This document shows positions 1 to 64,000 of a DNA stretch of 64,000 bases, piece after piece. Source of the DNA: Echinicola rosea (GTDB lineage Bacteria > Bacteroidota > Bacteroidia > Cytophagales > Cyclobacteriaceae); assembly GCF_005281475.1 (NCBI RefSeq), contig NZ_CP040106.1:5074001-5138000 (forward strand), read 5' to 3'. The position numbers and the translations under genes were made by a program. The notes beneath the pieces are model-generated. The model saw only the letters and a list, made by a program, of their open reading frames with translations, ran no database searches and was not told the DNA's origin. Position 1 is the first letter of the stretch. Every line of letters begins with the position of its first letter.

Positions 1-456
1 CAAAATCCCGAGCACCCTCCCCCTGCAATAAGGATATCCCAATCGGTCTATATATCCTCCTCCGGCACCGGCATAATCAAAAATGGATTTATCTTGTTGC
101 GATAGGATTTTGGGCTGGACAGCAGCAAAGTCTCCATGCGACCGGAGCCAATCGATCAGCTGAACGTCCCACTTTTCGCTGACCTCTACATCGGAATTCA
201 ATAATATATAATAATGATACTGTCCTTTGAGTTGTTCGAGCACCTCATTATAGCCCTGGCTGAAGCCATGGTTTTGGGATAGGCTTATGAGTTTTACCGC
301 CGAAAAATGTGTTTTCATCAAGGCCACTGAACCGTCGTTGCTATTATTGTCTGCGACGATTACATCAAAAAAACTGTTGGCCAAAATATTGGGAAGGAAA
401 CGGCGTAGCATTCCTTCCCCATTATAATTCAGTATGACAATGGCCGCTTCTTTCAT
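1..456 (-). CDS. Glycosyltransferase family 2 (3' end outside window)
   Basis: The reading frame begins at ATG 456 and stays open to base 1, so the C-terminus is missing (152 residues visible). The N-terminus AIVILNYNGEG is the classic GT-A nucleotide-sugar entry of family 2 glycosyltransferases; VIVADNNSNDGS and YYILLNSDVEV follow at about residues 32-42 and 82-93, the latter carrying the DxD-like metal site. Such enzymes transfer a sugar from a nucleotide donor to a glycan or lipid acceptor at the cytoplasmic face of the membrane. It lies 86 bp downstream of ybaB in the same direction. Acceptor and donor cannot be told from this fragment. Confidence 0.85.
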   Translation of the reverse strand, partial: MKEAAIVILNYNGEGMLRRFLPNILANSFFDVIVADNNSNDGSVALMKTHFSAVKLISLSQNHGFSQGYNEVLEQLKGQYHYYILLNSDVEVSEKWDVQLIDWLRSHGDFAAVQPKILSQQDKSIFDYAGAGGGYIDRLGYPYCRGRVLGIL

Positions 457-542
457 GTGCTATTTTTGATCCTTTATGGCCACATATATTTTCGCCGGAT
501 CTATTAGCATTCTTCTGCTTGTCAAATTTGCCATGTCCGATT

Positions 543-878
543 TCATCCAAACATGCTGCCCATGTCCATCCCCGGAATATTGGGCATCATTCCTTCAGTA
601 GCTTTCTGCATCTCTTCTTTGATGATCTTATCCATTTTTTCATAGGCCTTGTTGGCTGCCGCTACGATCAGGTCTTTCAGCATGTCCTTGTCATCAGGGG
701 TCATCAGGCTCTCATCGATAGCGATGTCCACCATTTGTCTGTGGCCATTGACGATTACCTTCACCATCCCTGCTCCTGCCTCTGCTTCCGCCGTAAGGTG
801 AACCAGCTCGGCCTGCTTTTCTTTGATTTTGGCCTGGGCTTCTTTCACCTTGTTCATGATATTCATAAAATCAAACAT
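543..878 (-). CDS. ybaB: YbaB/EbfC family nucleoid-associated protein
   Basis: A 111-residue protein starting MFDFMNIMNKVKEAQ. The family forms small DNA-binding dimers associated with the nucleoid. The core shows the expected pattern: N-terminal helix (KVKEAQAKIKEKQAEL), then AGAGMVKVIVNGHRQMVDIAID and a C-terminal helix with DLIVAAANKAYEKMDKI, followed by a Gly/Met-rich tail. A longer frame opens at 926, but the extra 16 residues do not look like family sequence, so the ATG at 878 is preferred. It sits 95 bp downstream of hisS on the same strand. Confidence 0.9.
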   Translation of the reverse strand: MFDFMNIMNKVKEAQAKIKEKQAELVHLTAEAEAGAGMVKVIVNGHRQMVDIAIDESLMTPDDKDMLKDLIVAAANKAYEKMDKIIKEEMQKATEGMMPNIPGMDMGSMFG

Positions 879-973
879 AAATTTCGCGCTTTTTTGAATT
901 CCAAATATAAATGATTTATAGGACAATCAGTCGTTCCTGCACTTGGTACGGCACTTCCTTTGAAAACGAACGT

Positions 974-2347
974 CTAGCTCGCTTTGATAATTCCAATGGC
1001 CTCCTCCAAGGTATGCATTTCCTGTTCCCCTGTCTTTAGGTTTTTTAAGGCTACCTTGTGCTCCGCGATTTCATTGTCCCCTATCATCATCACATAAGGG
1101 ATTTGCTTCTTGTCCGCATAGTTAAATTGCTTTTTGACTTTGGACAGGTCTGGATATATCTCCGCTGACAAACCGGCTTTTCTCAGGCTGTTCAGCACTT
1201 TCAGTCCGTAATCCCTGCCCTTCTCATCAAAATAACCAATCATCACTGAGGTGGAATGCATATCATCCGCTGGAAAAAGCCCAAGCTCGTCAAGCACATC
1301 ATAAATCCGGTCCACTCCAAAAGAAAATCCAACACCGGATACCCCTTCAAGCCCAAATACCCCAGTAAGGTTATCATACCTGCCTCCTCCACTTACAGAG
1401 CCGATGGAAACATGGTTTACTTTTACTTCAAATATCGCTCCTGTATAATAGGACAATCCCCGCGCAAGGACCACGTCAAAATCCACATGATCTTGGTTTT
1501 CACCAAACTCCGCCAACAGGGTAAAGACTTCTTCCAACTCCGAAACACCTTTAAGTCCCTCTTCACTGTCCGCCAAAAACTCCTTCAGATAGGCCAATTT
1601 CTCATTATTACTTCCCTTCAAATCAATGATGGGCGTAAGCTTTTGGATCGCCTCTCCTTCAAAGCCTCGCTGTGACAGTTCTTCTTGTACTTTTTCCCAG
1701 CCTATTTTGTCCAGCTTATCTATGGCCACACACAATTCTCCTTCTTTGCCCGGTTCTCCGATCACCGATGATATTCCGGTAAGTATCTTACGATTATTGA
1801 TCTTAATGTCATAATCTTTCAAATCCAATGCCGCAAACACCCGCCTGATCATCAATAGAATTTCCGTTTCACATATTAGGCTATCGGTACCTACCACATC
1901 AGCATCACACTGGTAAAACTCCCGGTATCTTCCCTTCTGAGGCCTGTCTGCCCGCCAAACCGGCTGGATCTGGTAGCGCTTGAACGGAAAGGTAATATCG
2001 TTTCTGTTCATCACAACATAGCGCGCAAAAGGCACCGTCAGATCATAACGTAAGCCCTTTTCGGCCACTCTCGGCAAAACGTGGGCAGCACCTTTTCCCA
2101 AATCCTCTTCCTTGACTTTTTTCAGGAAATCTCCACTGTTGAGGATTTTAAACAACAACTGGTCCCCTTCATCACCATATTTACCGGTCAGCACCGATAA
2201 GTTTTCCATGGAAGGTGTCTCCAACTGCTGATAGCCATAAAGACGGAAAGTAGCTTTTATGGTGTCCAGGATATAGTTTCTTCGGGCCATTTGCGCTGGA
2301 CCAAAATCCCGGGTCCCTTTAGGTAAAGATGGTTTTTGGATGCTCAT
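974..2347 (-). CDS. hisS: Histidine--tRNA ligase
   Basis: A 457-residue class II aminoacyl-tRNA synthetase that charges tRNA-His with histidine. Visible signatures: KGTRDFGP near the N-terminus, motif 2 around FKRYQIQPVWRADRPQ and REFYQCDADVVG, the histidine-binding region ARGLSYYTGAIFEV, motif 3 in GVGFSFGVDRIYDVL, and a C-terminal anticodon-binding domain from about residue 360. Length fits the long Bacteroidota form. First gene of a likely hisS-ybaB-glycosyltransferase run. Confidence 0.97.
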   Translation of the reverse strand: MSIQKPSLPKGTRDFGPAQMARRNYILDTIKATFRLYGYQQLETPSMENLSVLTGKYGDEGDQLLFKILNSGDFLKKVKEEDLGKGAAHVLPRVAEKGLRYDLTVPFARYVVMNRNDITFPFKRYQIQPVWRADRPQKGRYREFYQCDADVVGTDSLICETEILLMIRRVFAALDLKDYDIKINNRKILTGISSVIGEPGKEGELCVAIDKLDKIGWEKVQEELSQRGFEGEAIQKLTPIIDLKGSNNEKLAYLKEFLADSEEGLKGVSELEEVFTLLAEFGENQDHVDFDVVLARGLSYYTGAIFEVKVNHVSIGSVSGGGRYDNLTGVFGLEGVSGVGFSFGVDRIYDVLDELGLFPADDMHSTSVMIGYFDEKGRDYGLKVLNSLRKAGLSAEIYPDLSKVKKQFNYADKKQIPYVMMIGDNEIAEHKVALKNLKTGEQEMHTLEEAIGIIKAS

Positions 2348-2727
2348 GAATGCTAAATTTTGCCCAAAGGTAAAAAATATGATCGATTAAGTGAAGGTTT
2401 TCACCAATGCCATAAAATTAAACACAACTCCCGGGTACCGTGGAGGCTACTAAGTGTTTCTATTCACGGAGACGGTTGGCTAAAATCAAGCGAAAAATGG
2501 GACTATGGCTGGCTCTGACAGAACGCTGATGAAGCATATTAATAATATGTGTGCTGATTTTCACCTTAAACATTGGCAAAATTCATCCCCCAGAGATCTT
2601 AGCTGATCCAACCTTCATTGCCATGAGCAAGGCACCCGAATAACATTAAAACGATACTAGCCACAGATAAAATGGATGAACACAGGTTTGCAATGGTGTC
2701 AGCATACGGCCTATACCATATCATAAC
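2348..2727. other. Intergenic stretch, no gene seen
   Basis: No convincing reading frame on either strand. A stretch near 2659-2687 (CCACAGAT, then GGATGAACACAGG) resembles short intergenic words common in bacterial genomes; a related CCACAGAT word recurs near 34153. The hisS promoter should lie at the left end, but no clear TTTG/TAnnTTTG pair was seen. Confidence 0.5.
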
Positions 2728-2761
2728 AAAAAGACCATGGCGCCTTGTCCATGGTCTTTTT
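2728..2761. terminator. Rho-independent terminator, probably bidirectional
   Basis: AAAAAGACCATGG at 2728-2740 pairs perfectly with CCATGGTCTTTTT at 2749-2761 around an eight-base loop. A-run before and T-run after allow termination in both directions; on the minus strand it lies 67 bp beyond the stop of the small gene at 2829-3038. Confidence 0.8.
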
Positions 2762-2828
2762 GAATACGCTTCAATTTGTTACATGTAAATTTTCCTCAAA
2801 TTCCAGTCTGCTTTACTTTTTCTTAACA

Positions 2829-3038
2829 TCATAACAATAGTGCACTTCGAATACCTTCTGCCAGCTTTTTGCCAATAGAATGTTCCGCAGGTTCTGAAGC
2901 CTCTGTTTCTATAGAGGTCACAGCTGTTTTCCGTCTGATGATTTCCCATACATTATCCTTTGCCTCTCTTTCACTTCCCGCCTCAGTATGAATTTGAAAC
3001 TCTACATCATTAATCTCAATTTTTATTAGATATTTCAT
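2829..3038 (-). CDS. Small hypothetical protein (69 aa)
   Basis: Not recognised. The 69-residue product begins MKYLIKIEINDVEFQIHTEAG, an alternating pattern suggesting a short beta-hairpin, then charged residues (GSEREAKDNVWEII) and a Leu-ending tail (IRSALLL). No signal peptide or membrane segment is evident. It stands alone between two noncoding stretches, and a strong terminator lies directly downstream, which supports its being transcribed. Confidence 0.55.
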   Translation of the reverse strand: MKYLIKIEINDVEFQIHTEAGSEREAKDNVWEIIRRKTAVTSIETEASEPAEHSIGKKLAEGIRSALLL

Positions 3039-3734
3039 AACTACATTTATTTAAGCAGTTTAAAACCAAACAATTCACATTACTATTACACTTGCGTGCC
3101 ACCCGCCTCTACTAAGGCTCAAATCATCATTAAAAAATAATAAAATGCATTTCACACTGTATTATTTGTATTTCGTAAATATAATGAAATTAATTTGAAT
3201 GCAACTATTTTTCTCAGAAACTATCTTTCCCATCCTTATATAATACGTAAACCTGCTATCCTCTAGATTCAATCGGAACAATTATAAAAGACCAAAAATG
3301 GTACCAAACACCTATTTCCATATAAATAAACAACACACATTCGTGTATTTATGTTCTATATGAAACAATGAAAAAACTGAAAACCACAAAAATAGCGCTT
3401 TGGACAGGCCAATAGCAATTGCCATTTTGAAACCGCGACAATCTTTGCATAGGATCGCTGTCATCCAATCCAATGGCCCTTTACCCCGGTCTATGCTACT
3501 GACCATGTAGGGAACCCTGGTATTGGCAAAAGGGCAAAGAAAAGGCCCAAGGAAACTACAAATTATACTCCCTCTTAAAGTTCATCCCATCGTGAGGAGT
3601 CGTATCTTGGGAGCGACAGCAATTGGAGGCTATATTGCCACCCTAAAAGGGGATGTTTCCTAGTTTTAGGATAGTTTTTTAAAATAGGGATATAAACTTT
3701 ACACAGGCTTAAACATTATACGAAATTTTATTCG
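3039..3734. other. Long intergenic stretch, no gene supported
   Basis: About 700 A+T-rich bases upstream of typA. A 64-codon frame on the minus strand (3312-3506) has no family features and is not called. An inverted repeat CCTAAAA (3642-3648) / TTTTAGG (3664-3670) with a 15-base loop is present but lacks a T-run. Could hold a small RNA or a long typA leader; nothing specific can be shown. Confidence 0.4.
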
Positions 3735-3742
3735 TACTTTTG
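3735..3742 (+). promoter_or_regulatory. Promoter -7 element of typA
   Basis: TACTTTTG matches the Bacteroidota -7 consensus TAnnTTTG and lies 20 bases before the typA start codon. No convincing TTTG box is seen about 19 bases upstream, so this rests on one element. Confidence 0.45.
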
Positions 3743-3762
3743 CAACTCAATTAATCCTTATC

Positions 3763-5568
3763 ATGCAGAATATTCGTAACATCGCGATTATCGCACACGT
3801 TGACCACGGCAAGACCACCTTGGTAGACAAAATCATTCACGCTTCCAAAATCTTCCGTGAAAACCAGCAATTTGAAGACCTGATCCTGGACAACAATGAC
3901 CTGGAACGAGAAAGGGGCATTACGATTCTTTCCAAAAACGTGTCGGTAAGATATAAAGATACTAAAATCAACATCATCGATACACCTGGTCACGCCGACT
4001 TTGGCGGTGAAGTAGAAAGGGTATTGAAAATGGCAGATGGTGTTTTGCTCCTTGTGGATGCCTTTGAAGGCCCTATGCCGCAAACACGTTTTGTCCTGAG
4101 CAAAGCCTTGGCACTTGGACTCACCCCTATCGTAGTGGTCAACAAGGTGGATAAACCTAACTGTCGTCCTGACGAAGTACATGAGGCGGTATTTGACCTC
4201 ATGTTCAACCTTGACGCTACAGAAGAGCAGTTGGACTTTGTGACCATGTATGGTTCTGCCAAAAACAACTGGATGGGTCCAGACTGGAAAGAGGAGACAG
4301 ATTCTATCCTCCCACTATTGGACACCATCATCGAGCACATTCCTGCTCCCCAGATCCAAGAAGGCAGCACGCAAATGCAAATCACTTCCCTGGACTTTTC
4401 CAATTTCGTGGGAAGGATTGCCATTGGCCGTTTGAAGCGAGGAACGCTTAAAGAAAACACCCAGATCGCGCTTTGCAAAGCAGATGGATCTATCAAGAAA
4501 ATGCGCATCAAGGAACTTCATGTATTTGAAGGACTTGGCAAAAATAAAGTAGAAGAAGTACACGCAGGCGATATCTGTGCAGTGACCGGTATCGAAGGTT
4601 TTGAGATCGGCGACACCATTGCCGATGCCGAAAACCCTGAACCGCTTCCCAGAATTGCGATCGATGAGCCTACCATGAACATGCTCTTCACGATCAATAA
4701 CTCCCCTTTCTTTGGCAAGGAAGGCAAATTCGTTACTTCCAGACACTTAAGAGACCGCCTCTTCAAGGAAATGGAAAAAAACCTTGCCCTACGGGTAGAA
4801 CCCACTGACAATGAAGATAAATTCTTGGTTTATGGCCGGGGTATCCTCCACTTGTCCGTACTGATCGAAACCATGAGACGTGAAGGCTACGAACTACAGG
4901 TGGGTCAACCTCAAGTAATCTATAAGGACATCGACGGTGTCAAAAACGAACCCATCGAATCCCTTGTCGTGGATGTACCCGAAGAGACAGCCGGTAAGGT
5001 AATCGAACTGGCTACCCAACGTAAAGGGGAGCTCCTTGTCATGGAACCTCGTGGAGACCTCCAACACTTGGAGTTCCGCATCCCTTCCAGAGGCCTGATC
5101 GGTTTGAGAAACAATGTGCTGACCGCCACCCAAGGGGAAGCAATCATGAACCACCGTTTTGTGGATTACGAACCGTTTAAAGGCCCTATCCCAGGCAGAA
5201 TCAACGGCTCACTGATCTCAATGGATTCCGGACCTACCACAGGTTATGCTATTGACAAGCTTCAGGATCGTGGAACGTTCTTCGTGGATCCAGGAGAAGA
5301 AATTTATGGTGGCCAAGTAATCGGGGAACACTCACGGGACAACGACATCGTTGTAAACGTCCAAAAGGGCAAGAAACTTACCAACATGCGTGCCTCTGGG
5401 TCTGACGACAACACCAAGATCCCTCCTGCCAAAAAATTCTCTTTGGAAGAAGCCATGGAATACATCCAAAAAGATGAATACTTGGAGATCACTCCTAAGA
5501 GCATGAGGATGCGTAAAATCTACCTCGACGAAGGTGAAAGAACAAGAATGGCGAAAAAGGACGCCTAA
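3763..5568 (+). CDS. typA: Ribosome-associated GTPase TypA/BipA
   Basis: A 601-residue translational GTPase of the EF-G superfamily. It binds 70S ribosomes and helps large-subunit assembly and stress or cold adaptation. G1 AHVDHGKTT (about residues 10-18), the switch I region with RGITI, G3 DTPGHADF, G4 NKVDKPNCRP, then domain II, EF-G-like domains III and V and the BipA-specific C-terminal domain (MRASGSDDNTKIPPAKKFSLEEAMEYI) are all present. Length is normal for the family. Transcribed alone between its own promoter and terminator. Confidence 0.97.
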   Translation: MQNIRNIAIIAHVDHGKTTLVDKIIHASKIFRENQQFEDLILDNNDLERERGITILSKNVSVRYKDTKINIIDTPGHADFGGEVERVLKMADGVLLLVDAFEGPMPQTRFVLSKALALGLTPIVVVNKVDKPNCRPDEVHEAVFDLMFNLDATEEQLDFVTMYGSAKNNWMGPDWKEETDSILPLLDTIIEHIPAPQIQEGSTQMQITSLDFSNFVGRIAIGRLKRGTLKENTQIALCKADGSIKKMRIKELHVFEGLGKNKVEEVHAGDICAVTGIEGFEIGDTIADAENPEPLPRIAIDEPTMNMLFTINNSPFFGKEGKFVTSRHLRDRLFKEMEKNLALRVEPTDNEDKFLVYGRGILHLSVLIETMRREGYELQVGQPQVIYKDIDGVKNEPIESLVVDVPEETAGKVIELATQRKGELLVMEPRGDLQHLEFRIPSRGLIGLRNNVLTATQGEAIMNHRFVDYEPFKGPIPGRINGSLISMDSGPTTGYAIDKLQDRGTFFVDPGEEIYGGQVIGEHSRDNDIVVNVQKGKKLTNMRASGSDDNTKIPPAKKFSLEEAMEYIQKDEYLEITPKSMRMRKIYLDEGERTRMAKKDA

Positions 5569-5592
5569 TAGCCTTTTCGTTTTATACCATAC

Positions 5593-5628
5593 AAAAAACT
5601 CCCTTGAAGCAATTCAAGGGAGTTTTTT
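5593..5628 (+). terminator. Rho-independent terminator of typA
   Basis: AAAAAACTCCCTTGAA (5593-5608) pairs perfectly with TTCAAGGGAGTTTTTT (5613-5628) around a four-base GCAA loop, followed by more T residues. It begins 24 bases after the typA stop. Confidence 0.9.
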
Positions 5629-5961
5629 TTAGTTAAAATTCAATCACCGCTCACCAATAGGTTTAGACCGGCCCAAGCCAAAAAATGGTATGCTTAGGGA
5701 AATTGGTTTTAGGCTATCAATTTAGAGATACCTAGCCTTCGACACCGCTCGGCCTGGATCTTTATCACCTGAATGGAGTATCAGCAATGGCCTAAAGGCG
5801 ATTCTCCTGATAGTGATGAGTTAAAAACACAAATTTACCTGGTTCCGCAGCCCAGCTGTCGGAACAACTGTGCAATTGTATCTCTGTATTCATCCTTATT
5901 ACTGCTCTAGTTCCGCAGTTGAGCAGTTGAAATGCGAACTGGTCCCACTCTGGATCATCCA
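5629..5961. other. Intergenic stretch, no gene seen
   Basis: Between the typA terminator and the end of the first small lipoprotein gene. The word GTTCCGCAG occurs twice (near 5842 and 5911), an untested short repeat. No reading frame is supported. Confidence 0.4.
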
Positions 5962-6414
5962 TTACTTTTCAAAATACAAAACCCAACCATCGCATGGCGC
6001 ATCAGTTCTGTTAATCAATCGGCCTCGGTAATCCATCATCACCATCTCGGTATTCAACTGGTTGTTTGCACCACACCTACTCCTTAAACTCACATCACCC
6101 GAGGTGTATTGCAGTTGAAAATGAGCCAAATATTCAGAATCAAACCGGTGATCCATCGTAAAATTGCCCTTTGCCAAAAGGTCTCCTGCAGCTGAAGACA
6201 TCATTCTTTCAAAAGTGCTATCCCGATAAAAAACATAGCGCTCTTCCCATAATAGCTCATCACCTGCCTTTGAAACACCCGCCTCGGGAGAAAATGTTCT
6301 TGAGAGGATCCATTCCCCATAAACATACTCATCCGGGTCAATATCAGGTGAAACATCACCACAACCCGCAAGAGCAATCGCAACACACATGACCCAAAGG
6401 TACAATCGACTCAT
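5962..6414 (-). CDS. Small lipoprotein, paralogue 3 of a tandem set
   Basis: 150 residues with a lipoprotein signal peptide (WVMCVAIALAGC, cysteine at about residue 18), so probably lipid-anchored in the envelope. After a short acidic linker come YGEWILSR, RYVFYRDSTFER, GNFTMDHRF and a C-terminal PCDGWVLYFEK. The same landmarks occur in the two genes upstream (TGDWKL and PCDGPWLYYDN; YGDWKL and CQAPYLLYDK), so the three are paralogues. The layout of a short beta-rich domain with one late cysteine recalls lipocalin-like lipoproteins of Bacteroidota. Function unknown. Confidence 0.75.
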   Translation of the reverse strand: MSRLYLWVMCVAIALAGCGDVSPDIDPDEYVYGEWILSRTFSPEAGVSKAGDELLWEERYVFYRDSTFERMMSSAAGDLLAKGNFTMDHRFDSEYLAHFQLQYTSGDVSLRSRCGANNQLNTEMVMMDYRGRLINRTDAPCDGWVLYFEK

Positions 6415-6441
6415 GCTTTTATCAATATTCTGTATAAATCA

Positions 6442-6912
6442 TTAATTATCATAATACAGCCAAGGCCCATCGCAGGGTGCCCAGCTTATATTGACCAATT
6501 GATTTTCCAAAGAAATGTGCAGCGATTCCCGCTCCACTTCATCGCTCGAACAATTGTAGGCCATGCCATCCCCTCCGGTAAAGGTCAGCACTACTGCGCC
6601 TATATAACGGTCCTGCATTTCCTCCGAAACCTTTTCGATCACAAAGGTTCCCGTGGCTTCTGATTGATAATCCTCTGCATCCACCGTTTTGGTGAAGGTA
6701 CCTTCGTTGGTAAAAGTGTAGATTTCTTCTCTTTCCAGCGCTTCTCCTTCCAAGGTAACATCCACCATAGAACCCACACTTTTCACTAGCTTCCAGTCGC
6801 CAGTTACAAAAGATTCCTCCGGATCAATGATGATTTCTGGTTCTGGATCGTTCTGTGTGCATGCGCCCAAAATAAATAAAAAGATAAATGAGCTAAAGAA
6901 TAGTTTTTTCAT
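6442..6912 (-). CDS. Small lipoprotein, paralogue 2 of a tandem set
   Basis: 156 residues; signal peptide MKKLFFSSFIFLFILGAC with lipobox LGAC, then an acidic linker (NDPEPEIIIDPEE). The core has TGDWKLVKS, IYTFTNEGTFTKT, ATGTFVIEK, VVLTFTGGDG and ends APCDGPWLYYDN. The same order of motifs is found in both neighbours. It lies 27 bp upstream of paralogue 3, on the same strand, probably co-transcribed. Not recognised as a named family; a lipocalin-like fold is a guess from the beta-strand spacing. Confidence 0.75.
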   Translation of the reverse strand: MKKLFFSSFIFLFILGACTQNDPEPEIIIDPEESFVTGDWKLVKSVGSMVDVTLEGEALEREEIYTFTNEGTFTKTVDAEDYQSEATGTFVIEKVSEEMQDRYIGAVVLTFTGGDGMAYNCSSDEVERESLHISLENQLVNISWAPCDGPWLYYDN

Positions 6913-7103
6913 AACAATTATGTGGTTTTGCAGTCTATACGAAAAGCATCATGAAAGTGTCCCAAAAGAAACTTTTTTTTCACATATATTTTTTTTTTTA
7001 GCAAGCAATCTCTGCCTAACCCCGCGTCATCCCTACCACTGGCATGTTTACCTGTCATTATCCAACCATGTAGGGTGGCAAATCCCGAAGCACTGGCTGC
7101 TCT

Positions 7104-7559
7104 CTAAGGCAATATTTTATCGTATAATAAATAAGGGGCTTGGCAGGAGATTTCAAGCTTACTACTAAGGCTTCCATTTCTATTCAAAACCAGCCATTCG
7201 ACTCGGGGTTCGGTGGCACAGCCCCCTCGTAACCTTTCATTTTCAGCGGCGTATTCTAGCCTCACCAATGCGCCATCATCTGAAGCCGAAAGCGGTGCTA
7301 CCTTAAAATTCCCCTGAGCAACAGCCTGCCCTTTATTCGATACACGACTTTTTACAAAACTCCCATCATCATAGAAAGCATAAGTTTCCTCGATATTTGC
7401 ACCGTCCGTACCGTAAAATAAGTTTCTTGCCAACTCATCGGTATTCAGCAACTTCCAATCTCCGTAAATAAAAACCTGTGGATCGATATCATCCTCCCCC
7501 AATTCACAGCCTAGAATTGTACACGCCATCAAAACAAAAAAGAATACTTGTCTTTTCAT
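7104..7559 (-). CDS. Small lipoprotein, paralogue 1 of a tandem set
   Basis: 151 residues from ATG 7559, chosen because it places a clean lipoprotein signal (MKRQVFFFVLMACTILGC) at the N-terminus; an upstream in-frame ATG at 7619 would bury it behind a second hydrophobic run. Core landmarks FIYGDWKLLNT, TYAFYDDGSFVKS, AQGNFKVAPL and CQAPYLLYDK match the two genes downstream. About 190 bp separate it from paralogue 2, so it may have its own promoter. Function unknown. Confidence 0.7.
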   Translation of the reverse strand: MKRQVFFFVLMACTILGCELGEDDIDPQVFIYGDWKLLNTDELARNLFYGTDGANIEETYAFYDDGSFVKSRVSNKGQAVAQGNFKVAPLSASDDGALVRLEYAAENERLRGGCATEPRVEWLVLNRNGSLSSKLEISCQAPYLLYDKILP

Positions 7560-7678
7560 CGGTAAAAAATTATCCAAAATACATAAAAACATTAAAGAGG
7601 CCATCACTAAACTCCACATCTTGTTGATGCTTTTCAGTTTTAGTGTCGGCCTCTTCAGTTAGCAATCAAACCTTCGAT

Positions 7679-9142
7679 TTACTCTCCCTGTGCTAGGGAA
7701 AATCCTCTTTCACCGTCAAAGGTGTACAGGTTTTCGGTCTTGATGAAATCAAAACCCAAGTCTTCCACTTGCTTCAATACGTCCAATACCTGCCCATGGG
7801 AAATGACAGATTGGTCAGCATTGAAGAACCTTACGCGCCAGTGATCAGAGCAGAAGGTCTCTTTCATACCATCAGGATATACTTTCACGCCACGGTTGGT
7901 GATCAACTGCATTTTCAGTCCCTCCGCGTCCACTGCCCGCAGCTTATCGCCAATAACATTGGCATCGCGGTCATTCTCCTTCCAATCAATAAACACGTCC
8001 AAGCCGATCAGTTCTTTCTTGCACGGCTTTCTTTCCGCCAGCTTGATCGCTCCCATGTTGTCATCAGCACCATCACCTTTTTTAAATTCAGCTGGAACCA
8101 TTTTATCAGGCTTTTGGCCAATTCTGTCTATAACAGCCTGCGCAAACTCCTTCGTGCCCACCAATTGGGAGGAGACTCCCTCTTGGTAAATATCACCTGT
8201 ATGGATCCCATCTTCCAGGGTCTTCATCCATGCATTGCTGACTTTTTCCGCCACTTCTGGCTGGCCAATATGCACTAGCATCATGATGGCACCATTCAGC
8301 AGTCCTGAAGGGTTGGCGATATTTTGTCCTGCAATATCAGGTGCAGAACCGTGGATCGCCTCAAACATGGCCACGTCTTCGCCCACGTTAGAAGAACCAC
8401 CAAGCCCTACAGAGCCGGTAATCTGCGCCGCCACATCGGAGATGATATCACCGTAGAGGTTTAGCGTCACGATCACATCAAACATCTCTGGCTTGTCAGC
8501 GATCAAGGCCGTGCCGATATCGATGATCTTATGATCTGCCTCAATATCAGGATACTCCTTGGCCACTTCATTAAATACTTTATGGAACAGACCATCGGCC
8601 AACTTCATGATGTTGTCCTTGGTCATACAGGTTACCTTTTTCCTGTTATATTTTTTGGCATATTCAAATGCATATCGGATGATTTTCTCAGATCCAGGTC
8701 TGGAAATAAGCTTCAGGCATTGGTACACATCATCGGTCTGCCGGTGCTCGATCCCCGCATACAGGTCTTCTTCGTTTTCACGCACGATCACCATGTCCGT
8801 TTCAGGAAAGTGGGTCCTGATATAGGGCGAATAGGCCTTGCATGGCCTAACGTTGGCATACAGCCCCAAGGTCTTTCTAGTGGTTACGTTAAGGCTTTTA
8901 AAGCCTCCACCCTGAGGCGTGGTGATGGGAGACTTTAAAAATATCTTTGTTTCTCTAAGCGAATCCCAAGCTTTTGGTTCGATTCCCGAGCTGATGCCTT
9001 TCAGATAGACCTGCTCGCCTATTTCAATGACTTCAGGTTCTATTTGTGCTCCTGCAGCTTCCAAAATCTCCAGGGTGGCTTTCATGATTTCCGGACCGAT
9101 ACCATCACCGTAGGCTACGGTTATTTTTCTTTTGGATGACAT
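7679..9142 (-). CDS. icd: Isocitrate dehydrogenase, NADP-dependent type with C-terminal extension
   Basis: A 487-residue isocitrate/isopropylmalate dehydrogenase family enzyme; it converts isocitrate to 2-oxoglutarate and CO2 in the TCA cycle. Motifs: GDGIGPEI (residues 12-19), TTPQGGGFKSLNVTTRKTLGLYANVRP for substrate binding, VIVRENEEDLYAGIEH, metal-binding NLYGDIISDVAAQITGSVGLGGSSN, and EAIHGSAPDIAGQNIANP. About 140 residues follow the catalytic core; this long C-terminal domain resembles the Thermus/Rickettsia-type enzyme, which favours IDH over isopropylmalate dehydrogenase. Coenzyme choice is inferred. Confidence 0.9.
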   Translation of the reverse strand: MSSKRKITVAYGDGIGPEIMKATLEILEAAGAQIEPEVIEIGEQVYLKGISSGIEPKAWDSLRETKIFLKSPITTPQGGGFKSLNVTTRKTLGLYANVRPCKAYSPYIRTHFPETDMVIVRENEEDLYAGIEHRQTDDVYQCLKLISRPGSEKIIRYAFEYAKKYNRKKVTCMTKDNIMKLADGLFHKVFNEVAKEYPDIEADHKIIDIGTALIADKPEMFDVIVTLNLYGDIISDVAAQITGSVGLGGSSNVGEDVAMFEAIHGSAPDIAGQNIANPSGLLNGAIMMLVHIGQPEVAEKVSNAWMKTLEDGIHTGDIYQEGVSSQLVGTKEFAQAVIDRIGQKPDKMVPAEFKKGDGADDNMGAIKLAERKPCKKELIGLDVFIDWKENDRDANVIGDKLRAVDAEGLKMQLITNRGVKVYPDGMKETFCSDHWRVRFFNADQSVISHGQVLDVLKQVEDLGFDFIKTENLYTFDGERGFSLAQGE

Positions 9143-9511
9143 AAAGTATTTTATTAAAGATGTTAACTTTCAAAATATAGTACAAAAATATAAAATTTTG
9201 TGGGAGATGAATGCGATAAGGGCAGTTATTGGTGAATTAGTTACAGGGTCGGAATTGAAAGCTGCCGGAAGACTGTCAAAGTCATCGGCTATCGGTAAAA
9301 AATGACAAGGACACTGGTCTTTTATCTGGTTCCATTGCAGCACCACACTTGGATTTCGCCTGTTGGTACCCGGTCGCTCGATTCCAGCCTGCTCTCCCCT
9401 TTGGCAGGAATCGGGATTTGATCTAGGGCAATTGACTTTCAGCACCCCAAAATCCAACAGGGTCACTATCAGACATAAGCTACCAGCAACGTTCATTTTT
9501 ACAAGGTTTGC
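9143..9511. other. Intergenic stretch between divergent genes
   Basis: Separates the divergently read icd and enoyl-CoA hydratase genes. A 127-codon minus-strand frame (9170-9553) has no recognisable composition and overlaps the hydratase promoter, so it is not called. Confidence 0.4.
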
Positions 9512-9542
9512 TTTGTGTTTGCTACGGCACCTCGTATATTTG
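9512..9542 (+). promoter_or_regulatory. Promoter of the enoyl-CoA hydratase gene
   Basis: TTTG at 9512-9515, then 19 bases, then TATATTTG at 9535-9542: an exact match to the Bacteroidota TTTG-N19-TAnnTTTG promoter, 23 bases before the ATG. Confidence 0.7.
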
Positions 9543-9565
9543 GATTCAAACATAGGTTTTAGAGC

Positions 9566-10351
9566 ATGGCTGAATCTACCAATATCCTTTCTGAAAACAA
9601 AGACGGTATTCTCTACCTCACCATCAACCGGGAATCCAAACTAAACGCAATCAATTTTGACACCCTTGAAGAGCTGAAAAACATCTTCAATGAAGTTAGC
9701 GACAACAAGTCGATCAGGGGCGTGGTCTTGACGGGTTCTGGGGAAAAGGCCTTTGTTGCCGGTGCGGACATCAGTGAAATCGCAGAGCTGAATGAGCTGA
9801 ATGCCCGGAAATTTTCGGAAAATGGACAGGAAGTCTTCAGCCTGATCGAATCCTGCCACAAACCGGTCATTGCGGTGGTCAATGGATTTGCACTCGGTGG
9901 TGGGTGTGAGCTCTCCATGGCCTGCCACATGCGCATCGCTACCAGCAATGCCAAATTCGGACAGCCAGAAGTCAATTTGGGCATTATCCCTGGATATGGA
10001 GGCACCCAGCGACTGACTTTTTTGATAGGAAGAACAAAGGCCAATGAGCTGTTGATGACCGGCGACATGGTAGATGCACAAGAAGCAAAGTCCCTGGGTT
10101 TGGTAAACTATGTCACCAACTCCAAAGCCGAAGCAATCCAAAAAGCGGAAGAAATCCTGCAAAAGATCATGACTAAGGCTCCCCTTTCCATAGGAATGAT
10201 CATCGATTGTGTAAATGCCGTTTACAGCAATGACGAAAACGGCTACCTCATCGAGGCCAATAGCTTTGCCAGATGTGTAAAATCTGAGGATTATTCCGAA
10301 GGAACCTCTGCATTCCTGGAAAAACGAAAACCCAATTTTAAAGGGGAATAA
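9566..10351 (+). CDS. Enoyl-CoA hydratase/isomerase (crotonase) family protein
   Basis: 261 residues, normal for the crotonase superfamily. Likely hydrates trans-2-enoyl-CoA to 3-hydroxyacyl-CoA in fatty acid or amino acid breakdown. Oxyanion-hole segments AFVAGADISEI (about 65-75) and ALGGGCELSMACHMRIA (about 109-125) are intact, and both catalytic glutamates of true hydratases are present (GGGCE and FGQPEVNLGIIPGYGGTQRL). The substrate cannot be read from sequence. A flippase gene follows 21 bp downstream, possibly co-transcribed but functionally unrelated. Confidence 0.9.
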   Translation: MAESTNILSENKDGILYLTINRESKLNAINFDTLEELKNIFNEVSDNKSIRGVVLTGSGEKAFVAGADISEIAELNELNARKFSENGQEVFSLIESCHKPVIAVVNGFALGGGCELSMACHMRIATSNAKFGQPEVNLGIIPGYGGTQRLTFLIGRTKANELLMTGDMVDAQEAKSLGLVNYVTNSKAEAIQKAEEILQKIMTKAPLSIGMIIDCVNAVYSNDENGYLIEANSFARCVKSEDYSEGTSAFLEKRKPNFKGE

Positions 10352-10372
10352 GTCCCTCCTTCTTCCGGTCCC

Positions 10373-11884
10373 ATGAGTAAGCTCAAACAACTTGCCGGTC
10401 AAACTGCCATTTACGGAATCAGTAGTATTTTGGGAAGGGTTATCAACTTCCTCCTTCTCCCCCTCTACATCGCTTACCTTTCGAAGGAAGACCTTGGCTC
10501 CTTTACGGCCATTTATGCTTTCATTGCGTTTTTCAACGTGATTTTCACCTATGGTATGGAAACCACCTTCTTTAGGTTTTCTACCGGAAAAGGCCTGGAT
10601 CCACAAAAAGCCTATAACAATGTCCAATCCCTGATCCTCACCACTTCCTTGTCATTGGGAGCATTGCTGTTCCTGAGCGCGGAGCAATTGAGCGTGTGGA
10701 TGGACTACCCCGGTAAATCCCACCTGTTTCAGTGGACGGCCATAATCTTGACCATTGATGCTATCTTGGCCATCCCCTATGCCAGGCTCAGAGTAGAAAA
10801 TAAGTCCCTCAAATTTGCACTGACCAAGCTGCTAAATATCCTGCTGAACGTCGGATTTAATATCTTCTTTATCGTGGTCTGCCTGCATGTGTACGAAGGT
10901 GATTACCTTGGCTTTTTGCAGCCGTTCGTTGGTAGTTTTTACCATCCTGAATGGGGAGTGGATTATATTCTGCTTTCCAACCTCCTCGCCAATGCCCTGA
11001 TCATTCCGGTCCTTTTCTCGCTTTCAGGAAAGTTTAGTTGGCAGCTGGACAAAAGCATCCTGGGGCCTATGTGGAAGTATGCCCTTCCGCTGCTGTTTAT
11101 GGGCCTTGCCGGAGTGACCAATGAAGTCTTTTCAAGGTTCTTGTTCGAATACGTGCTCCCCGAAAACTTCTACCCCGGTCTTACCGCACGTGAAGCAGGA
11201 GGTATCTTCGGTGCCAACTTCAAGCTGGCCATCTTCATGAACCTGATCATCCAGGCCTTTAAGTACGCCGCAGAGCCGTTTTTCTTTTCCCAAAGCGAGG
11301 ACAAAAACAGCCCAAAGCTGTATGCCCGCGTCATGCACTGGTTCATTATTTTCTGCAGTGCACTGATGATTCTCGTCGCCGTAAACCTAGACATCATCAG
11401 CAAAATCATCCTTGGCAACAAAGGCTACCAAGCCGGCATGGACATCGTTCCCATGCTCCTGATGGGCTATTTGATGCTGGGGGTATATTTTAACCTCAGC
11501 ATCTGGTTTAAGATCACCGATCGAACCATTTATAGCTTTTACATCACCTTTACTGGAGCGGTGGTCACCATACTCGTGATCTTCCTAATGGTACCCCAAT
11601 ACGGCTATACCGGTGCTGCCATGAGCACCTTGGCCACCTACGTAGTCATGTCTGTCATGTGCTATTTCTTCGGCCAAAAATACTATCCCATCCCCTATAA
11701 GACCGCCAAGGATATTTTCTACTTGGTCATTGCATTTGGCTTTTCCTACTTGGGATTTTATATCCGATTGGATTCCGGCATCCTTACCTTTCTCGTCCAC
11801 AACTTACTTCCGTTGTTTTTTTTGGGATTGGTGGCCCTGATGGAGCGGGAAGAAATTAGCCAATTGAAAAAGAGATTGAAATAA
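10373..11884 (+). CDS. Polysaccharide/oligosaccharide flippase (Wzx-like, MATE-like MOP superfamily)
   Basis: 503 residues with about 12-14 hydrophobic helices and the characteristic start KQLAGQTAIYGISSILGRVINFLLLPLY, seen in polysaccharide biosynthesis membrane proteins that flip undecaprenyl-linked glycans across the inner membrane. Later TM segments include LFMGLAGVTNEVFSRFLF and PMLLMGYLMLGVYFNLSIWFKI. No polymerase or glycosyltransferases lie next to it, so its glycan is unknown. A lipid II flippase role is less likely. Confidence 0.85.
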   Translation: MSKLKQLAGQTAIYGISSILGRVINFLLLPLYIAYLSKEDLGSFTAIYAFIAFFNVIFTYGMETTFFRFSTGKGLDPQKAYNNVQSLILTTSLSLGALLFLSAEQLSVWMDYPGKSHLFQWTAIILTIDAILAIPYARLRVENKSLKFALTKLLNILLNVGFNIFFIVVCLHVYEGDYLGFLQPFVGSFYHPEWGVDYILLSNLLANALIIPVLFSLSGKFSWQLDKSILGPMWKYALPLLFMGLAGVTNEVFSRFLFEYVLPENFYPGLTAREAGGIFGANFKLAIFMNLIIQAFKYAAEPFFFSQSEDKNSPKLYARVMHWFIIFCSALMILVAVNLDIISKIILGNKGYQAGMDIVPMLLMGYLMLGVYFNLSIWFKITDRTIYSFYITFTGAVVTILVIFLMVPQYGYTGAAMSTLATYVVMSVMCYFFGQKYYPIPYKTAKDIFYLVIAFGFSYLGFYIRLDSGILTFLVHNLLPLFFLGLVALMEREEISQLKKRLK

Positions 11885-12230
11885 ACTCAGGTTTGGTCTG
11901 GGCAATTTGATTGTCATAAAATTTACCTCAGCACATTGGCCTCCCTACTGCTTTCAAGGTTTACTGCCATTTCCAGTGATTAATTCAGCTTAACATGCCA
12001 TCAGCGTGGTATATCTTCTAACCTTCGGATCCGGCCAAAAGGTGCTTATCATGACTTTGCTAGCACTAACCTCCATTATCAACTTACTTTTATTGAATAA
12101 TACAATTCACCAAAAACTCAAATAAATAGTCCTTTACCAAAACCGAGGAAGCATTACTTCATCGTTTTTGTTAAAATCATTTATATCTTTGACAGTAAAG
12201 CATTATTTCAATCATTTATATAAACTTCAA
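11885..12230. other. Intergenic stretch with possible GH105 promoter
   Basis: No gene seen. TATCTTTG at 12184-12191 matches TAnnTTTG and lies 39 bases before the chosen start of the next gene; the nearest TTTG (12167-12170) is only 13 bases upstream, so the promoter call is weak. A longer frame opening at 12168 would run through this element and is not preferred. Confidence 0.35.
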
Positions 12231-13358
12231 ATGAACGGCATTTTTAAAAAAGGACAGCTGGCACTTACTATTCTGACGATAGGGATTTGTAGCACCGCTT
12301 GGGCACAGACCAATGCCCCCACTAAACAAGGAATCCACAGCAGCATGCAAAAAGTGGCGGATTGGCAAATCGAAAACTTCTGGGAGGCAGGGCACGGCAG
12401 ACGGGTGCACGAACCGACCAACTGGACCAATGGCGCCTTATACGTGGGCATGATGAAATGGGCCAACCTTTCGGATGATGCCGCCTATACGGATTTTCTA
12501 AAAGGAATTGGCGAAAAAACCGAGTGGAAGCTGGGATCTCGACTCGGGCGCTATCATGCCGACGAACATACCGTTGGGCAAATGTACCTGGAGCTCTACC
12601 GCAAAACGGGCGAAGAAAAAATGCTGGAACCCACCCAAAAACACATGGAGTATATCCTTTACCATCCCTCCCAAAGTTCGCTGCACTGGAAAACCCCTTA
12701 TCACCAAGACCGCTGGAACTGGTGCGATGCCTTGTTCATGTCGCCAGCCGTTTGGGCAAAGCTGACCAAAATCACCGGGGATAAAAGGTACCTCGATTTT
12801 ATGATTGCCGAATTCAAGGCCACCACCGATTTTTTGTTTGACAAAAAAGAAAGCCTTTATTACCGCGACGAAAGCTACTTCGACAAGACCGACAACGGCA
12901 CCAAAGTCTTTTGGTCACGCGGCAATGGCTGGGTATTTGCCGGGCTGGCCAATGTCATATCAGAGTTGGAGCCGGGCACTTCCGAATACAAGTATTTAGT
13001 AAAGATCTACAAGAAAATGGCCAAACGCCTAAAAGAACTGCAGACTGTCGATGGCTATTGGGCCATGAGCCTCTTGGGAGCCGAATATTACCCCACTCCT
13101 GAAACCAGTGGCACAGGATTTTTTACTTATGGATTCGCTTGGGGCATCAACAATGGCATTTTGGACAAGGAGGATTATGAGGAAGTCGTCTGGAAAGGCT
13201 GGAAGGCGCTTCAGCAATGTGTCACCGAAGATGGCATGCTTGGCTATGTACAGCCCATTGGTGCCGCTCCCGGCAAAGCCTGGCCGGACAAAACCGAGGT
13301 CTATGGTGTCGGAGCATTCCTGAGTGCTGGCACGGAAATCTACAAAATGCTCCAATAA
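12231..13358 (+). CDS. GH105 family unsaturated (rhamno)galacturonyl hydrolase, exported
   Basis: 375 residues from ATG 12231, which gives a good signal peptide (FKKGQLALTILTIGICSTAWAQ). GH105/GH88 enzymes remove the unsaturated uronic acid left by pectate or rhamnogalacturonan lyases by hydration of its double bond. Family marks: WQIENFWEAGHGRRVHEPTNWTNGALYVGM, HADEHTVGQMYLELYR, DRWNWCDALFMSPAVWAKL with the catalytic Asp, FWSRGNGWVFAGLA, and ETSGTGFFTYGFAWGINNGIL. It stands alone rather than in a polysaccharide utilisation locus, so the exact substrate is open. Confidence 0.88.
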   Translation: MNGIFKKGQLALTILTIGICSTAWAQTNAPTKQGIHSSMQKVADWQIENFWEAGHGRRVHEPTNWTNGALYVGMMKWANLSDDAAYTDFLKGIGEKTEWKLGSRLGRYHADEHTVGQMYLELYRKTGEEKMLEPTQKHMEYILYHPSQSSLHWKTPYHQDRWNWCDALFMSPAVWAKLTKITGDKRYLDFMIAEFKATTDFLFDKKESLYYRDESYFDKTDNGTKVFWSRGNGWVFAGLANVISELEPGTSEYKYLVKIYKKMAKRLKELQTVDGYWAMSLLGAEYYPTPETSGTGFFTYGFAWGINNGILDKEDYEEVVWKGWKALQQCVTEDGMLGYVQPIGAAPGKAWPDKTEVYGVGAFLSAGTEIYKMLQ

Positions 13359-13457
13359 TTCAGTCATGTAATTCAAACACGATTTGCCCACGGAAACCAT
13401 CGAAACCATGAACCGGCTAAAGTGCTTTCGCTGGTTTCCCGAAGCAACTCATACCGG

Positions 13458-13505
13458 AAGCGTTCTCCACCGACTTTCTCCTCCTGAAACAGCCAGGGAA
13501 CGCTT
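13458..13505 (+). terminator. Possible terminator after the GH105 gene
   Basis: AAGCGTTC (13458-13465) is complementary to GAACGCTT (13498-13505), with a 32-base loop and a T-rich tail (TCTATTTTTTAT). The loop is long, so this is tentative. Confidence 0.3.
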
Positions 13506-13548
13506 TCTATTTTTTATCCACTCATTCCGTCAATTAAAAATAACCCCC

Positions 13549-13556
13549 TATCTTTG
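13549..13556 (+). promoter_or_regulatory. Promoter -7 element of dut
   Basis: TATCTTTG fits TAnnTTTG and lies 31 bases before the dut ATG. No TTTG box at the expected distance. Confidence 0.4.
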
Positions 13557-13587
13557 ATCCAAAAGATACATTTAAAAAAACACTACC

Positions 13588-14022
13588 ATGCAGGTCAACG
13601 TCATTAACCGATCCAAACATCCCCTTCCCGAATACCAAACGGACCTTTCTGCAGGCCTGGACCTCAGGGCGAATTTAACAGAATCCATTACCTTGGAGCC
13701 GCTGGAAAGGATTTTGGTGGGCACCGGCTTGTTCATGGAACTTCCCGCGGGTCATGAGGCCCAGATCCGCCCCAGGAGTGGCCTGGCTTACAAGCATGGA
13801 ATCACCGTACTCAACTCTCCAGGAACCATCGACGCCGATTACAGGGGAGAGATCAAGGTGCTTTTAGTAAACCTTTCTAAGGAGCCTTTCGAAATCAAGG
13901 ACGGCGAACGTATCGCCCAGATGGTCGTGGCCCGCCATGAACAGATCCAATGGAAAAAGGCTGCCGAAGTATCGGAAACCCAACGGGGAGCAGGTGGATT
14001 TGGCAGCACAGGAAAATCCTGA
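13588..14022 (+). CDS. dut: Deoxyuridine 5'-triphosphate nucleotidohydrolase (dUTPase)
   Basis: 144 residues, the usual length of a trimeric dUTPase that hydrolyses dUTP to dUMP and pyrophosphate, keeping uracil out of DNA and feeding dTMP synthesis. The conserved motifs are readable in order: SAGLDLRAN (1), [11 protein letters not shown] (2), [15 protein letters not shown] (3, catalytic Asp), GERIAQMVV (4) and the C-terminal [10 protein letters not shown] (5) that closes over the active site. Confidence 0.97.
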
Positions 14023-14141
14023 TCACGTTAAATTTCGTGAAACGGCTTTTGGGGAATGAACCAAAAAGACCTTAAGTTTGTACGTTTTGTCAGGTAGATA
14101 CCACATATCTTCCTGATAATCTCACCAGTTCGAAACAAAAC

Positions 14142-15890
14142 ATGCGAGTAAATACCATCAAGCAATACCTCCTCTACCTAGCACTGACCATGCCACTGGT
14201 GTTCCTTGGTCCAGTGGCCAATGCACAATTCAATCTCTTTAAAAGTGCCAAAAAGGAACAGAAAGAAAAGGACATGGCTGCAAGGCTGTTTATTGAGGGT
14301 GAAAAGCACATGATGCTGGAGGACTATGAAAAAGCTTACTTTTACTTTAACAAGGCCCATGACCTGACCCCTGAATCGGGCGCTGTAAACTTCAAGATGG
14401 CTGAAATCCTGGCGCGTGCCAATCAAAATGAAAAGGCTTTGGAGCACGGTCAAAAGGCCATTGATGCAGATCCTGAAAACAAATATTACCACCTGCTGAT
14501 CGCTGAAGTCTATACCAAGCAAAACCAACCGGAAAAAGCTGCAGAGATCCTGAAAACGCTGATCGAACGATCCGATGACAACCAACAGTATATCTTGGAA
14601 CTTGCGTCGCTATACCTCTCCACCCAGCAATTTGACAAAGCCCTAATTGCCTTGGACAAAGCGGAAGAATATTATGGGGTGGTCGAACAGCTTTCCGTGC
14701 AAAAGCAGCGCATTTACCTGAAACAAAACAACTTGGAAGCAGCCATCAAAGAAGGCGAGAAGCTCATAGAGGCCAATCCCGGAAATTCCCGTTATGTATT
14801 GGCATTGGTAGAAATCCTGTTTAACAACAACCGCACCGACCAAGCTCTCCAGATGGTAAATGCCTCACTTGAGGATTACCCCAACCAACCAGACCTACAC
14901 CTTGCGGCTTACACACTTTATAAGAAGAAAGAAGAGTATGCCTCGGCACAGGAACACCTCTTCACCGCCTTCAAAAGTCCCGATCTGGAAGGAGAGGTAA
15001 AGGCACAGACTTTTGGTGACATCATCCAAAAAGACCTCAAAACCAAGGAACGTGAGGAGCTATTGGACAGCCTGCAAGTACTTATGACCAAAACCAGCCC
15101 AAAAAGTGCGCCTGTCTTTACGATATTGGGTGATCGTGCCATGCAACACCAACAGCCTTCCAAGGCTTTGGAATATTACCAACAGTCCATCGCCCTCAAC
15201 CCCCAGGATGCCAAAGTCCTCCAAGGGGTCATCAGCCTGATGTTTGAACAAGGAAAGGACTTTTCAGCGATAGAAAAATACACGGTCATTGGCACGGAAG
15301 AGTTTTCCCAAAAACCGGAATTCTGGTTTTTTGATGGCACCGCCAAACTGGCTCTGAAGAAACACGAAGCTGCCGAAACCTCCCTAAAACAAAGCCTTGA
15401 GCTCAACGATGGGGTAAACAAACAGCTTGACCTGATGGTTTTGGGCCAACTTGGCGATACCTACCATGCCCTTGACAAAGAGGAACTGGCCTTTGAGGCA
15501 TATGACAAGGTTTTGGAAATTTCACCGGATGATGAACACGTCCTGAACAATTACGCCTATTTTCTGTCGTTGGAAAAAAAGGACTTGGACAAAGCGCTGG
15601 ACATGTCATCAAAACTGGTCAAGCGATTCCCGGACAACGCCACCTACCTGGACACGCATGCGTGGGTGCTTTTCCAAAAAAAAGATTATATAGACGCTGA
15701 AAAATACATGAAAAAAGCCCTCAAAATAGAGGAAAGCCCCAGTGGGGTAATGTTGGAGCATTATGGAGATATTCTATACCACACCGGGGATATAAATGGT
15801 GCCATGGATTATTGGGAAAAGGCCGCTGGCAAAAAAGATGTTTCTGATGAGTTGGGTAAAAAAATAAAGGACAAGAAATACTATGAATAA
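14142..15890 (+). CDS. Exported tetratricopeptide repeat protein
   Basis: 582 residues: signal peptide MRVNTIKQYLLYLALTMPLVFLGPVANAQ, a Lys/Glu-rich linker, then many TPR units from about residue 45 to the end, for example YFYFNKAHDLTPESGAVNFKMAEILARANQ and AFEAYDKVLEISPDDEHVLNNYAYFL. TPRs form a helical scaffold for partner binding, probably in the periplasm. The stop overlaps the next start by eight bases, and an EnvC-like gene follows, so an envelope or cell-wall assembly role is likely; partners are unknown. Confidence 0.85.
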   Translation: MRVNTIKQYLLYLALTMPLVFLGPVANAQFNLFKSAKKEQKEKDMAARLFIEGEKHMMLEDYEKAYFYFNKAHDLTPESGAVNFKMAEILARANQNEKALEHGQKAIDADPENKYYHLLIAEVYTKQNQPEKAAEILKTLIERSDDNQQYILELASLYLSTQQFDKALIALDKAEEYYGVVEQLSVQKQRIYLKQNNLEAAIKEGEKLIEANPGNSRYVLALVEILFNNNRTDQALQMVNASLEDYPNQPDLHLAAYTLYKKKEEYASAQEHLFTAFKSPDLEGEVKAQTFGDIIQKDLKTKEREELLDSLQVLMTKTSPKSAPVFTILGDRAMQHQQPSKALEYYQQSIALNPQDAKVLQGVISLMFEQGKDFSAIEKYTVIGTEEFSQKPEFWFFDGTAKLALKKHEAAETSLKQSLELNDGVNKQLDLMVLGQLGDTYHALDKEELAFEAYDKVLEISPDDEHVLNNYAYFLSLEKKDLDKALDMSSKLVKRFPDNATYLDTHAWVLFQKKDYIDAEKYMKKALKIEESPSGVMLEHYGDILYHTGDINGAMDYWEKAAGKKDVSDELGKKIKDKKYYE

Positions 15891-16623
15891 ACATTTTTTA
15901 CTGATCTTTTTCGCCGTCGTTTTCCTTTTGACCGGTTGTGCCAAAAAGACGCAAGTATATTCTTCTGATGAAGCCATGAAGGAATTTACCCCTTCCTATT
16001 TTGACTTCAATTACCTCAGTGCCAAAGCCCGGGTCGTCATGGAAGAACAAAGTGGCAAAACCACCCGCGGTACACTCAACCTCCGCGCCAAAAGGGACAG
16101 CATCATCTGGTTTAGCATCAGTCCGGGCCTGGGCATAGAAGCTGCCAGAGGGGTCATCACGCGAGAGGATATCAAGGTATTTGACCGGATCAATAACAAG
16201 GACATCAACCTCACCTTTAACCAATTCCAGAACACTTACGGGCTAAAACTCTCGCTGGACTTGTTTCAGAATGTCCTTTTTGCCAACATCCCTTATGGCG
16301 TCACCTACAGGGACAGGCTAATCCGGGTGGGAAAGACCTTCGAGCTCACCCAAAGAAGGGACGGGATCACTTATGAATCTGTCATCGGGGTACAGCATGG
16401 AAAGGTGACCGAGCTTACCACTGCTTCTAGGTTTCACAAGGGCAAGCTATCTGCCAGCTATCCGGAGTTTGAAAACCTGGACGGGCAGCCCTATGCCTAT
16501 AAAATTCTCCTGAAGTTATTGATGGAAAACTCCTCTTCTGATGTACAGTCCACGTTGGTCAACTTGGAATTTAACAAAGTGGAACTCCAGGATTCCCCAC
16601 TGTCATTTCCCTATAATTTCTGA
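15883..16623 (+). CDS. DUF4292 family lipoprotein
   Basis: 246 residues; lipoprotein signal MNKHFLLIFFAVVFLLTGC. The mature part (FDFNYLSAKARVVMEEQ, TLNLRAKRDSIIWFSISPGLGIEAARGVITREDIKVFDR, FQNVLFANIPYG) matches the Bacteroidota DUF4292 family as I know it; it resembles LolB/LolA-like beta folds, suggesting lipoprotein or hydrophobic-ligand handling, but this is inference. Translationally coupled to the upstream TPR gene (8-base overlap) and 3 bases before the EnvC-like gene. Confidence 0.8.
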   Translation: MNKHFLLIFFAVVFLLTGCAKKTQVYSSDEAMKEFTPSYFDFNYLSAKARVVMEEQSGKTTRGTLNLRAKRDSIIWFSISPGLGIEAARGVITREDIKVFDRINNKDINLTFNQFQNTYGLKLSLDLFQNVLFANIPYGVTYRDRLIRVGKTFELTQRRDGITYESVIGVQHGKVTELTTASRFHKGKLSASYPEFENLDGQPYAYKILLKLLMENSSSDVQSTLVNLEFNKVELQDSPLSFPYNF

Positions 16624-16626
16624 TCT

Positions 16627-17877
16627 ATGAAATATATTTTGGCGCTCGCTTTTCTGTTTATGCTTGCTTGGACAGCCTTTCCTGAACAGGGAAACCTAAT
16701 GGCGCAGACGTCCAAGTCAAGGGCCCAATTGGAAAAAGAAAAAGCTGAAGTGCTGGAGCGCCTGAAAGAATTCGATGAAATTCTAAAAAAGACTTCTGCC
16801 AGAAAGAAAAACACCATCAGTGAGCTGAACCTTGTCAGCAAGCAACTGGAAACCAGGGTGAGTTTCATACAGACCTTAAACAGGGAGGTAGCCCTACTCG
16901 ACAAGGAAATCCAGGAAACCAACAACCTCATTGGGTCGCTGGAGGATGACCTGGAGACCTTAAAAGAAGAATATGCCCAGATGGTCTATGTCTCTGCCAA
17001 ACTCAACAGCGGAGTCACCATTTTGACATTCATCTTCAGTTCCTCCACCTTCAAGCAGCTGTACATGCGGATAAGGTACCTGAAACAGTACAGCGATGCC
17101 CGTGCAAAACAGGTAGAGCAAATAGAAAAGGTAAGTGCAGACCTCAAGCAGCAACAGGCAAAACTGGAAAAGAAGAAAGCTGATAAGCAAACTGCCCTAC
17201 AGGAAGAACAAAGCCAGAAAAAAGAACTGGACCAACTCAAACAAGAACAACAGTCCATCGTCAACACCCTTTCGAACAAGGAGGAGGAAATCCGCAAAGA
17301 CATTGCCGAGACCAAAAAGCAGCAGGAAGAGCTGAACAGGCTGATTCGCAAGGTAATCGAAGAAGAAATCAAGCGGGCAGAGGCAGAAGCCAAAAAGGCC
17401 AATACCAAAACCACGAAATCTTCTGCGAACAGCATGCCGATGACACCTGAAGCTGCCGCCCTTTCCAGTTCCTTTGCGAGCAACCGAGGGAAATTACCTT
17501 GGCCAGTAGCCAGTGGTTTTGTCTCGGAAGCTTACGGGGACCATCCCCACCCCACACTCAAGGGCATCATGATCACCAATGACGGTATCGACATTCAGAC
17601 AAACCCCAGCGAAAACGTCAGGGCAGTCTTCGACGGTGTGGTGACCAAAGTTTCGACCATTCCCGGTATGGGCGGCACGATCATCATTCGCCACGGGGAA
17701 TACTACACCATGTACAGCAGACTTCAGACCATATCCGTAAAATCCGGCCAGACCGTCAAGGCAAATGACAAAATCGGGGAAGTGGCCACCAGCAGTGACG
17801 GCGTATCAGAAGTCCACTTCCAGACCTGGAAAGGGCTCCAAAAAATGAACCCTTCTTCTTGGTTAGCAGGAAAATAA
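16627..17877 (+). CDS. EnvC-like murein hydrolase activator (coiled coil plus degenerate LytM/M23 domain)
   Basis: 416 residues: signal peptide ending around LMAQ, a long coiled coil (about 28-270; KEKAEVLERLKEFDEIL, EEEIKRAEAEAKKA), and a C-terminal M23-fold domain (about 290-416). The zinc-ligand positions of active M23 peptidases are not conserved: NDGIDI stands where HxGID is expected, MYSRL where YxHL is expected, and SEVHFQTW where HLHFE is expected. This is the pattern of EnvC, which activates cell-wall amidases rather than cutting peptidoglycan itself. Last gene of a three-gene envelope operon. Confidence 0.85.
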   Translation: MKYILALAFLFMLAWTAFPEQGNLMAQTSKSRAQLEKEKAEVLERLKEFDEILKKTSARKKNTISELNLVSKQLETRVSFIQTLNREVALLDKEIQETNNLIGSLEDDLETLKEEYAQMVYVSAKLNSGVTILTFIFSSSTFKQLYMRIRYLKQYSDARAKQVEQIEKVSADLKQQQAKLEKKKADKQTALQEEQSQKKELDQLKQEQQSIVNTLSNKEEEIRKDIAETKKQQEELNRLIRKVIEEEIKRAEAEAKKANTKTTKSSANSMPMTPEAAALSSSFASNRGKLPWPVASGFVSEAYGDHPHPTLKGIMITNDGIDIQTNPSENVRAVFDGVVTKVSTIPGMGGTIIIRHGEYYTMYSRLQTISVKSGQTVKANDKIGEVATSSDGVSEVHFQTWKGLQKMNPSSWLAGK

Positions 17878-18096
17878 ATCAATATGGATGATTGGGCATT
17901 CTAATATGGCCTTCCCTCCTACTGATGTCCCAAAAATCCTTCTGTATGCCCCTAGACCAATCAATCATGTGCCTTTATAGGGCTTGTGATAAGGACCGGC
18001 CTCTTTTAATTCATGCACGGGCATGAGCATTTCTACGATAATATGAGTATCTTTACAAAAAAGATATTGAAAAAAACAAGAACTGTGTTCGATTCC

Positions 18097-18127
18097 TTTG
18101 TGTTAGTAAGACACAGTTATATATTTG
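18097..18127 (+). promoter_or_regulatory. Promoter of tatA
   Basis: TTTG (18097-18100), 19 bases, TATATTTG (18120-18127): an exact Bacteroidota vegetative promoter, 29 bases before the tatA ATG. Confidence 0.75.
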
Positions 18128-18156
18128 TACCGATTTAAAACTTAAATACGCTTATC

Positions 18157-18363
18157 ATGACTACATTGGGTTTCATTCAGAATATAGGAGGTGGTTCCTT
18201 GGTTGTTATCATCTTGGTTGTCATCCTTCTATTCGGAGCAAAACGAATCCCTGAACTGGCTCGCGGGCTGGGCAGAGGCATCAAAGAATTCAAAGATGCC
18301 ACTAAAGAGATTCAAGATGACATCGAAGATGGCATCAAGGGAGACAGTAAAAAGAAAAGTTAA
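18157..18363 (+). CDS. tatA: Sec-independent protein translocase subunit TatA/TatE
   Basis: 68 residues: one hydrophobic helix ([25 protein letters not shown], about 11-35) with the conserved [14 protein letters not shown] hinge, an amphipathic helix ([21 protein letters not shown]) and a charged tail. TatA oligomers form the channel component of the twin-arginine pathway exporting folded proteins. tatC is not adjacent. gatA starts 14 bases downstream, probably on the same transcript. Confidence 0.93.
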
Positions 18364-18377
18364 AAAAGTAACTACCA

Positions 18378-19805
18378 TTGGAAAAATTCCATTCTTTCGA
18401 CGAAATAAAACGTTCGCTTGAAAATAAAGAAACTGATTGTAAAGCGATCGTCCATTATTATCTCAAAAACATCCAAACGAAGGCGCATCTCAACGCCTTC
18501 GTTGAAGTTTATGAGCAATCTGCTTTGGAGCAAGCAGCCAAAGTGGATCAAAAAATCAAAGACGGCACTGCCGGAAAGCTGGCAGGGATGGTCATCGGTA
18601 TCAAAGATGTGCTATGCTACGCAGACCACCAGGTCAATGCCTCCAGTAAAATTTTAGAGGGATTCCATTCCCAATTTACCGCTACTGCCGTACAAAAGCT
18701 CATTGATGAAGACGCCATTATCATCGGACGTCTAAACTGTGATGAGTTTGGCATGGGATCATCCAATGAAAACACCGTCCATGGCAAAGTCCTAAACGCC
18801 CTTGATGAGGAGCGCGTACCGGGTGGATCTTCCGGCGGGTCAGCCGTAGCGGTTCAGGCCAATCTCTGCACCACCTCACTGGGGACCGATACGGGGGGAT
18901 CTGTTCGCCAACCGGCAGCCTTCACAGGACTGGTCGGCATCAAACCCACCTACTCAAGGGTCTCTCGCTTTGGGCTGATTGCTTATGCATCGTCATTTGA
19001 TACCATCGGCGTATTTTCTACCAATGTAAAGGACAATGCACGGGTCATGGAAGTAATCGCTGGCCAAGACGACAACGACAGTACCGTATCGCGCAAGGAA
19101 GTACCTCAATATTCCGAGCAGCTTGAATTGAACAAGCCGGTAAAAGTCGCCTACCTGAAAGAAACCATCGAATCGAAAGCATTACAGCCGGAGATCAAGG
19201 AGCACACCCTTGACATGCTGAATAAACTCAAGGAAGAAGGCCATACAGTAGAAGAGGTAGATTTCCCACTACTTGAATATGTCCTTCCTACTTATTATAT
19301 TTTAACTACTGCAGAGGCCAGTTCAAACCTTTCACGCTTTGATGGCGTAAAATATGGTTACCGAACGCCCAACGCCCACAATCTGGAAAGCATGTATAAG
19401 CTTACCCGCTCCGAAGGCTTCGGGGAGGAAGTGAAAAGAAGAATAATGTTGGGGACGTTTGTATTAAGTGCAAGCTACTATGACGCTTATTTCACTAAGG
19501 CCCAGAAAGTAAGAAGGTTGATCAAAGAGTTCACCGAGAATTTGTTGAACAAATTTGATTATATTGTCCTACCGACGACCCCTTCTACGGCATTTAAGTT
19601 TGGGGAGCACAGCGATGATCCTGTAGCCATGTATCTGGAAGACCTGTACACCGTACAAGCCTCCGTTTCAGGTATTCCGGCCATTTCCATTCCAAATGGA
19701 AAGGATGAAAATGGCCTTCCTATTGGCTTGCAGGTCCTTACCAACTCCTTTAAGGAGGCAGAGCTGTATGCTTTTGCGGACTATTTAATGAAAATCAAGA
19801 AATAA
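18378..19805 (+). CDS. gatA: Asp-tRNA(Asn)/Glu-tRNA(Gln) amidotransferase subunit A
   Basis: 475 residues of the amidase signature family. As the glutaminase subunit of GatCAB it supplies ammonia to convert Glu-tRNA(Gln) or Asp-tRNA(Asn). The Ser-cisSer-Lys triad is visible: Lys in GIKDVL (about 75), the cis-Ser in PGGSSGGSAVA, and the nucleophile Ser in GTDTGGSVRQPAAFTGLVGIKPTYSRVSRFG. The frame begins with TTG at 18378; the N-terminus FHSFDEIKRSLENK is typical, so the rare start is credible. gatB and gatC are elsewhere. Confidence 0.93.
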   Translation: MEKFHSFDEIKRSLENKETDCKAIVHYYLKNIQTKAHLNAFVEVYEQSALEQAAKVDQKIKDGTAGKLAGMVIGIKDVLCYADHQVNASSKILEGFHSQFTATAVQKLIDEDAIIIGRLNCDEFGMGSSNENTVHGKVLNALDEERVPGGSSGGSAVAVQANLCTTSLGTDTGGSVRQPAAFTGLVGIKPTYSRVSRFGLIAYASSFDTIGVFSTNVKDNARVMEVIAGQDDNDSTVSRKEVPQYSEQLELNKPVKVAYLKETIESKALQPEIKEHTLDMLNKLKEEGHTVEEVDFPLLEYVLPTYYILTTAEASSNLSRFDGVKYGYRTPNAHNLESMYKLTRSEGFGEEVKRRIMLGTFVLSASYYDAYFTKAQKVRRLIKEFTENLLNKFDYIVLPTTPSTAFKFGEHSDDPVAMYLEDLYTVQASVSGIPAISIPNGKDENGLPIGLQVLTNSFKEAELYAFADYLMKIKK

Positions 19806-19822
19806 TAAACTACTTACCTGTC

Positions 19823-21217
19823 ATGAGCAACTGGAAATTACTTACACTCCTATCACCGATGATATTCTGTGTGGCGATTGCCAGTGCCCAAAATCAGGGA
19901 GAAAATGGTTTCATAGCAGCCGAAGAGGATCTTATCGAGCCTACGTACCACTACGAATACATTCCTGACTTCACTTATCACGAAGTCAACGAACGAGTAG
20001 AGAAGATGGATACAGGCATGCCTTTCGAGCTAAATGAAACCATTTTTGCTTTTATAAATTACTTTACGGTCAGAAACCGGGAGTATTCCAAGATGACCTT
20101 GGCCAGAAAAGAAATCTATTTTCCACTTTTCGAAAAGGAGCTTAAGGAACACGGAATGCCAGATGAAATCAAGTACTTGGCCATTATCGAATCCGGGCTC
20201 AATCCCAAAGCCAAATCCCGCGTGGGGGCCATGGGGCTATGGCAGTTTATGCCAGCGACAGGAAGGGTCTATGACCTGCACGTCACCCGGGACATCGATG
20301 ATCGGATGGATCCTGAGCTGGCCACTGAAGCAGCTTGCCGTTATCTAAAGACACTTCACCGAATGTTTGATGATTGGGAACTTGCCTTGGCCGCTTATAA
20401 CTGTGGTCCCGGAAACGTCCGAAAAGCTATCAGGAGGTCCGGGGGAAAACGAACCTTTTGGGGGATTTATAACTGGCTGCCAAGGGAAACCAGGGGATAT
20501 ATCCCGCAGTTTCAAGCCATTATGTATGTATTTAATTATGCCGATGAGCATAACCTCATTTTAGAGGACGGCACCTTCCCTATTTCCCATGAAAAAGTAA
20601 AATTTGACCAGGAATTGGATCTCGAAAGACTGGCTGATATCAGTGGAACCTGCTTGGAGGAGCTGGAGTTTTTGAATCCCGCCATCCAAAACAGTAAAAT
20701 CCCCGCCAGTTCGGGACATTATGCCCTTCGGGTACCTAAGGCAAAAGCGGAATACATCGCCTCCAATGTACACTGGATGATGGACAGCATTAATCTTCAG
20801 GAAGAACGGTTACTTGCCAAACAAGAGTCCGAAAAAACCCAGGAAAAAGAACCTGAAAAGCTTATTTATAAGGTAAGACGGGGCGATGCATTGGGTAAGA
20901 TTGCCAGAATGTACGGCACGACAATTTCCGATATCAAAGCTTGGAACGGGCTATACTCCAATAACATTAAGATCGGCCAGCACCTGACCATATACCAGGA
21001 CAGCGATGCCTTCACCAGAAACCTTGCTACGGACAATCCCGCTAAGCAGGATGCCACTTTTGTGAAAGGCACCCCAAAAACCTATGTTGTACAGCCTGGT
21101 GACTCCCTTTGGCTGATTGCCAAAAAACTGGAAGGAGTAACCATAGAAGAGATAAAACGCCTCAATAAACTCAGCAACAATAAAATCAAACCAGGCCAGA
21201 AACTTATAATTGGTTAA
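19823..21217 (+). CDS. MltD-like lytic transglycosylase with two LysM domains
   Basis: 464 residues with a signal peptide (LLTLLSPMIFCVAIASAQ). The SLT domain (about 105-230) has IIESGLNPKAKSRVGAMGLWQFMPATGRVYDL with the catalytic Glu, and LAAYNCGPGNVRKAI. Two LysM modules follow: YKVRRGDALGKIARMYG (about 349-390) and YVVQPGDSLWLIAKKL (about 420-463), which bind glycan strands. It cleaves peptidoglycan to 1,6-anhydromuropeptides in the periplasm. Confidence 0.92.
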   Translation: MSNWKLLTLLSPMIFCVAIASAQNQGENGFIAAEEDLIEPTYHYEYIPDFTYHEVNERVEKMDTGMPFELNETIFAFINYFTVRNREYSKMTLARKEIYFPLFEKELKEHGMPDEIKYLAIIESGLNPKAKSRVGAMGLWQFMPATGRVYDLHVTRDIDDRMDPELATEAACRYLKTLHRMFDDWELALAAYNCGPGNVRKAIRRSGGKRTFWGIYNWLPRETRGYIPQFQAIMYVFNYADEHNLILEDGTFPISHEKVKFDQELDLERLADISGTCLEELEFLNPAIQNSKIPASSGHYALRVPKAKAEYIASNVHWMMDSINLQEERLLAKQESEKTQEKEPEKLIYKVRRGDALGKIARMYGTTISDIKAWNGLYSNNIKIGQHLTIYQDSDAFTRNLATDNPAKQDATFVKGTPKTYVVQPGDSLWLIAKKLEGVTIEEIKRLNKLSNNKIKPGQKLIIG

Positions 21218-21307
21218 AAAATACACAACTAAATATTTAGTAGTTTCTTTCCGACTGCCGTTCATTTTTTATAAATTGTACACGGTAACGCTATAAATCC
21301 ATATACA

Positions 21308-22405
21308 ATGAATAAGAAAAACAGTTTGATTCTGGCCCTATTTATCTTGACAGCAAGCATGATGATGAGCTGCCAAGATGGCGAAAACGGAAGTAACTCC
21401 AATAAACCCAAAGCAAGAGGTGCAAGCGGGGAGATACTTTTGGTCATTGATTCGGTCAAGTACAAAGGGCCCGTAGGCGATGCCCTAAAAGGGATATTTG
21501 AAGAGGACATCAAAGGTCTTGTACGAGAGGAAACCCTTTTCGACATGCGAAAAGTCGATCCAAGATCCATGACAAGGATACTAAAAATGGCTTATAACAT
21601 CGTGTATGTCACTACTTTTGACGACAAGAAGGCAGGCAGCCGCATGATCAGCAACCAATTTAGCCCAGCCTCCAAGGAAAAGGCCGCTGGTGATCCATCG
21701 CTGTTCATGTTGAGAAACGAAGATGAATTTGCTCAGGGACAAGAAGTCGTTTACCTATTTGGCAATAATGAAGAGGAGCTGATCAACAACCTCCGGAAGA
21801 ACACAGATAAACTTCAAAACCTTTTTGAAGTACGGGAAAGAAACCGTCTGGGAAGCGCTATCCTCGAACGCACCAATGGAAAAGTACAATCAAAGGGTAA
21901 AGAAGTCTTGGGACTGGACTTAAAGGTCCCAGCCTCCTATCAATTTGTCAAGGAAGAGGAAAACTTCCTCTGGGCAAGGCAGCCGACCCCTACCACCCAG
22001 CGGGCAGACATTAGCCTGATCTTTTACCAAACGGAATACACTTCTGAAGAACAAGTATTTCCGGAGAACATCATCAAATTACGTGATGAAATCCTAAAAA
22101 CCCGTGTTTTTGGTGATCCTGAAAAGCCAAATTCTTATTTGGAAACAGAAAAACAAATTGTACCTTCCTTTAGGAATATGCAGATCGACGGGCAATATGC
22201 CATCGAGATGCGGGGACAGTGGAAGACACACTCCATCAGTATGGGCGGGTCATTTGTTTCCTACACAGTAGTCGATGAAGCCAACGGAAAACTTTATTAC
22301 TTGGAAGGATTTTTATATTATCCGAATGAAACCCATAAAAAAGCCCTTCGGGAAATCGAAGCGATATTGATGGCCACAACATTCCCAAAAGGCAACAATA
22401 ACTAA
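21308..22405 (+). CDS. DUF4837 family lipoprotein
   Basis: 365 residues; lipoprotein signal ILALFILTASMMMSC. The mature start KARGASGEILLVIDSVKYKGPVGDALKGIFEEDIKGLVREE and later blocks (FWARQPTPTTQ-like region, IDGQYAIEMRGQWKT, GGSFVSYTVVDEANGKLYYLEGFLYYPNETHKKALREIEAI) match the Bacteroidota family DUF4837 from memory. Function unknown. It lies 21 bp upstream of maeB, probably co-transcribed by chance. Confidence 0.75.
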   Translation: MNKKNSLILALFILTASMMMSCQDGENGSNSNKPKARGASGEILLVIDSVKYKGPVGDALKGIFEEDIKGLVREETLFDMRKVDPRSMTRILKMAYNIVYVTTFDDKKAGSRMISNQFSPASKEKAAGDPSLFMLRNEDEFAQGQEVVYLFGNNEEELINNLRKNTDKLQNLFEVRERNRLGSAILERTNGKVQSKGKEVLGLDLKVPASYQFVKEEENFLWARQPTPTTQRADISLIFYQTEYTSEEQVFPENIIKLRDEILKTRVFGDPEKPNSYLETEKQIVPSFRNMQIDGQYAIEMRGQWKTHSISMGGSFVSYTVVDEANGKLYYLEGFLYYPNETHKKALREIEAILMATTFPKGNNN

Positions 22406-22425
22406 ATCCAATTCATAGCTTAACA

Positions 22426-24699
22426 ATGGCGATTAAAATCAGAAAAGAAGATGCCTTGGGCTACCATTCCCAAGGCAGTCCAGGAAAAATCGAGGTCGTT
22501 CCGACGAAACCACTCTCCAGCCAGTTGGATCTGGCCTTGGCCTATTCACCTGGAGTGGCAGAACCCTGTTTGGAAATCGCCAAAAAGAAAGAAAATGCCT
22601 ACAAATACACCGCAAAAGGGAACCTTGTGGGCGTAATTTCCAATGGGACCGCCGTGCTTGGCCTGGGAGACATTGGTCCGGAGGCCAGCAAACCTGTCAT
22701 GGAAGGAAAAGGTGTCCTTTTCAAGAAATTTGCAGGCATAGACGTTTTCGATATTGAAATCGACGAAAAAGATCCCCAGAAACTGATCCAAATCATTAAA
22801 TCACTGGAGCCTACTTTCGGAGGGATCAACTTGGAAGATATCAAGGCCCCAGAGTGCTTTGAAATCGAACAGGCACTCAAGCAGGAAATGCATATCCCTG
22901 TCATGCACGATGACCAGCATGGAACGGCCATCATCTCAGGAGCCGCCTTGCTCAATGCCCTTGAAATCGTCCATAAAAATATCGAGGATATTCGTTTGGT
23001 GGTTTGTGGTGCAGGTGCCGCAGCTGTTTCCTGTACCCGCTTTTACATGTCACTGGGGGTAAAAAGAGAAAATTTGGTAATGGTCGATATTGACGGTGTT
23101 ATCCGGACAGACCGGCCAGACCTTGATGAGGTCAGGAAGGAATTTGCCACTTCACGGGCAGACCTCCACACCCTTGCCGATGCGATGAAAGGAGCGGATG
23201 TGTTTTTGGGCCTATCGGCAGGAAACATCGTCTCTCCCGAACACATCCAATCCATGGCGGACAACCCCATCGTTTTTGCCTTGGCAAATCCTAATCCAGA
23301 AATTGACTATAACCTGGCCGTCTCCACCCGTGATGACCTCATTATGGCCACGGGAAGATCGGATTTTCCAAACCAAGTAAACAATGTACTCGGTTTTCCC
23401 TACATCTTCAGGGGAGCACTCGACGTAAGGGCAACCGCCATCAATGAAGAAATGAAACTGGCCACTGCACAAGCCATCGCGAAGCTGGCCAAGGAGCCCG
23501 TGCCCGAAATCGTCAACAAGGCTTATGGCGATGACCAATTGGGTTTTGGGAGGAAATACCTTATTCCAAAACCGTTGGATCCACGCCTGATCACCACCAT
23601 CGCCCCTGCTGTGGCAAGGACAGCGATGGAAACGGGTGTGGCACAAACGGCCATTACCGACTGGGAAACATACGAATTGGAACTCCAAGAGCGAATAGGA
23701 ATCGACCAACGATTGATGTCCAGGGTCATTGCTCGGGCCAAAAAGAATCCTAAGCGTGTGGTATTTGCCGAGGCAGACAATACAAAAATCCTCAAAGCCG
23801 CCCAATTGATCAATGATGAAAGAATCGGCGATCCGATTTTGCTGGGCAATAAGGAAGTGATCCTCAAGCTGATTGAAGAGCATTCCCTCGACCTCAGCAA
23901 TGTCCAGATCATTGATCCATACGAAGAGCTTGATCGCTTGGAGAAATTCGGAAACCTATTGTACCAAAAACGGCAGCGCAAAGGTCTGACGCCTTTCGAA
24001 GCACAAAAGATGATGCGCGACCGCACCTATTTTGGCGCCATGATGGTGGAGACAGGTGAAGCAGATGCACTGATTTCCGGGCTTACCAAAGATTATCCCA
24101 AAACCATCCTTCCCGCCCTACATGTCATTGGTGTAAAGCAGGATGTGGACAGGGTAGCAGGAATGTATATTATGAATTCTGACAAAGGCCCCTATTTCTT
24201 TGCAGACACTACAGTAAACGTAGATCCTACCGCCGACCAAATCGTAGAAATCATCGGACTGACGGCCGATGCAGTGAAATTCTTTGACTTGGAACCCAAA
24301 GTGGCCGTACTCTCCTACTCCAACTTCGGTTCGGCAAAAGGAAACACGCCGACCAAAACTGCCCTCGCTACGGCCAAGGCCAAGGAAAAATTTCCTGAAC
24401 TGATCATCGAAGGTGAAATGCAAGCGAATGTAGCCATCAACGAAGCGATCCAAAAAGAAAATTATCCTTTCAGCGCCCTTGCCAATAAAAAAGCCAATAC
24501 GCTCATCTTTCCCAACCTCAGTTCGGGGAACATTGCCTACAAACTGTTGGCTGAAATCGGCAATGCAGAAGCCATCGGCCCGGTATTGTTGGGCATGAAC
24601 AAGCCTGTGCACATCCTCCAACTGGGAAGTTCAATAAGGGAAATCATCAATATGGTAGCCATAGCAGTAGTGGACGCTCAAAGTCATGACAATATATGA
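22426..24699 (+). CDS. maeB: NADP-dependent malic enzyme with phosphotransacetylase-like C-terminal domain
   Basis: 757 residues, the standard MaeB length. Residues about 1-430 are malic enzyme: YSPGVAEPCLEIA, GNLVGVISNGTAVLGLGDIGPEASKPVMEGK, DDQHGTAIISGAALLNAL, and the NADP fold VVCGAGAAAVSC. Residues about 430-757 resemble phosphotransacetylase (PKRVVFAEADNTKILKAAQ, VLSYSNFGSAKG, ANTLIFPNLSSGNIAYKLL), usually regulatory, sensing acetyl-CoA. Reaction: malate + NADP to pyruvate + CO2 + NADPH. The stop overlaps the ruvA start (ATGA). Confidence 0.95.
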   Translation: MAIKIRKEDALGYHSQGSPGKIEVVPTKPLSSQLDLALAYSPGVAEPCLEIAKKKENAYKYTAKGNLVGVISNGTAVLGLGDIGPEASKPVMEGKGVLFKKFAGIDVFDIEIDEKDPQKLIQIIKSLEPTFGGINLEDIKAPECFEIEQALKQEMHIPVMHDDQHGTAIISGAALLNALEIVHKNIEDIRLVVCGAGAAAVSCTRFYMSLGVKRENLVMVDIDGVIRTDRPDLDEVRKEFATSRADLHTLADAMKGADVFLGLSAGNIVSPEHIQSMADNPIVFALANPNPEIDYNLAVSTRDDLIMATGRSDFPNQVNNVLGFPYIFRGALDVRATAINEEMKLATAQAIAKLAKEPVPEIVNKAYGDDQLGFGRKYLIPKPLDPRLITTIAPAVARTAMETGVAQTAITDWETYELELQERIGIDQRLMSRVIARAKKNPKRVVFAEADNTKILKAAQLINDERIGDPILLGNKEVILKLIEEHSLDLSNVQIIDPYEELDRLEKFGNLLYQKRQRKGLTPFEAQKMMRDRTYFGAMMVETGEADALISGLTKDYPKTILPALHVIGVKQDVDRVAGMYIMNSDKGPYFFADTTVNVDPTADQIVEIIGLTADAVKFFDLEPKVAVLSYSNFGSAKGNTPTKTALATAKAKEKFPELIIEGEMQANVAINEAIQKENYPFSALANKKANTLIFPNLSSGNIAYKLLAEIGNAEAIGPVLLGMNKPVHILQLGSSIREIINMVAIAVVDAQSHDNI

Positions 24700-25295
24700 T
24701 CGATTATCTAAACGGAAAACTGGTTTTTAAGGACCCCACATTTGTAATTATTGACATTAACGGTATCGGTTATCATGTCAAAGTATCACTGAACACCTAT
24801 TCGCAGATCAAGGATGAGGAGCAAATCAAGCTCCTCACCCATCTGCATATCAAAGAAGACGCGCATACCTTATATGGATTTAAGGAAGAAATGGAAAAAC
24901 GGCTGTTCCTGCTGCTGATTTCCATTTCAGGAGTAGGCCCAAATACCGGGCTGATGATCCTATCATCACTGTCAGGAGGAGAGTTGGAAGCGGCAATTGC
25001 CCAAGAAGACCACAAAACCATCCAACGTGTCAAGGGAGTAGGTGCCAAGACCGCGCAGCGTATTGTTTTGGAGCTTAAAGACAAAATAAACAAGGATAAT
25101 CCAACCCCATCCCATCCGGTTTCAGGTGGTTTTATACAACAAAACCAATTTATCAAAGAAGAAGCTTTGCAAGCGTTGATTACACTGGGATTCACCAAGG
25201 CGGTGGCAGAAAAAAATATTGCCGCAGTTTTGAAAAAAAGCGGTTCGGAAATTTCATTGGAAGAATTAATTAAAGCATCTTTAAGGTCAACCTAA
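24696..25295 (+). CDS. ruvA: Holliday junction branch migration complex subunit RuvA
   Basis: 199 residues: N-terminal OB domain (MIDYLNGKLVFKDPTFVIIDINGIGYHVKVS), two helix-hairpin-helix motifs in the middle (LLISISGVGPNTGLMILSSL and RVKGVGAKTAQRIVLELKDK), and the C-terminal RuvB-binding helix bundle (EALQALITLGFTKAVAEKNI). RuvA tetramers clamp four-way junctions and load RuvB. It overlaps maeB by four bases and precedes sprA by 12 bases, a pairing common in this phylum. Confidence 0.96.
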   Translation: MIDYLNGKLVFKDPTFVIIDINGIGYHVKVSLNTYSQIKDEEQIKLLTHLHIKEDAHTLYGFKEEMEKRLFLLLISISGVGPNTGLMILSSLSGGELEAAIAQEDHKTIQRVKGVGAKTAQRIVLELKDKINKDNPTPSHPVSGGFIQQNQFIKEEALQALITLGFTKAVAEKNIAAVLKKSGSEISLEELIKASLRST

Positions 25296-25307
25296 TTACT
25301 AGGAAGT

Positions 25308-28300
25308 TTGACTATTACTGGATCATATTTTTTAAAAGGCTGTAGCAACCCAAAAAACTTTTCAGCAACATTTTCCCTGTTGTTGACTGTTTTTCTTTTG
25401 TCCGGGTGGCAAGCCGCACAAGCACAAGGCGTCTCTTCGGATAGTATCCCAAGCAAAATGGACTCACTGGAAGAGCGAAGGGCATTGCCATCCTTTTTAT
25501 TATGGGACAATTACCGTACCAATCCCCTCTACCCACAACAGAGTCCTTTGGATTACCGTAATTCCCCATTCTATAACCAAAGCCCACAGGAACAGCAGGT
25601 GGAAATCGAACTGGATTCCACCCTCCAATACCGCGTCTATGACCAAATGGACTCCACGGATGTCAATGCAGGCTACACCTTTGACTTCGAGGAATTTTCA
25701 AAAATCCAAGAATTGCGGATGCGCCAGCAATATTGGCGTGATCGTTCCAAGGGGATGTATGGCGAGAGTGCCGTCAGCGGCCGTGGACTGATCCCTCCTA
25801 TCACCATGAGCCCAACTTTTGATAGGCTTTTTGGCGGTAGTGAAATCAATATCGTACCCACTGGCTATATCAACTTGGACTTTGGCGGGATATTTAGACG
25901 CATAGACAACCCCTCCATCCCCATCCGACAGCAGCGAAATGGAGGGTTCAATTTTGATCAGCAGATCCAGATGAGCGTAAACGGGAATTTGGGTGAAAAG
26001 ATGCAGATCAATGCAAATTTTGACAGTAATAATTCCTTTGACTTCCAAAACCAACTAAAAGTAGAGTACCGAGGATTCGAAGAGGACATTATCAAGAGCA
26101 TTGAAATCGGGAATGTCAGCATGCCTGTCCAAAACAGCCTGATCCAAGGTTCCCAAAACCTATTTGGAGTGAAGACGCAGCTTCAGTTTGGCAAGCTGTT
26201 TATGACGGCAGTCGCCTCCACCCAGCGGGGACAGCGCGACGAAATCGTCATCGAAGGCGACGGACAGGGACGTCCCTTTGAGCTCCGGGCGTCCGAATAC
26301 GATGACAATAGGCACTTTTTCCTGGCACACTTTTTCCGTGAAAATTACGAACGTTGGCTCCGGGGACTTCCCCAGATCCTCTCCGGGGTAAATGTCACAC
26401 GGGTGGAAGTGTACATCATGAACAGGGCAAACAATACCGAAACCCTAAGGAATTTCACGGCTTTTATGGACCTAGGGGAAGGGGAACGCATTTATCGACC
26501 TGACAATCCCAACATTGGCACTGGTACTCCGGGAAGCCCAGCTTCCAATGAGGCAAATGATCTCTTCGACAACCTGACCGCAAATCCCAATTTCCGACCC
26601 TATGACCAGGCTTCCAACCAGATTGAAAGTGGATTGGGACTGGTAAAAGGTACCGACTTCGTTCAGGTAAACGGAGCCAGAAAACTGGCAAACAATGAAT
26701 ATACATTTCATAAGGAACTCGGATACCTGAGCCTTAACAGGAAGATCCTGAACGATGAAGTGGTGGCCGTCTCTTTTGAATACACCTACAATGGACAGGC
26801 CTATAAGGTCGGGGAAATGTCTGAAGACTACCAAAACCGCCCAGAATCAGACGTGCTTTTCCTCAAGCTCCTGCGTCCTGCCCGGATCAATACCAATGTC
26901 CCCACTTGGGACCTGATGATGAAAAACGTTTATAGCTTCAATGCCAACCAAATCCAAAAGGAAGGCTTTCAGCTACAGGTAATCTATCGTGATGACCGCA
27001 CCGGACTGGACAACCCCAGCCTACTGGAAGGACAACAGGTAAAGGATGTCCCTTTGGTCCGCCTAATGGGGCTCGATAACCTCAATCCACAAAATGACCC
27101 TGCACCGGACGGGAATTTTGATTTTGTCCCTGGACTGACCATTTTGCCCGAAAAAGGAATGCTGATCTTCCCCAAACTAGAACCCTTTGGCAAAACATTG
27201 GCCGACAACTTCCTGCCCAACGAGGAAAGCCTGAAGGATAAGTTTGTCTATGATACCCTTTACCGTACCACGAAGGCAGATGCGGAACTTGTCACAAGAC
27301 TGAACAAATACTACATCAAAGGTAACCTGACAGCTGGATCTTCCTCAGAAATCATGCTCCCCGGCCTGAATATTTCCGAGGGGTCGGTGATCGTCAATGC
27401 CGGTAATATCCCGCTGACCGAAGGAGTGGACTACACCGTGGACTACAACATTGGCAGGGTCGTGATCATCAATGAGGGGATTTTGGCCTCTGGCAAAAGG
27501 ATTACCATTAGCTTTGAAAAAGCAGACCTGGTCTCCTTCCAGACCAGGAGCCTTCTGGGGACACGCTTTGACTACATCTTCAACGACAACTTGACCCTTG
27601 GGGGTACATTCCTATACCTCAATGAACGTCCCAACATCACCAGGATCAGCACAGGTAGCGAAACCATCAAAAACAGCCTTTGGGGACTGGATTTAAACTA
27701 TAGTGAGAAGTCAAGGTGGTTGACAAAGCTGGCCGATGCACTTCCCTTTACGGACACAAAAGATGAATCTTTGGTGACCTTTAGTGGTGAATTTGCCCAC
27801 CTGATCCCCGGTACTTCCAACAAAGTCGATGGGGAAGGAGCATCCTATATCGATGACTTCGAAACGGCCATTACGCCGTTTAGTCTAGGTGGCAGTCCAC
27901 AGAGCTGGAAACTCTCATCCACCCCAAGGACCAATGACAACCGTTTTGATATGAGCATGATGACCGAGGACCAATTGGGCAATGCATACCGAAGGGCCCG
28001 ACTCGCATGGTACAATATTGACAACGTCTTTTATCGACGCACCGGCCAGGGTGTGCCTGAAAACATCACTGACGAGGACCGTCAAAATTACTATGTCAAG
28101 TCCTTTACTCCCCAAGAAATATTCGAAGGACGTGATCAGGACGCCATTGTCCTGCCTGAACCGTTATTTGACCTGGCCTATTACCCTTCCGAAAGGGGGA
28201 TGTACAACTATAATCCTGCCCTGGACAGCGAAGGACTTCTCCCGAGTCCAGAGGATAATTATGGCGGTATTTCCAGGGTTATCACATCCGATGTGGATTT

Positions 28301-31300
28301 TGACCGGACCAACATCGAATACATCGAATTCTGGATGCTCGATCCTTTTATTTCTGGTCCAAATGGCCGGGTCCTGGATGGAATCTTCAACGAAAACAAT
28401 ACCACTGGGGGAAAACTGGTCTTCAACCTTGGCGAAATCTCGGAAGATGTCATGAAAGATGGCCGCCAAGCCTTTGAGAATGGCCTTCCCAAAGACGGGG
28501 ATCCTTCCGAAACTACGGAAAACGAATGGGGACGTGTGACGAACCAACAGTACCTGACCCCCGGTTTTGACAATTCCCCAGAATCGCGGGCATTTCAGGA
28601 CGTCGGATTAGACGGACTGAGCAGCGAGCAAGAAGTAGATTACTTCCAGGACAGGTTTTTGAGCCGATTAAATGTAACTGGTGAAGCCTATGAAAGGATC
28701 GCTGCTGACCCATCAGCAGACACCTTCCAATACTACCTTGGAGAGGAACTCGACCAACAGAATGTGAAGATTCAGGAACGGTACAAGCACTTCAACGGAA
28801 TGGAAAACAACACCCCCATTTCTGCCAGTTCCAACCAATCCTATACTGCTTCCGGCTCCAATAAACCGGACAATGAAGATCTCAACGGTGACAATACCAT
28901 CAACGAGGTAGAAAATTACTACGAGTACGAAATCGACTTGCAGCCGGGAGGGCTGGAAGTAGGAAGGAATCACGTAGTGGGAAAATCCACCCGAAATATC
29001 AACGGCCAGGATATCACTTGGTATCAATTCCGCATTCCCGTCAGACAGCCTGACAATGTACAGGGGGACATCTCAGGCTTTAAGTCCCTGCGGTTTATCC
29101 GGACTTACCTGACCGACTTCGAGCAACCTGTCGTATTGAGGATGGCGCAGTTTAGGATGGTGGGCAGCCAATGGCGAACCTTCCGTGAATCCCTTTATGA
29201 GCGGGGGCTTTTTGAAGTCCCTGAGCCCGATGTCTCCAATATGACCGTGGGTGTGGTCAATATCGAAGAAAATGGACAAGGGAATTCCATGCAAAGCCCC
29301 TATGTTCTTCCACCCGGTATCAACCGGGACCGGGACAACACTTCCACTGTGGAGCGCCAGCTCAATGAACAGTCGCTCAGCCTGTGCATTGACAACCTTC
29401 AAAGCCGTGACGCCAGGGCGGTATTCAAAAACAGCAACTTGGACCTGGTGCAATATGGCCGTCTTAAGATGTTCTTCCACGCCGATAGTGAAGATGCACT
29501 GGACGGGGAACTCACCGCTTTTTTACGACTTGGGACGGATTATACAGACAATTACTATGAGATCGAAGTACCGCTCAACATCACGCCAAAAGGCACCCGT
29601 GATCCCAACCAAATTTGGCCAAGTGCCAATGAAATAGACATCGCTATTGATGAGATCGTAGGGGTAAAATCCGCAAGGGACAATAATCAGCATCCCCAAA
29701 ACCTCCCCTATACTGAACAGATAAGACAGTATAATGTAACGGTAGTGGGCAGGCCAGAACTAAACTATGTTCAGGGACTGATGATCGGTGTACGAAATCC
29801 AGCTTCTACTGGTAGTGCCAGCAAGTCGATCTGTGTCTGGGCCAATGAACTAAGGGTGGTCGATTTCAACAAGTCCAATGGGTGGGCAGCCAATGCACGA
29901 CTAAATGCCAAAATCGCTGATGTAGCCACAATCTCCAGCAGCATCCGCCATAACACCTTTGGCTTTGGCGGACTGGAAACGCGGCTTTCCGAAAGGTCTC
30001 GGGAGTCCACCACTCAGTATGATGTATCTGCAAATGTCCAAGTGGACCGCTTACTTCCAGAAGGATTGAACCTGAGTGTCCCCATGTACGTCAGCATGGA
30101 AAACAGTACTACAAAACCACAATTTGATCCGCTAAACCCTGATGTTCCCTTTGAACTGGCCTTGAGTAAATTCAGGACCAACTCCGAACGTGAAGCCTAT
30201 CGTGATCTGGTGCTCGACCAAGTCAAACGCCGTAATATAAGCTTCTCCAATGTGCGGAAACTGCCGAGTGAAAAAAAAGAGAAAAACCATATTTATGACC
30301 TGTCAAACTTTTCTTTCTCTTATGCTTATGGAATCGTAAAACAAAGCAATATCAACACGGAGGATTATACATATGAATCCTATCGTGGCAATATTTCCTA
30401 TAATTACGCCCCCAATCCTGTGGTCGTGGAGCCTTTTAAAAACTGGGGAGTGCTCAAAAGCCCCTACCTTCAGCTGATAAGGGATTTTAACCTTAACCTG
30501 GCCCCCAGCCAGATCACGGCAAGCTTGGATGTGGACAGGAAATTCATGCGTACCCAGTACCGAAATGACCAGCTGACCACCGAAGGGGTGGATCCACTTT
30601 TCCAAAAGAGCTTTTATATCAACCGCTTTTTTGGCCTCAACTGGGACCTGACCCAAAACCTGAGTTTTGACTACCGGGCCAATGTCAATGCCATTGTGGA
30701 CGAACCTCAGGGAGACTTGGACACCGAAACCAAACAGGACTCTGTCCGAAGCAACTTCAAAAAGCTGGGAAGGCCCACCAACTACAACCATTCTTTCATT
30801 GCCAATTACACCGTACCACTGGACAAGATGCCCGCATTGGACTGGATAAGTGCCGATATCAGGTACGAAGCCACGTACAGTTGGCTCACCGGTTCCATTG
30901 GCCAAAGGGATACGCTGGGGAATGTCATCCAAAACACCAGAAACCGCACATTAAACGGTAAAATGGACTTTGTAGGGCTGTACAACAAATCGGCGAAACT
31001 GCGTGCATTGAATGCTCCAAAACGGCCGAGCATCCCTGGCCAAAGAAATAAGGAACAGGACAGCATCACCACCGATGGTTTTGGCAACGGAATCCTGAAA
31101 TTTGCCATGATGCTGAAAGAGATCTCTGGTCAATACAGTATTACCGAAGGCACCTTTTTGCCCGGGTATATGGAAAATACAGGGCTGTTTGGGATGGACA
31201 GGAGCTTTATGAACCCAGGACTTGGCTTTTTGTTTGGGAGCCAAAATGCTGACATCCGCTATGACCTGGCCAACAGAGGTGTCATGGCACCCAGCTCGGA

Positions 31301-32444
31301 CCTTACTCAGGCATTCCGGCAAAATCAAGTGAAAAACCTGCAAATACAGGCCATCCTGGAGCCGGCGAGGGACTTTAGGGTCACCTTGGACATGAGAAAA
31401 AGGGAAACAGGCCAATACAGTGAAATCTTCCGTAGTGAAAGCGAGGCCAGCAATGACTACCTCTCTGTAAATCCTAACCGCTTAGGAGCCTATAACATCA
31501 CTTACAATATGATCAAAACGACATTTGCCAAGGATGATGCGGATAACAATTCTCCCCTATTCAATGATTTTGAATCCTACCGATCCGTGATCAAGGGCAG
31601 ACTGGATGCCTCCAATCCAGGAGGAGAATACAATATCAATGGGCAAGATGTGCTGGTACCCGCTTTTCTGGCAGCTTACAGTGGTAAGTCTCCCCAAGAA
31701 ATCCCGCTAAATCCATTTCCCAAGTTTCCACTGCCCAATTGGCGCGTGGAATACCGGGGACTGTCCCGTCTTTCGTTGTTCGAAGAAACCTTCAGTTCCA
31801 TCAACCTGACGCACAATTATACCTCCACGTACGATGTGAGCAATTTCTCTTCTTCCCTACTCTACCAAAACGGCTTGGAACTGTACAATAAGATTGAGCA
31901 CTACCCTGCTGCCAGCATAACAGACGAATATGGAAGTTATATTCCCGTATTTATCCTCAACCAAGTGGTCTTGTCAGAACGTTTTGGGCCATTCCTTGGT
32001 GTGGACATACTGACCAAAAACCGGATGAACATCTCATTTGAATTCAACAAAGAAAGGGCCATCGGGCTCAACTTCTCCAACGCCCAGGTAACGGAACAAA
32101 AAAGCAAGGATTTCAGGTTTGAGCTAGGCTATACCAAATCCGGTGTCAAAATCCCTTTCAAGGTGCAAGGACAACAAGAAATTCTGGACAATGACCTGGA
32201 AATAAGGGTCAGCACCAGCATTGTGGATACACAAACACTCCAGCGAAAACTGGAGGAAGGCAGCACCATTACCAATGGCAACGTCAATCTACAGATCAGG
32301 CCGAGTTTGGGCTATATCATCAACCAAAACCTAAAAGTGACCTTCTACTTTGACAGGACGGTGAATGATCCACGGATTACGACTGCCTACCGTAGAAGTT
32401 CTACTGCCTTTGGTGGACAATTACGATTTAATTTAGGGCAATAG
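25308..32444 (+). CDS. sprA: Cell surface protein SprA (type IX secretion translocon)
   Basis: 2378 residues. SprA is the giant outer membrane beta-barrel channel of the type IX secretion system and is needed for gliding in gliding species. Marks: signal peptide (LLLTVFLLSGWQAAQAQG), TNPLYPQQSPLDYRNSPFY, the repeated beta-strand pattern through the whole length, RGLIPPITMSPTFDRLFGGSEINIVPTGYINLDFGG, and a final strand ending FGGQLRFNLGQ. An in-frame TAA at 25293 leaves TTG 25308 as the first usable start; no ATG precedes the signal peptide. Adjacent to ruvA and gcvH, as often seen in Bacteroidota. Confidence 0.95.
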   Translation: MTITGSYFLKGCSNPKNFSATFSLLLTVFLLSGWQAAQAQGVSSDSIPSKMDSLEERRALPSFLLWDNYRTNPLYPQQSPLDYRNSPFYNQSPQEQQVEIELDSTLQYRVYDQMDSTDVNAGYTFDFEEFSKIQELRMRQQYWRDRSKGMYGESAVSGRGLIPPITMSPTFDRLFGGSEINIVPTGYINLDFGGIFRRIDNPSIPIRQQRNGGFNFDQQIQMSVNGNLGEKMQINANFDSNNSFDFQNQLKVEYRGFEEDIIKSIEIGNVSMPVQNSLIQGSQNLFGVKTQLQFGKLFMTAVASTQRGQRDEIVIEGDGQGRPFELRASEYDDNRHFFLAHFFRENYERWLRGLPQILSGVNVTRVEVYIMNRANNTETLRNFTAFMDLGEGERIYRPDNPNIGTGTPGSPASNEANDLFDNLTANPNFRPYDQASNQIESGLGLVKGTDFVQVNGARKLANNEYTFHKELGYLSLNRKILNDEVVAVSFEYTYNGQAYKVGEMSEDYQNRPESDVLFLKLLRPARINTNVPTWDLMMKNVYSFNANQIQKEGFQLQVIYRDDRTGLDNPSLLEGQQVKDVPLVRLMGLDNLNPQNDPAPDGNFDFVPGLTILPEKGMLIFPKLEPFGKTLADNFLPNEESLKDKFVYDTLYRTTKADAELVTRLNKYYIKGNLTAGSSSEIMLPGLNISEGSVIVNAGNIPLTEGVDYTVDYNIGRVVIINEGILASGKRITISFEKADLVSFQTRSLLGTRFDYIFNDNLTLGGTFLYLNERPNITRISTGSETIKNSLWGLDLNYSEKSRWLTKLADALPFTDTKDESLVTFSGEFAHLIPGTSNKVDGEGASYIDDFETAITPFSLGGSPQSWKLSSTPRTNDNRFDMSMMTEDQLGNAYRRARLAWYNIDNVFYRRTGQGVPENITDEDRQNYYVKSFTPQEIFEGRDQDAIVLPEPLFDLAYYPSERGMYNYNPALDSEGLLPSPEDNYGGISRVITSDVDFDRTNIEYIEFWMLDPFISGPNGRVLDGIFNENNTTGGKLVFNLGEISEDVMKDGRQAFENGLPKDGDPSETTENEWGRVTNQQYLTPGFDNSPESRAFQDVGLDGLSSEQEVDYFQDRFLSRLNVTGEAYERIAADPSADTFQYYLGEELDQQNVKIQERYKHFNGMENNTPISASSNQSYTASGSNKPDNEDLNGDNTINEVENYYEYEIDLQPGGLEVGRNHVVGKSTRNINGQDITWYQFRIPVRQPDNVQGDISGFKSLRFIRTYLTDFEQPVVLRMAQFRMVGSQWRTFRESLYERGLFEVPEPDVSNMTVGVVNIEENGQGNSMQSPYVLPPGINRDRDNTSTVERQLNEQSLSLCIDNLQSRDARAVFKNSNLDLVQYGRLKMFFHADSEDALDGELTAFLRLGTDYTDNYYEIEVPLNITPKGTRDPNQIWPSANEIDIAIDEIVGVKSARDNNQHPQNLPYTEQIRQYNVTVVGRPELNYVQGLMIGVRNPASTGSASKSICVWANELRVVDFNKSNGWAANARLNAKIADVATISSSIRHNTFGFGGLETRLSERSRESTTQYDVSANVQVDRLLPEGLNLSVPMYVSMENSTTKPQFDPLNPDVPFELALSKFRTNSEREAYRDLVLDQVKRRNISFSNVRKLPSEKKEKNHIYDLSNFSFSYAYGIVKQSNINTEDYTYESYRGNISYNYAPNPVVVEPFKNWGVLKSPYLQLIRDFNLNLAPSQITASLDVDRKFMRTQYRNDQLTTEGVDPLFQKSFYINRFFGLNWDLTQNLSFDYRANVNAIVDEPQGDLDTETKQDSVRSNFKKLGRPTNYNHSFIANYTVPLDKMPALDWISADIRYEATYSWLTGSIGQRDTLGNVIQNTRNRTLNGKMDFVGLYNKSAKLRALNAPKRPSIPGQRNKEQDSITTDGFGNGILKFAMMLKEISGQYSITEGTFLPGYMENTGLFGMDRSFMNPGLGFLFGSQNADIRYDLANRGVMAPSSDLTQAFRQNQVKNLQIQAILEPARDFRVTLDMRKRETGQYSEIFRSESEASNDYLSVNPNRLGAYNITYNMIKTTFAKDDADNNSPLFNDFESYRSVIKGRLDASNPGGEYNINGQDVLVPAFLAAYSGKSPQEIPLNPFPKFPLPNWRVEYRGLSRLSLFEETFSSINLTHNYTSTYDVSNFSSSLLYQNGLELYNKIEHYPAASITDEYGSYIPVFILNQVVLSERFGPFLGVDILTKNRMNISFEFNKERAIGLNFSNAQVTEQKSKDFRFELGYTKSGVKIPFKVQGQQEILDNDLEIRVSTSIVDTQTLQRKLEEGSTITNGNVNLQIRPSLGYIINQNLKVTFYFDRTVNDPRITTAYRRSSTAFGGQLRFNLGQ

Positions 32445-32468
32445 GTTTTATGATTTGTCGAAAGCTTG

Positions 32469-32476
32469 TATTTTTG
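32469..32476 (+). promoter_or_regulatory. Possible promoter -7 element of gcvH
   Basis: TATTTTTG fits TAnnTTTG and lies 26 bases before the gcvH ATG. The nearest TTTG (32454-32457) is too close for a standard -33 box. Confidence 0.35.
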
Positions 32477-32502
32477 GCTTTACTTAATCCTAAATATAAC
32501 AT

Positions 32503-32880
32503 ATGGACTTCCCTAAAGACTTAAAGTACACAAAAGACCACGAGTGGGTAAAGATCGAAGGAGACATCGCAACAATCGGCATTACGGAATTTGCCCAAAG
32601 AGAATTGGGTGACATCGTTTATGTGGAAGTGGAAACCGTCGGTGAAACTATTGAGACCGGAGAAGTGTTTGGTACAGTAGAGGCCGTTAAAACCGTTTCT
32701 GATCTATTCATGCCAATAAACGGTGAAATCACCGAATTTAATGACGAACTGGAAGGATCTCCCGAGCTTGTCAATGATTCCCCTTACGAAGATGGCTGGA
32801 TGATCAAAGTGAAATTTGAAGGGGCACTTCCTGACGATTTGCTTTCTTCCGAAGCCTACGCCGAACTGGTTGGTGAATAA
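32503..32880 (+). CDS. gcvH: Glycine cleavage system H protein
   Basis: 125 residues, full length. The lipoyl carrier shuttles the aminomethyl group between P, T and L proteins of glycine cleavage. The lipoylation lysine is K63 in [47 protein letters not shown] and [17 protein letters not shown] are typical. The next gene begins within its last codons. Confidence 0.96.
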
Positions 32881-33265
32881 GAAAAAGTATTTTAGCGAGC
32901 GACTATTGCCTGCTATCATGTGGTCTCTCATCTTGGCATGGTTGATCCTTTCGCCCGGCAACAAACTCCCGGATGTCTCGAAAGTACCCGGCTTGGACAA
33001 GATTGGCCATTTTGGTCTATTTGCAGGGGTGCTCTTCTTTTGGAACAGAGTTTGGAACCATTTCCAAAAGCCTTTTAGCAAAAGTAAATTTATTACTAAT
33101 CATTTAGTTTTAGGAATTATTTTTGCTATATTGGTAGAGTGGTTGCAGCAATTGGCACCATACAGGGCATTTGACCTGTTTGATATTGCTGCAAACTTGC
33201 TAGGAAGTGCAGTCGGCACCATTTGTTTTTATATTTTGTACAAGAAGAAAAGTAAGCTTGTATAA
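32873..33265 (+). CDS. VanZ-like small membrane protein
   Basis: About 130 residues from GTG 32873 (TTG 32870 is also possible), overlapping gcvH by eight bases in another frame; an earlier in-frame ATG at 32816 would bury 65 bases in gcvH. Hydrophobic segments: [49 protein letters not shown], and [17 protein letters not shown]. The pattern [16 protein letters not shown]...[27 protein letters not shown] is the VanZ-like signature (often called a teicoplanin resistance relative), though most members have no known role. Confidence 0.82.
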
Positions 33266-33338
33266 GTAAAAATAAATGGTTAGAATTGTTATCGCTAAGA
33301 AGCAAAGAATTATTAACCTTTATATGAAGTATTAAACT

Positions 33339-34013
33339 ATGGAAGCTAAAAAGACACCAAAAGCTGATCTGAGCAAAAAGTCAGGAATGTTCCTGAACTT
33401 GGGGCTTCTTGTCAGCGTTGGTCTTACGCTGTTTGCTTTCGAGTACAAAACGTACGAATCAGGAGCACTGATGGATCTAGGAACAGTGGAAGACGATTTC
33501 GAGGAATTATTAGATATTCCTATTACGGAACAGCCACCACCACCACCGCCACCGGTAGAACAGCCTATCATCGAGGAAATTCCTGATGAAGTGGAAATTG
33601 AGGAGAAAATCGAAGTAAACTTCGATGTAGAAGTACAGGAAGAAACCGTTATTAAGGAAGTTGTAATCGAAGACGCTCCAGTGCAGGAAAAAGCCGAAGA
33701 GATCTTTGATGTGGTAGAAACCATGCCTACACCTCCAGGAGGAATGGAAGGTTGGAACAAGTACCTTAGCAAAAACCTTAAATACCCAACCCAAGCACGA
33801 AGAATGGGTATTGAAGGAACGGTTTATGTAGTTTTCGTAGTAAACACTGATGGTTCTATCCAAGATGTTGGTATCCTTAGGGGCATCGGAGGTGGCTGTG
33901 ATGAAGAAGCCATGCGCGTAGTTCGAAACGCACCTAAGTGGGAGCCTGGTAAACAAAGGGGACGACCAGTTAGGGTAAAAATGAGATTACCGATTCGATT
34001 TAAGCTAAGCTAA
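33339..34013 (+). CDS. TonB family protein, copy 1
   Basis: 224 residues: basic N-terminus MEAKKTPKADLSKKSGMF, one membrane anchor (FLNLGLLVSVGLTLFAFEYKTY), a Pro/Glu-rich periplasm-spanning linker (about 60-125), and a C-terminal TonB domain (about 140-224) with PPGGMEGWNKYLSKNLKYPTQARRMGIEGTVYVVFVV and a final KMRLPIRFKL. TonB couples the proton-motive force to outer membrane transporters. exbB/exbD are not adjacent. A close paralogue follows 745 bp downstream. Confidence 0.9.
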   Translation: MEAKKTPKADLSKKSGMFLNLGLLVSVGLTLFAFEYKTYESGALMDLGTVEDDFEELLDIPITEQPPPPPPPVEQPIIEEIPDEVEIEEKIEVNFDVEVQEETVIKEVVIEDAPVQEKAEEIFDVVETMPTPPGGMEGWNKYLSKNLKYPTQARRMGIEGTVYVVFVVNTDGSIQDVGILRGIGGGCDEEAMRVVRNAPKWEPGKQRGRPVRVKMRLPIRFKLS

Positions 34014-34033
34014 TCAATCGCACAACCTATAAG

Positions 34034-34068
34034 AAAGGGGGCTGTCATTCATTTGACAGCCCTTTTTT
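34034..34068 (+). terminator. Rho-independent terminator of the first tonB-like gene
   Basis: GGGCTGTCA (34039-34047) / TGACAGCCC (34054-34062), six-base loop, then TTTTTT. It separates the two tonB-like genes into independent units. Confidence 0.88.
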
Positions 34069-34574
34069 AATTCCCTCCTATTACATTAATCTCCAAGCTT
34101 TTGTTGGATCAAGCGGAAAAGTTGGGGGCTGCCGGTTTTTTTAATGGCTAAACCACAGATAAAAAATGCCACAAAGGTCCAAAGGTACCAAGTGGATGAT
34201 GTAAACTTTACTATAAAACATATATTTTTTTGTCCCTTAGGGGTGCATCATTGTTCCTATAAATAAAGAAATCAATTTGGGTTTATGTGACTGACTTTTG
34301 GCAAGAATGATTTTGGCTCTGTATGGATTACAGTGGGTAGATTATTTTATCAAAAATCCTGATGATTAATCATTACCTAATAAAATAGCCCCAAGGACAT
34401 CATCCACCTATCCGCTATTGGGCGTGAAGAAATTAAACAAGCGGGCGGAAAAAGGGCAGGCCTGTTTGACGAAATGGTGGTAAAAATGGTTGTTGCAAGC
34501 TAAACACGAGGAGTTTGCCTGCATGTGGGCGGGGTTTGATTTTAGCCCAATAGATGCAATGTGGAGGTTTTTCG
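34069..34574. other. Long intergenic stretch between the tonB-like genes
   Basis: No gene is supported. A CCACAGAT word lies near 34153. The right half overlaps a 76-codon minus-strand frame (34433-34663) that ends in an inverted repeat and is more likely part of a dispersed intergenic element than a protein. Confidence 0.4.
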
Positions 34575-34606
34575 GTCACTTTTTTGACCTGTAGCAAAAA
34601 AGTGAC
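34575..34606. repeat. Perfect 12-bp inverted repeat (REP-like hairpin)
   Basis: GTCACTTTTTTG (34575-34586) pairs exactly with CAAAAAAGTGAC (34595-34606) across an eight-base loop. It is not followed by a simple T-run and no gene ends just before it, so a dispersed palindromic element is as likely as a terminator. Confidence 0.6.
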
Positions 34607-34758
34607 AAAGGTTAAAGGAGCCATTTCACTGAAATTTAACAATCTATCATAATACTTACCCACACTAAATTATATAGAACAATGATCTTATTTAACTATT
34701 TTATTAGTTTGTAAACTAATTATTTAGTATATTGTTACATAATCAAACTACAGATCAT

Positions 34759-35436
34759 ATGGAATCCAAAAAAACACCAAAAGCAGATTTAAGGAGAAAG
34801 CATGGTCTATTCTTAAATATCGGCTTGTTAATCAGCACAGGACTGGCCCTAGTCGCCTTTGAATTTAAATCCTACGCAGTCATCACAATACAGGATTATA
34901 ATCTCAGACCTGATCCATTGGAGGATATTTTGGATGTGCCCATCACCACTCACAGAGTTCCCAAGCCTCCAAAGATCGAGCAACCGGAAATCAAAGAAGT
35001 CCCAAATGATAAGGAAATCCAAGAAAAATTCGAGCCTATCCTGGATATAGAATTTCCGGAGGATCCCATCGTCAATAGTCCTGCTCTTCCCACTGGACCT
35101 CCAATAGCAGATAAGGCTGACGAGATCAAAGATTTTGCAGAACAGTTGCCCACTCCTCCCGGGGGCATGGAAGGATGGGCACAATACCTCAGTGGCAACT
35201 TAACATATCCCAAACAAGCTGTCAGACTGGGAATAGAAGGGACGGTATTCTTGGTCTTTGTCGTGAACAAAGATGGATCGATCCAAGATGTGGAAATATT
35301 ACGAGGTGTGGGTGGTGGCTGTAGTGAGGAGGCTATCAGGGTACTCGAAAACGCTCCCGACTGGAAACCAGGCCTCCAAGGAGGGCGGCCGGTGAGGGTA
35401 AAAATGCGGTTGCCCATTAAATTTAAACTTAACTAA
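34759..35436 (+). CDS. TonB family protein, copy 2
   Basis: 225 residues from ATG 34759, chosen because MESKKTPKADLRRKHG aligns with the start of copy 1 (MEAKKTPKADLSKKSG). Same plan: anchor (GLFLNIGLLISTGLALVAFEF), a proline-rich linker (about 60-130), and a TonB C-terminal domain (PPGGMEGWAQYLSGNLTYPKQAVRLGIEGTVFLVFVV ... KMRLPIKFKLN). The linker has diverged most. It has its own upstream region; TTTG 34708-34711 and TATATTG 34728-34734 make a weak promoter candidate. Confidence 0.9.
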   Translation: MESKKTPKADLRRKHGLFLNIGLLISTGLALVAFEFKSYAVITIQDYNLRPDPLEDILDVPITTHRVPKPPKIEQPEIKEVPNDKEIQEKFEPILDIEFPEDPIVNSPALPTGPPIADKADEIKDFAEQLPTPPGGMEGWAQYLSGNLTYPKQAVRLGIEGTVFLVFVVNKDGSIQDVEILRGVGGGCSEEAIRVLENAPDWKPGLQGGRPVRVKMRLPIKFKLN

Positions 35437-35642
35437 GTTCCGCCAAACTTTATTTTTTTGGGGCCATATTCATAAAATAATTGCCCCTTATGCTATTGGG
35501 TAATGCAAAAAAGAAGTCATACCCTCCAATTGAGAGGGTTGATTTTCCATATCCTGCTAAATCCAGGTATCCAAATGATATTGGTCGCAAACAGACTTAA
35601 ATAATGAAAAGCAATTTTCTTTATTGGGAACTAAATTTGTGG

Positions 35643-35650
35643 TATTTTTG
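35643..35650 (+). promoter_or_regulatory. Promoter -7 element of ssrA
   Basis: TATTTTTG matches TAnnTTTG and is 16 bases before the tmRNA 5' end, as expected; an upstream TTATTG (35621-35626) may be the -33 box. Confidence 0.6.
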
Positions 35651-35666
35651 TCATCCTTAACCAAAT

Positions 35667-36075
35667 GGGGCTGACCGGTTTTGACAGTAGGTGTGAAGAC
35701 TGGGCTCGCATGTCGGGTGGAGCATGTACGCCCGCGAATAATTCATGCGATCTATAATTGGCGAATCTAATTACGCCATGGCTGCCTAATCAGACCCTCA
35801 TAGGGACTGATACTGCTTAAAGGGTTGAGTTCGCAAGGCGAATTCCCCAGCCACATCCCGCGGCGCTCTGTCTTGGCAGCGCTGATCTTGGGGTGTCGAC
35901 TTGCCAGGACTAGTATTGCTGATGCTATTAAGGCAGTGCGAAACTCAAATAGCTAAGCGTGACGGTAGCTGTGTCATCCAGCGGCCCAACGACGAAAACC
36001 CAATAGATGACTAAACATGTAGACGGTACAGTGTTTCCCTATCTGGACCAGGGTTCGACTCCCTGCAGCTCCACC
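35667..36075 (+). ncRNA. ssrA: tmRNA (transfer-messenger RNA)
   Basis: The 5' end GGGGCTGACC and the 3' end CAGCTCCA form a seven-pair acceptor stem (one G-U), and the T arm CAGGGTTCGACTCCCTG is standard. The tag frame at 35760-35789 reads Gly-Glu-Ser-Asn-Tyr-Ala-Met-Ala-Ala-stop, close to known Bacteroidota tags, and marks stalled-ribosome products for proteolysis. The final bases are CC then T, so a genomic CCA is not complete in this copy. The last 37 bases also encode the recombinase C-terminus on the other strand, marking ssrA as the insertion site of the element downstream. Confidence 0.96.
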
Positions 36076-37595
36076 TGACGGCACAAATCCATATTTCTGG
36101 GTTTTGTGCCGTTCTTTTTAACACTTAATCCTCTATCTATCAAATAGATAAGACTAATCATTTTATTAACTTTAGGGGTTCGATAATTATTTTTTTCAAA
36201 TACCAATTTTTCACTGAAGGTCGAACTCAACAGCCTCTGCTTGTCTTCCAGGCCTGATTTTGCATATAAATCACCTAAATTAGAAATTACCCTTAAACAG
36301 GATTTTATCATTTCTTTGATGTTTCTTTTCGGCTTTTCACGAACACTCGCCAATTGAAACTCTAATCGATCTATTGAATCCGATACTTCTTTTTTGATTT
36401 CTTTAAAATCATCACTATCAATTTTATCATTCAGCAAAAGCTGCCTTGCTTTTTTTAGCTTATTACTCTCATTTTCAATTTTCTCTAATAAGGATTTCGT
36501 TTCATTTCCCCTATCATTTAATTTTGAATTAAGAATTTCAATTAGTTCTTTTTGAAAATACTTAAGCCTTTCTTCTTTTATTGAAAACTGATTAAGCATC
36601 TCAATCAGTTTCTCATTTACTAAATCAGCTCTAAAACGACATCTACATGGTGATTTACAATGGTAGTAATAATAATACTTCCCTGTTTTGCTTTTTGAAG
36701 GGCTTCCCGTCAAACCTCTTCCACAATTGGGACATTCTAGAAAACCTCTGAGTGGCAACTGTTCCTTGGAAACTATTTTAACATTATTTTTCCTTCCCCT
36801 TCCATCCAAAATATCCTGAACACTTTTAAATAATCTTTCTGAAATCAAGGCCTCATGTTGCCCCTCAACGAAGTAAGATTCTTCACCCTTATATGCAGGA
36901 ACAAAAATTTTTCCAATGTAATGTTTATTCCTTAGCATTCTCCAAAAACTGGATTTTGTAAGGCTCAAACCCTTTTTGAACATTTCTGTATAGATTTTCT
37001 CGGTTTTAAAAGTACCTTCTGCTACCTTTTCAAATGATTCGATGACAAGACTAGCTTCTGGTTCTTTTGGTGCAATGTATTTTTTTCCTGTTTCAGTCGA
37101 CCGATTAATATACCCCGTTGGTGCTTTCTTCAAATACCGACCTTCTTTGGTTGCCCTTCTAATACCATGAAATATATTGAGTGCCCTCCTATCATTTTCG
37201 ACTTCTGGTGCAGCCAAATAAATAGCCAACATCATTTTGTTTTCAGGTATTTCCAAATCAAGTGGCTGTTCTATTGCTTGGGGTTCAATATTAAGACCTC
37301 TTAGAATATTAATCATAAAATAAGCATCCCCTGCATTTCTGCTAAACCTGTCCCATTTAGTAAATAGGATGAGATCTACTTTCCCTATCCTTCTTCCTTT
37401 AAGATCAGTCAAAAGTCTTTGCCACTCAGGCCGATCAAAAGTCTTGGCACTATGGTCCTCATAAATAACTTGCCTTACTTTTATACCATTAACAAGGCAA
37501 TACCTTTTTAATACCTCTTCTTGATTCCGTTGGGAATAACCTTTATCAGCCTGCTCGTCTGTACTTACTCTAACATATAAATCAGCTATTTTCAT
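36039..37595 (-). CDS. Large serine recombinase (integrase)
   Basis: 518 residues. N-terminal resolvase domain: LYVRVSTDEQADKGYS with the nucleophile Ser11, then DHSAKTFDRPEWQRLL and LFTKWDRFSRNAGDAYFMI. Recombinase domain near 150-260 (RRATKEGRYLKKAPTGYI). A zinc ribbon lies at about 285-315 (CPNCGRG ... HCKSPC), followed by a coiled coil (about 335-430). Enzymes of this type insert and excise DNA between unlike att sites. The last codons (VELQGVEPWSR, TAG at 36039-36041) are read from the tmRNA gene, so the stop depends on the insertion site. Start is 13 bases inside the end of a small upstream gene. Confidence 0.93.
   Translation of the reverse strand: MKIADLYVRVSTDEQADKGYSQRNQEEVLKRYCLVNGIKVRQVIYEDHSAKTFDRPEWQRLLTDLKGRRIGKVDLILFTKWDRFSRNAGDAYFMINILRGLNIEPQAIEQPLDLEIPENKMMLAIYLAAPEVENDRRALNIFHGIRRATKEGRYLKKAPTGYINRSTETGKKYIAPKEPEASLVIESFEKVAEGTFKTEKIYTEMFKKGLSLTKSSFWRMLRNKHYIGKIFVPAYKGEESYFVEGQHEALISERLFKSVQDILDGRGRKNNVKIVSKEQLPLRGFLECPNCGRGLTGSPSKSKTGKYYYYYHCKSPCRCRFRADLVNEKLIEMLNQFSIKEERLKYFQKELIEILNSKLNDRGNETKSLLEKIENESNKLKKARQLLLNDKIDSDDFKEIKKEVSDSIDRLEFQLASVREKPKRNIKEMIKSCLRVISNLGDLYAKSGLEDKQRLLSSTFSEKLVFEKNNYRTPKVNKMISLIYLIDRGLSVKKNGTKPRNMDLCRQVELQGVEPWSR
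36078..36119 (+). terminator. Terminator of ssrA lying inside the recombinase gene
   Basis: ACGGCACAAA (36078-36087) pairs with TTTTGTGCCGT (36102-36112), followed by TCTTTTT. It sits directly after the tmRNA 3' end but inside the coding sequence of the opposing recombinase gene, so the inserted element itself seems to supply the terminator. Confidence 0.75.
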
Positions 37596-37752
37596 TGGTA
37601 AAAAGTTGGTTTACAGCTAATTTACAAAAAAGCTGGATAGCGTCAAACAAATGTTCAGCATCAGCATATGAGATTTCCTGACCATCCTTCCTCAATAATT
37701 TTATCAGGTTTTTAATTTTTTCCCGCCTCTTTTTTTCTTTCAGTTGTACCAT
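37582..37752 (-). CDS. Small basic protein upstream of the recombinase (56 aa)
   Basis: Reads MVQLKEKKRREKIKNLIKLL, then RKDGQEISYADAEHLFDAIQ and LFCKLAVNQLFTNENS. The basic N-terminus and helical body suggest a DNA- or recombinase-binding helper, such as an excisionase-like factor, but no family is recognised. Its TGA (37582-37584) lies 14 bases inside the recombinase gene in another frame, an overlap that suggests translational coupling. The 25-base repeated motif lies 48 bp upstream. Confidence 0.65.
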   Translation of the reverse strand: MVQLKEKKRREKIKNLIKLLRKDGQEISYADAEHLFDAIQLFCKLAVNQLFTNENS

Positions 37753-37800
37753 ATTATATTTCTGATAGAGGCTAAATTAAATTTACTTTCATTACAAATA

Positions 37801-37825
37801 TTCACCAGTTTAACCCTACTGGGGT
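37801..37825 (-). promoter_or_regulatory. Shared operator-like motif, copy 1 (recombinase operon)
   Basis: On the plus strand: TTCACCAGTT, three bases, CCCTACTGGGGT. The same motif occurs at 49330-49354 with 22 of 25 bases identical. The arms CCAGT/ACTGG make an imperfect inverted repeat. It ends 48 bp upstream of the small gene that leads the recombinase operon. Confidence 0.6.
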
Positions 37826-37898
37826 ATAAAATGAACACATTTAGGAATTAAAATTTCCCTTCCAATTGGACCTATCTCCAGCTTAAATTATCAGCAAT

Positions 37899-37920
37899 AA
37901 AAAAAGGGCCTTACAGCCCT
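37899..37920 (-). terminator. Terminator of the radC-like gene
   Basis: AGGGC (37905-37909) pairs with GCCCT (37916-37920) around CTTACA; on the minus strand it is followed by a T-run (A-run at 37899-37905). It overlaps the stop codon of the gene. Confidence 0.6.
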
Positions 37921-38381
37921 CCATCATCTGCGAAGGAATAATACCCTTCGGGAGTTAGGATGATGTGATCAAGTACCGGAAGTTCCAAAAGTTTTCCTGC
38001 CTTCACCATCTTTTCGGTGAGGCGTTTATCCCGTTCACTCGGCTTCATCGTTCCTGAGGGATGATTATGTGCAATTATCATGGCCGATGCTGACGATTTC
38101 ATGGCAGCTCCAAATATCACCTTTAAATCCACTACCGTTCCCGCTGTTCCCCCGGATGAGGCATTGATTATTCCAAGTACACGGTTGGCCCTGTTAAGGA
38201 GGATGACCTTAAATTCTTCTATAAAAGCTATTTTAGATTCGTCCCAATTGGCCCTTAAAATCCTATTGGCTGTCAGGGAAGAGACGATTTGCGGTTTCTC
38301 TGAGACCTTTGAATTGGGACGGTAGCTCAATACGATTTCGGCTACTTGGCTGGAAACGATGTCTTTGTTTTTGGTATCCAT
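37911..38381 (-). CDS. RadC-like JAB/MPN domain protein
   Basis: 156 residues; residues about 40-156 are the RadC JAB1/MPN+ fold. The metal motif HNHPSGTMKPSERD (about 105-118) is complete, as is LPVLDHIILTPEGYYSFADDG at the end. The N-terminal HhH part of full RadC is missing, which is usual for copies on mobile elements. The family is common on conjugative elements and prophages and may help recombination or anti-restriction, but its activity is unproven. Lies between the recombinase and tra operons with its own terminator. Confidence 0.88.
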   Translation of the reverse strand: MDTKNKDIVSSQVAEIVLSYRPNSKVSEKPQIVSSLTANRILRANWDESKIAFIEEFKVILLNRANRVLGIINASSGGTAGTVVDLKVIFGAAMKSSASAMIIAHNHPSGTMKPSERDKRLTEKMVKAGKLLELPVLDHIILTPEGYYSFADDGGL

Positions 38382-38581
38382 AACATTTCGATTTAATGGT
38401 TAGAAATTAATTATGGTACCATCACAGCTTGAGGGCTATCAAGGCCATGTGGCAACGGAATAAATGAGGGACTAGCGCAAAGCCCTGTGTTTATGCCGTA
38501 AACTCATGGCCGCTTCAGCAGCCCGAAAGTTAACTTGTAACATTATTAATGAATAAAATCTCATCCTCTATTTTTAACCGT

Positions 38582-38611
38582 AAAAAAAGCATTTCCACTA
38601 ACTGAAAATGC
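38582..38611 (-). terminator. Terminator of the tra operon
   Basis: GCATTT (38589-38594) pairs with AAATGC (38606-38611); read on the minus strand it ends in seven T residues (A-run 38582-38588). It lies 30 bp past the last tra-operon gene. Confidence 0.75.
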
Positions 38612-38640
38612 CATTTTTACAGTATTAAATCAAGCTATTT

Positions 38641-39420
38641 TTACATCCTCGCCCCTTTCCCCTTCTTGGGTTCCTTAGGGGTGTTCTTCATCTTCGGGGC
38701 CTGTTGCTTTTTTTCCTGCCGGTCCTGCTTCACCTCCTCTCCCTGGTCCTTGCCCAGTATCAGGTCATTGGTCTTGACCATTTTCATTTCTGTATCATAG
38801 ACATTGACCGACTTGAACTTGGGGTTGGCCGATACGTACATGATCTCTTCCTTGCCGCCTTTTTCCATCGTCACCGGATAGACATTGCCCTTTTCAAAGG
38901 CCTTGAGCATCCATTCGGTCTTGGTGGGATCCTGCAGCTCCTTGATGGGAAGTTTGGACAGGGCTTGTTTACTGTCAAAGCCATAGTTCTCGTGATAGGA
39001 CTCGATCTTGAAATTGTTGTTCTTGTCCTTCTGGGAAAAGTCCAGTTGCATCCAAGCTTGATAAGGTTCATTCTCCGCATTGAGCATGCCTTTTTTCACT
39101 GCCCTTCCTTCCAAGAGGTTAAAGGCCTCTTTGGCCGTCACCGATTGGTTGTTGTAGAAGGTATGCTGCTTGGGGGCGATTTCCGGATTGAGGTTGTGAA
39201 GGCTTGCATCGTACTTGTTGAGAAAATAACGCTCCGAGGTATTCGACTTTCGAAAGTGCAGCGAAACATCCATTTTCTTTCCTTCGATTTCCATGCTGTG
39301 CGGCAACTGAAAGGCCTCGTTTCCAGCCTTTATCTGTTTTTCCAGCGCATCGTTCAGGTCGGTGTCAAAACCGGTATACTTTAGCTTTTCCTTGAGGTAC
39401 TCTAGATTTTCCTGGTCCAT
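38641..39420 (-). CDS. Conjugative-transposon protein, DUF3945-like
   Basis: 259 residues, soluble. QLKYTGF-like opening (LKEKLKYTGFDTDLNDALEKQI), then HTFYNNQSVTAKEAFNLLEGRAVKKG, AWMQLDFSQKDKNNNFKIESYHENYGFD, and PVTMEKGGKEEIMYVSANPKFKSVNVYD, all of which recall a family (DUF3945/DUF4099 type) found on Bacteroidota conjugative elements. The tail is Lys/Gln/Pro-rich (EEVKQDRQEKKQQAPK). Last gene of the tra operon, four bases from traN. The role is not known; recognition is from memory. Confidence 0.65.
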   Translation of the reverse strand: MDQENLEYLKEKLKYTGFDTDLNDALEKQIKAGNEAFQLPHSMEIEGKKMDVSLHFRKSNTSERYFLNKYDASLHNLNPEIAPKQHTFYNNQSVTAKEAFNLLEGRAVKKGMLNAENEPYQAWMQLDFSQKDKNNNFKIESYHENYGFDSKQALSKLPIKELQDPTKTEWMLKAFEKGNVYPVTMEKGGKEEIMYVSANPKFKSVNVYDTEMKMVKTNDLILGKDQGEEVKQDRQEKKQQAPKMKNTPKEPKKGKGARM

Positions 39421-39423
39421 GGT

Positions 39424-40290
39424 TTATTTTGTTTCAGGTTGAACATCGGTCAGGTTTCTTGTTTTCAGGATGTCCCTGCCCCTGACCTTTAGGCGAAGGT
39501 TCCTGTCCCCGTTTTTTTCATCCAGTTGAATTTCCAACTGTTTTTTGTCCGAGAGGGTAAATTGCGGTAAGGCCACTACCAATGTATTCTGCCCATGGCC
39601 GGGAACACCAGGGCTGTTTTCCCATTGCTGCAACAACGCATCGAGTGGTTCTTCCCGGACCGATGCATGCTTGGCCTGCTTCTTATCGGTAATGGTAAAT
39701 ACCAGGCTTTCTGGTACAAAGGCCAGACGGGACCTGTTCTCCACTTGGAGCTTAAAAAACAGCAGCCCTTGCTGCTGGTAAATCCCCTGCAGCCCGAACC
39801 TCATCCGGTATTGGCGCCTTGTCCTGTTCAAAAAGGGATCCATGGAAAGAACGGCCTCCCCTGTTTGCTCCAGCTCCTTTGCCGGCAAGGCAAAATCCCT
39901 AAGCTGCAGCTCTTTCCAGGACAACAGCTGTTGACGGGCCATGTTAATGGAAGACCGTGCCAGTGATTCATCATAGCTGACCCTGAAATGGTAGAGCCGT
40001 GCATCGGCGGTGACCACATGCAGGTTGGTAGTCTTGAAGGAGCGCTGTCCTGCCTTCAGCAGCAAGAGGTTCGGTGCCTTTTCCTCTACTTTTGCCATGA
40101 TATGGCCATGCCCACGGTCCACGCTCACCACTTTGGATGCAAAGACCAGTGCGGTGGTATGGTCCCAGCCAACGCTTATCGGGTAGGCCGGAAGGAGGGC
40201 ACTTTTTGAAATGGGGCTTATTTCCACTTGCGCATTTGCTGCTCCTACAAACCACAATAGGCAATAAATGATCATCAATGTTTTTTTCAT
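39424..40290 (-). CDS. traN: Conjugative transposon protein TraN
   Basis: 288 residues with a signal peptide (MKKTLMIIYCLLWFVGAANAQ). The sequence VGWDHTTALVFASKVVSVDRGHGHIMAKVEEKAPNLLLLKAG and FGLQGIYQQQGLLFFKLQVENRSRLAFVPE fits the TraN (DUF4138) family, thought to be a VirB9-like outer channel component. It lies four bases from traM in the standard tra gene order. Confidence 0.88.
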   Translation of the reverse strand: MKKTLMIIYCLLWFVGAANAQVEISPISKSALLPAYPISVGWDHTTALVFASKVVSVDRGHGHIMAKVEEKAPNLLLLKAGQRSFKTTNLHVVTADARLYHFRVSYDESLARSSINMARQQLLSWKELQLRDFALPAKELEQTGEAVLSMDPFLNRTRRQYRMRFGLQGIYQQQGLLFFKLQVENRSRLAFVPESLVFTITDKKQAKHASVREEPLDALLQQWENSPGVPGHGQNTLVVALPQFTLSDKKQLEIQLDEKNGDRNLRLKVRGRDILKTRNLTDVQPETK

Positions 40291-40294
40291 GGTA

Positions 40295-41506
40295 TCAGCT
40301 GTTTTTAGTGTTGACCAATAAGATGGGGTGCCCGGCCTTAAGGGTGATCGTGACTGCTTTGTTCTTTTTTCTAAACAGCCCTTTTGCCGTGGATATGCCC
40401 GCAGAGGCCATCTGGGTTTCCAGCGTCATGCCCGAGGCCATATTGGGCATCCCTGTGACCAGGGCCTCCCCTGCCCCTCTGTTGATTTCTTGACCGATAC
40501 TTCCACCGATCGGTATTCCGGGCATGGCGTCTGCATCATGGGCTTCCAGTGCTACGGGAAGGATGTGTTTTCCTGACCGCAATGCGCTGACCACCAATTT
40601 CACCCGGTCACCATCAAGGGAAGCCTCTCCATAGACCAGGCTGCCTTTTGGGAATGCCAGGCCGTTTACCCGGACATCCTCCAGCAATTTTACCTTTATC
40701 CTGCCCTTGCCCTCAAAAGTGGTTTCTTCGGCCACTTCCGCTGTTATGGCGGCTTTTACCGCATGTTCCATCCGGGGCGGTTCCTCCAGGCCATAAAAGG
40801 CATTTCGTGGCGCTTCTTCCATCTTGGCCTGGTCAGCATGCTGCTTGTTTTTTGCCTGCATGTGGCCATCCGTTTCCACGGTGAACCGTAGCCTTTCAAG
40901 CGCCTTTTCACGGATCCGGCCTTCTACCCGCTCGGGATGTTGTACGTCAAGGATTTTGTCGAGCATCCCTTCGAGTTGTTGCAGTTCGTGATCGGGACCG
41001 GTTGGCTGCATGCGGTCCATCAGTGCTTCCAGCTGCCGGACATCCTGGGACAAATCCGTTGGCACTTTTTGTTGGACCGTTGCCGGTCGGTATCCCTTTG
41101 GGCCGGTGGGCACCTGATCAGCCTGCCGGACCTGTTTGTCCAGCAGTTGGAGTTTGTCCAACAGGGCATTTTCCTTTTCGCCCAATCGGTCATTGCCCGA
41201 CAACCCCATCAATCCGCTTTGTTCCTTTTCGGGAACCAAATTTTCCTTCTTGAGGTAGGGATCCATCCGGAGCTGTTCCTGACGCTTTTTGGACGCTTTG
41301 GCCTCTTGCTCATACAGGGCCATTTTATCCATTTGCCGCTCCTTGAGCACCGGCTCTGGAAGGGCGGTACGCAGGCCTTTTGGAACTTTTCCCCCATCAG
41401 GGCTTGTGATTCCCTGGCCCGCCCAGGAAAATGCCAGGATAAACGGCAGGACGAAGAGTGGAAGGACCAATAACAGGGTCCGTTGTTTGGTGTTGAATCT
41501 TTTCAT
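40295..41506 (-). CDS. traM: Conjugative transposon protein TraM
   Basis: 403 residues: N-terminal membrane anchor (TLLLVLPLFVLPFILAFSWAG), a long Gln/Lys-rich helical middle, and a C-terminal domain (about 270-403) with AITAEVAEETTFEGKGRIKVKLLEDVRVNGLAFPKGSLVYGEASL. That domain is the VirB10-like beta-barrel part of TraM. TraM is thought to bridge inner and outer membranes in the type IV secretion channel. The start lies inside the end of traL (about 110 nt overlap). Confidence 0.9.
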   Translation of the reverse strand: MKRFNTKQRTLLLVLPLFVLPFILAFSWAGQGITSPDGGKVPKGLRTALPEPVLKERQMDKMALYEQEAKASKKRQEQLRMDPYLKKENLVPEKEQSGLMGLSGNDRLGEKENALLDKLQLLDKQVRQADQVPTGPKGYRPATVQQKVPTDLSQDVRQLEALMDRMQPTGPDHELQQLEGMLDKILDVQHPERVEGRIREKALERLRFTVETDGHMQAKNKQHADQAKMEEAPRNAFYGLEEPPRMEHAVKAAITAEVAEETTFEGKGRIKVKLLEDVRVNGLAFPKGSLVYGEASLDGDRVKLVVSALRSGKHILPVALEAHDADAMPGIPIGGSIGQEINRGAGEALVTGMPNMASGMTLETQMASAGISTAKGLFRKKNKAVTITLKAGHPILLVNTKNS

Positions 41507-41801
41507 GGTCTTTGGTTTTTAATTGGTGAACAGTGGAATCCATGGCCGGCCCCACCATTTCGGGCGGTGGGGTTTCCGGTACGGATACCGGCCCTTGGTC
41601 AATAGTTTGACAGGTCTGCAGGACAATCGCCCCTGCCCAAGCGGTGAGCAGGAATCCAAACAGCAATGCACGCTGGAAGGAGGTTAGCCTTGCCTCCCAC
41701 TTGGAAAAGGATAAGGCCATTGTCTTCGCGATTTGGCTTCGAAATAATCCGACCCTCTCCATAAGGAAACTTAGGGACGGCCGGGTCCTTGCTTTTATCA
41801 T
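41397..41801 (-). CDS. traL: TraL-like small membrane protein
   Basis: 134 residues from ATG 41801, which overlaps the traK stop (ATGA). One hydrophobic segment (QRALLFGFLLTAWAGAIVLQTC, about 43-65) after a basic N-terminus, then a Pro-rich region. The position between traK and traM suggests TraL (DUF3989-like). The reading frame continues about 110 nt into traM in a different frame; this C-terminal tail (IGPSTLRPAVYPGIFLGGPG) is not family-like and may be tolerated read-through. Confidence 0.65.
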   Translation of the reverse strand: MIKARTRPSLSFLMERVGLFRSQIAKTMALSFSKWEARLTSFQRALLFGFLLTAWAGAIVLQTCQTIDQGPVSVPETPPPEMVGPAMDSTVHQLKTKDHEKIQHQTTDPVIGPSTLRPAVYPGIFLGGPGNHKP

Positions 41802-42415
41802 CGTTTCTCTATTTTTAGGTCCTTGTTTTCCAGGGTTTCCCATTTTTCAATGAGCAGTCCGTGCGGATTGTGGTTCGAACGGGTAATTTCCCGCAGTACC
41901 CCTGTGGTAATCAGGCTCCTTGTCAGCCGGGAAGTGCTCCTGACAATCTGTAGCCTTCCATAAAACCAAAAACGGTACGGGCCGCTGTCCATCTCCAGGG
42001 CAATGCTGTCCAACAGCAGCTTTTGGCTGACATTCCCGGTCACCAGCCTGTCGTAATAGCCCTGCTCCCGCAGTACCTGGTAGGCGTTCTTTATCGATCC
42101 GTCGCCGAGGTACAAGGCTTCCGAAAGTTGATGATGGATCAGCTCCTCGTCTGGCGAAAGGCCAAAGAAGCGGTCATGGAAACGGATCACGTGCTCCCTT
42201 GCTTCCACTTTGAGGTTGTCCTGTCTGCTGCCGGCCACGGCCTCCATTACCTTCCCGTCCAATAGGATGTACACACGTTCCGATGCGGCTTGCTGGAACC
42301 TGTAGGACAGGAAAATGGCGCCCAGGGCCAGCAGTACCGCCCCTATGGAAAGTACCAGGCTAAAGCGTTTCACATGCCCGAAGGCCGTTTCAATATTGGT
42401 CAGGTGTTCGAACAT
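41798..42415 (-). CDS. traK: Conjugative transposon protein TraK (VirB8-like)
   Basis: 205 residues: MFEHLTNIETAFGHVKRFSLVLSIGAVLLALGAIFLSY, a short cytoplasmic part and one TM helix, followed by a periplasmic NTF2-like domain with REHVIRFHDRFFGLSPDEELIHHQLSEALYLGD and LITTGVLREITRSNHNPHGLLIEKWETLENKDL. This is the TraK signature; VirB8 relatives nucleate the channel. It is one base from traJ and overlaps traL. Confidence 0.93.
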   Translation of the reverse strand: MFEHLTNIETAFGHVKRFSLVLSIGAVLLALGAIFLSYRFQQAASERVYILLDGKVMEAVAGSRQDNLKVEAREHVIRFHDRFFGLSPDEELIHHQLSEALYLGDGSIKNAYQVLREQGYYDRLVTGNVSQKLLLDSIALEMDSGPYRFWFYGRLQIVRSTSRLTRSLITTGVLREITRSNHNPHGLLIEKWETLENKDLKIEKR

Positions 42416-42416
42416 A

Positions 42417-43457
42417 TCAGGTAAGGGTTTTGGCAGCTACTGCAGGTGCCGAGGTCACCATGCTGCTGGTCTTGTGGAGCAGCGTGTCCCTGCCTGCCGC
42501 GTAAACGATATAATTGGCCACCGAGGGCACGGTGAAGTAGCCGATGATGGCAATGACCATAAAGATCAGGTAGGCCGTATCGGTGGAGGAAAAGAAGGTC
42601 TTGCCGGCATTTTCCACCTGGCCGATGTCGATCAGGATCATGTTCTCCTGGATCTTGCCGATAATGGCCCCGAAGATATTGGCCACAGGAAGCCACATGT
42701 ACACGTTGATATAGCGGGCAATCCACGAGCGGAGGGTTTGCTGGAAACCGTCGAACACCGATATGCCCATCACGATCGGCCCCAGGATGGAAAGGACAAT
42801 GAGGTAGAACACCCGAATGGTATTGATGCAAAGGGCGGCGGCCTGGTAGAGTACTTCCAGCACCTCGCTCATCCACTTTTTGATCGAGTTGGAGAAATTG
42901 AACGAGGCCTTTTCCATGGCAAACCTGATGTCGTTGCCCAGCCCTTCCCAGAACCCTTCGTCGCTGCCCTCGGGATGGGCATACTCGTACCAGCTTTCCC
43001 TATCGCCGCTGCCGCTTTCCCCCACGTACATTTCCCAGTACTCGGTGGCTTCCAGTGCCCGCTGTTTTTCGGCAAGCAGTCGGTCAATGGCCGCATTGGA
43101 CCCTTCGACCATCTTTCCGGTTTCATTTGCCAATGGCGACAATATGCTGTTCATCACATGGAGCACGGATGGAAAGAGCATAATGGCCATGCCCAGCGCA
43201 AAAGGGCGCAACAGCGGATAAAAGTCCACTGCTTCAGCCCTTGCGATATGCCCCCACACCCGACTGGCGATATAAAACAGGGCTGCAAACCCCGCCAGTG
43301 CCCTGCCCACACCGATCAGGTCGGCTGCCAGCGGTACCATTTCATCATACAATCGGTCCAATACTTCATGGAGTCCTCCTGCCCCGCCGCTCACGCCTTG
43401 CGCATGTGCTCCGAGGGCCAGCAACACGAGCAATAAGGTCCCTATTCCCCTTTTCAT
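42417..43457 (-). CDS. traJ: Conjugative transposon protein TraJ (VirB6-like)
   Basis: 346 residues: signal-like start (MKRGIGTLLLVLLALGAHAQG), LHEVLDRLYDEMVPLAADLIGVGRALAGFAALFYIASRVWGH, RPFALGMAIMLFPSVLHVMN, and several TM helices (VFYLIVLSILGPIVMGISVFDGF; YLIFMVIAIIGYFTVPSVANYIVYAAG). Fits TraJ, the polytopic inner membrane channel protein. It overlaps the upstream gene by four bases. Confidence 0.93.
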   Translation of the reverse strand: MKRGIGTLLLVLLALGAHAQGVSGGAGGLHEVLDRLYDEMVPLAADLIGVGRALAGFAALFYIASRVWGHIARAEAVDFYPLLRPFALGMAIMLFPSVLHVMNSILSPLANETGKMVEGSNAAIDRLLAEKQRALEATEYWEMYVGESGSGDRESWYEYAHPEGSDEGFWEGLGNDIRFAMEKASFNFSNSIKKWMSEVLEVLYQAAALCINTIRVFYLIVLSILGPIVMGISVFDGFQQTLRSWIARYINVYMWLPVANIFGAIIGKIQENMILIDIGQVENAGKTFFSSTDTAYLIFMVIAIIGYFTVPSVANYIVYAAGRDTLLHKTSSMVTSAPAVAAKTLT

Positions 43458-44083
43458 GGCTGTAAGGATTTGATGGTCTTCAGGTTTCCGGATGCCTTTT
43501 TCCTTTGGAGGTCTAATACGGCCGCCTCATTGTTGAATATCCGCACGAATACATAGCGGTCCTTTATCCCATCAAAGATCCGGTCAATGGCCGCCATCCG
43601 TTCCTTGTCGGTCATCTGCAGCTTTCCCCCGGTGATGACCAGCAGCAGCTCTTCGATGTTGCGGGCGCTCATCTCGAGCAGGTTGCCGTAGACCAGGGCC
43701 AGGTAATCGAGCTCTTCGCGGGTAAACCGTCCACGGTCGAGAAACTGGCGGTAGGCCCTGCGGTATTCGTCCAAAATGAGCTTTTGATAGTTGATGATCC
43801 CGCCCACCTTATGGTAGCGCCGTACCACCGGGCTGACCGCGGAGAGCCCATCGATAAATACCTTGTGCAAAGAGAAATTGCCCGAGGCAATGTCCCTTAC
43901 CGCATTATAGCCACGGCTGAGCGTCCGGTAGCCCTTGTACATATCGTCAAGGACCTGCTTGAACTGGCTGAGCTTTTCCACGTTGAGCAGCAGCTGTGCG
44001 GTTTCGCCGACCTGGGCCATCGCCACTTGCGGTGTACCCCACAGGCTGCCCATCAGCAATAGTATGGTCAAATAGTGTTTCAT
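43454..44083 (-). CDS. TerB/TraI-like exported protein, paralogue C
   Basis: 209 residues; signal peptide (ILLLMGSLWGTPQVAMAQ). Mostly helical: FKQVLDDMYKGYRTLSRGYNAVRDIASGNFSLHKVFIDGLSAVSPVVRRYHKV, then REELDYLALVYGNLLEMSARNIEELLLVITGGKLQMTDKERMAAIDRIF. This architecture matches proteins annotated as TerB-like or conjugal transfer TraI in Cytophagales elements. Two neighbours share it. Probably a periplasmic accessory of the transfer apparatus. It overlaps both adjacent genes by four bases. Confidence 0.72.
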   Translation of the reverse strand: MKHYLTILLLMGSLWGTPQVAMAQVGETAQLLLNVEKLSQFKQVLDDMYKGYRTLSRGYNAVRDIASGNFSLHKVFIDGLSAVSPVVRRYHKVGGIINYQKLILDEYRRAYRQFLDRGRFTREELDYLALVYGNLLEMSARNIEELLLVITGGKLQMTDKERMAAIDRIFDGIKDRYVFVRIFNNEAAVLDLQRKKASGNLKTIKSLQP

Positions 44084-44742
44084 GGTGCTTTTAGTGTTTG
44101 TAGTTTCCGAATGGTTTGCAAATCCCCCGCATGCCAGGCCCGGTGCCGCAGCAGCTGGTAGTTTTCCCGGTTAAAGCCCCGGACAAATCCGTCCAGTCCC
44201 TGTAGCTCCCCGTAAAGCCGGTCGATGAGTCTTAGCCGCTCCCCTTCGGAGAGTTCCAGCCCCGGCTGCAGGGCCACGGCCATCAGTTCGTCCAGCAGCT
44301 TGGATGCCGTTGACACCGCATTGTCGAATACCTGTCCGAAATACTGCTTTTCGGAAGGCTTCAACCTGCCCTGGGCAGCAAACAGCTTTTTGGCCGTTTT
44401 GATCCTTTCCAACAGGCGCAGCTGTAGGGCGATAAATTCCGGGACAACCCGGTAATTGCTGACAGCAGGACTGATCGAGGCCAGGCTGCCAAAGAAATCC
44501 CCGTGCAGGTTGAATTCCCCGTTGCCGACCATCTGGACCGCGTTCCAGCCATCGCGCATTATCCCATAGCCTTTCCGCGCATAACCGATGTAGAGCTGAA
44601 GGCCGCTGACCTGTTTGGCCAAATATTCCTTCTGGGTCTTTTTCTGCCGGAACCATTCACTGAAGGTCTGGGCATTCCCGGTGGCCGAAAAGAGCAGGAG
44701 GAAAACCAATAGCAGCTGAAATGTTGACCTTTTATATTCCAT
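44080..44742 (-). CDS. TerB/TraI-like exported protein, paralogue B
   Basis: 220 residues from ATG 44742, giving a signal peptide (FQLLLVFLLLFSATGNAQ). The mature start TFSEWFRQKKTQKEYLAKQVSGLQLYIGYARKGYGIMRDGWN is typical of the family, followed by NGEFNLHGDFFGSLASISPAVSNY and SEGERLRLIDRLYGELQGLDGFVRGFNREN. It aligns in plan with the genes at 43454 and 45171. The ATG overlaps the end of the upstream hypothetical gene by 11 bases; the frame opens further upstream (44916) without supporting features. Confidence 0.75.
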   Translation of the reverse strand: MEYKRSTFQLLLVFLLLFSATGNAQTFSEWFRQKKTQKEYLAKQVSGLQLYIGYARKGYGIMRDGWNAVQMVGNGEFNLHGDFFGSLASISPAVSNYRVVPEFIALQLRLLERIKTAKKLFAAQGRLKPSEKQYFGQVFDNAVSTASKLLDELMAVALQPGLELSEGERLRLIDRLYGELQGLDGFVRGFNRENYQLLRHRAWHAGDLQTIRKLQTLKAP

Positions 44743-45178
44743 ACCGTCTTGATTTTTGTTGTACCACTGGGTTGACCATTTTAATGGCCAGCTTCCGCGA
44801 AGGGATGTCCTGGATATCCTTGGGGGAAAGCTTGCGTTCCTGTATGATCCTGCCAAACCTGTCCCGGTGGCTGATTTCCATACATGAAAGCTTCCACTTG
44901 TCCATTCCATCAGCATCCAGCTTTAGCCGGGCCATGGTATAATCACTTCCTTCCCCTTTCCATTGCAGGTAGGTACTCATGGTAAGTCCATTGGCGGGAT
45001 AGTCCTCTTTTCCTTTTATGAAAGCATTGATATACCCCCTTATGGATGAGGTAAATTTTCCCGGATAGGCAGCCTTGCAATGGTAGGCCCCGTCATAGCC
45101 CTTGGCCTTCAGGACGGGCATCCAGTGATGGGCCATTTCCAGAAGCTTCCGCAGGGTTGTTATCTGTTGTCTATTCAT
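44732..45178 (-). CDS. Hypothetical protein in the tra operon (148 aa)
   Basis: Starts MNRQQITTLRKLLEMAHHWMPVLKAKGYDG and continues with GYINAFIKGKEDYPANGLTMSTYLQWKGEGSDYTMARLKLDADG, LSCMEISHRDRFGRIIQERKLSP; ends VQQKSRRYGI. No signal peptide or membrane segment; not recognised. It overlaps the genes on either side (8 and 11 bases), so it is a true member of the operon. ATG 45178 is preferred over upstream openings because it is the first Met with sensible helical sequence. Confidence 0.7.
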   Translation of the reverse strand: MNRQQITTLRKLLEMAHHWMPVLKAKGYDGAYHCKAAYPGKFTSSIRGYINAFIKGKEDYPANGLTMSTYLQWKGEGSDYTMARLKLDADGMDKWKLSCMEISHRDRFGRIIQERKLSPKDIQDIPSRKLAIKMVNPVVQQKSRRYGI

Positions 45179-45860
45179 GGATTTCCTTGAGTGTTTTGAT
45201 TGCTCCCTTGGCATAGCTGCGCTGCCTTGCGATGAGCAGGTTCCGCTCATTGAAGCGCATCAGGTCGTTGAGGTTGAAGCGCACCTTCTTTGCTGTCCGG
45301 TCGATCCGGGCAAGCCGCTCGCCGTCGTCCATTTTCAGGTTAAAGGCGCTGACCACGCCGAGCACCTCTTCCAGGTTGCGCACCGAATGGTCAAGAATGC
45401 CCAAATACACCTTTTCCATCCAGCGCAGCTCTTCTGCTGAAAACTGCCCGCTTGCGGTAATGTGCTGCCAGGCTTTTTGGTATTCACTCACCAGTCGCCC
45501 TTGCTTTTCTGCAATGTCCCGCACCTTTTGGTACTGGCTTATGGTACTTTTTACTTTCCAGAGCCCATCGTAATAGTCTCCGTACAGTTCCTTCTGCCGC
45601 TCGCCCCACTCGGCAATTTCTTCGAGCTTGAGCTTGTTGAGCGCATTTTCGAGTACCTGCTGGGCATTCTGCAGCCATATCGTGTTGTTCTGCATCCGCT
45701 GGATCTTCAGATCGATGGCCACGATGGCCTTTTTCACCCCTTTGCGGATTATCTCCAGGATATAGGCCGGTACTGCCGCCTCCGAGCGGGGCATTTGGGG
45801 AGCCCCAAAAAACAGCAGCCCGGCCAATAATCCTGCTTTCCATATGTTTGGCAACTTCAT
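45171..45860 (-). CDS. TerB/TraI-like exported protein, paralogue A
   Basis: 229 residues; signal peptide (MKLPNIWKAGLLAGLLFFGAPQMPRSEAAV). The mature part is helical: ILEIIRKGVKKAIVAIDLKIQRMQNNTIWLQNAQQVLENALNKLKLEEIAEWGERQKELYGDYYDGLW and HSVRNLEEVLGVVSAFNLKMDDGERLARIDRTAKKVRFNLNDLMRFNERN. It corresponds to proteins called TraI in Cytophagales transfer operons. It overlaps traG by four bases. Confidence 0.78.
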   Translation of the reverse strand: MKLPNIWKAGLLAGLLFFGAPQMPRSEAAVPAYILEIIRKGVKKAIVAIDLKIQRMQNNTIWLQNAQQVLENALNKLKLEEIAEWGERQKELYGDYYDGLWKVKSTISQYQKVRDIAEKQGRLVSEYQKAWQHITASGQFSAEELRWMEKVYLGILDHSVRNLEEVLGVVSAFNLKMDDGERLARIDRTAKKVRFNLNDLMRFNERNLLIARQRSYAKGAIKTLKEIHE

Positions 45861-48325
45861 ATCTCCCCTCCTTTCATTTCCGCGGCCACTTCCGCAATGC
45901 CTTTTTCAAGGTCCCCGCCAAAGGCATTGGCCCTTTCCTGCACCTTTATCTTCTCCTTTTGCTCGGTGGTATAGGCCAAATATTCCTCGGGAGACACCTC
46001 GGTACGGTACACCTTACTGACCGGCCCAAGGCCGATAAAGACTTCCTTGTACTTTTTGCCCGGTTCGTTGGCCCTGTTGATCGACATGATCTGCATGGTC
46101 TCCTTTTCGGTGAGTCCCAAAAGCTCCCGGATCCCGTCGAACTTGTTGCGGTATTTGGACTGGTCCAAAAGGATCTTGCAGTCCGAGTTGTTGATGATGG
46201 CCTGCTTGATGATGGGGCTGGAGATGATGTCCTCTACTTCTTGGGTGACCACCACGGCCTCACCGAAGAACTTCCTGACCGTCTTGAAAAGGTAGCGGAT
46301 GTATTCTGCCATCCCCTCTTTGGCAATGGCCTTCCAGGCCTCCTCGATCAGGATCATCTTGCGCACGCCCCGCAGTTTCCGCATCTTGGAAATAAAGATC
46401 TCCATGATGATCAGTGTCACCACCGGAAACAGGATGGGATGGTCCTTGATATTGTCGAGCTCAAAGACAATGAAGCGTTGCTCCAGAAGGTCAAGGTTTT
46501 CTGTGGCATTGAGCAGGTAATCGAATTCCCCGCCACGGTAATAGGGCCGCAGCACGTAGAGGAAATTGTCGATGTCAAAGTCCCGGTCCTTTACCCCTTG
46601 CGCTTCCAGCTGTGCTTTGAACCCGTTGGAACAGTATTCAAAAAAGCTGTCGAAGCAGGGAAAGGTATCCGCATCCAGGCTTTCGTAATAGCTGCCCAGG
46701 GCATTGGAGATGGCCACGTACTCGCTGCGCGTAAAGGTCTCATCGTCCTTTTTCCACAGGGCCAACAGCAGCGTCTTGATGCTTTCCTTCTTTTCGGTGT
46801 CCAGCACACGGCCGCCCAGATGGAAGGGGTTGAAGCAGATGGGACGGTCCTCTTCATAGGTGAAGTAGTACCCTCCTACCAGGTCACACAGTCCTTTATA
46901 GGAATGGCCCACATCGACCAACACGACGTGCGAACCTTGGGCATGGTAGCTGCGCACCATATGGTTGGTAAAGAAGCTCTTGCCACTGCCCGAGGGGCCG
47001 AGGATGAACTTGTTGCGGTTGGTGGTCCAGCCCCGCTCCATGGGTTCATCGGAAAGGTCCACGTTGACCGGTTTTCCGGTCTGCCGGTCCCCCAGCCGCA
47101 TACCGAATGGCGAGGGACTGGAAAGATAGCCCGTCTCCATGTTGAAAAGGCAGCTGGCCTGCCGGCCAAAGGTCAGGAAGGTCTCCTCTATGGGAAGGGC
47201 CGCCGCATTGCCGGGAATCCCTGCCCAGAACAATTGCGGTGCGGCAAGGCTTTCCTCTTTGGCCACCGCATCGATCCTGGCGAAGGCCGCCCCGACCTTG
47301 TTCCGGATGGATTTGGTCTGCTCCGAACCCTCCGACCAGGTGAGCACATTGAAATGTGCCCTTACCGGCCAGCTGCCCTCTGCAATGCTTTCGTTCAGGA
47401 AGGCCTGTATGGCCTCTTTTGCATGCAGGTTTTCCCTGGAATAATGGGCCAGGCTTTGCATGCGCAATGCCCTGCTTTCAAGTTGCTTTGCTACCGCCTG
47501 CCGGTCTTCGACGATGACGTACTGGTTATAGATATGGTCAATATCCAGCAACTGGCCCAACGGGGCTGCCAGGCCGATGGTATAGGCCTTCTTGTCGGTG
47601 CTGTACGCTTCATGGGGGATTTGGTCGGACAACACATTGGGGAGCCTGTCCATTTCTGATAGGGAAAATACCTGCATCCTGGAAGTGCCTATCCGCAGTT
47701 CCGGTTTGAAGGCAATGTCCTTTATTTGGGGTTTTCCATCACAGGGACCCAGGAACAGGTAGCGTTCCAATAGCCCCGGCCTTTGGGCGGTGCCCAGGTA
47801 ATCAACCTCCTCCAAACGCCGGATTTCCATGCCACTTTCGGAGACCAGCTGGACAAATTGCCCCAGCACGTTTTCAAATTCCTCCAGTCTTTTTGCATCC
47901 AAAAGTTCAGGAGGAAGAAACCTTGGGGAAAGCAGGTTGGAAGTGGCCAGCCCGGCCGGCTTTTTCCCCTTTCTTGGCAGGCTAAGGAAAAGGTAGCATC
48001 GGTGGTCAAGGTAGGGACGCTCATGGAAGAACAGCCCGCTGCTCCTGTCCAGGAAGTCTTTGTCTCCTTTTCGGACAAGCCCCTCAAACCGCTTTTTTGC
48101 AAACCAGTCCTGCTTATGGAGCACACAGCCTTCCGGAAGGAGCCTGATCGCCTTGGCCCAGGAGGACTGCAGGGCTGTGTAGCCCGGGCCGTCAAGGGTA
48201 AAGATTTCCGGCAGCTGCACTTCATAACCGGCGGTGATGTCGCCTGCGCCCGAAATCAGGAATCCCTTTTCCAGTTTGCTGATGGGAAACCAGTTGATCA
48301 TCTCTTTTACATTGGGACTATCCAT
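45857..48325 (-). CDS. traG: Conjugative transposon ATPase TraG (VirB4-like)
   Basis: 822 residues from ATG 48325. Powers assembly or substrate transfer in the type IV secretion system. Walker A is GPSGSGKSFFTNHMVRSYHAQGSHVVLVDVGHSY (about 440-472) and Walker B KMILIEEAWKAIA (about 655-667). The N-terminal VirB4 domain includes MDSPNVKEMINWFPISKLEKGFLISGAGDITAGYEVQLPEIF, and the C-terminal part VVTQEVEDIISSPIIKQAIINNSDCKILLDQSKYRNKFD. Start 48325 overlaps the traF end by eight bases; an upstream ATG at 48364 is less likely. Confidence 0.95.
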   Translation of the reverse strand: MDSPNVKEMINWFPISKLEKGFLISGAGDITAGYEVQLPEIFTLDGPGYTALQSSWAKAIRLLPEGCVLHKQDWFAKKRFEGLVRKGDKDFLDRSSGLFFHERPYLDHRCYLFLSLPRKGKKPAGLATSNLLSPRFLPPELLDAKRLEEFENVLGQFVQLVSESGMEIRRLEEVDYLGTAQRPGLLERYLFLGPCDGKPQIKDIAFKPELRIGTSRMQVFSLSEMDRLPNVLSDQIPHEAYSTDKKAYTIGLAAPLGQLLDIDHIYNQYVIVEDRQAVAKQLESRALRMQSLAHYSRENLHAKEAIQAFLNESIAEGSWPVRAHFNVLTWSEGSEQTKSIRNKVGAAFARIDAVAKEESLAAPQLFWAGIPGNAAALPIEETFLTFGRQASCLFNMETGYLSSPSPFGMRLGDRQTGKPVNVDLSDEPMERGWTTNRNKFILGPSGSGKSFFTNHMVRSYHAQGSHVVLVDVGHSYKGLCDLVGGYYFTYEEDRPICFNPFHLGGRVLDTEKKESIKTLLLALWKKDDETFTRSEYVAISNALGSYYESLDADTFPCFDSFFEYCSNGFKAQLEAQGVKDRDFDIDNFLYVLRPYYRGGEFDYLLNATENLDLLEQRFIVFELDNIKDHPILFPVVTLIIMEIFISKMRKLRGVRKMILIEEAWKAIAKEGMAEYIRYLFKTVRKFFGEAVVVTQEVEDIISSPIIKQAIINNSDCKILLDQSKYRNKFDGIRELLGLTEKETMQIMSINRANEPGKKYKEVFIGLGPVSKVYRTEVSPEEYLAYTTEQKEKIKVQERANAFGGDLEKGIAEVAAEMKGGEI

Positions 48326-48644
48326 GTTTTTTGCGGTCTTGTTTCCTGATAAATTCCCTGTCACGCACTTTGATCCCCATGGGTACCTTGCGGAAGGCCA
48401 TGCGCTTTTTCAGGCCATGTTCACCGTATTTGCGGTTCAACCCGAATACTCCTTCTATAAGCAAATAGCCCATAAAGCCACAGGCTGTTCCGTTGATCCA
48501 AAAGGATATGCCCAGCACATAGCCCATGGCAAACAACAGCAGCAATACCACCAGGCCGATGCCCAGGTAAAGGATATATTGTGCCTGCAGGCCTTTAAAA
48601 GAGATCGGCCTGTTGACGCCCTTGTTGAGGGTAAACCGTTTCAT
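48318..48644 (-). CDS. traF: Conjugative transposon protein TraF (VirB3-like, DUF4133)
   Basis: 108 residues: MKRFTLNKGVNRPISFKGLQAQYILYLGIGLVVLLLLFAMGYVLGISFWINGTACGFMGYL, two TM helices, then LNRKYGEHGLKKRMAFRKVPMGIKVRDREFIRK. This is the DUF4133/TraF pattern. ATG 48644 is preferred to an in-frame TTG at 48653. Confidence 0.9.
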   Translation of the reverse strand: MKRFTLNKGVNRPISFKGLQAQYILYLGIGLVVLLLLFAMGYVLGISFWINGTACGFMGYLLIEGVFGLNRKYGEHGLKKRMAFRKVPMGIKVRDREFIRKQDRKKHG

Positions 48645-48645
48645 A

Positions 48646-48951
48646 TCAACCAAAGAAGCTGGTGAGTACGGTGGCCACGATGACCAAAAACACGCAGCTG
48701 CCGAACCAAGCGGCGGCCACCTTTCCGGTGTCCGGTTCCCCTGAATTCCACTTGTTGAACACTTTCACTGCGCCGATCAGCCCGACGATGGCACCGATGG
48801 CATACATCAGGTTCACGCCAGACTGGAAGTAGCTGCGCACCTTGGTGGTGGCCTCCATAATACCGGCATTGCCGTCCTGTCCGAATACCGACAGGGAAAT
48901 CCCTGTCAGCAACAGGGCCAACAGCCCTTTACTGAATTGGTTGTTTGTCAT
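48646..48951 (-). CDS. traE: Conjugative transposon protein TraE (VirB2-like, DUF4134)
   Basis: 101 residues: signal-like start (FSKGLLALLLTGISLSVFGQ), then DGNAGIMEATTKVRSYFQSGVNLMYAIGAIVGLIGAVKVFNKWNSGEPDTGKVAAAWFGSCVFLVIVATVLTSFF with two TM segments. Resembles pilin-like VirB2/TraE. ATG 48951 is chosen because earlier openings lack a signal sequence. Confidence 0.88.
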   Translation of the reverse strand: MTNNQFSKGLLALLLTGISLSVFGQDGNAGIMEATTKVRSYFQSGVNLMYAIGAIVGLIGAVKVFNKWNSGEPDTGKVAAAWFGSCVFLVIVATVLTSFFG

Positions 48952-49276
48952 GTTGTGAAGGTTTAGCGTTTTCCCTTTCCACCACCTGGCAGAAGGGTTC
49001 TTTTGCAAGCATGTCCAATTGGATATGGGAAGGAATGAGCAGTTTGCCCTTTTTGAACCTTGGAGGATCAAGGCCAGCATGGATTTTGGCATACTCCTGG
49101 AATGCACGGCACAGGGGTTCATTCTCCGGAGGTGTGAAGTGTACCTGTAGGCGCTTTTTTCTTTTGGCCAGAAAAAAGGGACCGTACAGGACCGCTAGCA
49201 CGATCAAATAATACAGGAGAAGGATTCCGGCCAATGCTGACCAGAAGCCTGGGCTGAACGTGATCCATTCCGGCAT
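48929..49276 (-). CDS. Small membrane protein, first gene of the tra operon
   Basis: 115 residues: MPEWITFSPGFWSALAGILLLYYLIVLAVLYGPFFLA (one or two helices) followed by a basic turn KRKKRLQ and a soluble tail ending ERENAKPSQHDKQPIQ. Not recognised by family; its place just before traE suggests a TraD/TraC-like role. It overlaps traE by 23 bases. The repeated 25-base motif lies 53 bp upstream of its start. Confidence 0.6.
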   Translation of the reverse strand: MPEWITFSPGFWSALAGILLLYYLIVLAVLYGPFFLAKRKKRLQVHFTPPENEPLCRAFQEYAKIHAGLDPPRFKKGKLLIPSHIQLDMLAKEPFCQVVERENAKPSQHDKQPIQ

Positions 49277-49329
49277 ATCCTTTTTTGGTTTGATGATGGG
49301 TCAAATCTCAAAAAGGCCGGAATAAAAAA

Positions 49330-49354
49330 TTCACCAGTTGTCCCCTACTGGGGT
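49330..49354 (-). promoter_or_regulatory. Shared operator-like motif, copy 2 (tra operon)
   Basis: TTCACCAGTT, three bases, CCCTACTGGGGT, 22 of 25 bases the same as 37801-37825. It lies 53 bp upstream of the first tra-operon ATG, about the same distance as copy 1 is from its own operon. Confidence 0.6.
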
Positions 49355-49361
49355 GAAATAT

Positions 49362-49463
49362 TTATAAGTTATTCAGTTCATGTAATCCGGCACCTATGGG
49401 AATACCAAAAAAAGCAGATGTTTCCCGCCAGTAACCCTCATCGTCAAGGTACCAAATTGGCAT
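49362..49463 (-). pseudogene. Orphan C-terminal reading frame joined to the kinase gene
   Basis: A 33-residue frame (MPIWYLDDEGYWRETSAF, then FGIPIGAGLHELNNL, TAA 49362-49364) overlaps the end of the kinase gene in another frame. Its composition is protein-like, yet it is too short to be a full gene, so it may be the tail of a lost gene or of the kinase after a frameshift. Confidence 0.35.
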
Positions 49464-49881
49464 ATCCCTCTCTGAACCTTTTCTCTATCTCAAAATCGGG
49501 AACATAATGTCCATTATTTTCCACTCTTATGGCCACCCTTTTCTTTGCCTCGGCAATGGAATCCAAACAGAAATAGATCATATTCACCTCATATTGATTC
49601 TTTTTAAAGACTACTGGCCAATTTAATGGAGTAGAGTTGAAATTAGTTTCATAAGAAAATGATTGACACTGATCTATGGCCTCTTGGATTTGCTTTTCCA
49701 ACTCCCCAAAAGCCATATTATGTGCCATTGTTTCTTGAAATTCAGAAGGGATTAACGATTGGTAAATACGCAAAAAATGCTTGTCATAATCAAACACCTC
49801 TACCGCATCAGGAGATAAACCTTGTGAAAAAGAAGATTTGCCTGCTCCATTACATCCGGCGATTACTAAAAGTTGAGGCAT
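49444..49881 (-). CDS. Zeta-toxin-like P-loop kinase, apparently truncated
   Basis: 145 residues. P-loop VIAGCNGAGKSSFSQG (about 6-21), NMAFGELEKQIQEAIDQCQSFSYETNFNS, VNMIYFCLDSIAEAKKRVAIRVENNGHYVPDFEIEKRFREGYANL fit the zeta/AAA_33 kinase family, whose toxins phosphorylate UDP-N-acetyl sugars. Family members usually continue another 40-60 residues after RFREGLxNL; here the frame stops two codons later. An orphan frame abuts it. It begins three bases after a small gene, the layout of a toxin-antitoxin pair. Other AAA kinases are possible. Confidence 0.7.
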   Translation of the reverse strand: MPQLLVIAGCNGAGKSSFSQGLSPDAVEVFDYDKHFLRIYQSLIPSEFQETMAHNMAFGELEKQIQEAIDQCQSFSYETNFNSTPLNWPVVFKKNQYEVNMIYFCLDSIAEAKKRVAIRVENNGHYVPDFEIEKRFREGYANLVP

Positions 49882-49884
49882 GAA

Positions 49885-50046
49885 TTATTTAAATTGGGGC
49901 GCTATTTGGGGATGTTTGTTTCGGATTCCCATAGCTACGTTCTTTTCATATACCTTAATTTCCTTCCTTACCTTTGGCATTTGTGACTTCAACTTACGTT
50001 TGAAGTTTTCTATCTGCCGGGTGATATCATCTTTCTCTTTCGCCAT
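49885..50046 (-). CDS. Small antitoxin-like protein upstream of the kinase (53 aa)
   Basis: Reads MAKEKDDITRQIENFKRKLK, then SQMPKVRKEIKVYEKNVAMG and IRNKHPQIAPQFK. Charged and helical, typical of a small partner encoded just before a zeta-like kinase; TAA is followed by three bases and then the kinase ATG. A short inverted repeat lies 13 bp upstream of its start. Not recognised as a named antitoxin. Confidence 0.6.
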   Translation of the reverse strand: MAKEKDDITRQIENFKRKLKSQMPKVRKEIKVYEKNVAMGIRNKHPQIAPQFK

Positions 50047-50058
50047 ATTACAAAGTCA

Positions 50059-50069
50059 GTGAATTTCAC
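50059..50069 (-). promoter_or_regulatory. Small palindrome upstream of the kinase pair
   Basis: GTGAA-T-TTCAC, perfect five-base arms, 13 bp before the small gene; could be an autoregulatory site. Short enough to be chance. Confidence 0.25.
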
Positions 50070-50302
50070 GAAAAGTGTTTAAACAATTCCCTATCATTAC
50101 TAATTAGCTTTGCTCCAATACAATGAGATAAAGTCAGGACACTCCTATGAGGTCTCCTCGGTGTTCCAGCAACATCTTCTATTTACCCATTATAGCACTT
50201 CCCATATGGATACCTTGGGGATTGCAGCACTTTATCCAAATCGACATGATTGCGGATAATCATAAAAATTCATATCCTATTAAAAATATGAAAGCTTATC
50301 CA

Positions 50303-51145
50303 TTACCCCATCCCATCCCCCTCCTCCATATACCCCTCCAATTTCTCCCTCAGGTTGTCCAAAAACACGGTCCTTCCCTTTTTCCGGATACGGATTTCCT
50401 GGAAGATGCGGTAGATGTCCCCTATTTTGGTCCCAAGGATTTGCTCCAGGTTCCGGGCAAGCTCTTTGATGCCGATCTCCCCGTTGTTGAACACGTTGCA
50501 CACTTTTAGGGCGTAGATCAGCTCGACCAACTGGACTTTCTGGGCGGTCCACTTTAGCTTGGAAGGGGGCTGTGCGGGACTTTTTACCCCGTCCAGTTCC
50601 TGCAGCATTTCCTGCATATATTGGTTGATCCGTAGGACTGCCTGCAACGTACTCACCTGGATGCTGTGCACCGTACAGCAGCGGTTGTCGATGGTGCTGT
50701 GGTATCCGTGGGGCAAGCTCACGTCGCTCCTGGCCCTACGGAGAAAATACTGCGTATCAAAGTGGCGCTGGTCGAGCAGCATATAATTGTACAGGGCACG
50801 GTGTCGGTCCATATAGCCCTTGAGACTTCGCTGCTCCTCCAAAAAATAGTCTCTTTGTGCCTGTTTACCGGTCAGCGGACGGTTGGATTCCAGGATAAAC
50901 AGCTCGGCATAGTAGATGGACTCGGACTGGAACCGGGGCTTTATCCTTTTGAAGAAATGGATCTCCTCCTCTTGGCCGTCAAAGGTGTATGTACAAACAA
51001 ACCCGTTCAACTTCCCCAGCACCTGCTCGGTATGTTGGAAGGCCGATTCCAGTTGGATCAGTTTGTCCCTGCCCTGAAGGCTGATCAGGGAAAGATCATT
51101 TTCCAATTCCTTTTTCAGTTGATGTGCATATTGTTCAAGGATCAT
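50303..51145 (-). CDS. rteC: RteC-like conjugative transposon regulator
   Basis: 280 residues. HFFKRIKPRFQSESIYYAELFILE (about 65-88), DYFLEEQRSLKGYMDRHRALYNYMLLDQRHFDTQYFLR, and the C-terminal winged-helix-like LKWTAQKVQLVELIYALKVCNVFNNGEIGIKELARNLEQILGTKIGDIYRIFQEIRIRKKGRTVFLDNL match RteC, which in CTnDOT activates excision genes. It follows the CRP-like gene after 14 bases, so both are probably on one transcript and form the element's control module. Confidence 0.92.
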   Translation of the reverse strand: MILEQYAHQLKKELENDLSLISLQGRDKLIQLESAFQHTEQVLGKLNGFVCTYTFDGQEEEIHFFKRIKPRFQSESIYYAELFILESNRPLTGKQAQRDYFLEEQRSLKGYMDRHRALYNYMLLDQRHFDTQYFLRRARSDVSLPHGYHSTIDNRCCTVHSIQVSTLQAVLRINQYMQEMLQELDGVKSPAQPPSKLKWTAQKVQLVELIYALKVCNVFNNGEIGIKELARNLEQILGTKIGDIYRIFQEIRIRKKGRTVFLDNLREKLEGYMEEGDGMG

Positions 51146-51159
51146 CGCTGGTTCAGTTT

Positions 51160-52689
51160 TTAGTTTGTTGTTTTTTTGGATAGGACCTTACCGTACCATT
51201 CTGGCCAGGCCATTACCTGTTGCTCGACCAACCGTAAAAATTCCGCCACTTCTTGCTTTGCAGGACCTTCAATATTTCCAAAGTTTTCTTTTTTACATTG
51301 CTCCATTTGGTCATGGACCTTTTCAAAGGAGTCCCTTAACCCCTCAAGAACAGCATCCATGAACACCTTGCCCAACCTCACTTCCAAGTTGACATAGTTA
51401 TGGGGAAGGTCCCCAAAGACCTTGGTCTTTCCCACCATCATTTCATTGGAGATAATGATAAGGCTAATGGCCAATTCCATAAATGTTTCCAGGTCCTTGC
51501 GGTACTTATGGATACTTTCCCACAGTTCCCTATGGACTATTTTCAAACAGGCCATTCCTAACCTTCCCTCTGAAAACTTCGCCCTATATGCCCTGTAATC
51601 GAGCATATCGGATTTATCCTTTGCCATATGGCTTCCTGCTCTCCATTCCCTTTCCTTCAGGTAGCTTTTTAAGATGACGACGACCATTTCCAGTTCCTTA
51701 TCGGTCATCCAGGATCCAGCAAGTTCCATAAGGTCCTTCAGGGCAGAAAAGTAAGCGTTCAACCTGGGGACATTGGAAGAATTCCCCCTGCCTTCCAGAA
51801 TATTATGGAAGCCCCTTTTGACCTTTTCCCAGTAGAAAGGCCCTTCACCATAATGGAAATGGTACATGAACAGGTCTATGGCAGTCAATAAGGCCATCAG
51901 TTTTCCGGCCCATTCTACCCTGTCCTCCTTGCCCATTGGAAATGCGCGTACTATTAGAAAAGGAAGGTTAAGCTGCTGCATTTTTTTCACGCCATCAGGA
52001 TCCGCCAACAAAGGATAGTAGTCCACCCAGCTCCGTACTTTATGCCTGATCATCCTACTGTTGGGGTGGATACTGGGGGCTACACCCAATTTTTTAAGGA
52101 ATGGCCAATCCATTTTCCCATTGTTGAATTTTTCTTCAAAACGTGAAATGGTTTTGGGCGACTTTCCCAATAATTGGGCAAACCTCCTTTTGGGAAGCCT
52201 TTTTTCAAGCCCCTCCAGGGTTTCCCGGAACCGGGGAACGGCCTGTTCCAGGGGCAATGATTTAATGCTTTCAAAAAACCTGTCCAGTTCATCAAACTGG
52301 TTGTAAAGGGCCTTTGACAGTGGTCCGAAGGCAGGAATACTTTCCAGCATCTTCTGTTCGGAATCCGTATCCATAAATACCACCAGGGTTTCTTCCAGTG
52401 CTTCCAACGCATAGGGACTTGATCTTTCCAATGCCCTGTTGGCCCTGTCCATGACCAGGTGTTTCTGGGGAAAAACCTTTACCAGTCCTTCATTGATATT
52501 CATGCCCACGAGCCCTTCCATGACCAGGTAACAGTTTCTCTCCGTTACACCTGAAGTCCTGATGATCCGCCGCTTTTTGTAACGTTGGAAGGAAACCAGG
52601 TCCTGTAATTTTAAATAGTTGTCCCAATCCACCCGTAAGATACCATCCAATTGGGTTTTGAGCAGTTTCAGATTAGTTAGTTTATCCAT
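51160..52689 (-). CDS. CRP/FNR-type regulator with a degenerate terpene-synthase-like C-terminal domain
   Basis: 509 residues from ATG 52689. Residues about 25-115 look like a cyclic-nucleotide-binding domain (FQRYKKRRIIRTSGVTERNCYLVMEGLV) and about 160-190 a CRP-type helix-turn-helix (LPKRRFAQLLGKSPKTISRFEEKF). Residues about 215-470 are all-helical and line up in order with bacterial class I terpene synthases: FLIVRAFPMGKEDRVEWAGKLMALLTAIDLF, then YRAYRAKFSEGRLGMACLKI, then ISNEMMVGKTKVFGDLPHNYVNL. The DDxxD (here IDLFM) and NSE (N415 kept; Ser and Glu positions are V419 and K423) metal motifs are lost, so catalysis is unlikely. The fold call is by eye. Confidence 0.6.
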   Translation of the reverse strand: MDKLTNLKLLKTQLDGILRVDWDNYLKLQDLVSFQRYKKRRIIRTSGVTERNCYLVMEGLVGMNINEGLVKVFPQKHLVMDRANRALERSSPYALEALEETLVVFMDTDSEQKMLESIPAFGPLSKALYNQFDELDRFFESIKSLPLEQAVPRFRETLEGLEKRLPKRRFAQLLGKSPKTISRFEEKFNNGKMDWPFLKKLGVAPSIHPNSRMIRHKVRSWVDYYPLLADPDGVKKMQQLNLPFLIVRAFPMGKEDRVEWAGKLMALLTAIDLFMYHFHYGEGPFYWEKVKRGFHNILEGRGNSSNVPRLNAYFSALKDLMELAGSWMTDKELEMVVVILKSYLKEREWRAGSHMAKDKSDMLDYRAYRAKFSEGRLGMACLKIVHRELWESIHKYRKDLETFMELAISLIIISNEMMVGKTKVFGDLPHNYVNLEVRLGKVFMDAVLEGLRDSFEKVHDQMEQCKKENFGNIEGPAKQEVAEFLRLVEQQVMAWPEWYGKVLSKKTTN

Positions 52690-52881
52690 GTCATCAAAGT
52701 TTATGGTCAGCAACCTGACTGTTATAAAAATGGCCGAAAAACGTGGCCTTTGCCAATTGCCCAAAATCGTAGAGGACTGTGCAGCAACCGGTTAATTTCT
52801 CCTTGCTTGGTTCCAATCTAGTTTTGGAAAGTTATTTAAGTCAAATTTTTGAAGGAAAAATTTAAAAAATTAAAAGGTAAT
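52690..52881. other. Divergent promoter region, left part
   Basis: A+T-rich DNA between the CRP-like gene (minus) and the mauE-like gene (plus). No gene on either strand. Confidence 0.4.
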
Positions 52882-52910
52882 TGGGACAATGTCCACATTG
52901 TAGTGGGACA
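52882..52910. promoter_or_regulatory. CRP-like palindrome and direct repeats
   Basis: ACAATGT (52886-52892), CC, ACATTGT (52895-52901) form a perfect 16-base palindrome. TGGGACA occurs at 52882-52888 and 52904-52910, 22 bases apart, two helical turns. It lies between a divergent CRP-type regulator and the mauE-like gene, a natural place for autoregulation. Confidence 0.55.
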
Positions 52911-52997
52911 TTTTAAAAATTCAGATACAAAACATTGACTTTTAACCAATTACCATCATAACTTCAATACCAACAAATCAACAATGGGAAAACAGTG

Positions 52998-53492
52998 ATG
53001 AGCAAAAGGATACAGTCGAAAGAAAATCAAACCAAACTAAAAGCAATCTTCACTTTGGTGACCGTCATCCTTTTCCTGGTAATCTGGACCTTTACGGGAT
53101 TGGAAAAACTGATCAACTGGCAGGTGTCCTATAAGGCATTTCACAACCAGCCTTTTCCATTTTCGCTGGCAGATATGTTGGCTTACGGGATCCCCATAAC
53201 CGAACTGCTGCTGGCCTTCGCATTGGCGGCAAAACCACTTAGATGGTGGGGGTTAATGGGATCGGTCCTGTTGCTTTCCGTATTCACTACCTATGTAGGA
53301 TTGATCTGGTGGAATGTCTTTGACCGTGTCCCCTGCAACTGTGCCGGTTTTATAGAAGCTATGGGATGGCCCGGGCATTTCTATTTCAATAGTGCATTGC
53401 TATGCCTTGGAATAGCGGCACTTTGGATGGAGCGTGTGGATGGCCAGATGATCAGCAATAAAAATACAATTCATGAAGATAAAATATCATAA
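52998..53492 (+). CDS. MauE/DoxX-like membrane protein
   Basis: 164 residues with four TM helices (AIFTLVTVILFLVIWTFTGLEKL; ADMLAYGIPITELLLAFALAA; LMGSVLLLSVFTTYVGLIWW; FYFNSALLCLGIAALWM). FTGLEKLINW-type DoxX start and the periplasmic CNC in RVPCNCAGFIEAMGWPGHFYFN match MauE-like proteins, which support disulfide formation in exported partners. ATG 52998 follows a GTG at 52995. The small exported protein downstream carries two cysteines. Confidence 0.82.
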   Translation: MSKRIQSKENQTKLKAIFTLVTVILFLVIWTFTGLEKLINWQVSYKAFHNQPFPFSLADMLAYGIPITELLLAFALAAKPLRWWGLMGSVLLLSVFTTYVGLIWWNVFDRVPCNCAGFIEAMGWPGHFYFNSALLCLGIAALWMERVDGQMISNKNTIHEDKIS

Positions 53493-53499
53493 TACCGCT

Positions 53500-53626
53500 G
53501 GTACCGCTGCGCAACGGTACCGGCAAAACTACCGTCTCTCCCATGTCCGGAAGTTTGGGAGACCGGGCAAACACTTGACGGTAGCGGGAAAGGACAGCCC
53601 CGGAAAACACTTTTCAAAAGCTGTCC
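53500..53626 (+). promoter_or_regulatory. Structured leader between the mauE-like and DUF6520-like genes
   Basis: Two strong hairpins: GGTACCG (53500-53506) / CGGTACC (53515-53521), and GGACAGC (53592-53598) / GCTGTCC (53620-53626) enclosing GAAAA (53603-53607) / TTTTC (53611-53615). Neither is followed by a T-run, so mRNA stability or translation control is more likely than termination. Confidence 0.5.
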
Positions 53627-53730
53627 ATCGCTTTTGGATACGTTCCCAATAACCCAATTGTTGGGGACCAAAGGCAACTTAATTTAATGTTTAACCATGG
53701 CTAACCAACGCCATACAAAATGAAAAAGTG

Positions 53731-54012
53731 ATGAAAAAGTTAATAAAAAGGCTGCCGGTGCTGGCTTTGGCACTCGCAGCTACAGCGGCATTTGCATTCA
53801 ACATGCCGCGTGAAATGGTAGGGGAATATGCACAAGACCCCAATAATCCCGGAACTTGGTTCGATCTGACCAATGAGGTTCCCGGTGAGGACACCTATCA
53901 ATGCGATGGCGAAATGGAAACCTGCACTAGGGATCAACCAAATCCATCGGGAACGGAGATCAAAACCGGCGAATTCATCCAGAACGGGGAATTGCCCGTT
54001 CATGAGGACTAA
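53731..54012 (+). CDS. DUF6520-like small exported protein (93 aa)
   Basis: Signal peptide MKKLIKRLPVLALALAATAAFAF, then QDPNNPGTWFDLTNEVPGEDTYQC, a Cys pair (CDGEMETCTRDQP, about 58-64) and IKTGEFIQNGELPVHED. This is the DUF6520 layout (PxNPGTWxDLT, two Cys, TGxFI) common in Bacteroidota. ATG 53731 is preferred to GTG 53728. Neighbours are a MauE-like protein (same strand) and SusC/SusD/TlpA (facing), suggesting a secreted redox-active or signal-like peptide; its role is unknown. Confidence 0.8.
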   Translation: MKKLIKRLPVLALALAATAAFAFNMPREMVGEYAQDPNNPGTWFDLTNEVPGEDTYQCDGEMETCTRDQPNPSGTEIKTGEFIQNGELPVHED

Positions 54013-54042
54013 GCTTTAAGCAAATGAACTTAAAATGGTAAA

Positions 54043-54070
54043 GGGAGCCCCGCGTGGGACTCCCTTTTCT
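54043..54070. terminator. Terminator shared by convergent genes
   Basis: GGGAG (54043-54047) with CTCCC (54060-54064) and CCC (54049-54051) with GGG (54056-54058), then TTTTCTT. It lies between the DUF6520-like gene and the convergent susD-like gene, and A residues before it permit function both ways. Confidence 0.75.
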
Positions 54071-54072
54071 TA

Positions 54073-55449
54073 TTATCTGGGATTCTGCTCAAGACCGTTC
54101 AATTCTGTTTCCTCGGGAGGCAACGGGAAAGTATAACGGGAATCCCCAGGGGGCAGGACAATTTCCTCACCATTTACCGTCCTTGTAAGGGTGACACTCC
54201 ATTTTTCTTCCCTGTTAAGCCTTCTCAGGTCCATCCACCGAATGTTCCGGAAAAGCAGCTCCTTTCTCCTTTCTTCCAGGATTATCTCCAACAGCCCATC
54301 CTCATCGGCAATGTTCACGGGGACATATGAACCCGGTGCCATCCTGTGCTCCAGGAAAATGTTCAGGGCATCCTGTGCTTCTTCCAGCCTTCCTGTCCTG
54401 GCCGCTCCCTCTGCAAAGGTCAGCACCAGTTCCCCTGTACTGATCCCGCCAAAAAACAGGTATCCTCCGGTAAAACTGCCCTTGAAACTATAAAAGCCGT
54501 CCTCTTCCCCAGGCTCAAAAAATACGGATTTTCTAAAATCCCCTTCTCCGTACAGGGCGTAAAGCTCTGGGGCGACATAAGTCATGTTGCTTGTGGTGTA
54601 CCGACCGCTGGGAAGAGTGGCATAGTATATCGTTTCAGGGTTCAGTTCTCCTATTGGGTATGGTGCCGAGGGATCGAGCCCTGAAAAATCGATAAGCCCA
54701 TCGCCTATGGCCATGGCGTTCCCGGCATGCCCGTAGGCTTTTTCATAATCCCCCAGCACCAAACTGAACCGGGCCAATAGGCTTTCTGCCGCCCATTTGG
54801 ATCCCCTTGTGGAATATTCCGCCTTATCGGGCAGTAACGAAGAGGCTTCCCGGAGGTCTGCCAATATCCGGTCCACCAGTTCGGGAACCGTTGACCTTCG
54901 GGGAAGCTTGTTCACGTCCGAGCTGCCCTTCAGGGGAAGTCCCAATGGATCATGTCCCCCAGGCTCATAGGGTCTTGTAAAGATTTCCATCAATTGGGTA
55001 TAGGCGTGTCCCCTCATAAACAGGGCCCTGCCCTTGATATGCCTTGCACGAAGCTCTTCATCTGTATCCATGGGAACATGATCCTTTAGCCCATCCAGCA
55101 CCACATTGGCCAAAAAAACCTGCTGGTAGGGAGTTGCCCAGTCAGAAGAATAGGGCTGTGCCGGGGTAAATATTTCTTTTTCCCAGGTATAGGCAGCCTG
55201 TTGCTGCTCGGAAAGGTTGTCCAGTACTGATGGGGACAGCAACATATCGTCGCTGGAAACCAGCCCAATATGGGGAACCGAGTTGGTATTACGGTTCATG
55301 GCATCCATAACGCCCTGTAAGTCGTCCAGGGTACTGGGCACCACCAAGGCCTTGTCCGGCTTGGCATCCAAAAACTCCTCGCAGGAGCTCAAAAGGTGTA
55401 CGATGCTGATGATCATGATGAAGATGGGGTATTTATAGTGATTTTTCAT
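54073..55449 (-). CDS. SusD/RagB family outer membrane lipoprotein
   Basis: 458 residues; lipoprotein signal (FIMIISIVHLLSSC). CEEFLDAKPDKALVVPSTLDDLQGVMDAMN is the classic SusD N-terminus; TPR-like helical part with GRALFMRGHAYTQLMEIFTRPY and RSTVPELVDRILADLREASSLLPD, and the end ILEERRKELLFRNIRWMDLRRLNRE. It caps the SusC barrel and binds the substrate. The 236-bp gap from susC is unusual but same-strand. Confidence 0.92.
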   Translation of the reverse strand: MKNHYKYPIFIMIISIVHLLSSCEEFLDAKPDKALVVPSTLDDLQGVMDAMNRNTNSVPHIGLVSSDDMLLSPSVLDNLSEQQQAAYTWEKEIFTPAQPYSSDWATPYQQVFLANVVLDGLKDHVPMDTDEELRARHIKGRALFMRGHAYTQLMEIFTRPYEPGGHDPLGLPLKGSSDVNKLPRRSTVPELVDRILADLREASSLLPDKAEYSTRGSKWAAESLLARFSLVLGDYEKAYGHAGNAMAIGDGLIDFSGLDPSAPYPIGELNPETIYYATLPSGRYTTSNMTYVAPELYALYGEGDFRKSVFFEPGEEDGFYSFKGSFTGGYLFFGGISTGELVLTFAEGAARTGRLEEAQDALNIFLEHRMAPGSYVPVNIADEDGLLEIILEERRKELLFRNIRWMDLRRLNREEKWSVTLTRTVNGEEIVLPPGDSRYTFPLPPEETELNGLEQNPR

Positions 55450-55686
55450 TTTTTTTCGATTTTAAGGTAACTGTAATCCGACCTGGGCCTTATGAAATCC
55501 GGAACATGGCCCGGTTTCCCGTATGGAAACTTTTCCCGCCCGTGATAATGTATGGTTTACATATGAAGAAAGTGGACGGTCAGGGCCTGTTCCGGATTAT
55601 ATGTCCATCGTTTTTTATGGTTTGGGATTGTCCAAAAGGAAACACCGCCATTCCTTTTTATACATGGTCAATTAATCCTTATCTGT

Positions 55687-58600
55687 TCAGAAAGTCACGT
55701 TCAGGCCCAGTGAAATGCTTGAAAGCGACCTGTTGTCCAGAAAATCGGGATCTTTCACCCTGTCGCTTGCTTTCCAGATAATGCCCAGGTTGTTGGCATA
55801 GGTATAGATTTCCAGGTGCGAGAAATAGCTGTTCCCAGGCTCCATCCGATAGGACAACCGGATATCCTGTAGGCGGATATGGTCACCCTTCTCCACGATC
55901 GCCGAAGACTGGGAATAAAACCGGTTCCTTTGATAGTCGGCACTCTCCCCCATGGACGGGATATCGGTAAACTGTTCATCTCCCGGCTGCTGCCACCTAT
56001 TGCTATAATCACCGTGGGTAATATCCCCACGCAGCAACTGGTAATAATTAACATAGGGTCTTTTGAAATAATAACCCAGCCTATAGGTGATGTTCACGGA
56101 GAGGGAAAGGTTTTTCCATGACAGGTCATTGCGGAGGGCCCCGGAATGGACAGGCCTTGCAGGCCCGTGATAGACCAGGTCTTCCGTAGCGGTGCTCCCG
56201 ATGATTTCGGCATATTCGGTACTGGGTTCCCCATCCAACAGCCCCCTGGGATCGCCCGTATCGGGATCGAGCCCCGCCCAGGGATAGCTGAAAATTCCCC
56301 GCAGCGGATATCCCTCCAGCGGCTGGGGACTGGAAGAGCTGACCCCATAGGATACCAGGCTGTTGACCGTCGGTTCGGCCTCATAGCCGGTCACCTTTTC
56401 GGAAACATAGGTATGCAGTAAGGTGGTACTCCACTTTAGTTTGCCACCCAGGTTTCGGCTGGTCAGGTCAATATCCAGGCCATGCGCCCGAGTGTCGGCA
56501 TAATTTCCCCTGAACGTCCGTATGCCGGAAGAGGCCGGATAAGGGCGCGTGCCGATCAGGTCAATGCCTTCCTTAAGGTAAAACTCCACGCTCCCACTGA
56601 CTGTTCCGCCCCTGCTTGCAAAGTCCAGCCCGAAATTGGTGATCCTGATCTTCTCCCAACGCAGGTCCGGGTTGGGTGGGTTGTCGATAAATACGGAGGG
56701 CAGGCCCGTCAGCCGGTTGTACGCTCCTGCCATAAACCTCCCCGTGGTGTAGGCCGATACCGACTTGTCGATGTTTCCGTTATAGCCATAGGTGGCACGG
56801 AGCTTCAGGAAGTCCAGCCAATTGCTTTGCATAAAGCCTTCCTCACTGAGGATCCATCCAAGCCCCGCTGACCATAAGGGCACCCCCCGCTGGTTGGCAT
56901 CTACCCCGAAAAGGTTGGAGGCATCCTTCCTTACACTTCCGTTCAGCAAATATTTGCCCTTGTATTCATAGGCGGCATTGCCGAATACGGAGGCAAACCG
57001 GTCGAGTGTCCCCGTATGACTGGCCATATAGGGAATACTGGCGTTGTAGCCATTGTGCAGCCGGGGATAGCTGTTCGCATAGTCCACGGGCACATCTGTG
57101 CCCCTTTCATCATTGTAACCGTAATAGCGGTCCCCGTTCCCTTCTGTCCCAAAATCCCTGATTTCAATCCCCACAAGCCCGGTCAGCCGGTGGTCTGTTC
57201 CAAAAAGCTGGTGGTAGTCCAGCTGCCCCCGCAAATCCTGGCCGATCCCGTTGCTGGCAGAACGGTCCATGATGCCTCCCACAGGCACTGGCCTTATAAG
57301 CGATCCATCCCCTTCGATCTGGGTAAACTGGTTGACCAGGTCCCTTGCTAAATAACTTTCTTCCGGATGCACCCTGCGGTCGGTGGACTGGATATTCCGG
57401 TATTGATAGCGCACGGTTCCTTTCAATTGGGGAAGCAGCTTTATGCCAATATCAACATTGAACCGCAGGTCCTGTTGCTTTCCGATGGAAGGGGCCATAC
57501 CGATTTCGTCCAAGGGCACATACTCCCAGTCCAGTAGTCCCGAGCCTTCCAGGCTTTCCTTGAAGCGGGCACTGTAGTCGCGGTAAACGGGCAGGGGATT
57601 CCCGGCACCATCGGCCAACCTGTCGTAGGGACCGGCCATGGCTATGGCGGGACTTCCGTTTTCTGACCTGTTCTGCACATAATAGCCGCCCACACCGATA
57701 TCCAGCCGGTCTTTCCATAATTTCCAGCCCTGTTTTGCAGAAAAGGTCAAGCGGCTGTCCTTATTGGCCACCGTCCCGTTTCGGTTATGGTCGTAGCCCA
57801 TGGAATATTGGTAGCGGGAATGCTCCCCTCCTCCCCTTACGGCAAGGGAGTATTGTTGCCTTATTGCCGGACGGTAAATGTATTCGGAAAGGTCATCCCT
57901 CACATCCGAGGAAGCAAATCCCGCCAACCGGCTTTCCATTTCTGCCTCGCCGATCAGCCCTTCCCTGTGGGCATGGAGGGTTTCCACCACCGGGGATACC
58001 AGGCTGTTGCTGGAACTGTTGATACGGCTGTCATAAAAGCCGTCCTCAAAAAGGTACCGCTCAACGTCCACAAAATCACTGATTGGCATCTGGGAACGGT
58101 AAAAGGGATCCTCCTGCTGTACCCAGGTGGTATTGGCATTGAAATCCACTTGGGTATTTTGGTTGAACTGTCCGGACTTGGTGGTGATGACAATGACCCC
58201 GTTCCCGGCCCTTGCCCCCCAGATGGATGCCGCAGCAGCATCCTTCAGTACGGTCATGGAGGCCACATCATTGGGGTTGATATTGTTGGGGTCACCTTCA
58301 AAGACCATGTTGTCCACTACGATCAGGGGGCTGTTCTCGGCAAAGAGCGAACCGGTTCCCCGTATGCTGATGCTCTCCCCTACACCGATGTCCCTGTTCA
58401 CTACCAGTCCGGGCACCATGTTTTCCAGCCTGTCAAGCACGCCAGTGCTTACCCGTCGGTTGATTTCGGTGTCGTCCAGTGTGCTGAACGATCCGGTGGT
58501 ACGCTCTTTTGACAGTTCCTGGAAACCCGTGGAGACCACCTCTGCGGTCTCCAGTTCCGTACTTTTCTCGGAAAGCAGGATCTTCAGTGGACCGGAAACG

Positions 58601-58875
58601 GGTACATCTATCTCGATCTCCCTTTTTTCATAGCCCAGCATGGATACTGAAATGTGGAGTTTTCCTTCTCCGGCAAAAAAGGAAAACATCCCTTCTTCAT
58701 TGCTGACCGTTCCCTTTTTGGTCTCTTTCAGGATAATGGAAGCTCCGGGAATGCCCTGCAGGCCATGTTCGTCCAGTACGGCTCCTTCCACTTTGAATTT
58801 CTCGGTTGTCTGGCCAAATAGGGAACCCGTTCCCATGGACAGCCAGACCAACAAAAGCAGTATTTGGTATTTCAT
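55687..58875 (-). CDS. SusC/RagA family TonB-linked outer membrane protein
   Basis: 1062 residues from ATG 58875 (signal peptide ILLLLVWLSMGTGSLFGQ). Carboxypeptidase-regulatory-like domain (FKVEGAVLDEHGLQGIPGASIILKETKKGTVSNEEG), plug with VSTGVLDRLENMVPGLVVNRD, PLIVVDNMVFEGDPNNINPNDVASMTVLKDAAAASIWGARAGNGVIVITTK, then a long beta barrel ending SSISLGLNVTF. Imports a substrate with SusD using TonB. The cargo is not a known polysaccharide here, as no glycoside hydrolase is adjacent. Confidence 0.95.
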   Translation of the reverse strand: MKYQILLLLVWLSMGTGSLFGQTTEKFKVEGAVLDEHGLQGIPGASIILKETKKGTVSNEEGMFSFFAGEGKLHISVSMLGYEKREIEIDVPVSGPLKILLSEKSTELETAEVVSTGFQELSKERTTGSFSTLDDTEINRRVSTGVLDRLENMVPGLVVNRDIGVGESISIRGTGSLFAENSPLIVVDNMVFEGDPNNINPNDVASMTVLKDAAAASIWGARAGNGVIVITTKSGQFNQNTQVDFNANTTWVQQEDPFYRSQMPISDFVDVERYLFEDGFYDSRINSSSNSLVSPVVETLHAHREGLIGEAEMESRLAGFASSDVRDDLSEYIYRPAIRQQYSLAVRGGGEHSRYQYSMGYDHNRNGTVANKDSRLTFSAKQGWKLWKDRLDIGVGGYYVQNRSENGSPAIAMAGPYDRLADGAGNPLPVYRDYSARFKESLEGSGLLDWEYVPLDEIGMAPSIGKQQDLRFNVDIGIKLLPQLKGTVRYQYRNIQSTDRRVHPEESYLARDLVNQFTQIEGDGSLIRPVPVGGIMDRSASNGIGQDLRGQLDYHQLFGTDHRLTGLVGIEIRDFGTEGNGDRYYGYNDERGTDVPVDYANSYPRLHNGYNASIPYMASHTGTLDRFASVFGNAAYEYKGKYLLNGSVRKDASNLFGVDANQRGVPLWSAGLGWILSEEGFMQSNWLDFLKLRATYGYNGNIDKSVSAYTTGRFMAGAYNRLTGLPSVFIDNPPNPDLRWEKIRITNFGLDFASRGGTVSGSVEFYLKEGIDLIGTRPYPASSGIRTFRGNYADTRAHGLDIDLTSRNLGGKLKWSTTLLHTYVSEKVTGYEAEPTVNSLVSYGVSSSSPQPLEGYPLRGIFSYPWAGLDPDTGDPRGLLDGEPSTEYAEIIGSTATEDLVYHGPARPVHSGALRNDLSWKNLSLSVNITYRLGYYFKRPYVNYYQLLRGDITHGDYSNRWQQPGDEQFTDIPSMGESADYQRNRFYSQSSAIVEKGDHIRLQDIRLSYRMEPGNSYFSHLEIYTYANNLGIIWKASDRVKDPDFLDNRSLSSISLGLNVTF

Positions 58876-58897
58876 GTGTTCTTGGTTTAAATGGTAA

Positions 58898-60508
58898 TTA
58901 TCGATGGGCCATGGTATTTTCACTTTTATGGCTATCAATGGCCGAAATGATATTGCCTACCTGTTCACCGTAGGTCCTGCCAAAGCTGCCAAAGCGGATA
59001 ATTTCTCCTTCCGGCGAAAGCAGGATAACATAGGGCGAACTCCTGATCTCATAGAAATCCATCCAGGATTTTCCTTTTGCCCCTGCCCAGAGGTTTTCAA
59101 GTCCCTTGTTGGTATAAATCCCCTCTTGGATACTCTGCTTCCATCGTATGGGGTCCTTGTCAAAGGAGATGGACAGGATGGAAAGGTCCACGCCGTCCCT
59201 GTCCTCCAGTTCCTTTATGACTTCCTCATGGTATTTACCGCTTGCCCCACAGCCGGAAAACCAAAAGTACAGCAGCTTGTATTGCCCACTGGCCCCCAAT
59301 AGGGGCACCTCTTTGCCGTTTGGACCGATCATGTCAACATCCCTGATCTTCCGGCCTTCTCCCAGCTTTTCGGTCAAGGCTACCAGACGTTCCTTCCATG
59401 GACTGGCCTCCACCTCTTCAAGTGCCGCTTGCAGGGCGGACTCCCTGTTGGGCAACCTTTTATAGTATTGGGATACATAAGCGGCCATCAGCCTGTCCTT
59501 GAAAGCTCCCGAATGCAGCTTGCGCACCGTGCTGTTAAAGGAAGTTTCCGTTACCAGGGCCCTGGTAATACAGTATTCCAACTGGTATGCGAGATAGCCC
59601 ATCGACAGGTTGGCCACCTCGATATCCACTTCATCCAGCGGGATTTCCTCCAAATGGTCGGTAAACAGGGAAACCAGTTCGGCTTTGGGAATGTCTCCGG
59701 GATAGCTGAAAAAGGTCTTGCGGAACTGGGCCAGCTTGCCCAGGTAATAATGGCCGATCAGGTCAGCTTTCAACATTTCAAACTCCAACGGTGAAAGCTC
59801 CTTTTCGTAATGGTGCAGGACCTTCCAGGCAGGATCACTTTGCCAGCCTGCCCTGATACCGGCAAAAAGTTTATCAAGTGTTTCCCGCCTGTTTTCCACA
59901 AAGACAACTTTTCCCCCAAACTCACGGTTGGCCGTTTCGAACACCCTTCGGTTGTCGCCATCGGAAAGCAGCTCTTCCTTTTTAGGTGTGTTGAACACCA
60001 GGGGCCGGTCGAATTCAACAGCCTTTCGGGCAAGGTCCATGTCCCGCCTGACCCGGTAGCGCAATGCATCGGGACCAGCAAAAAGGATATGGTTTTCCTC
60101 CCGGTCAACTTTGATCTTCACACTGTCCCCGGGAAAGACCAGGTAATCCTCCAACAATTTGCGGTCTCCTACCTGCAACTTGAGGTATCCTGGATGGACA
60201 ATCGGATCAATCTTGAACCGGAATTTGTAGGTATGTTCTGCGGCAATCCCATCATAAAATTCACCGGAAACGGGCAGGGTATCCATTATAACAGGATTGG
60301 GTACAATGGGCCTGGAATGGAGGTAATCTTCCATGACGGTCAGCTCCACATTTTCGGGACCGTCCACGGAAACCAACTCCCCGTAAACCACCACCGGGGC
60401 ACCAGCAGGCACCTTCCCGGTGGCAGGGGGTGAGGCAACTTGGCTATAGGATCTGCTTCCCAAAAGGCATAGCAATGCCAGGAAGCATAAATAAGTTCTT
60501 ATTTTCAT
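58898..60508 (-). CDS. TlpA-like thioredoxin family protein with a single active-site cysteine
   Basis: 536 residues; signal peptide (YLCFLALLCLLGSRSYSQ), a long N-terminal region (about 30-400) with a beta domain (VVVYGELVSVDGPENVELTVMEDYL), and a thioredoxin fold at the end. The active site is LLYFWFSGCGASGKYHEEVIKEL (about 412-433): CGAS instead of CxxC, so it lacks the resolving cysteine. Other landmarks: LSILSISFDKDPIRWKQSI, SSPYVILLSPEGEIIRFG. Lies 22 bases before susC; TlpA-SusC-SusD operons are common in the phylum. Confidence 0.88.
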   Translation of the reverse strand: MKIRTYLCFLALLCLLGSRSYSQVASPPATGKVPAGAPVVVYGELVSVDGPENVELTVMEDYLHSRPIVPNPVIMDTLPVSGEFYDGIAAEHTYKFRFKIDPIVHPGYLKLQVGDRKLLEDYLVFPGDSVKIKVDREENHILFAGPDALRYRVRRDMDLARKAVEFDRPLVFNTPKKEELLSDGDNRRVFETANREFGGKVVFVENRRETLDKLFAGIRAGWQSDPAWKVLHHYEKELSPLEFEMLKADLIGHYYLGKLAQFRKTFFSYPGDIPKAELVSLFTDHLEEIPLDEVDIEVANLSMGYLAYQLEYCITRALVTETSFNSTVRKLHSGAFKDRLMAAYVSQYYKRLPNRESALQAALEEVEASPWKERLVALTEKLGEGRKIRDVDMIGPNGKEVPLLGASGQYKLLYFWFSGCGASGKYHEEVIKELEDRDGVDLSILSISFDKDPIRWKQSIQEGIYTNKGLENLWAGAKGKSWMDFYEIRSSPYVILLSPEGEIIRFGSFGRTYGEQVGNIISAIDSHKSENTMAHR

Positions 60509-61466
60509 GCTTTATTAGGGTTGTGTAGAAAGGATGAGCTGACGTAATTTGCAAAGCGGAATTCCAGGACGACTGTGGCCATCCTTTGTTTGGCATCTCT
60601 CTTCGACGCTATCTGGCAGTAGTCAGAACCACTCTGGGAGTCACCTTTGACAGCATTTCGATAAGGATGTCCTAATTGCCAATATAGCATTCCACAGCAG
60701 TGGAAAAAGACAGTTATCGAACTGGATCAATGCAAAAGGTGGATAATCCATAATTCTTTTGTGCTCCAACTTTCTACGGGGTGTAAGAAATTGATTATTT
60801 GCTGCTTTACTTCCGGTATCCCGGGCGACCGGATAAGTCATCAGCAACGTGTAGCTACCCCAAGGGCAGCCAAAAATCACTTGCCGAAAAGCAGACAAGG
60901 ATAAAGTGGGATAATAACGGACAGGATTGACAGCAGATCAAACCGTCCACCTTTATAGGTTAGGTTAAATAGGATTCTTGGGTTTTCTACGAAAGACGAT
61001 ATCGTAAGCAGTTACCTCTCCTTGAGTTTCTAATAAAGTATTATTAGACAATAAATAGTTTGACAATTTTCCAAAATTATAGAAGGAAGAAGCCTTAACT
61101 TTTAAATATGTTCTGGAAAAATTGTCCATAATGTCCCTTTATCATTATGAGCCAGCTATACAAATAAGGGCAGACATCTCCCTACATTGTCTAAAGTCGC
61201 ATGGTCTGACAAACCACTATCTAAAAGAGATAGCCCTGAACTATAGACATAAGGAGTGCCCACCCTATATTTTTACAAATATAAGAATGCGGGGCAACTC
61301 ACTTACGCTCGCTCAGGAATAAACTGTCAGGTTTTGCGGCGAGGCTCGTTAAATCACCTTAATTCAATTCCAAATCAATATTTATCTATACAAATGCAAT
61401 GTATAAAAAAATAGACAATTACGCTATACCGTAACACATTTTATTTATCATTTTTTTTCTTTCATC
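60509..61466. other. Nearly 1 kb without a supported gene
   Basis: Short frames occur (60505-60690 and 60641-60898 minus; 61122-61322 plus) but none shows family features. The composition changes here: the left part is mixed, while the right part is strongly A+T-rich and continues so to the end. An imperfect inverted repeat lies at 61062-61126. Possible junction between cargo modules. Confidence 0.4.
61062..61126. repeat. Imperfect inverted repeat
   Basis: GACAATTTTCC (61062-61072) is complementary to GGAAAAATTGTC (61115-61126) with one bulged A; 42 bases between. Not followed by a T-run. Confidence 0.4.
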
Positions 61467-61802
61467 ATGGAAAAGGAAGATATTGACTTAATCAAAGTAA
61501 AGTTATGCCTTATAGTTTACAACTGTCTCTATAACAACAAATTACTTTATAGGACGCAAAAGGATCTTGCTGTATATAATGAAAGTTCATTAGCAAGTGA
61601 ATTGGGGGTCAGAAAAGCAACAGTTACAGACATTCTATATTGTAAATCTCTTCCGAACACTAAAACTATTTTTCTGATTCTGAAAGCCTTCAAGCTAAGC
61701 TTCTCAGATTTTGCAACGATGTTTGACAAAATAACAGATAAAGAGGCTATCAGTCATAAAAAGTATATATCACAAAGAATGGATAAACTTAAAAACCTCT
61801 AA
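61467..61802 (+). CDS. Small HTH protein (Cro/C1 type)
   Basis: 111 residues. NESSLASELGVRKATVTDILYCKSLPNTKTIFLILKAFKLSFSDFATMF (about 39-86) reads as a helix-turn-helix with the SxLAxxLGV.xxTVT pattern; the N-terminal part (KVKLCLIVYNCLYNN) is a helix and the end is basic. Likely a DNA-binding transcription factor; target unknown. Opposite strand to the operon on its right. Confidence 0.75.
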   Translation: MEKEDIDLIKVKLCLIVYNCLYNNKLLYRTQKDLAVYNESSLASELGVRKATVTDILYCKSLPNTKTIFLILKAFKLSFSDFATMFDKITDKEAISHKKYISQRMDKLKNL

Positions 61803-61924
61803 TTTCTTCGAATTTTTCACTGGGCTAGTGTTTACACTGAAAGCGGGCAAGAGATTCCGGAAATCAACTGCCCCAAAGGTTCGGGAAGTATTCCGGAGGT
61901 CATTGGGCCATATTTGTAGATTTT

Positions 61925-63190
61925 TTAATTAAGGTCCGGTTCTTCTTCTTTAAAAACCCAAGGTTGGACTGTGAAAATCAGCAAAAGTAAAACGGCCAAA
62001 AAAAAAATAATACTTTGAGTAGCATTAAAAACTTCAAATGTTGAACCGCCAAATATTAATCCTATAAACAGCCATAGAGAAATATAAAAGGATTTCAATC
62101 TAATTTGAATTTGCCTAGATCTATTAGTTATCCAAGATTTGGTTTCTTCAAAATGTAATATTTCGTCACCATGATTTTTGAAAAAGTCATTTTGGGACAG
62201 AGCTTCAAAATCTTTATTGACAATTTTCTGTACCCTAATCAAATCTGAAAAATAAATGCTTAAAAACGACGTTAAGAATCCTCCGAATACTACCAAGGCA
62301 AGATTGACTATTAAAATCGCACTAAAATTCCCCTCTAATCGGTAAATTGCGAAAGCAACACCGGCTAATGATATAGGTATAGCTAAAACTTGTCCTGTTA
62401 ACCTCCCTAATATTGTACTTTGCTCTTCAAAATATTTCTTTTTGTATTCATCATACTCTTCTTTAATTTTTGATATTGACAATTCATTTAAATAAACCTC
62501 AAAATTTAAATTGGCTTCTGTTAAAATTGCAGGAATTCTCTTAAATATATCTTCGAAATTCCGAATTTCATATTTATTAATTGTATCTAAAAGTGATTTT
62601 TTGAAAAAAGTCTTATAATTTTTATTTTTTTCATCAAAAACTTCCCTTATCCTATCAAAATCAAATGATGTAATATCAACAGGAACATCTTTTAATACAA
62701 TTCCTTTATCTTGATACTTTATTTTAAAAGGTTTATTATATGAAGGGGAAATTAGTACTAGTTCTCGTTTTGACTTATCAATATAATCTACAATCCCTAT
62801 ATCAATAGAGTTAAGATCAAAAAAACAATTTAATGACTCAAAGTATTTCTTAGTTGCTACTATATCATTTTCTTTTATTTGGTCTGTTGAAATGGCTAAT
62901 TTTTCGGTCTCTTTTTCATAACTACACACCAATTTTTGTTGTTCTTCATGAAGCAAGTAAAAATCATTCTGAAAGGTCTTACCAGATAATTTCAAATTAA
63001 ATTCTTCAAACGAAAAAAAAACTGTAAAAGGTAAAGAATTCTTATCTAGTAAATAAACACCATTTGAATATTCAAAACCGTAATCCTCAGAAACGTCTGG
63101 CTTAAGTTCGAAACTTATTATTTCATTTTCTAAATCATATGAAAATTGATTTTCATCAGCAAAAATCCTTTCAAAAACCTGTTTAGACAT
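61925..63190 (-). CDS. Hypothetical protein with a four-helix membrane C-terminus
   Basis: 421 residues, not recognised. Residues 1-255 are soluble and acidic (SKQVFERIFADENQFSYDLENEII; TINKYEIRNFEDIFKRIPAILTEANLNFEVYLNEL). Four hydrophobic segments lie between about 265 and 413 (LAIPISLAGVAFAIY; ILIVNLALVVFGGFLTSFLSIYF; ISLWLFIGLIFGGSTFEVF; IIFFLAVLLLLIFTVQPWVF). A soluble domain joined to a membrane bundle suits a membrane-acting effector. It follows the NdpA-like gene after two bases, so the two should act together. Confidence 0.7.
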   Translation of the reverse strand: MSKQVFERIFADENQFSYDLENEIISFELKPDVSEDYGFEYSNGVYLLDKNSLPFTVFFSFEEFNLKLSGKTFQNDFYLLHEEQQKLVCSYEKETEKLAISTDQIKENDIVATKKYFESLNCFFDLNSIDIGIVDYIDKSKRELVLISPSYNKPFKIKYQDKGIVLKDVPVDITSFDFDRIREVFDEKNKNYKTFFKKSLLDTINKYEIRNFEDIFKRIPAILTEANLNFEVYLNELSISKIKEEYDEYKKKYFEEQSTILGRLTGQVLAIPISLAGVAFAIYRLEGNFSAILIVNLALVVFGGFLTSFLSIYFSDLIRVQKIVNKDFEALSQNDFFKNHGDEILHFEETKSWITNRSRQIQIRLKSFYISLWLFIGLIFGGSTFEVFNATQSIIFFLAVLLLLIFTVQPWVFKEEEPDLN

Positions 63191-63192
63191 TG

Positions 63193-64000
63193 TTAATTAT
63201 CCTTACTTATCAAATTCAATTTATCCAGTTTATTTCTAAGAGGTTTGTATTCAATAATGATTTTATCGTCTTCCTCAATTCTTACTCGACCAGAATTTAC
63301 ATCACCTAAAGAAAATCCCACTTTTAATTTTCCTGATTTTATTTCATACTTCTTAAGGTAATTGATTTTAGAGGTAGCCTTAAATTCGTTGCTAATATCT
63401 AAATTATTTTCCTCTACTATATCAACCAAATATTCCGGATTTCCCCAAAACCTATCTCCTATTTCATTTAATCTAACAACTTTACCATTTCCTTCGATAA
63501 ATTTAAATACCTCTTCTCTAAAAGAATCTATTTCATATTTCTGAGAAGTCTCATTATTTATAGGCAATTCAACTATTTTAATTAGCTTTAAAAATGATTC
63601 CGTATAGATATTATTTTTTTCTACAAGCTTTGCACCGATCCAATTTTCACCAAAATAATTAGAGACCGTTCCTGTATTTGGTTGGGCTAAATTTAAATAA
63701 CGATCATTCTTTTTCTCAAAGTCTTGTAATGATATTTTAGCCGCCATAGCAAGTTTTTCGGTATTAATTACCATCGTTTTATTGACAGTAAATTTTCCAT
63801 CTTCTCTTTTGTTAAAAATCACTCCTTCAGTGTCTCTAACAAGAAATATTCCTACGTAGGTATTAGAATCATTTAATGAATACTCTGTATAAACAAAATA
63901 CCCTCCCGTAGCAAATGGGACACCTTGGATGATTTTCACCATTTCTTTAATAGTTTCCATCGAAAATCTAAAAAACTGCCCATCTGTTTTTGAGCATACA
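63193..64000 (-). CDS. NdpA-like 37-kDa nucleoid-associated protein (5' end outside window)
   Basis: The frame remains open at base 64000, with sequence before the first Met (SKTDGQFFRFSMETIKEMVKII), so the N-terminus is beyond the edge. The visible part has GGYFVYTEYSLNDSNTYVGIFLVRD, INTEKLAMAAKISLQDFEKKNDRYLNLAQPN, and SNYFGENWIGAKLV, the middle motifs of the NdpA/YejK nucleoid-associated family. Ends two bases before the membrane protein gene. Such proteins bind DNA, but the two-gene layout is not one I can name. Confidence 0.72.
   Translation of the reverse strand, partial: VCSKTDGQFFRFSMETIKEMVKIIQGVPFATGGYFVYTEYSLNDSNTYVGIFLVRDTEGVIFNKREDGKFTVNKTMVINTEKLAMAAKISLQDFEKKNDRYLNLAQPNTGTVSNYFGENWIGAKLVEKNNIYTESFLKLIKIVELPINNETSQKYEIDSFREEVFKFIEGNGKVVRLNEIGDRFWGNPEYLVDIVEENNLDISNEFKATSKINYLKKYEIKSGKLKVGFSLGDVNSGRVRIEEDDKIIIEYKPLRNKLDKLNLISKDN

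Follow-up and report, generated by a model that had tools for sequence, protein, structure and literature searches.

The window (the whole stretch of DNA analysed, 64,000 nucleotides from Echinicola rosea) carries on its minus strand a gene in which a crp is joined to a terpene synthase (TPS) sequence. It is followed by rteC and a run of conjugation genes, and on its other side lie genes for MauE-family, DUF6520, SusD-like, SusC-like and TlpA-like proteins (Table 1). The TonB-dependent receptor is called SusC-like from its pairing with SusD, and TlpA-like is our label for the thioredoxin-fold protein. On inspection of its sequence, the DUF6520 protein has a signal-like N-terminus and two cysteines; such a small, exported-looking protein beside redox-type proteins points to a system in which a peptide or a metal is handled by redox chemistry.

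Table 1. Coordinates of the genes, domains and active-site regions in the window
Feature	Position	Strand	Evidence or detail
Large serine recombinase, frame overlapping ssrA 3' end	36039..37595	minus	PF00239 E 1.7e-21, PF07508
Conjugation genes incl. DUF4138, TraM, TraG P-loop, DUF4133	38641..49304	minus	Pfam
Zeta-toxin-like kinase ORF, downstream of rteC	49444..49881	minus	PF06414, 22.8 vs cut-off 22.3 bits
rteC, 14 bp downstream of fusion gene	50303..51145	minus	PF09357 E 1.4e-65
crp-TPS fusion gene	51160..52689	minus	509 aa, ATG at 52689
Domain with class I terpene synthase fold (residues 193-505)	51175..52113	minus	predicted model
Degenerate NSE triad site N415-E-M-M-V419-G-K-T-K423	51421..51447	minus	alignment
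Diphosphate-sensor region R369-A-K-F-S-E-G375, Arg kept	51565..51585	minus	alignment
Degenerate DDxxD site D272-L-F-M-Y276	51862..51876	minus	Asp1 8/8, Asp2 0/8, Asp5 0/8 in degenerate clade
Crp domain (residues 1-190), HTH at its C-terminus	52120..52689	minus	profile match to 3dn7, CAP 1i6x
MauE-family membrane protein, divergent from fusion gene	52995..53492	plus	PF07291 E 9.2e-27
DUF6520 small protein	53728..54012	plus	PF20130, 27.4 bits, cut-off 25.4
SusD-like lipoprotein	54073..55449	minus	PF14322 E 3.5e-29
SusC-like TonB-dependent receptor	55687..58938	minus	PF13715 and PF07715
TlpA-like thioredoxin-fold protein	58898..60508	minus	PF13905 E 1.9e-7

An earlier note on this DNA, made from the letters and their translations, had placed the gene within a conjugative element and directly next to rteC. 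Both statements hold, the former through the TraG, DUF4133, TraM and DUF4138 genes and the latter through the short gap and strong family match of rteC, and the peptides that the note cited are all present in the translation of 51160-52689. A RadC gene is also found among the conjugation genes, several other ORFs of that segment having no Pfam match. The tmRNA gene (ssrA) lies at 35667-36075, and the serine recombinase gene that overlaps its 3' end stands at the edge of the conjugation genes; a search for a second ssrA 3' end copy (19-mer, up to two mismatches) matched only ssrA itself and so gave no attachment site for the far end of the element.

The N-terminal half of the protein was read by the earlier note as a CRP/FNR regulator with HTH, and this is supported by a profile of 13 such Crp domains, which matched 3dn7 (E 2.6e-12) and CAP (1i6x, E 3.1e-8, chain residues 19-191 aligned). 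The AlphaFold prediction for this half runs from strands to helices, and profile and model together give the Crp/Fnr make-up of cNMP-type barrel, long helix and C-terminal HTH. The note's second domain, a terpene synthase fold in the C-terminal ~310 residues, likewise agrees with structure prediction and fold search: the C-domain is modelled as a class I alpha-helical bundle, a moderately confident TPS fold (mean pLDDT 77.5), likened to T-muurolol synthase (9hqi), 1-epi-cubenol synthase (9hq2) and selinadiene synthase (4okm) and to Pfam family PF19086. Neither a fold unlike the alpha terpene synthase bundle nor homologues assigning the domain to another named family appeared. Scanned alone, the window protein scores below the Pfam cut-offs for both cNMP_binding (14.2 vs 27.5 bits) and PF19086 (16.4 vs 23.7 bits). 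An intact control fusion was modelled alongside it, and because the same five sequences stand behind both AlphaFold models, these are not independent of each other. Chance similarity was considered and rejected. In the Crp-pocket column that corresponds to the cAMP-contacting Arg of E. coli CRP, this residue occurs in 0/18 aligned sequences, making an input other than cAMP plausible; the joined TPS domain would be a natural candidate for that input.

Class I terpene synthase chemistry requires three Mg2+, and the residues expected to serve it were counted in one alignment covering all fused and separate TPS domains apart from those of two loci, L049 and L123. All 18 intact fusions keep Asp1, Asp2 and Asp5 of the DDxxD motif, the Asn, Ser and Glu of the NSE triad and the RY pair, as do all 16 separate TPS proteins but for Asp5 (15/16). 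The window protein belongs to a group of eight degenerate fusions in which the NSE Asn is kept in 8/8, Ser in 0/8 and Glu in 1/8, and the RY pair in 0/8 (Arg in its column 1/8, Tyr 0/8); in the window protein itself N is kept, S has become V, E has become K, and K505-K506 occupy the RY columns. It has none of the DDxxD/E, NSE/DTE triad and RY signatures of an active enzyme and retains the sensor Arg (Arg369). The earlier note's claim that the DDxxD and NSE ligands are replaced holds for most of them (Asp2, Asp5, Ser and, in the window protein, Glu); Asp1 and the NSE Asn are kept by all eight copies. The sensor Arg is found in 8/8 degenerate, 17/18 intact fused and 7/16 separate TPS domains, and its retention is weaker evidence than it appears, because so few separate TPS proteins have it; seven of these have Leu in that column, where the alignment is possibly shifted. 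Counted together, what the degenerate clade retains is a single NSE ligand out of three and, among the six further positions scored (Asp1, Asp2, Asp5, sensor Arg, and the R and Y of RY), just two, so that diphosphate binding is not assured. Several of the replacement letters are themselves conserved, and a new motif, D-[LIV]-[FY]-M-Y, stands at the DDxxD site in 8/8 copies.

Homologue searches from the queries A1 and A2 gave the same three proteins. Two homologues, P0002 from Echinicola strongylocentroti and P0003, have 53-54% identity over 97% of length to the window protein (P0001); P0002 has no PF19086 match and P0003 exceeds the cut-off at 25.4 bits, as do the proteins of L006 and L007, those of L002 and L008 being without a match. 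Among ten fusion proteins scanned with PF19086, the six with intact motifs scored 104.7-122.4 bits and the four degenerate ones 37.2 and 27.2 bits, with two unmatched. Full-length matches to the fusion occur in at least 16 places in 15 of the 196 family genomes sampled, one of which holds a shortened copy as well, and C-domain matches (E up to 1e-6) in at least 9/11 genomes of the genus, 21/390 of the order (all in the same family) and 3/395 of the phylum (one of them weak and in another family); these counts are lower bounds, a limited number of candidates having been scored per genome. PF19086 itself is found in at least 21/196 family genomes, the window gene not being among its matches. A tblastn search of 72,556 plasmid records gave no match to the fusion, and a related-locus search gave none with query A1 and two Cecembia loci with query L012. 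No other TPS of the same family was detected (E up to 1e-6) in four of the seven Echinicola genomes carrying the degenerate form, and for this reason the ligand, if there is one, would be a general isoprenoid such as FPP or an outside compound and not always the product of a paralogue.

Two relatives differ from the rest. L049 (5060-6478, genome G045) encodes a shortened fusion of 472 aa in which all TPS motifs were lost a second time, separately from the degenerate clade; it lies at the same kind of locus, in a genome that also holds an intact fusion, L048. L123 (8856-11829, genome G736, from another family) has two adjacent TPS-like genes next to a Crp gene that runs divergently, and no SusCD locus was detected in its stretch.

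Considering the surroundings of these genes, 43 fetched stretches and the window were scanned with home-made profiles, with family labels taken from Pfam. Fusions were found in 27, whereas 16 have crp and TPS as distinct genes sharing a strand (within 200 bp of each other in 14/16 and about 1.4 kb apart in 2/16), and the remaining stretch is L123. A divergent MauE gene is present at the locus in 43/43 Crp-TPS contexts, and most also hold DUF6520, SusD, SusC and TlpA-like genes, apart from stretches cut off by a contig or stretch end, from L101, where DUF6520 went undetected, and from some loci whose TlpA position is unmatched or weakly matched. These stretches show that, in the recurrent locus, a predicted TPS gene follows crp separately or is fused to a crp. 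A further set of 14 stretches comprised three separate pairs, five loci with crp and no TPS, and six unrelated ones. Since the contexts share the locus and the TPS is absent in some, the chassis is, by its predicted gene content, a locus for uptake and redox functions that has a Crp of its own, and to which the TPS is an accessory.

The arrangement of TlpA-SusC-SusD, DUF6520-MauE and Crp genes (window 52995-60508) recurs across the sampled Cyclobacteriaceae, being found in L035-L050, L097-L122 and L154-L161, and four times in the window's genome. In 18 listed loci, none with rteC, the TPS is followed by a basic protein of ~64 aa (cluster C8, no Pfam match; L036, L037, L039-L041, L045-L047, L049, L050, L098, L100-L103, L105, L106 and L115), and many of these have a 248-aa C7 protein (no Pfam match) and a DUF5675-type C9 protein further on. 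Between crp and mauE, which lie ~305 bp apart in the window, no shared palindromic operator was found, the best motif reaching 4/41 intergenic regions, a count that 4/30 shuffles also reached; promoter-like sites were at chance level (9 vs 8.0), and terminator-like sites numbered 10 vs 5.9 +/- 2.9 in shuffles.

An rteC gene follows the fusion in 14/27 fused contexts, starting 4 to 105 bp further on in 13 of them and having a called frame that overlaps the fusion in L117, and TraG is present in the stretch for 10 of these 14; the degenerate copies have both rteC and TraG in 5/8. It follows none of the 16 separate crp/TPS pairs and one of the five Crp genes without a TPS (L161, 8288-9882). Its absence from the fetched stretch in 13/27 fused loci, including 3/8 degenerate ones, argues against a conjugation-specific role, at least as gene content can tell, and the SusCD/MauE/DUF6520 locus, as the constant company of the fusion, seems more likely than conjugation to be the ancestral target. 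Neither the locus nor the link to rteC needs the TPS, because five chassis loci have crp only and one of them has rteC.

How often the fusion arose was considered in trees of the two halves, both of which carry long-branch warnings and have no sure root. In the TPS tree (47 C-domains, L049 being left out for its long branch) all 26 fused C-domains lie to the same side of one branch (support 100/99), and the eight degenerate ones group as a clade (100/100) whose branch measures 2.49 changes per column, a clade also found in a 45-row C-domain tree including L049. The Crp-domain tree (65 rows) likewise supports the degenerate clade (100/98) and does not bring the fusions together: 21/27 fused rows fall within a weakly supported fork (80/82), the other six (L109-L114) outside it, and the fused label needs three changes (2-3 in bootstrap trees). 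In 12/27 fused loci (L039-L048, L050 and L108), all with intact motifs, mauE and the fusion are separated by another Crp-type gene; nine of these genes are of a distinct Crp2 type, which is a separate clade (100/100) in the Crp-domain tree, and three are stand-alone Crp genes. None was found in the other 15 fused loci, including all eight degenerate ones. The TPS tree is most simply read as a single fusion event, which is still compatible with the well-supported branches of the Crp-domain tree alone; the latter tree as a whole and the intervening Crp genes weaken it, and more than one event may have occurred.

The degenerate domain seems to be kept by selection, judging from its coding sequence. 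Frames are open in 8/8 copies, and in the three of 28 degenerate pairs in which dN/dS is below saturation (those among L035, L038 and L116) it is 0.318, 0.224 and 0.266 for the C-domain and 0.166, 0.229 and 0.191 for the Crp half; the other 25 pairs are saturated, including all seven with the window's own copy, which is thus in none of the measurable ones. Identity between P0001 and its closest named relative is 55.7% in the C-domain and 51.3% in the Crp half, and between L035 and L038 67.1% and 78.8%, respectively. A pseudogene was rejected on the open frames and on C-domain dN/dS of at most 0.32 in the three measurable pairs.

The reading we favour, with a probability of about 0.58, is that the window protein is a one-component regulator joining a Crp module to a class I TPS pseudoenzyme, and that it would bind a prenyl diphosphate or terpenoid and control the locus and rteC. 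In the Echinicola lineage, alignment and model show a fused synthase that has lost most of its predicted metal-binding residues and RY and has kept an open frame and the predicted fold. Its emptied active-site cavity may still bind a prenyl diphosphate or terpenoid, with the retained Arg369, Asp272 and Asn415 as candidate contacts; occupancy of the cavity would be passed on to the Crp dimer, which would control its own operon together with the SusCD unit and the divergent mauE-DUF6520 unit. For the copies carried by the element, rteC would be part of that operon, so that excision and transfer would be tied to the same signal. The earlier note's picture of a synthase fold reused as a ligand sensor for conjugation is upheld in part, as to domains, fold, ligand loss, conjugation genes and rteC adjacency. 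That the fold is a dedicated isoprenoid or terpenoid sensor coupled through the rteC operon to excision and transfer, with the intact sister-genus fusions both making and sensing their own signal, is possible but on the whole doubtful.

A TPS domain that is now purely structural, binding no ligand and helping the Crp regulator to dimerise or to stay stable, would fit the loss of most metal ligands, the second loss of all motifs in L049 and the existence of Crp-only loci. We regard it as unlikely, though far from negligible, given that Asp272, Arg369 and Asn415 are kept in 8/8 degenerate copies and that P0001 and its closest named relative show similar conservation in the C-domain and the Crp half, although in other pairs the C-domain is the less conserved. 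The same retained residues (Asp1, sensor Arg and NSE Asn) and the signs of purifying selection could instead point to an enzyme with altered chemistry, such as prenyl transfer or hydrolysis, using fewer metals; the loss of Asp2, Asp5, the NSE Ser and the RY pair from every copy and the three-metal requirement of class I chemistry make this quite improbable. Least probable by a long way is a relic that is in the course of being lost; the long, accelerated branch of the clade would speak for it, against which stand uniformly open frames, dN/dS of 0.22-0.32 in the three measurable pairs, the moderately confident predicted fold and the conserved new motif.

Another reading concerns the intact fusions, which might be bifunctional synthase-regulators with product or substrate feedback on Crp, the Echinicola form being a variant fixed in one state. 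In 18/27 fusions the metal ligands and RY are all kept and a separate TPS gene follows crp in 16 contexts, and we consider the idea less likely than not: the activity of the intact proteins is predicted from their motifs, and the 12 intact fused loci with a Crp-type gene nearer mauE are places where the fusion may, for that reason, not be the main regulator. It can hold together with the pseudoenzyme regulator that we favour for the window protein.

A regulator with a disarmed TPS suggests an enzyme turned into a regulatory part. Its likely intermediates coexist (crp alone, crp with a TPS gene, an active-looking fusion and a disarmed one), and as they survive together the steps from enzyme to regulator are directly testable. 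Among the matches listed from open-access full text we found no printed case in which a TPS is joined to a Crp or cNMP domain, nor of a TPS pseudoenzyme or TPS regulator, and a survey of bacterial terpene synthases (PMC7192455) showed none of the fusion or nucleotide-binding terms looked for. Enzyme folds as sensors are already known for other folds. MocR/GabR proteins are described as a GntR HTH fused to an aminotransferase fold (PMC6917764, PMC5320631), and the window protein resembles them in having a metabolic enzyme fold attached to a DNA-binding domain, a fold that there is used for sensing; the domains here, Crp and TPS, are unrelated to those, so the likeness is one of principle only, and on our side it is drawn from sequence.

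Compared with bacterial class I sesquiterpene synthases, the window C-domain has a like predicted fold, but it lacks most metal ligands and RY and is fused behind a Crp. In encapsulin systems, the cNMP domain sits in the shell protein. A gene for a cNMP-type domain beside a terpene cyclase gene is described for the 2-methylisoborneol cnb genes, where a cyclic-nucleotide-binding-type gene adjoins the cyclase gene (PMC3072421), and for Family 2 encapsulin operons with terpene cyclases (PMC8346489); unlike the window protein, cyclase and cNMP-domain protein are separate genes in both. In CTnDOT, RteC activates the excision operon under RteA/RteB (PMC10865816). The window is like this element in that conjugation genes stand next to rteC in an element of a member of the Bacteroidota, and unlike it in having a Crp-TPS fusion directly upstream of rteC and an edge recombinase of the large serine type rather than the tyrosine type. 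If isoprenoids are the signal, conjugative transfer would here have an input other than the tetracycline route of CTnDOT.
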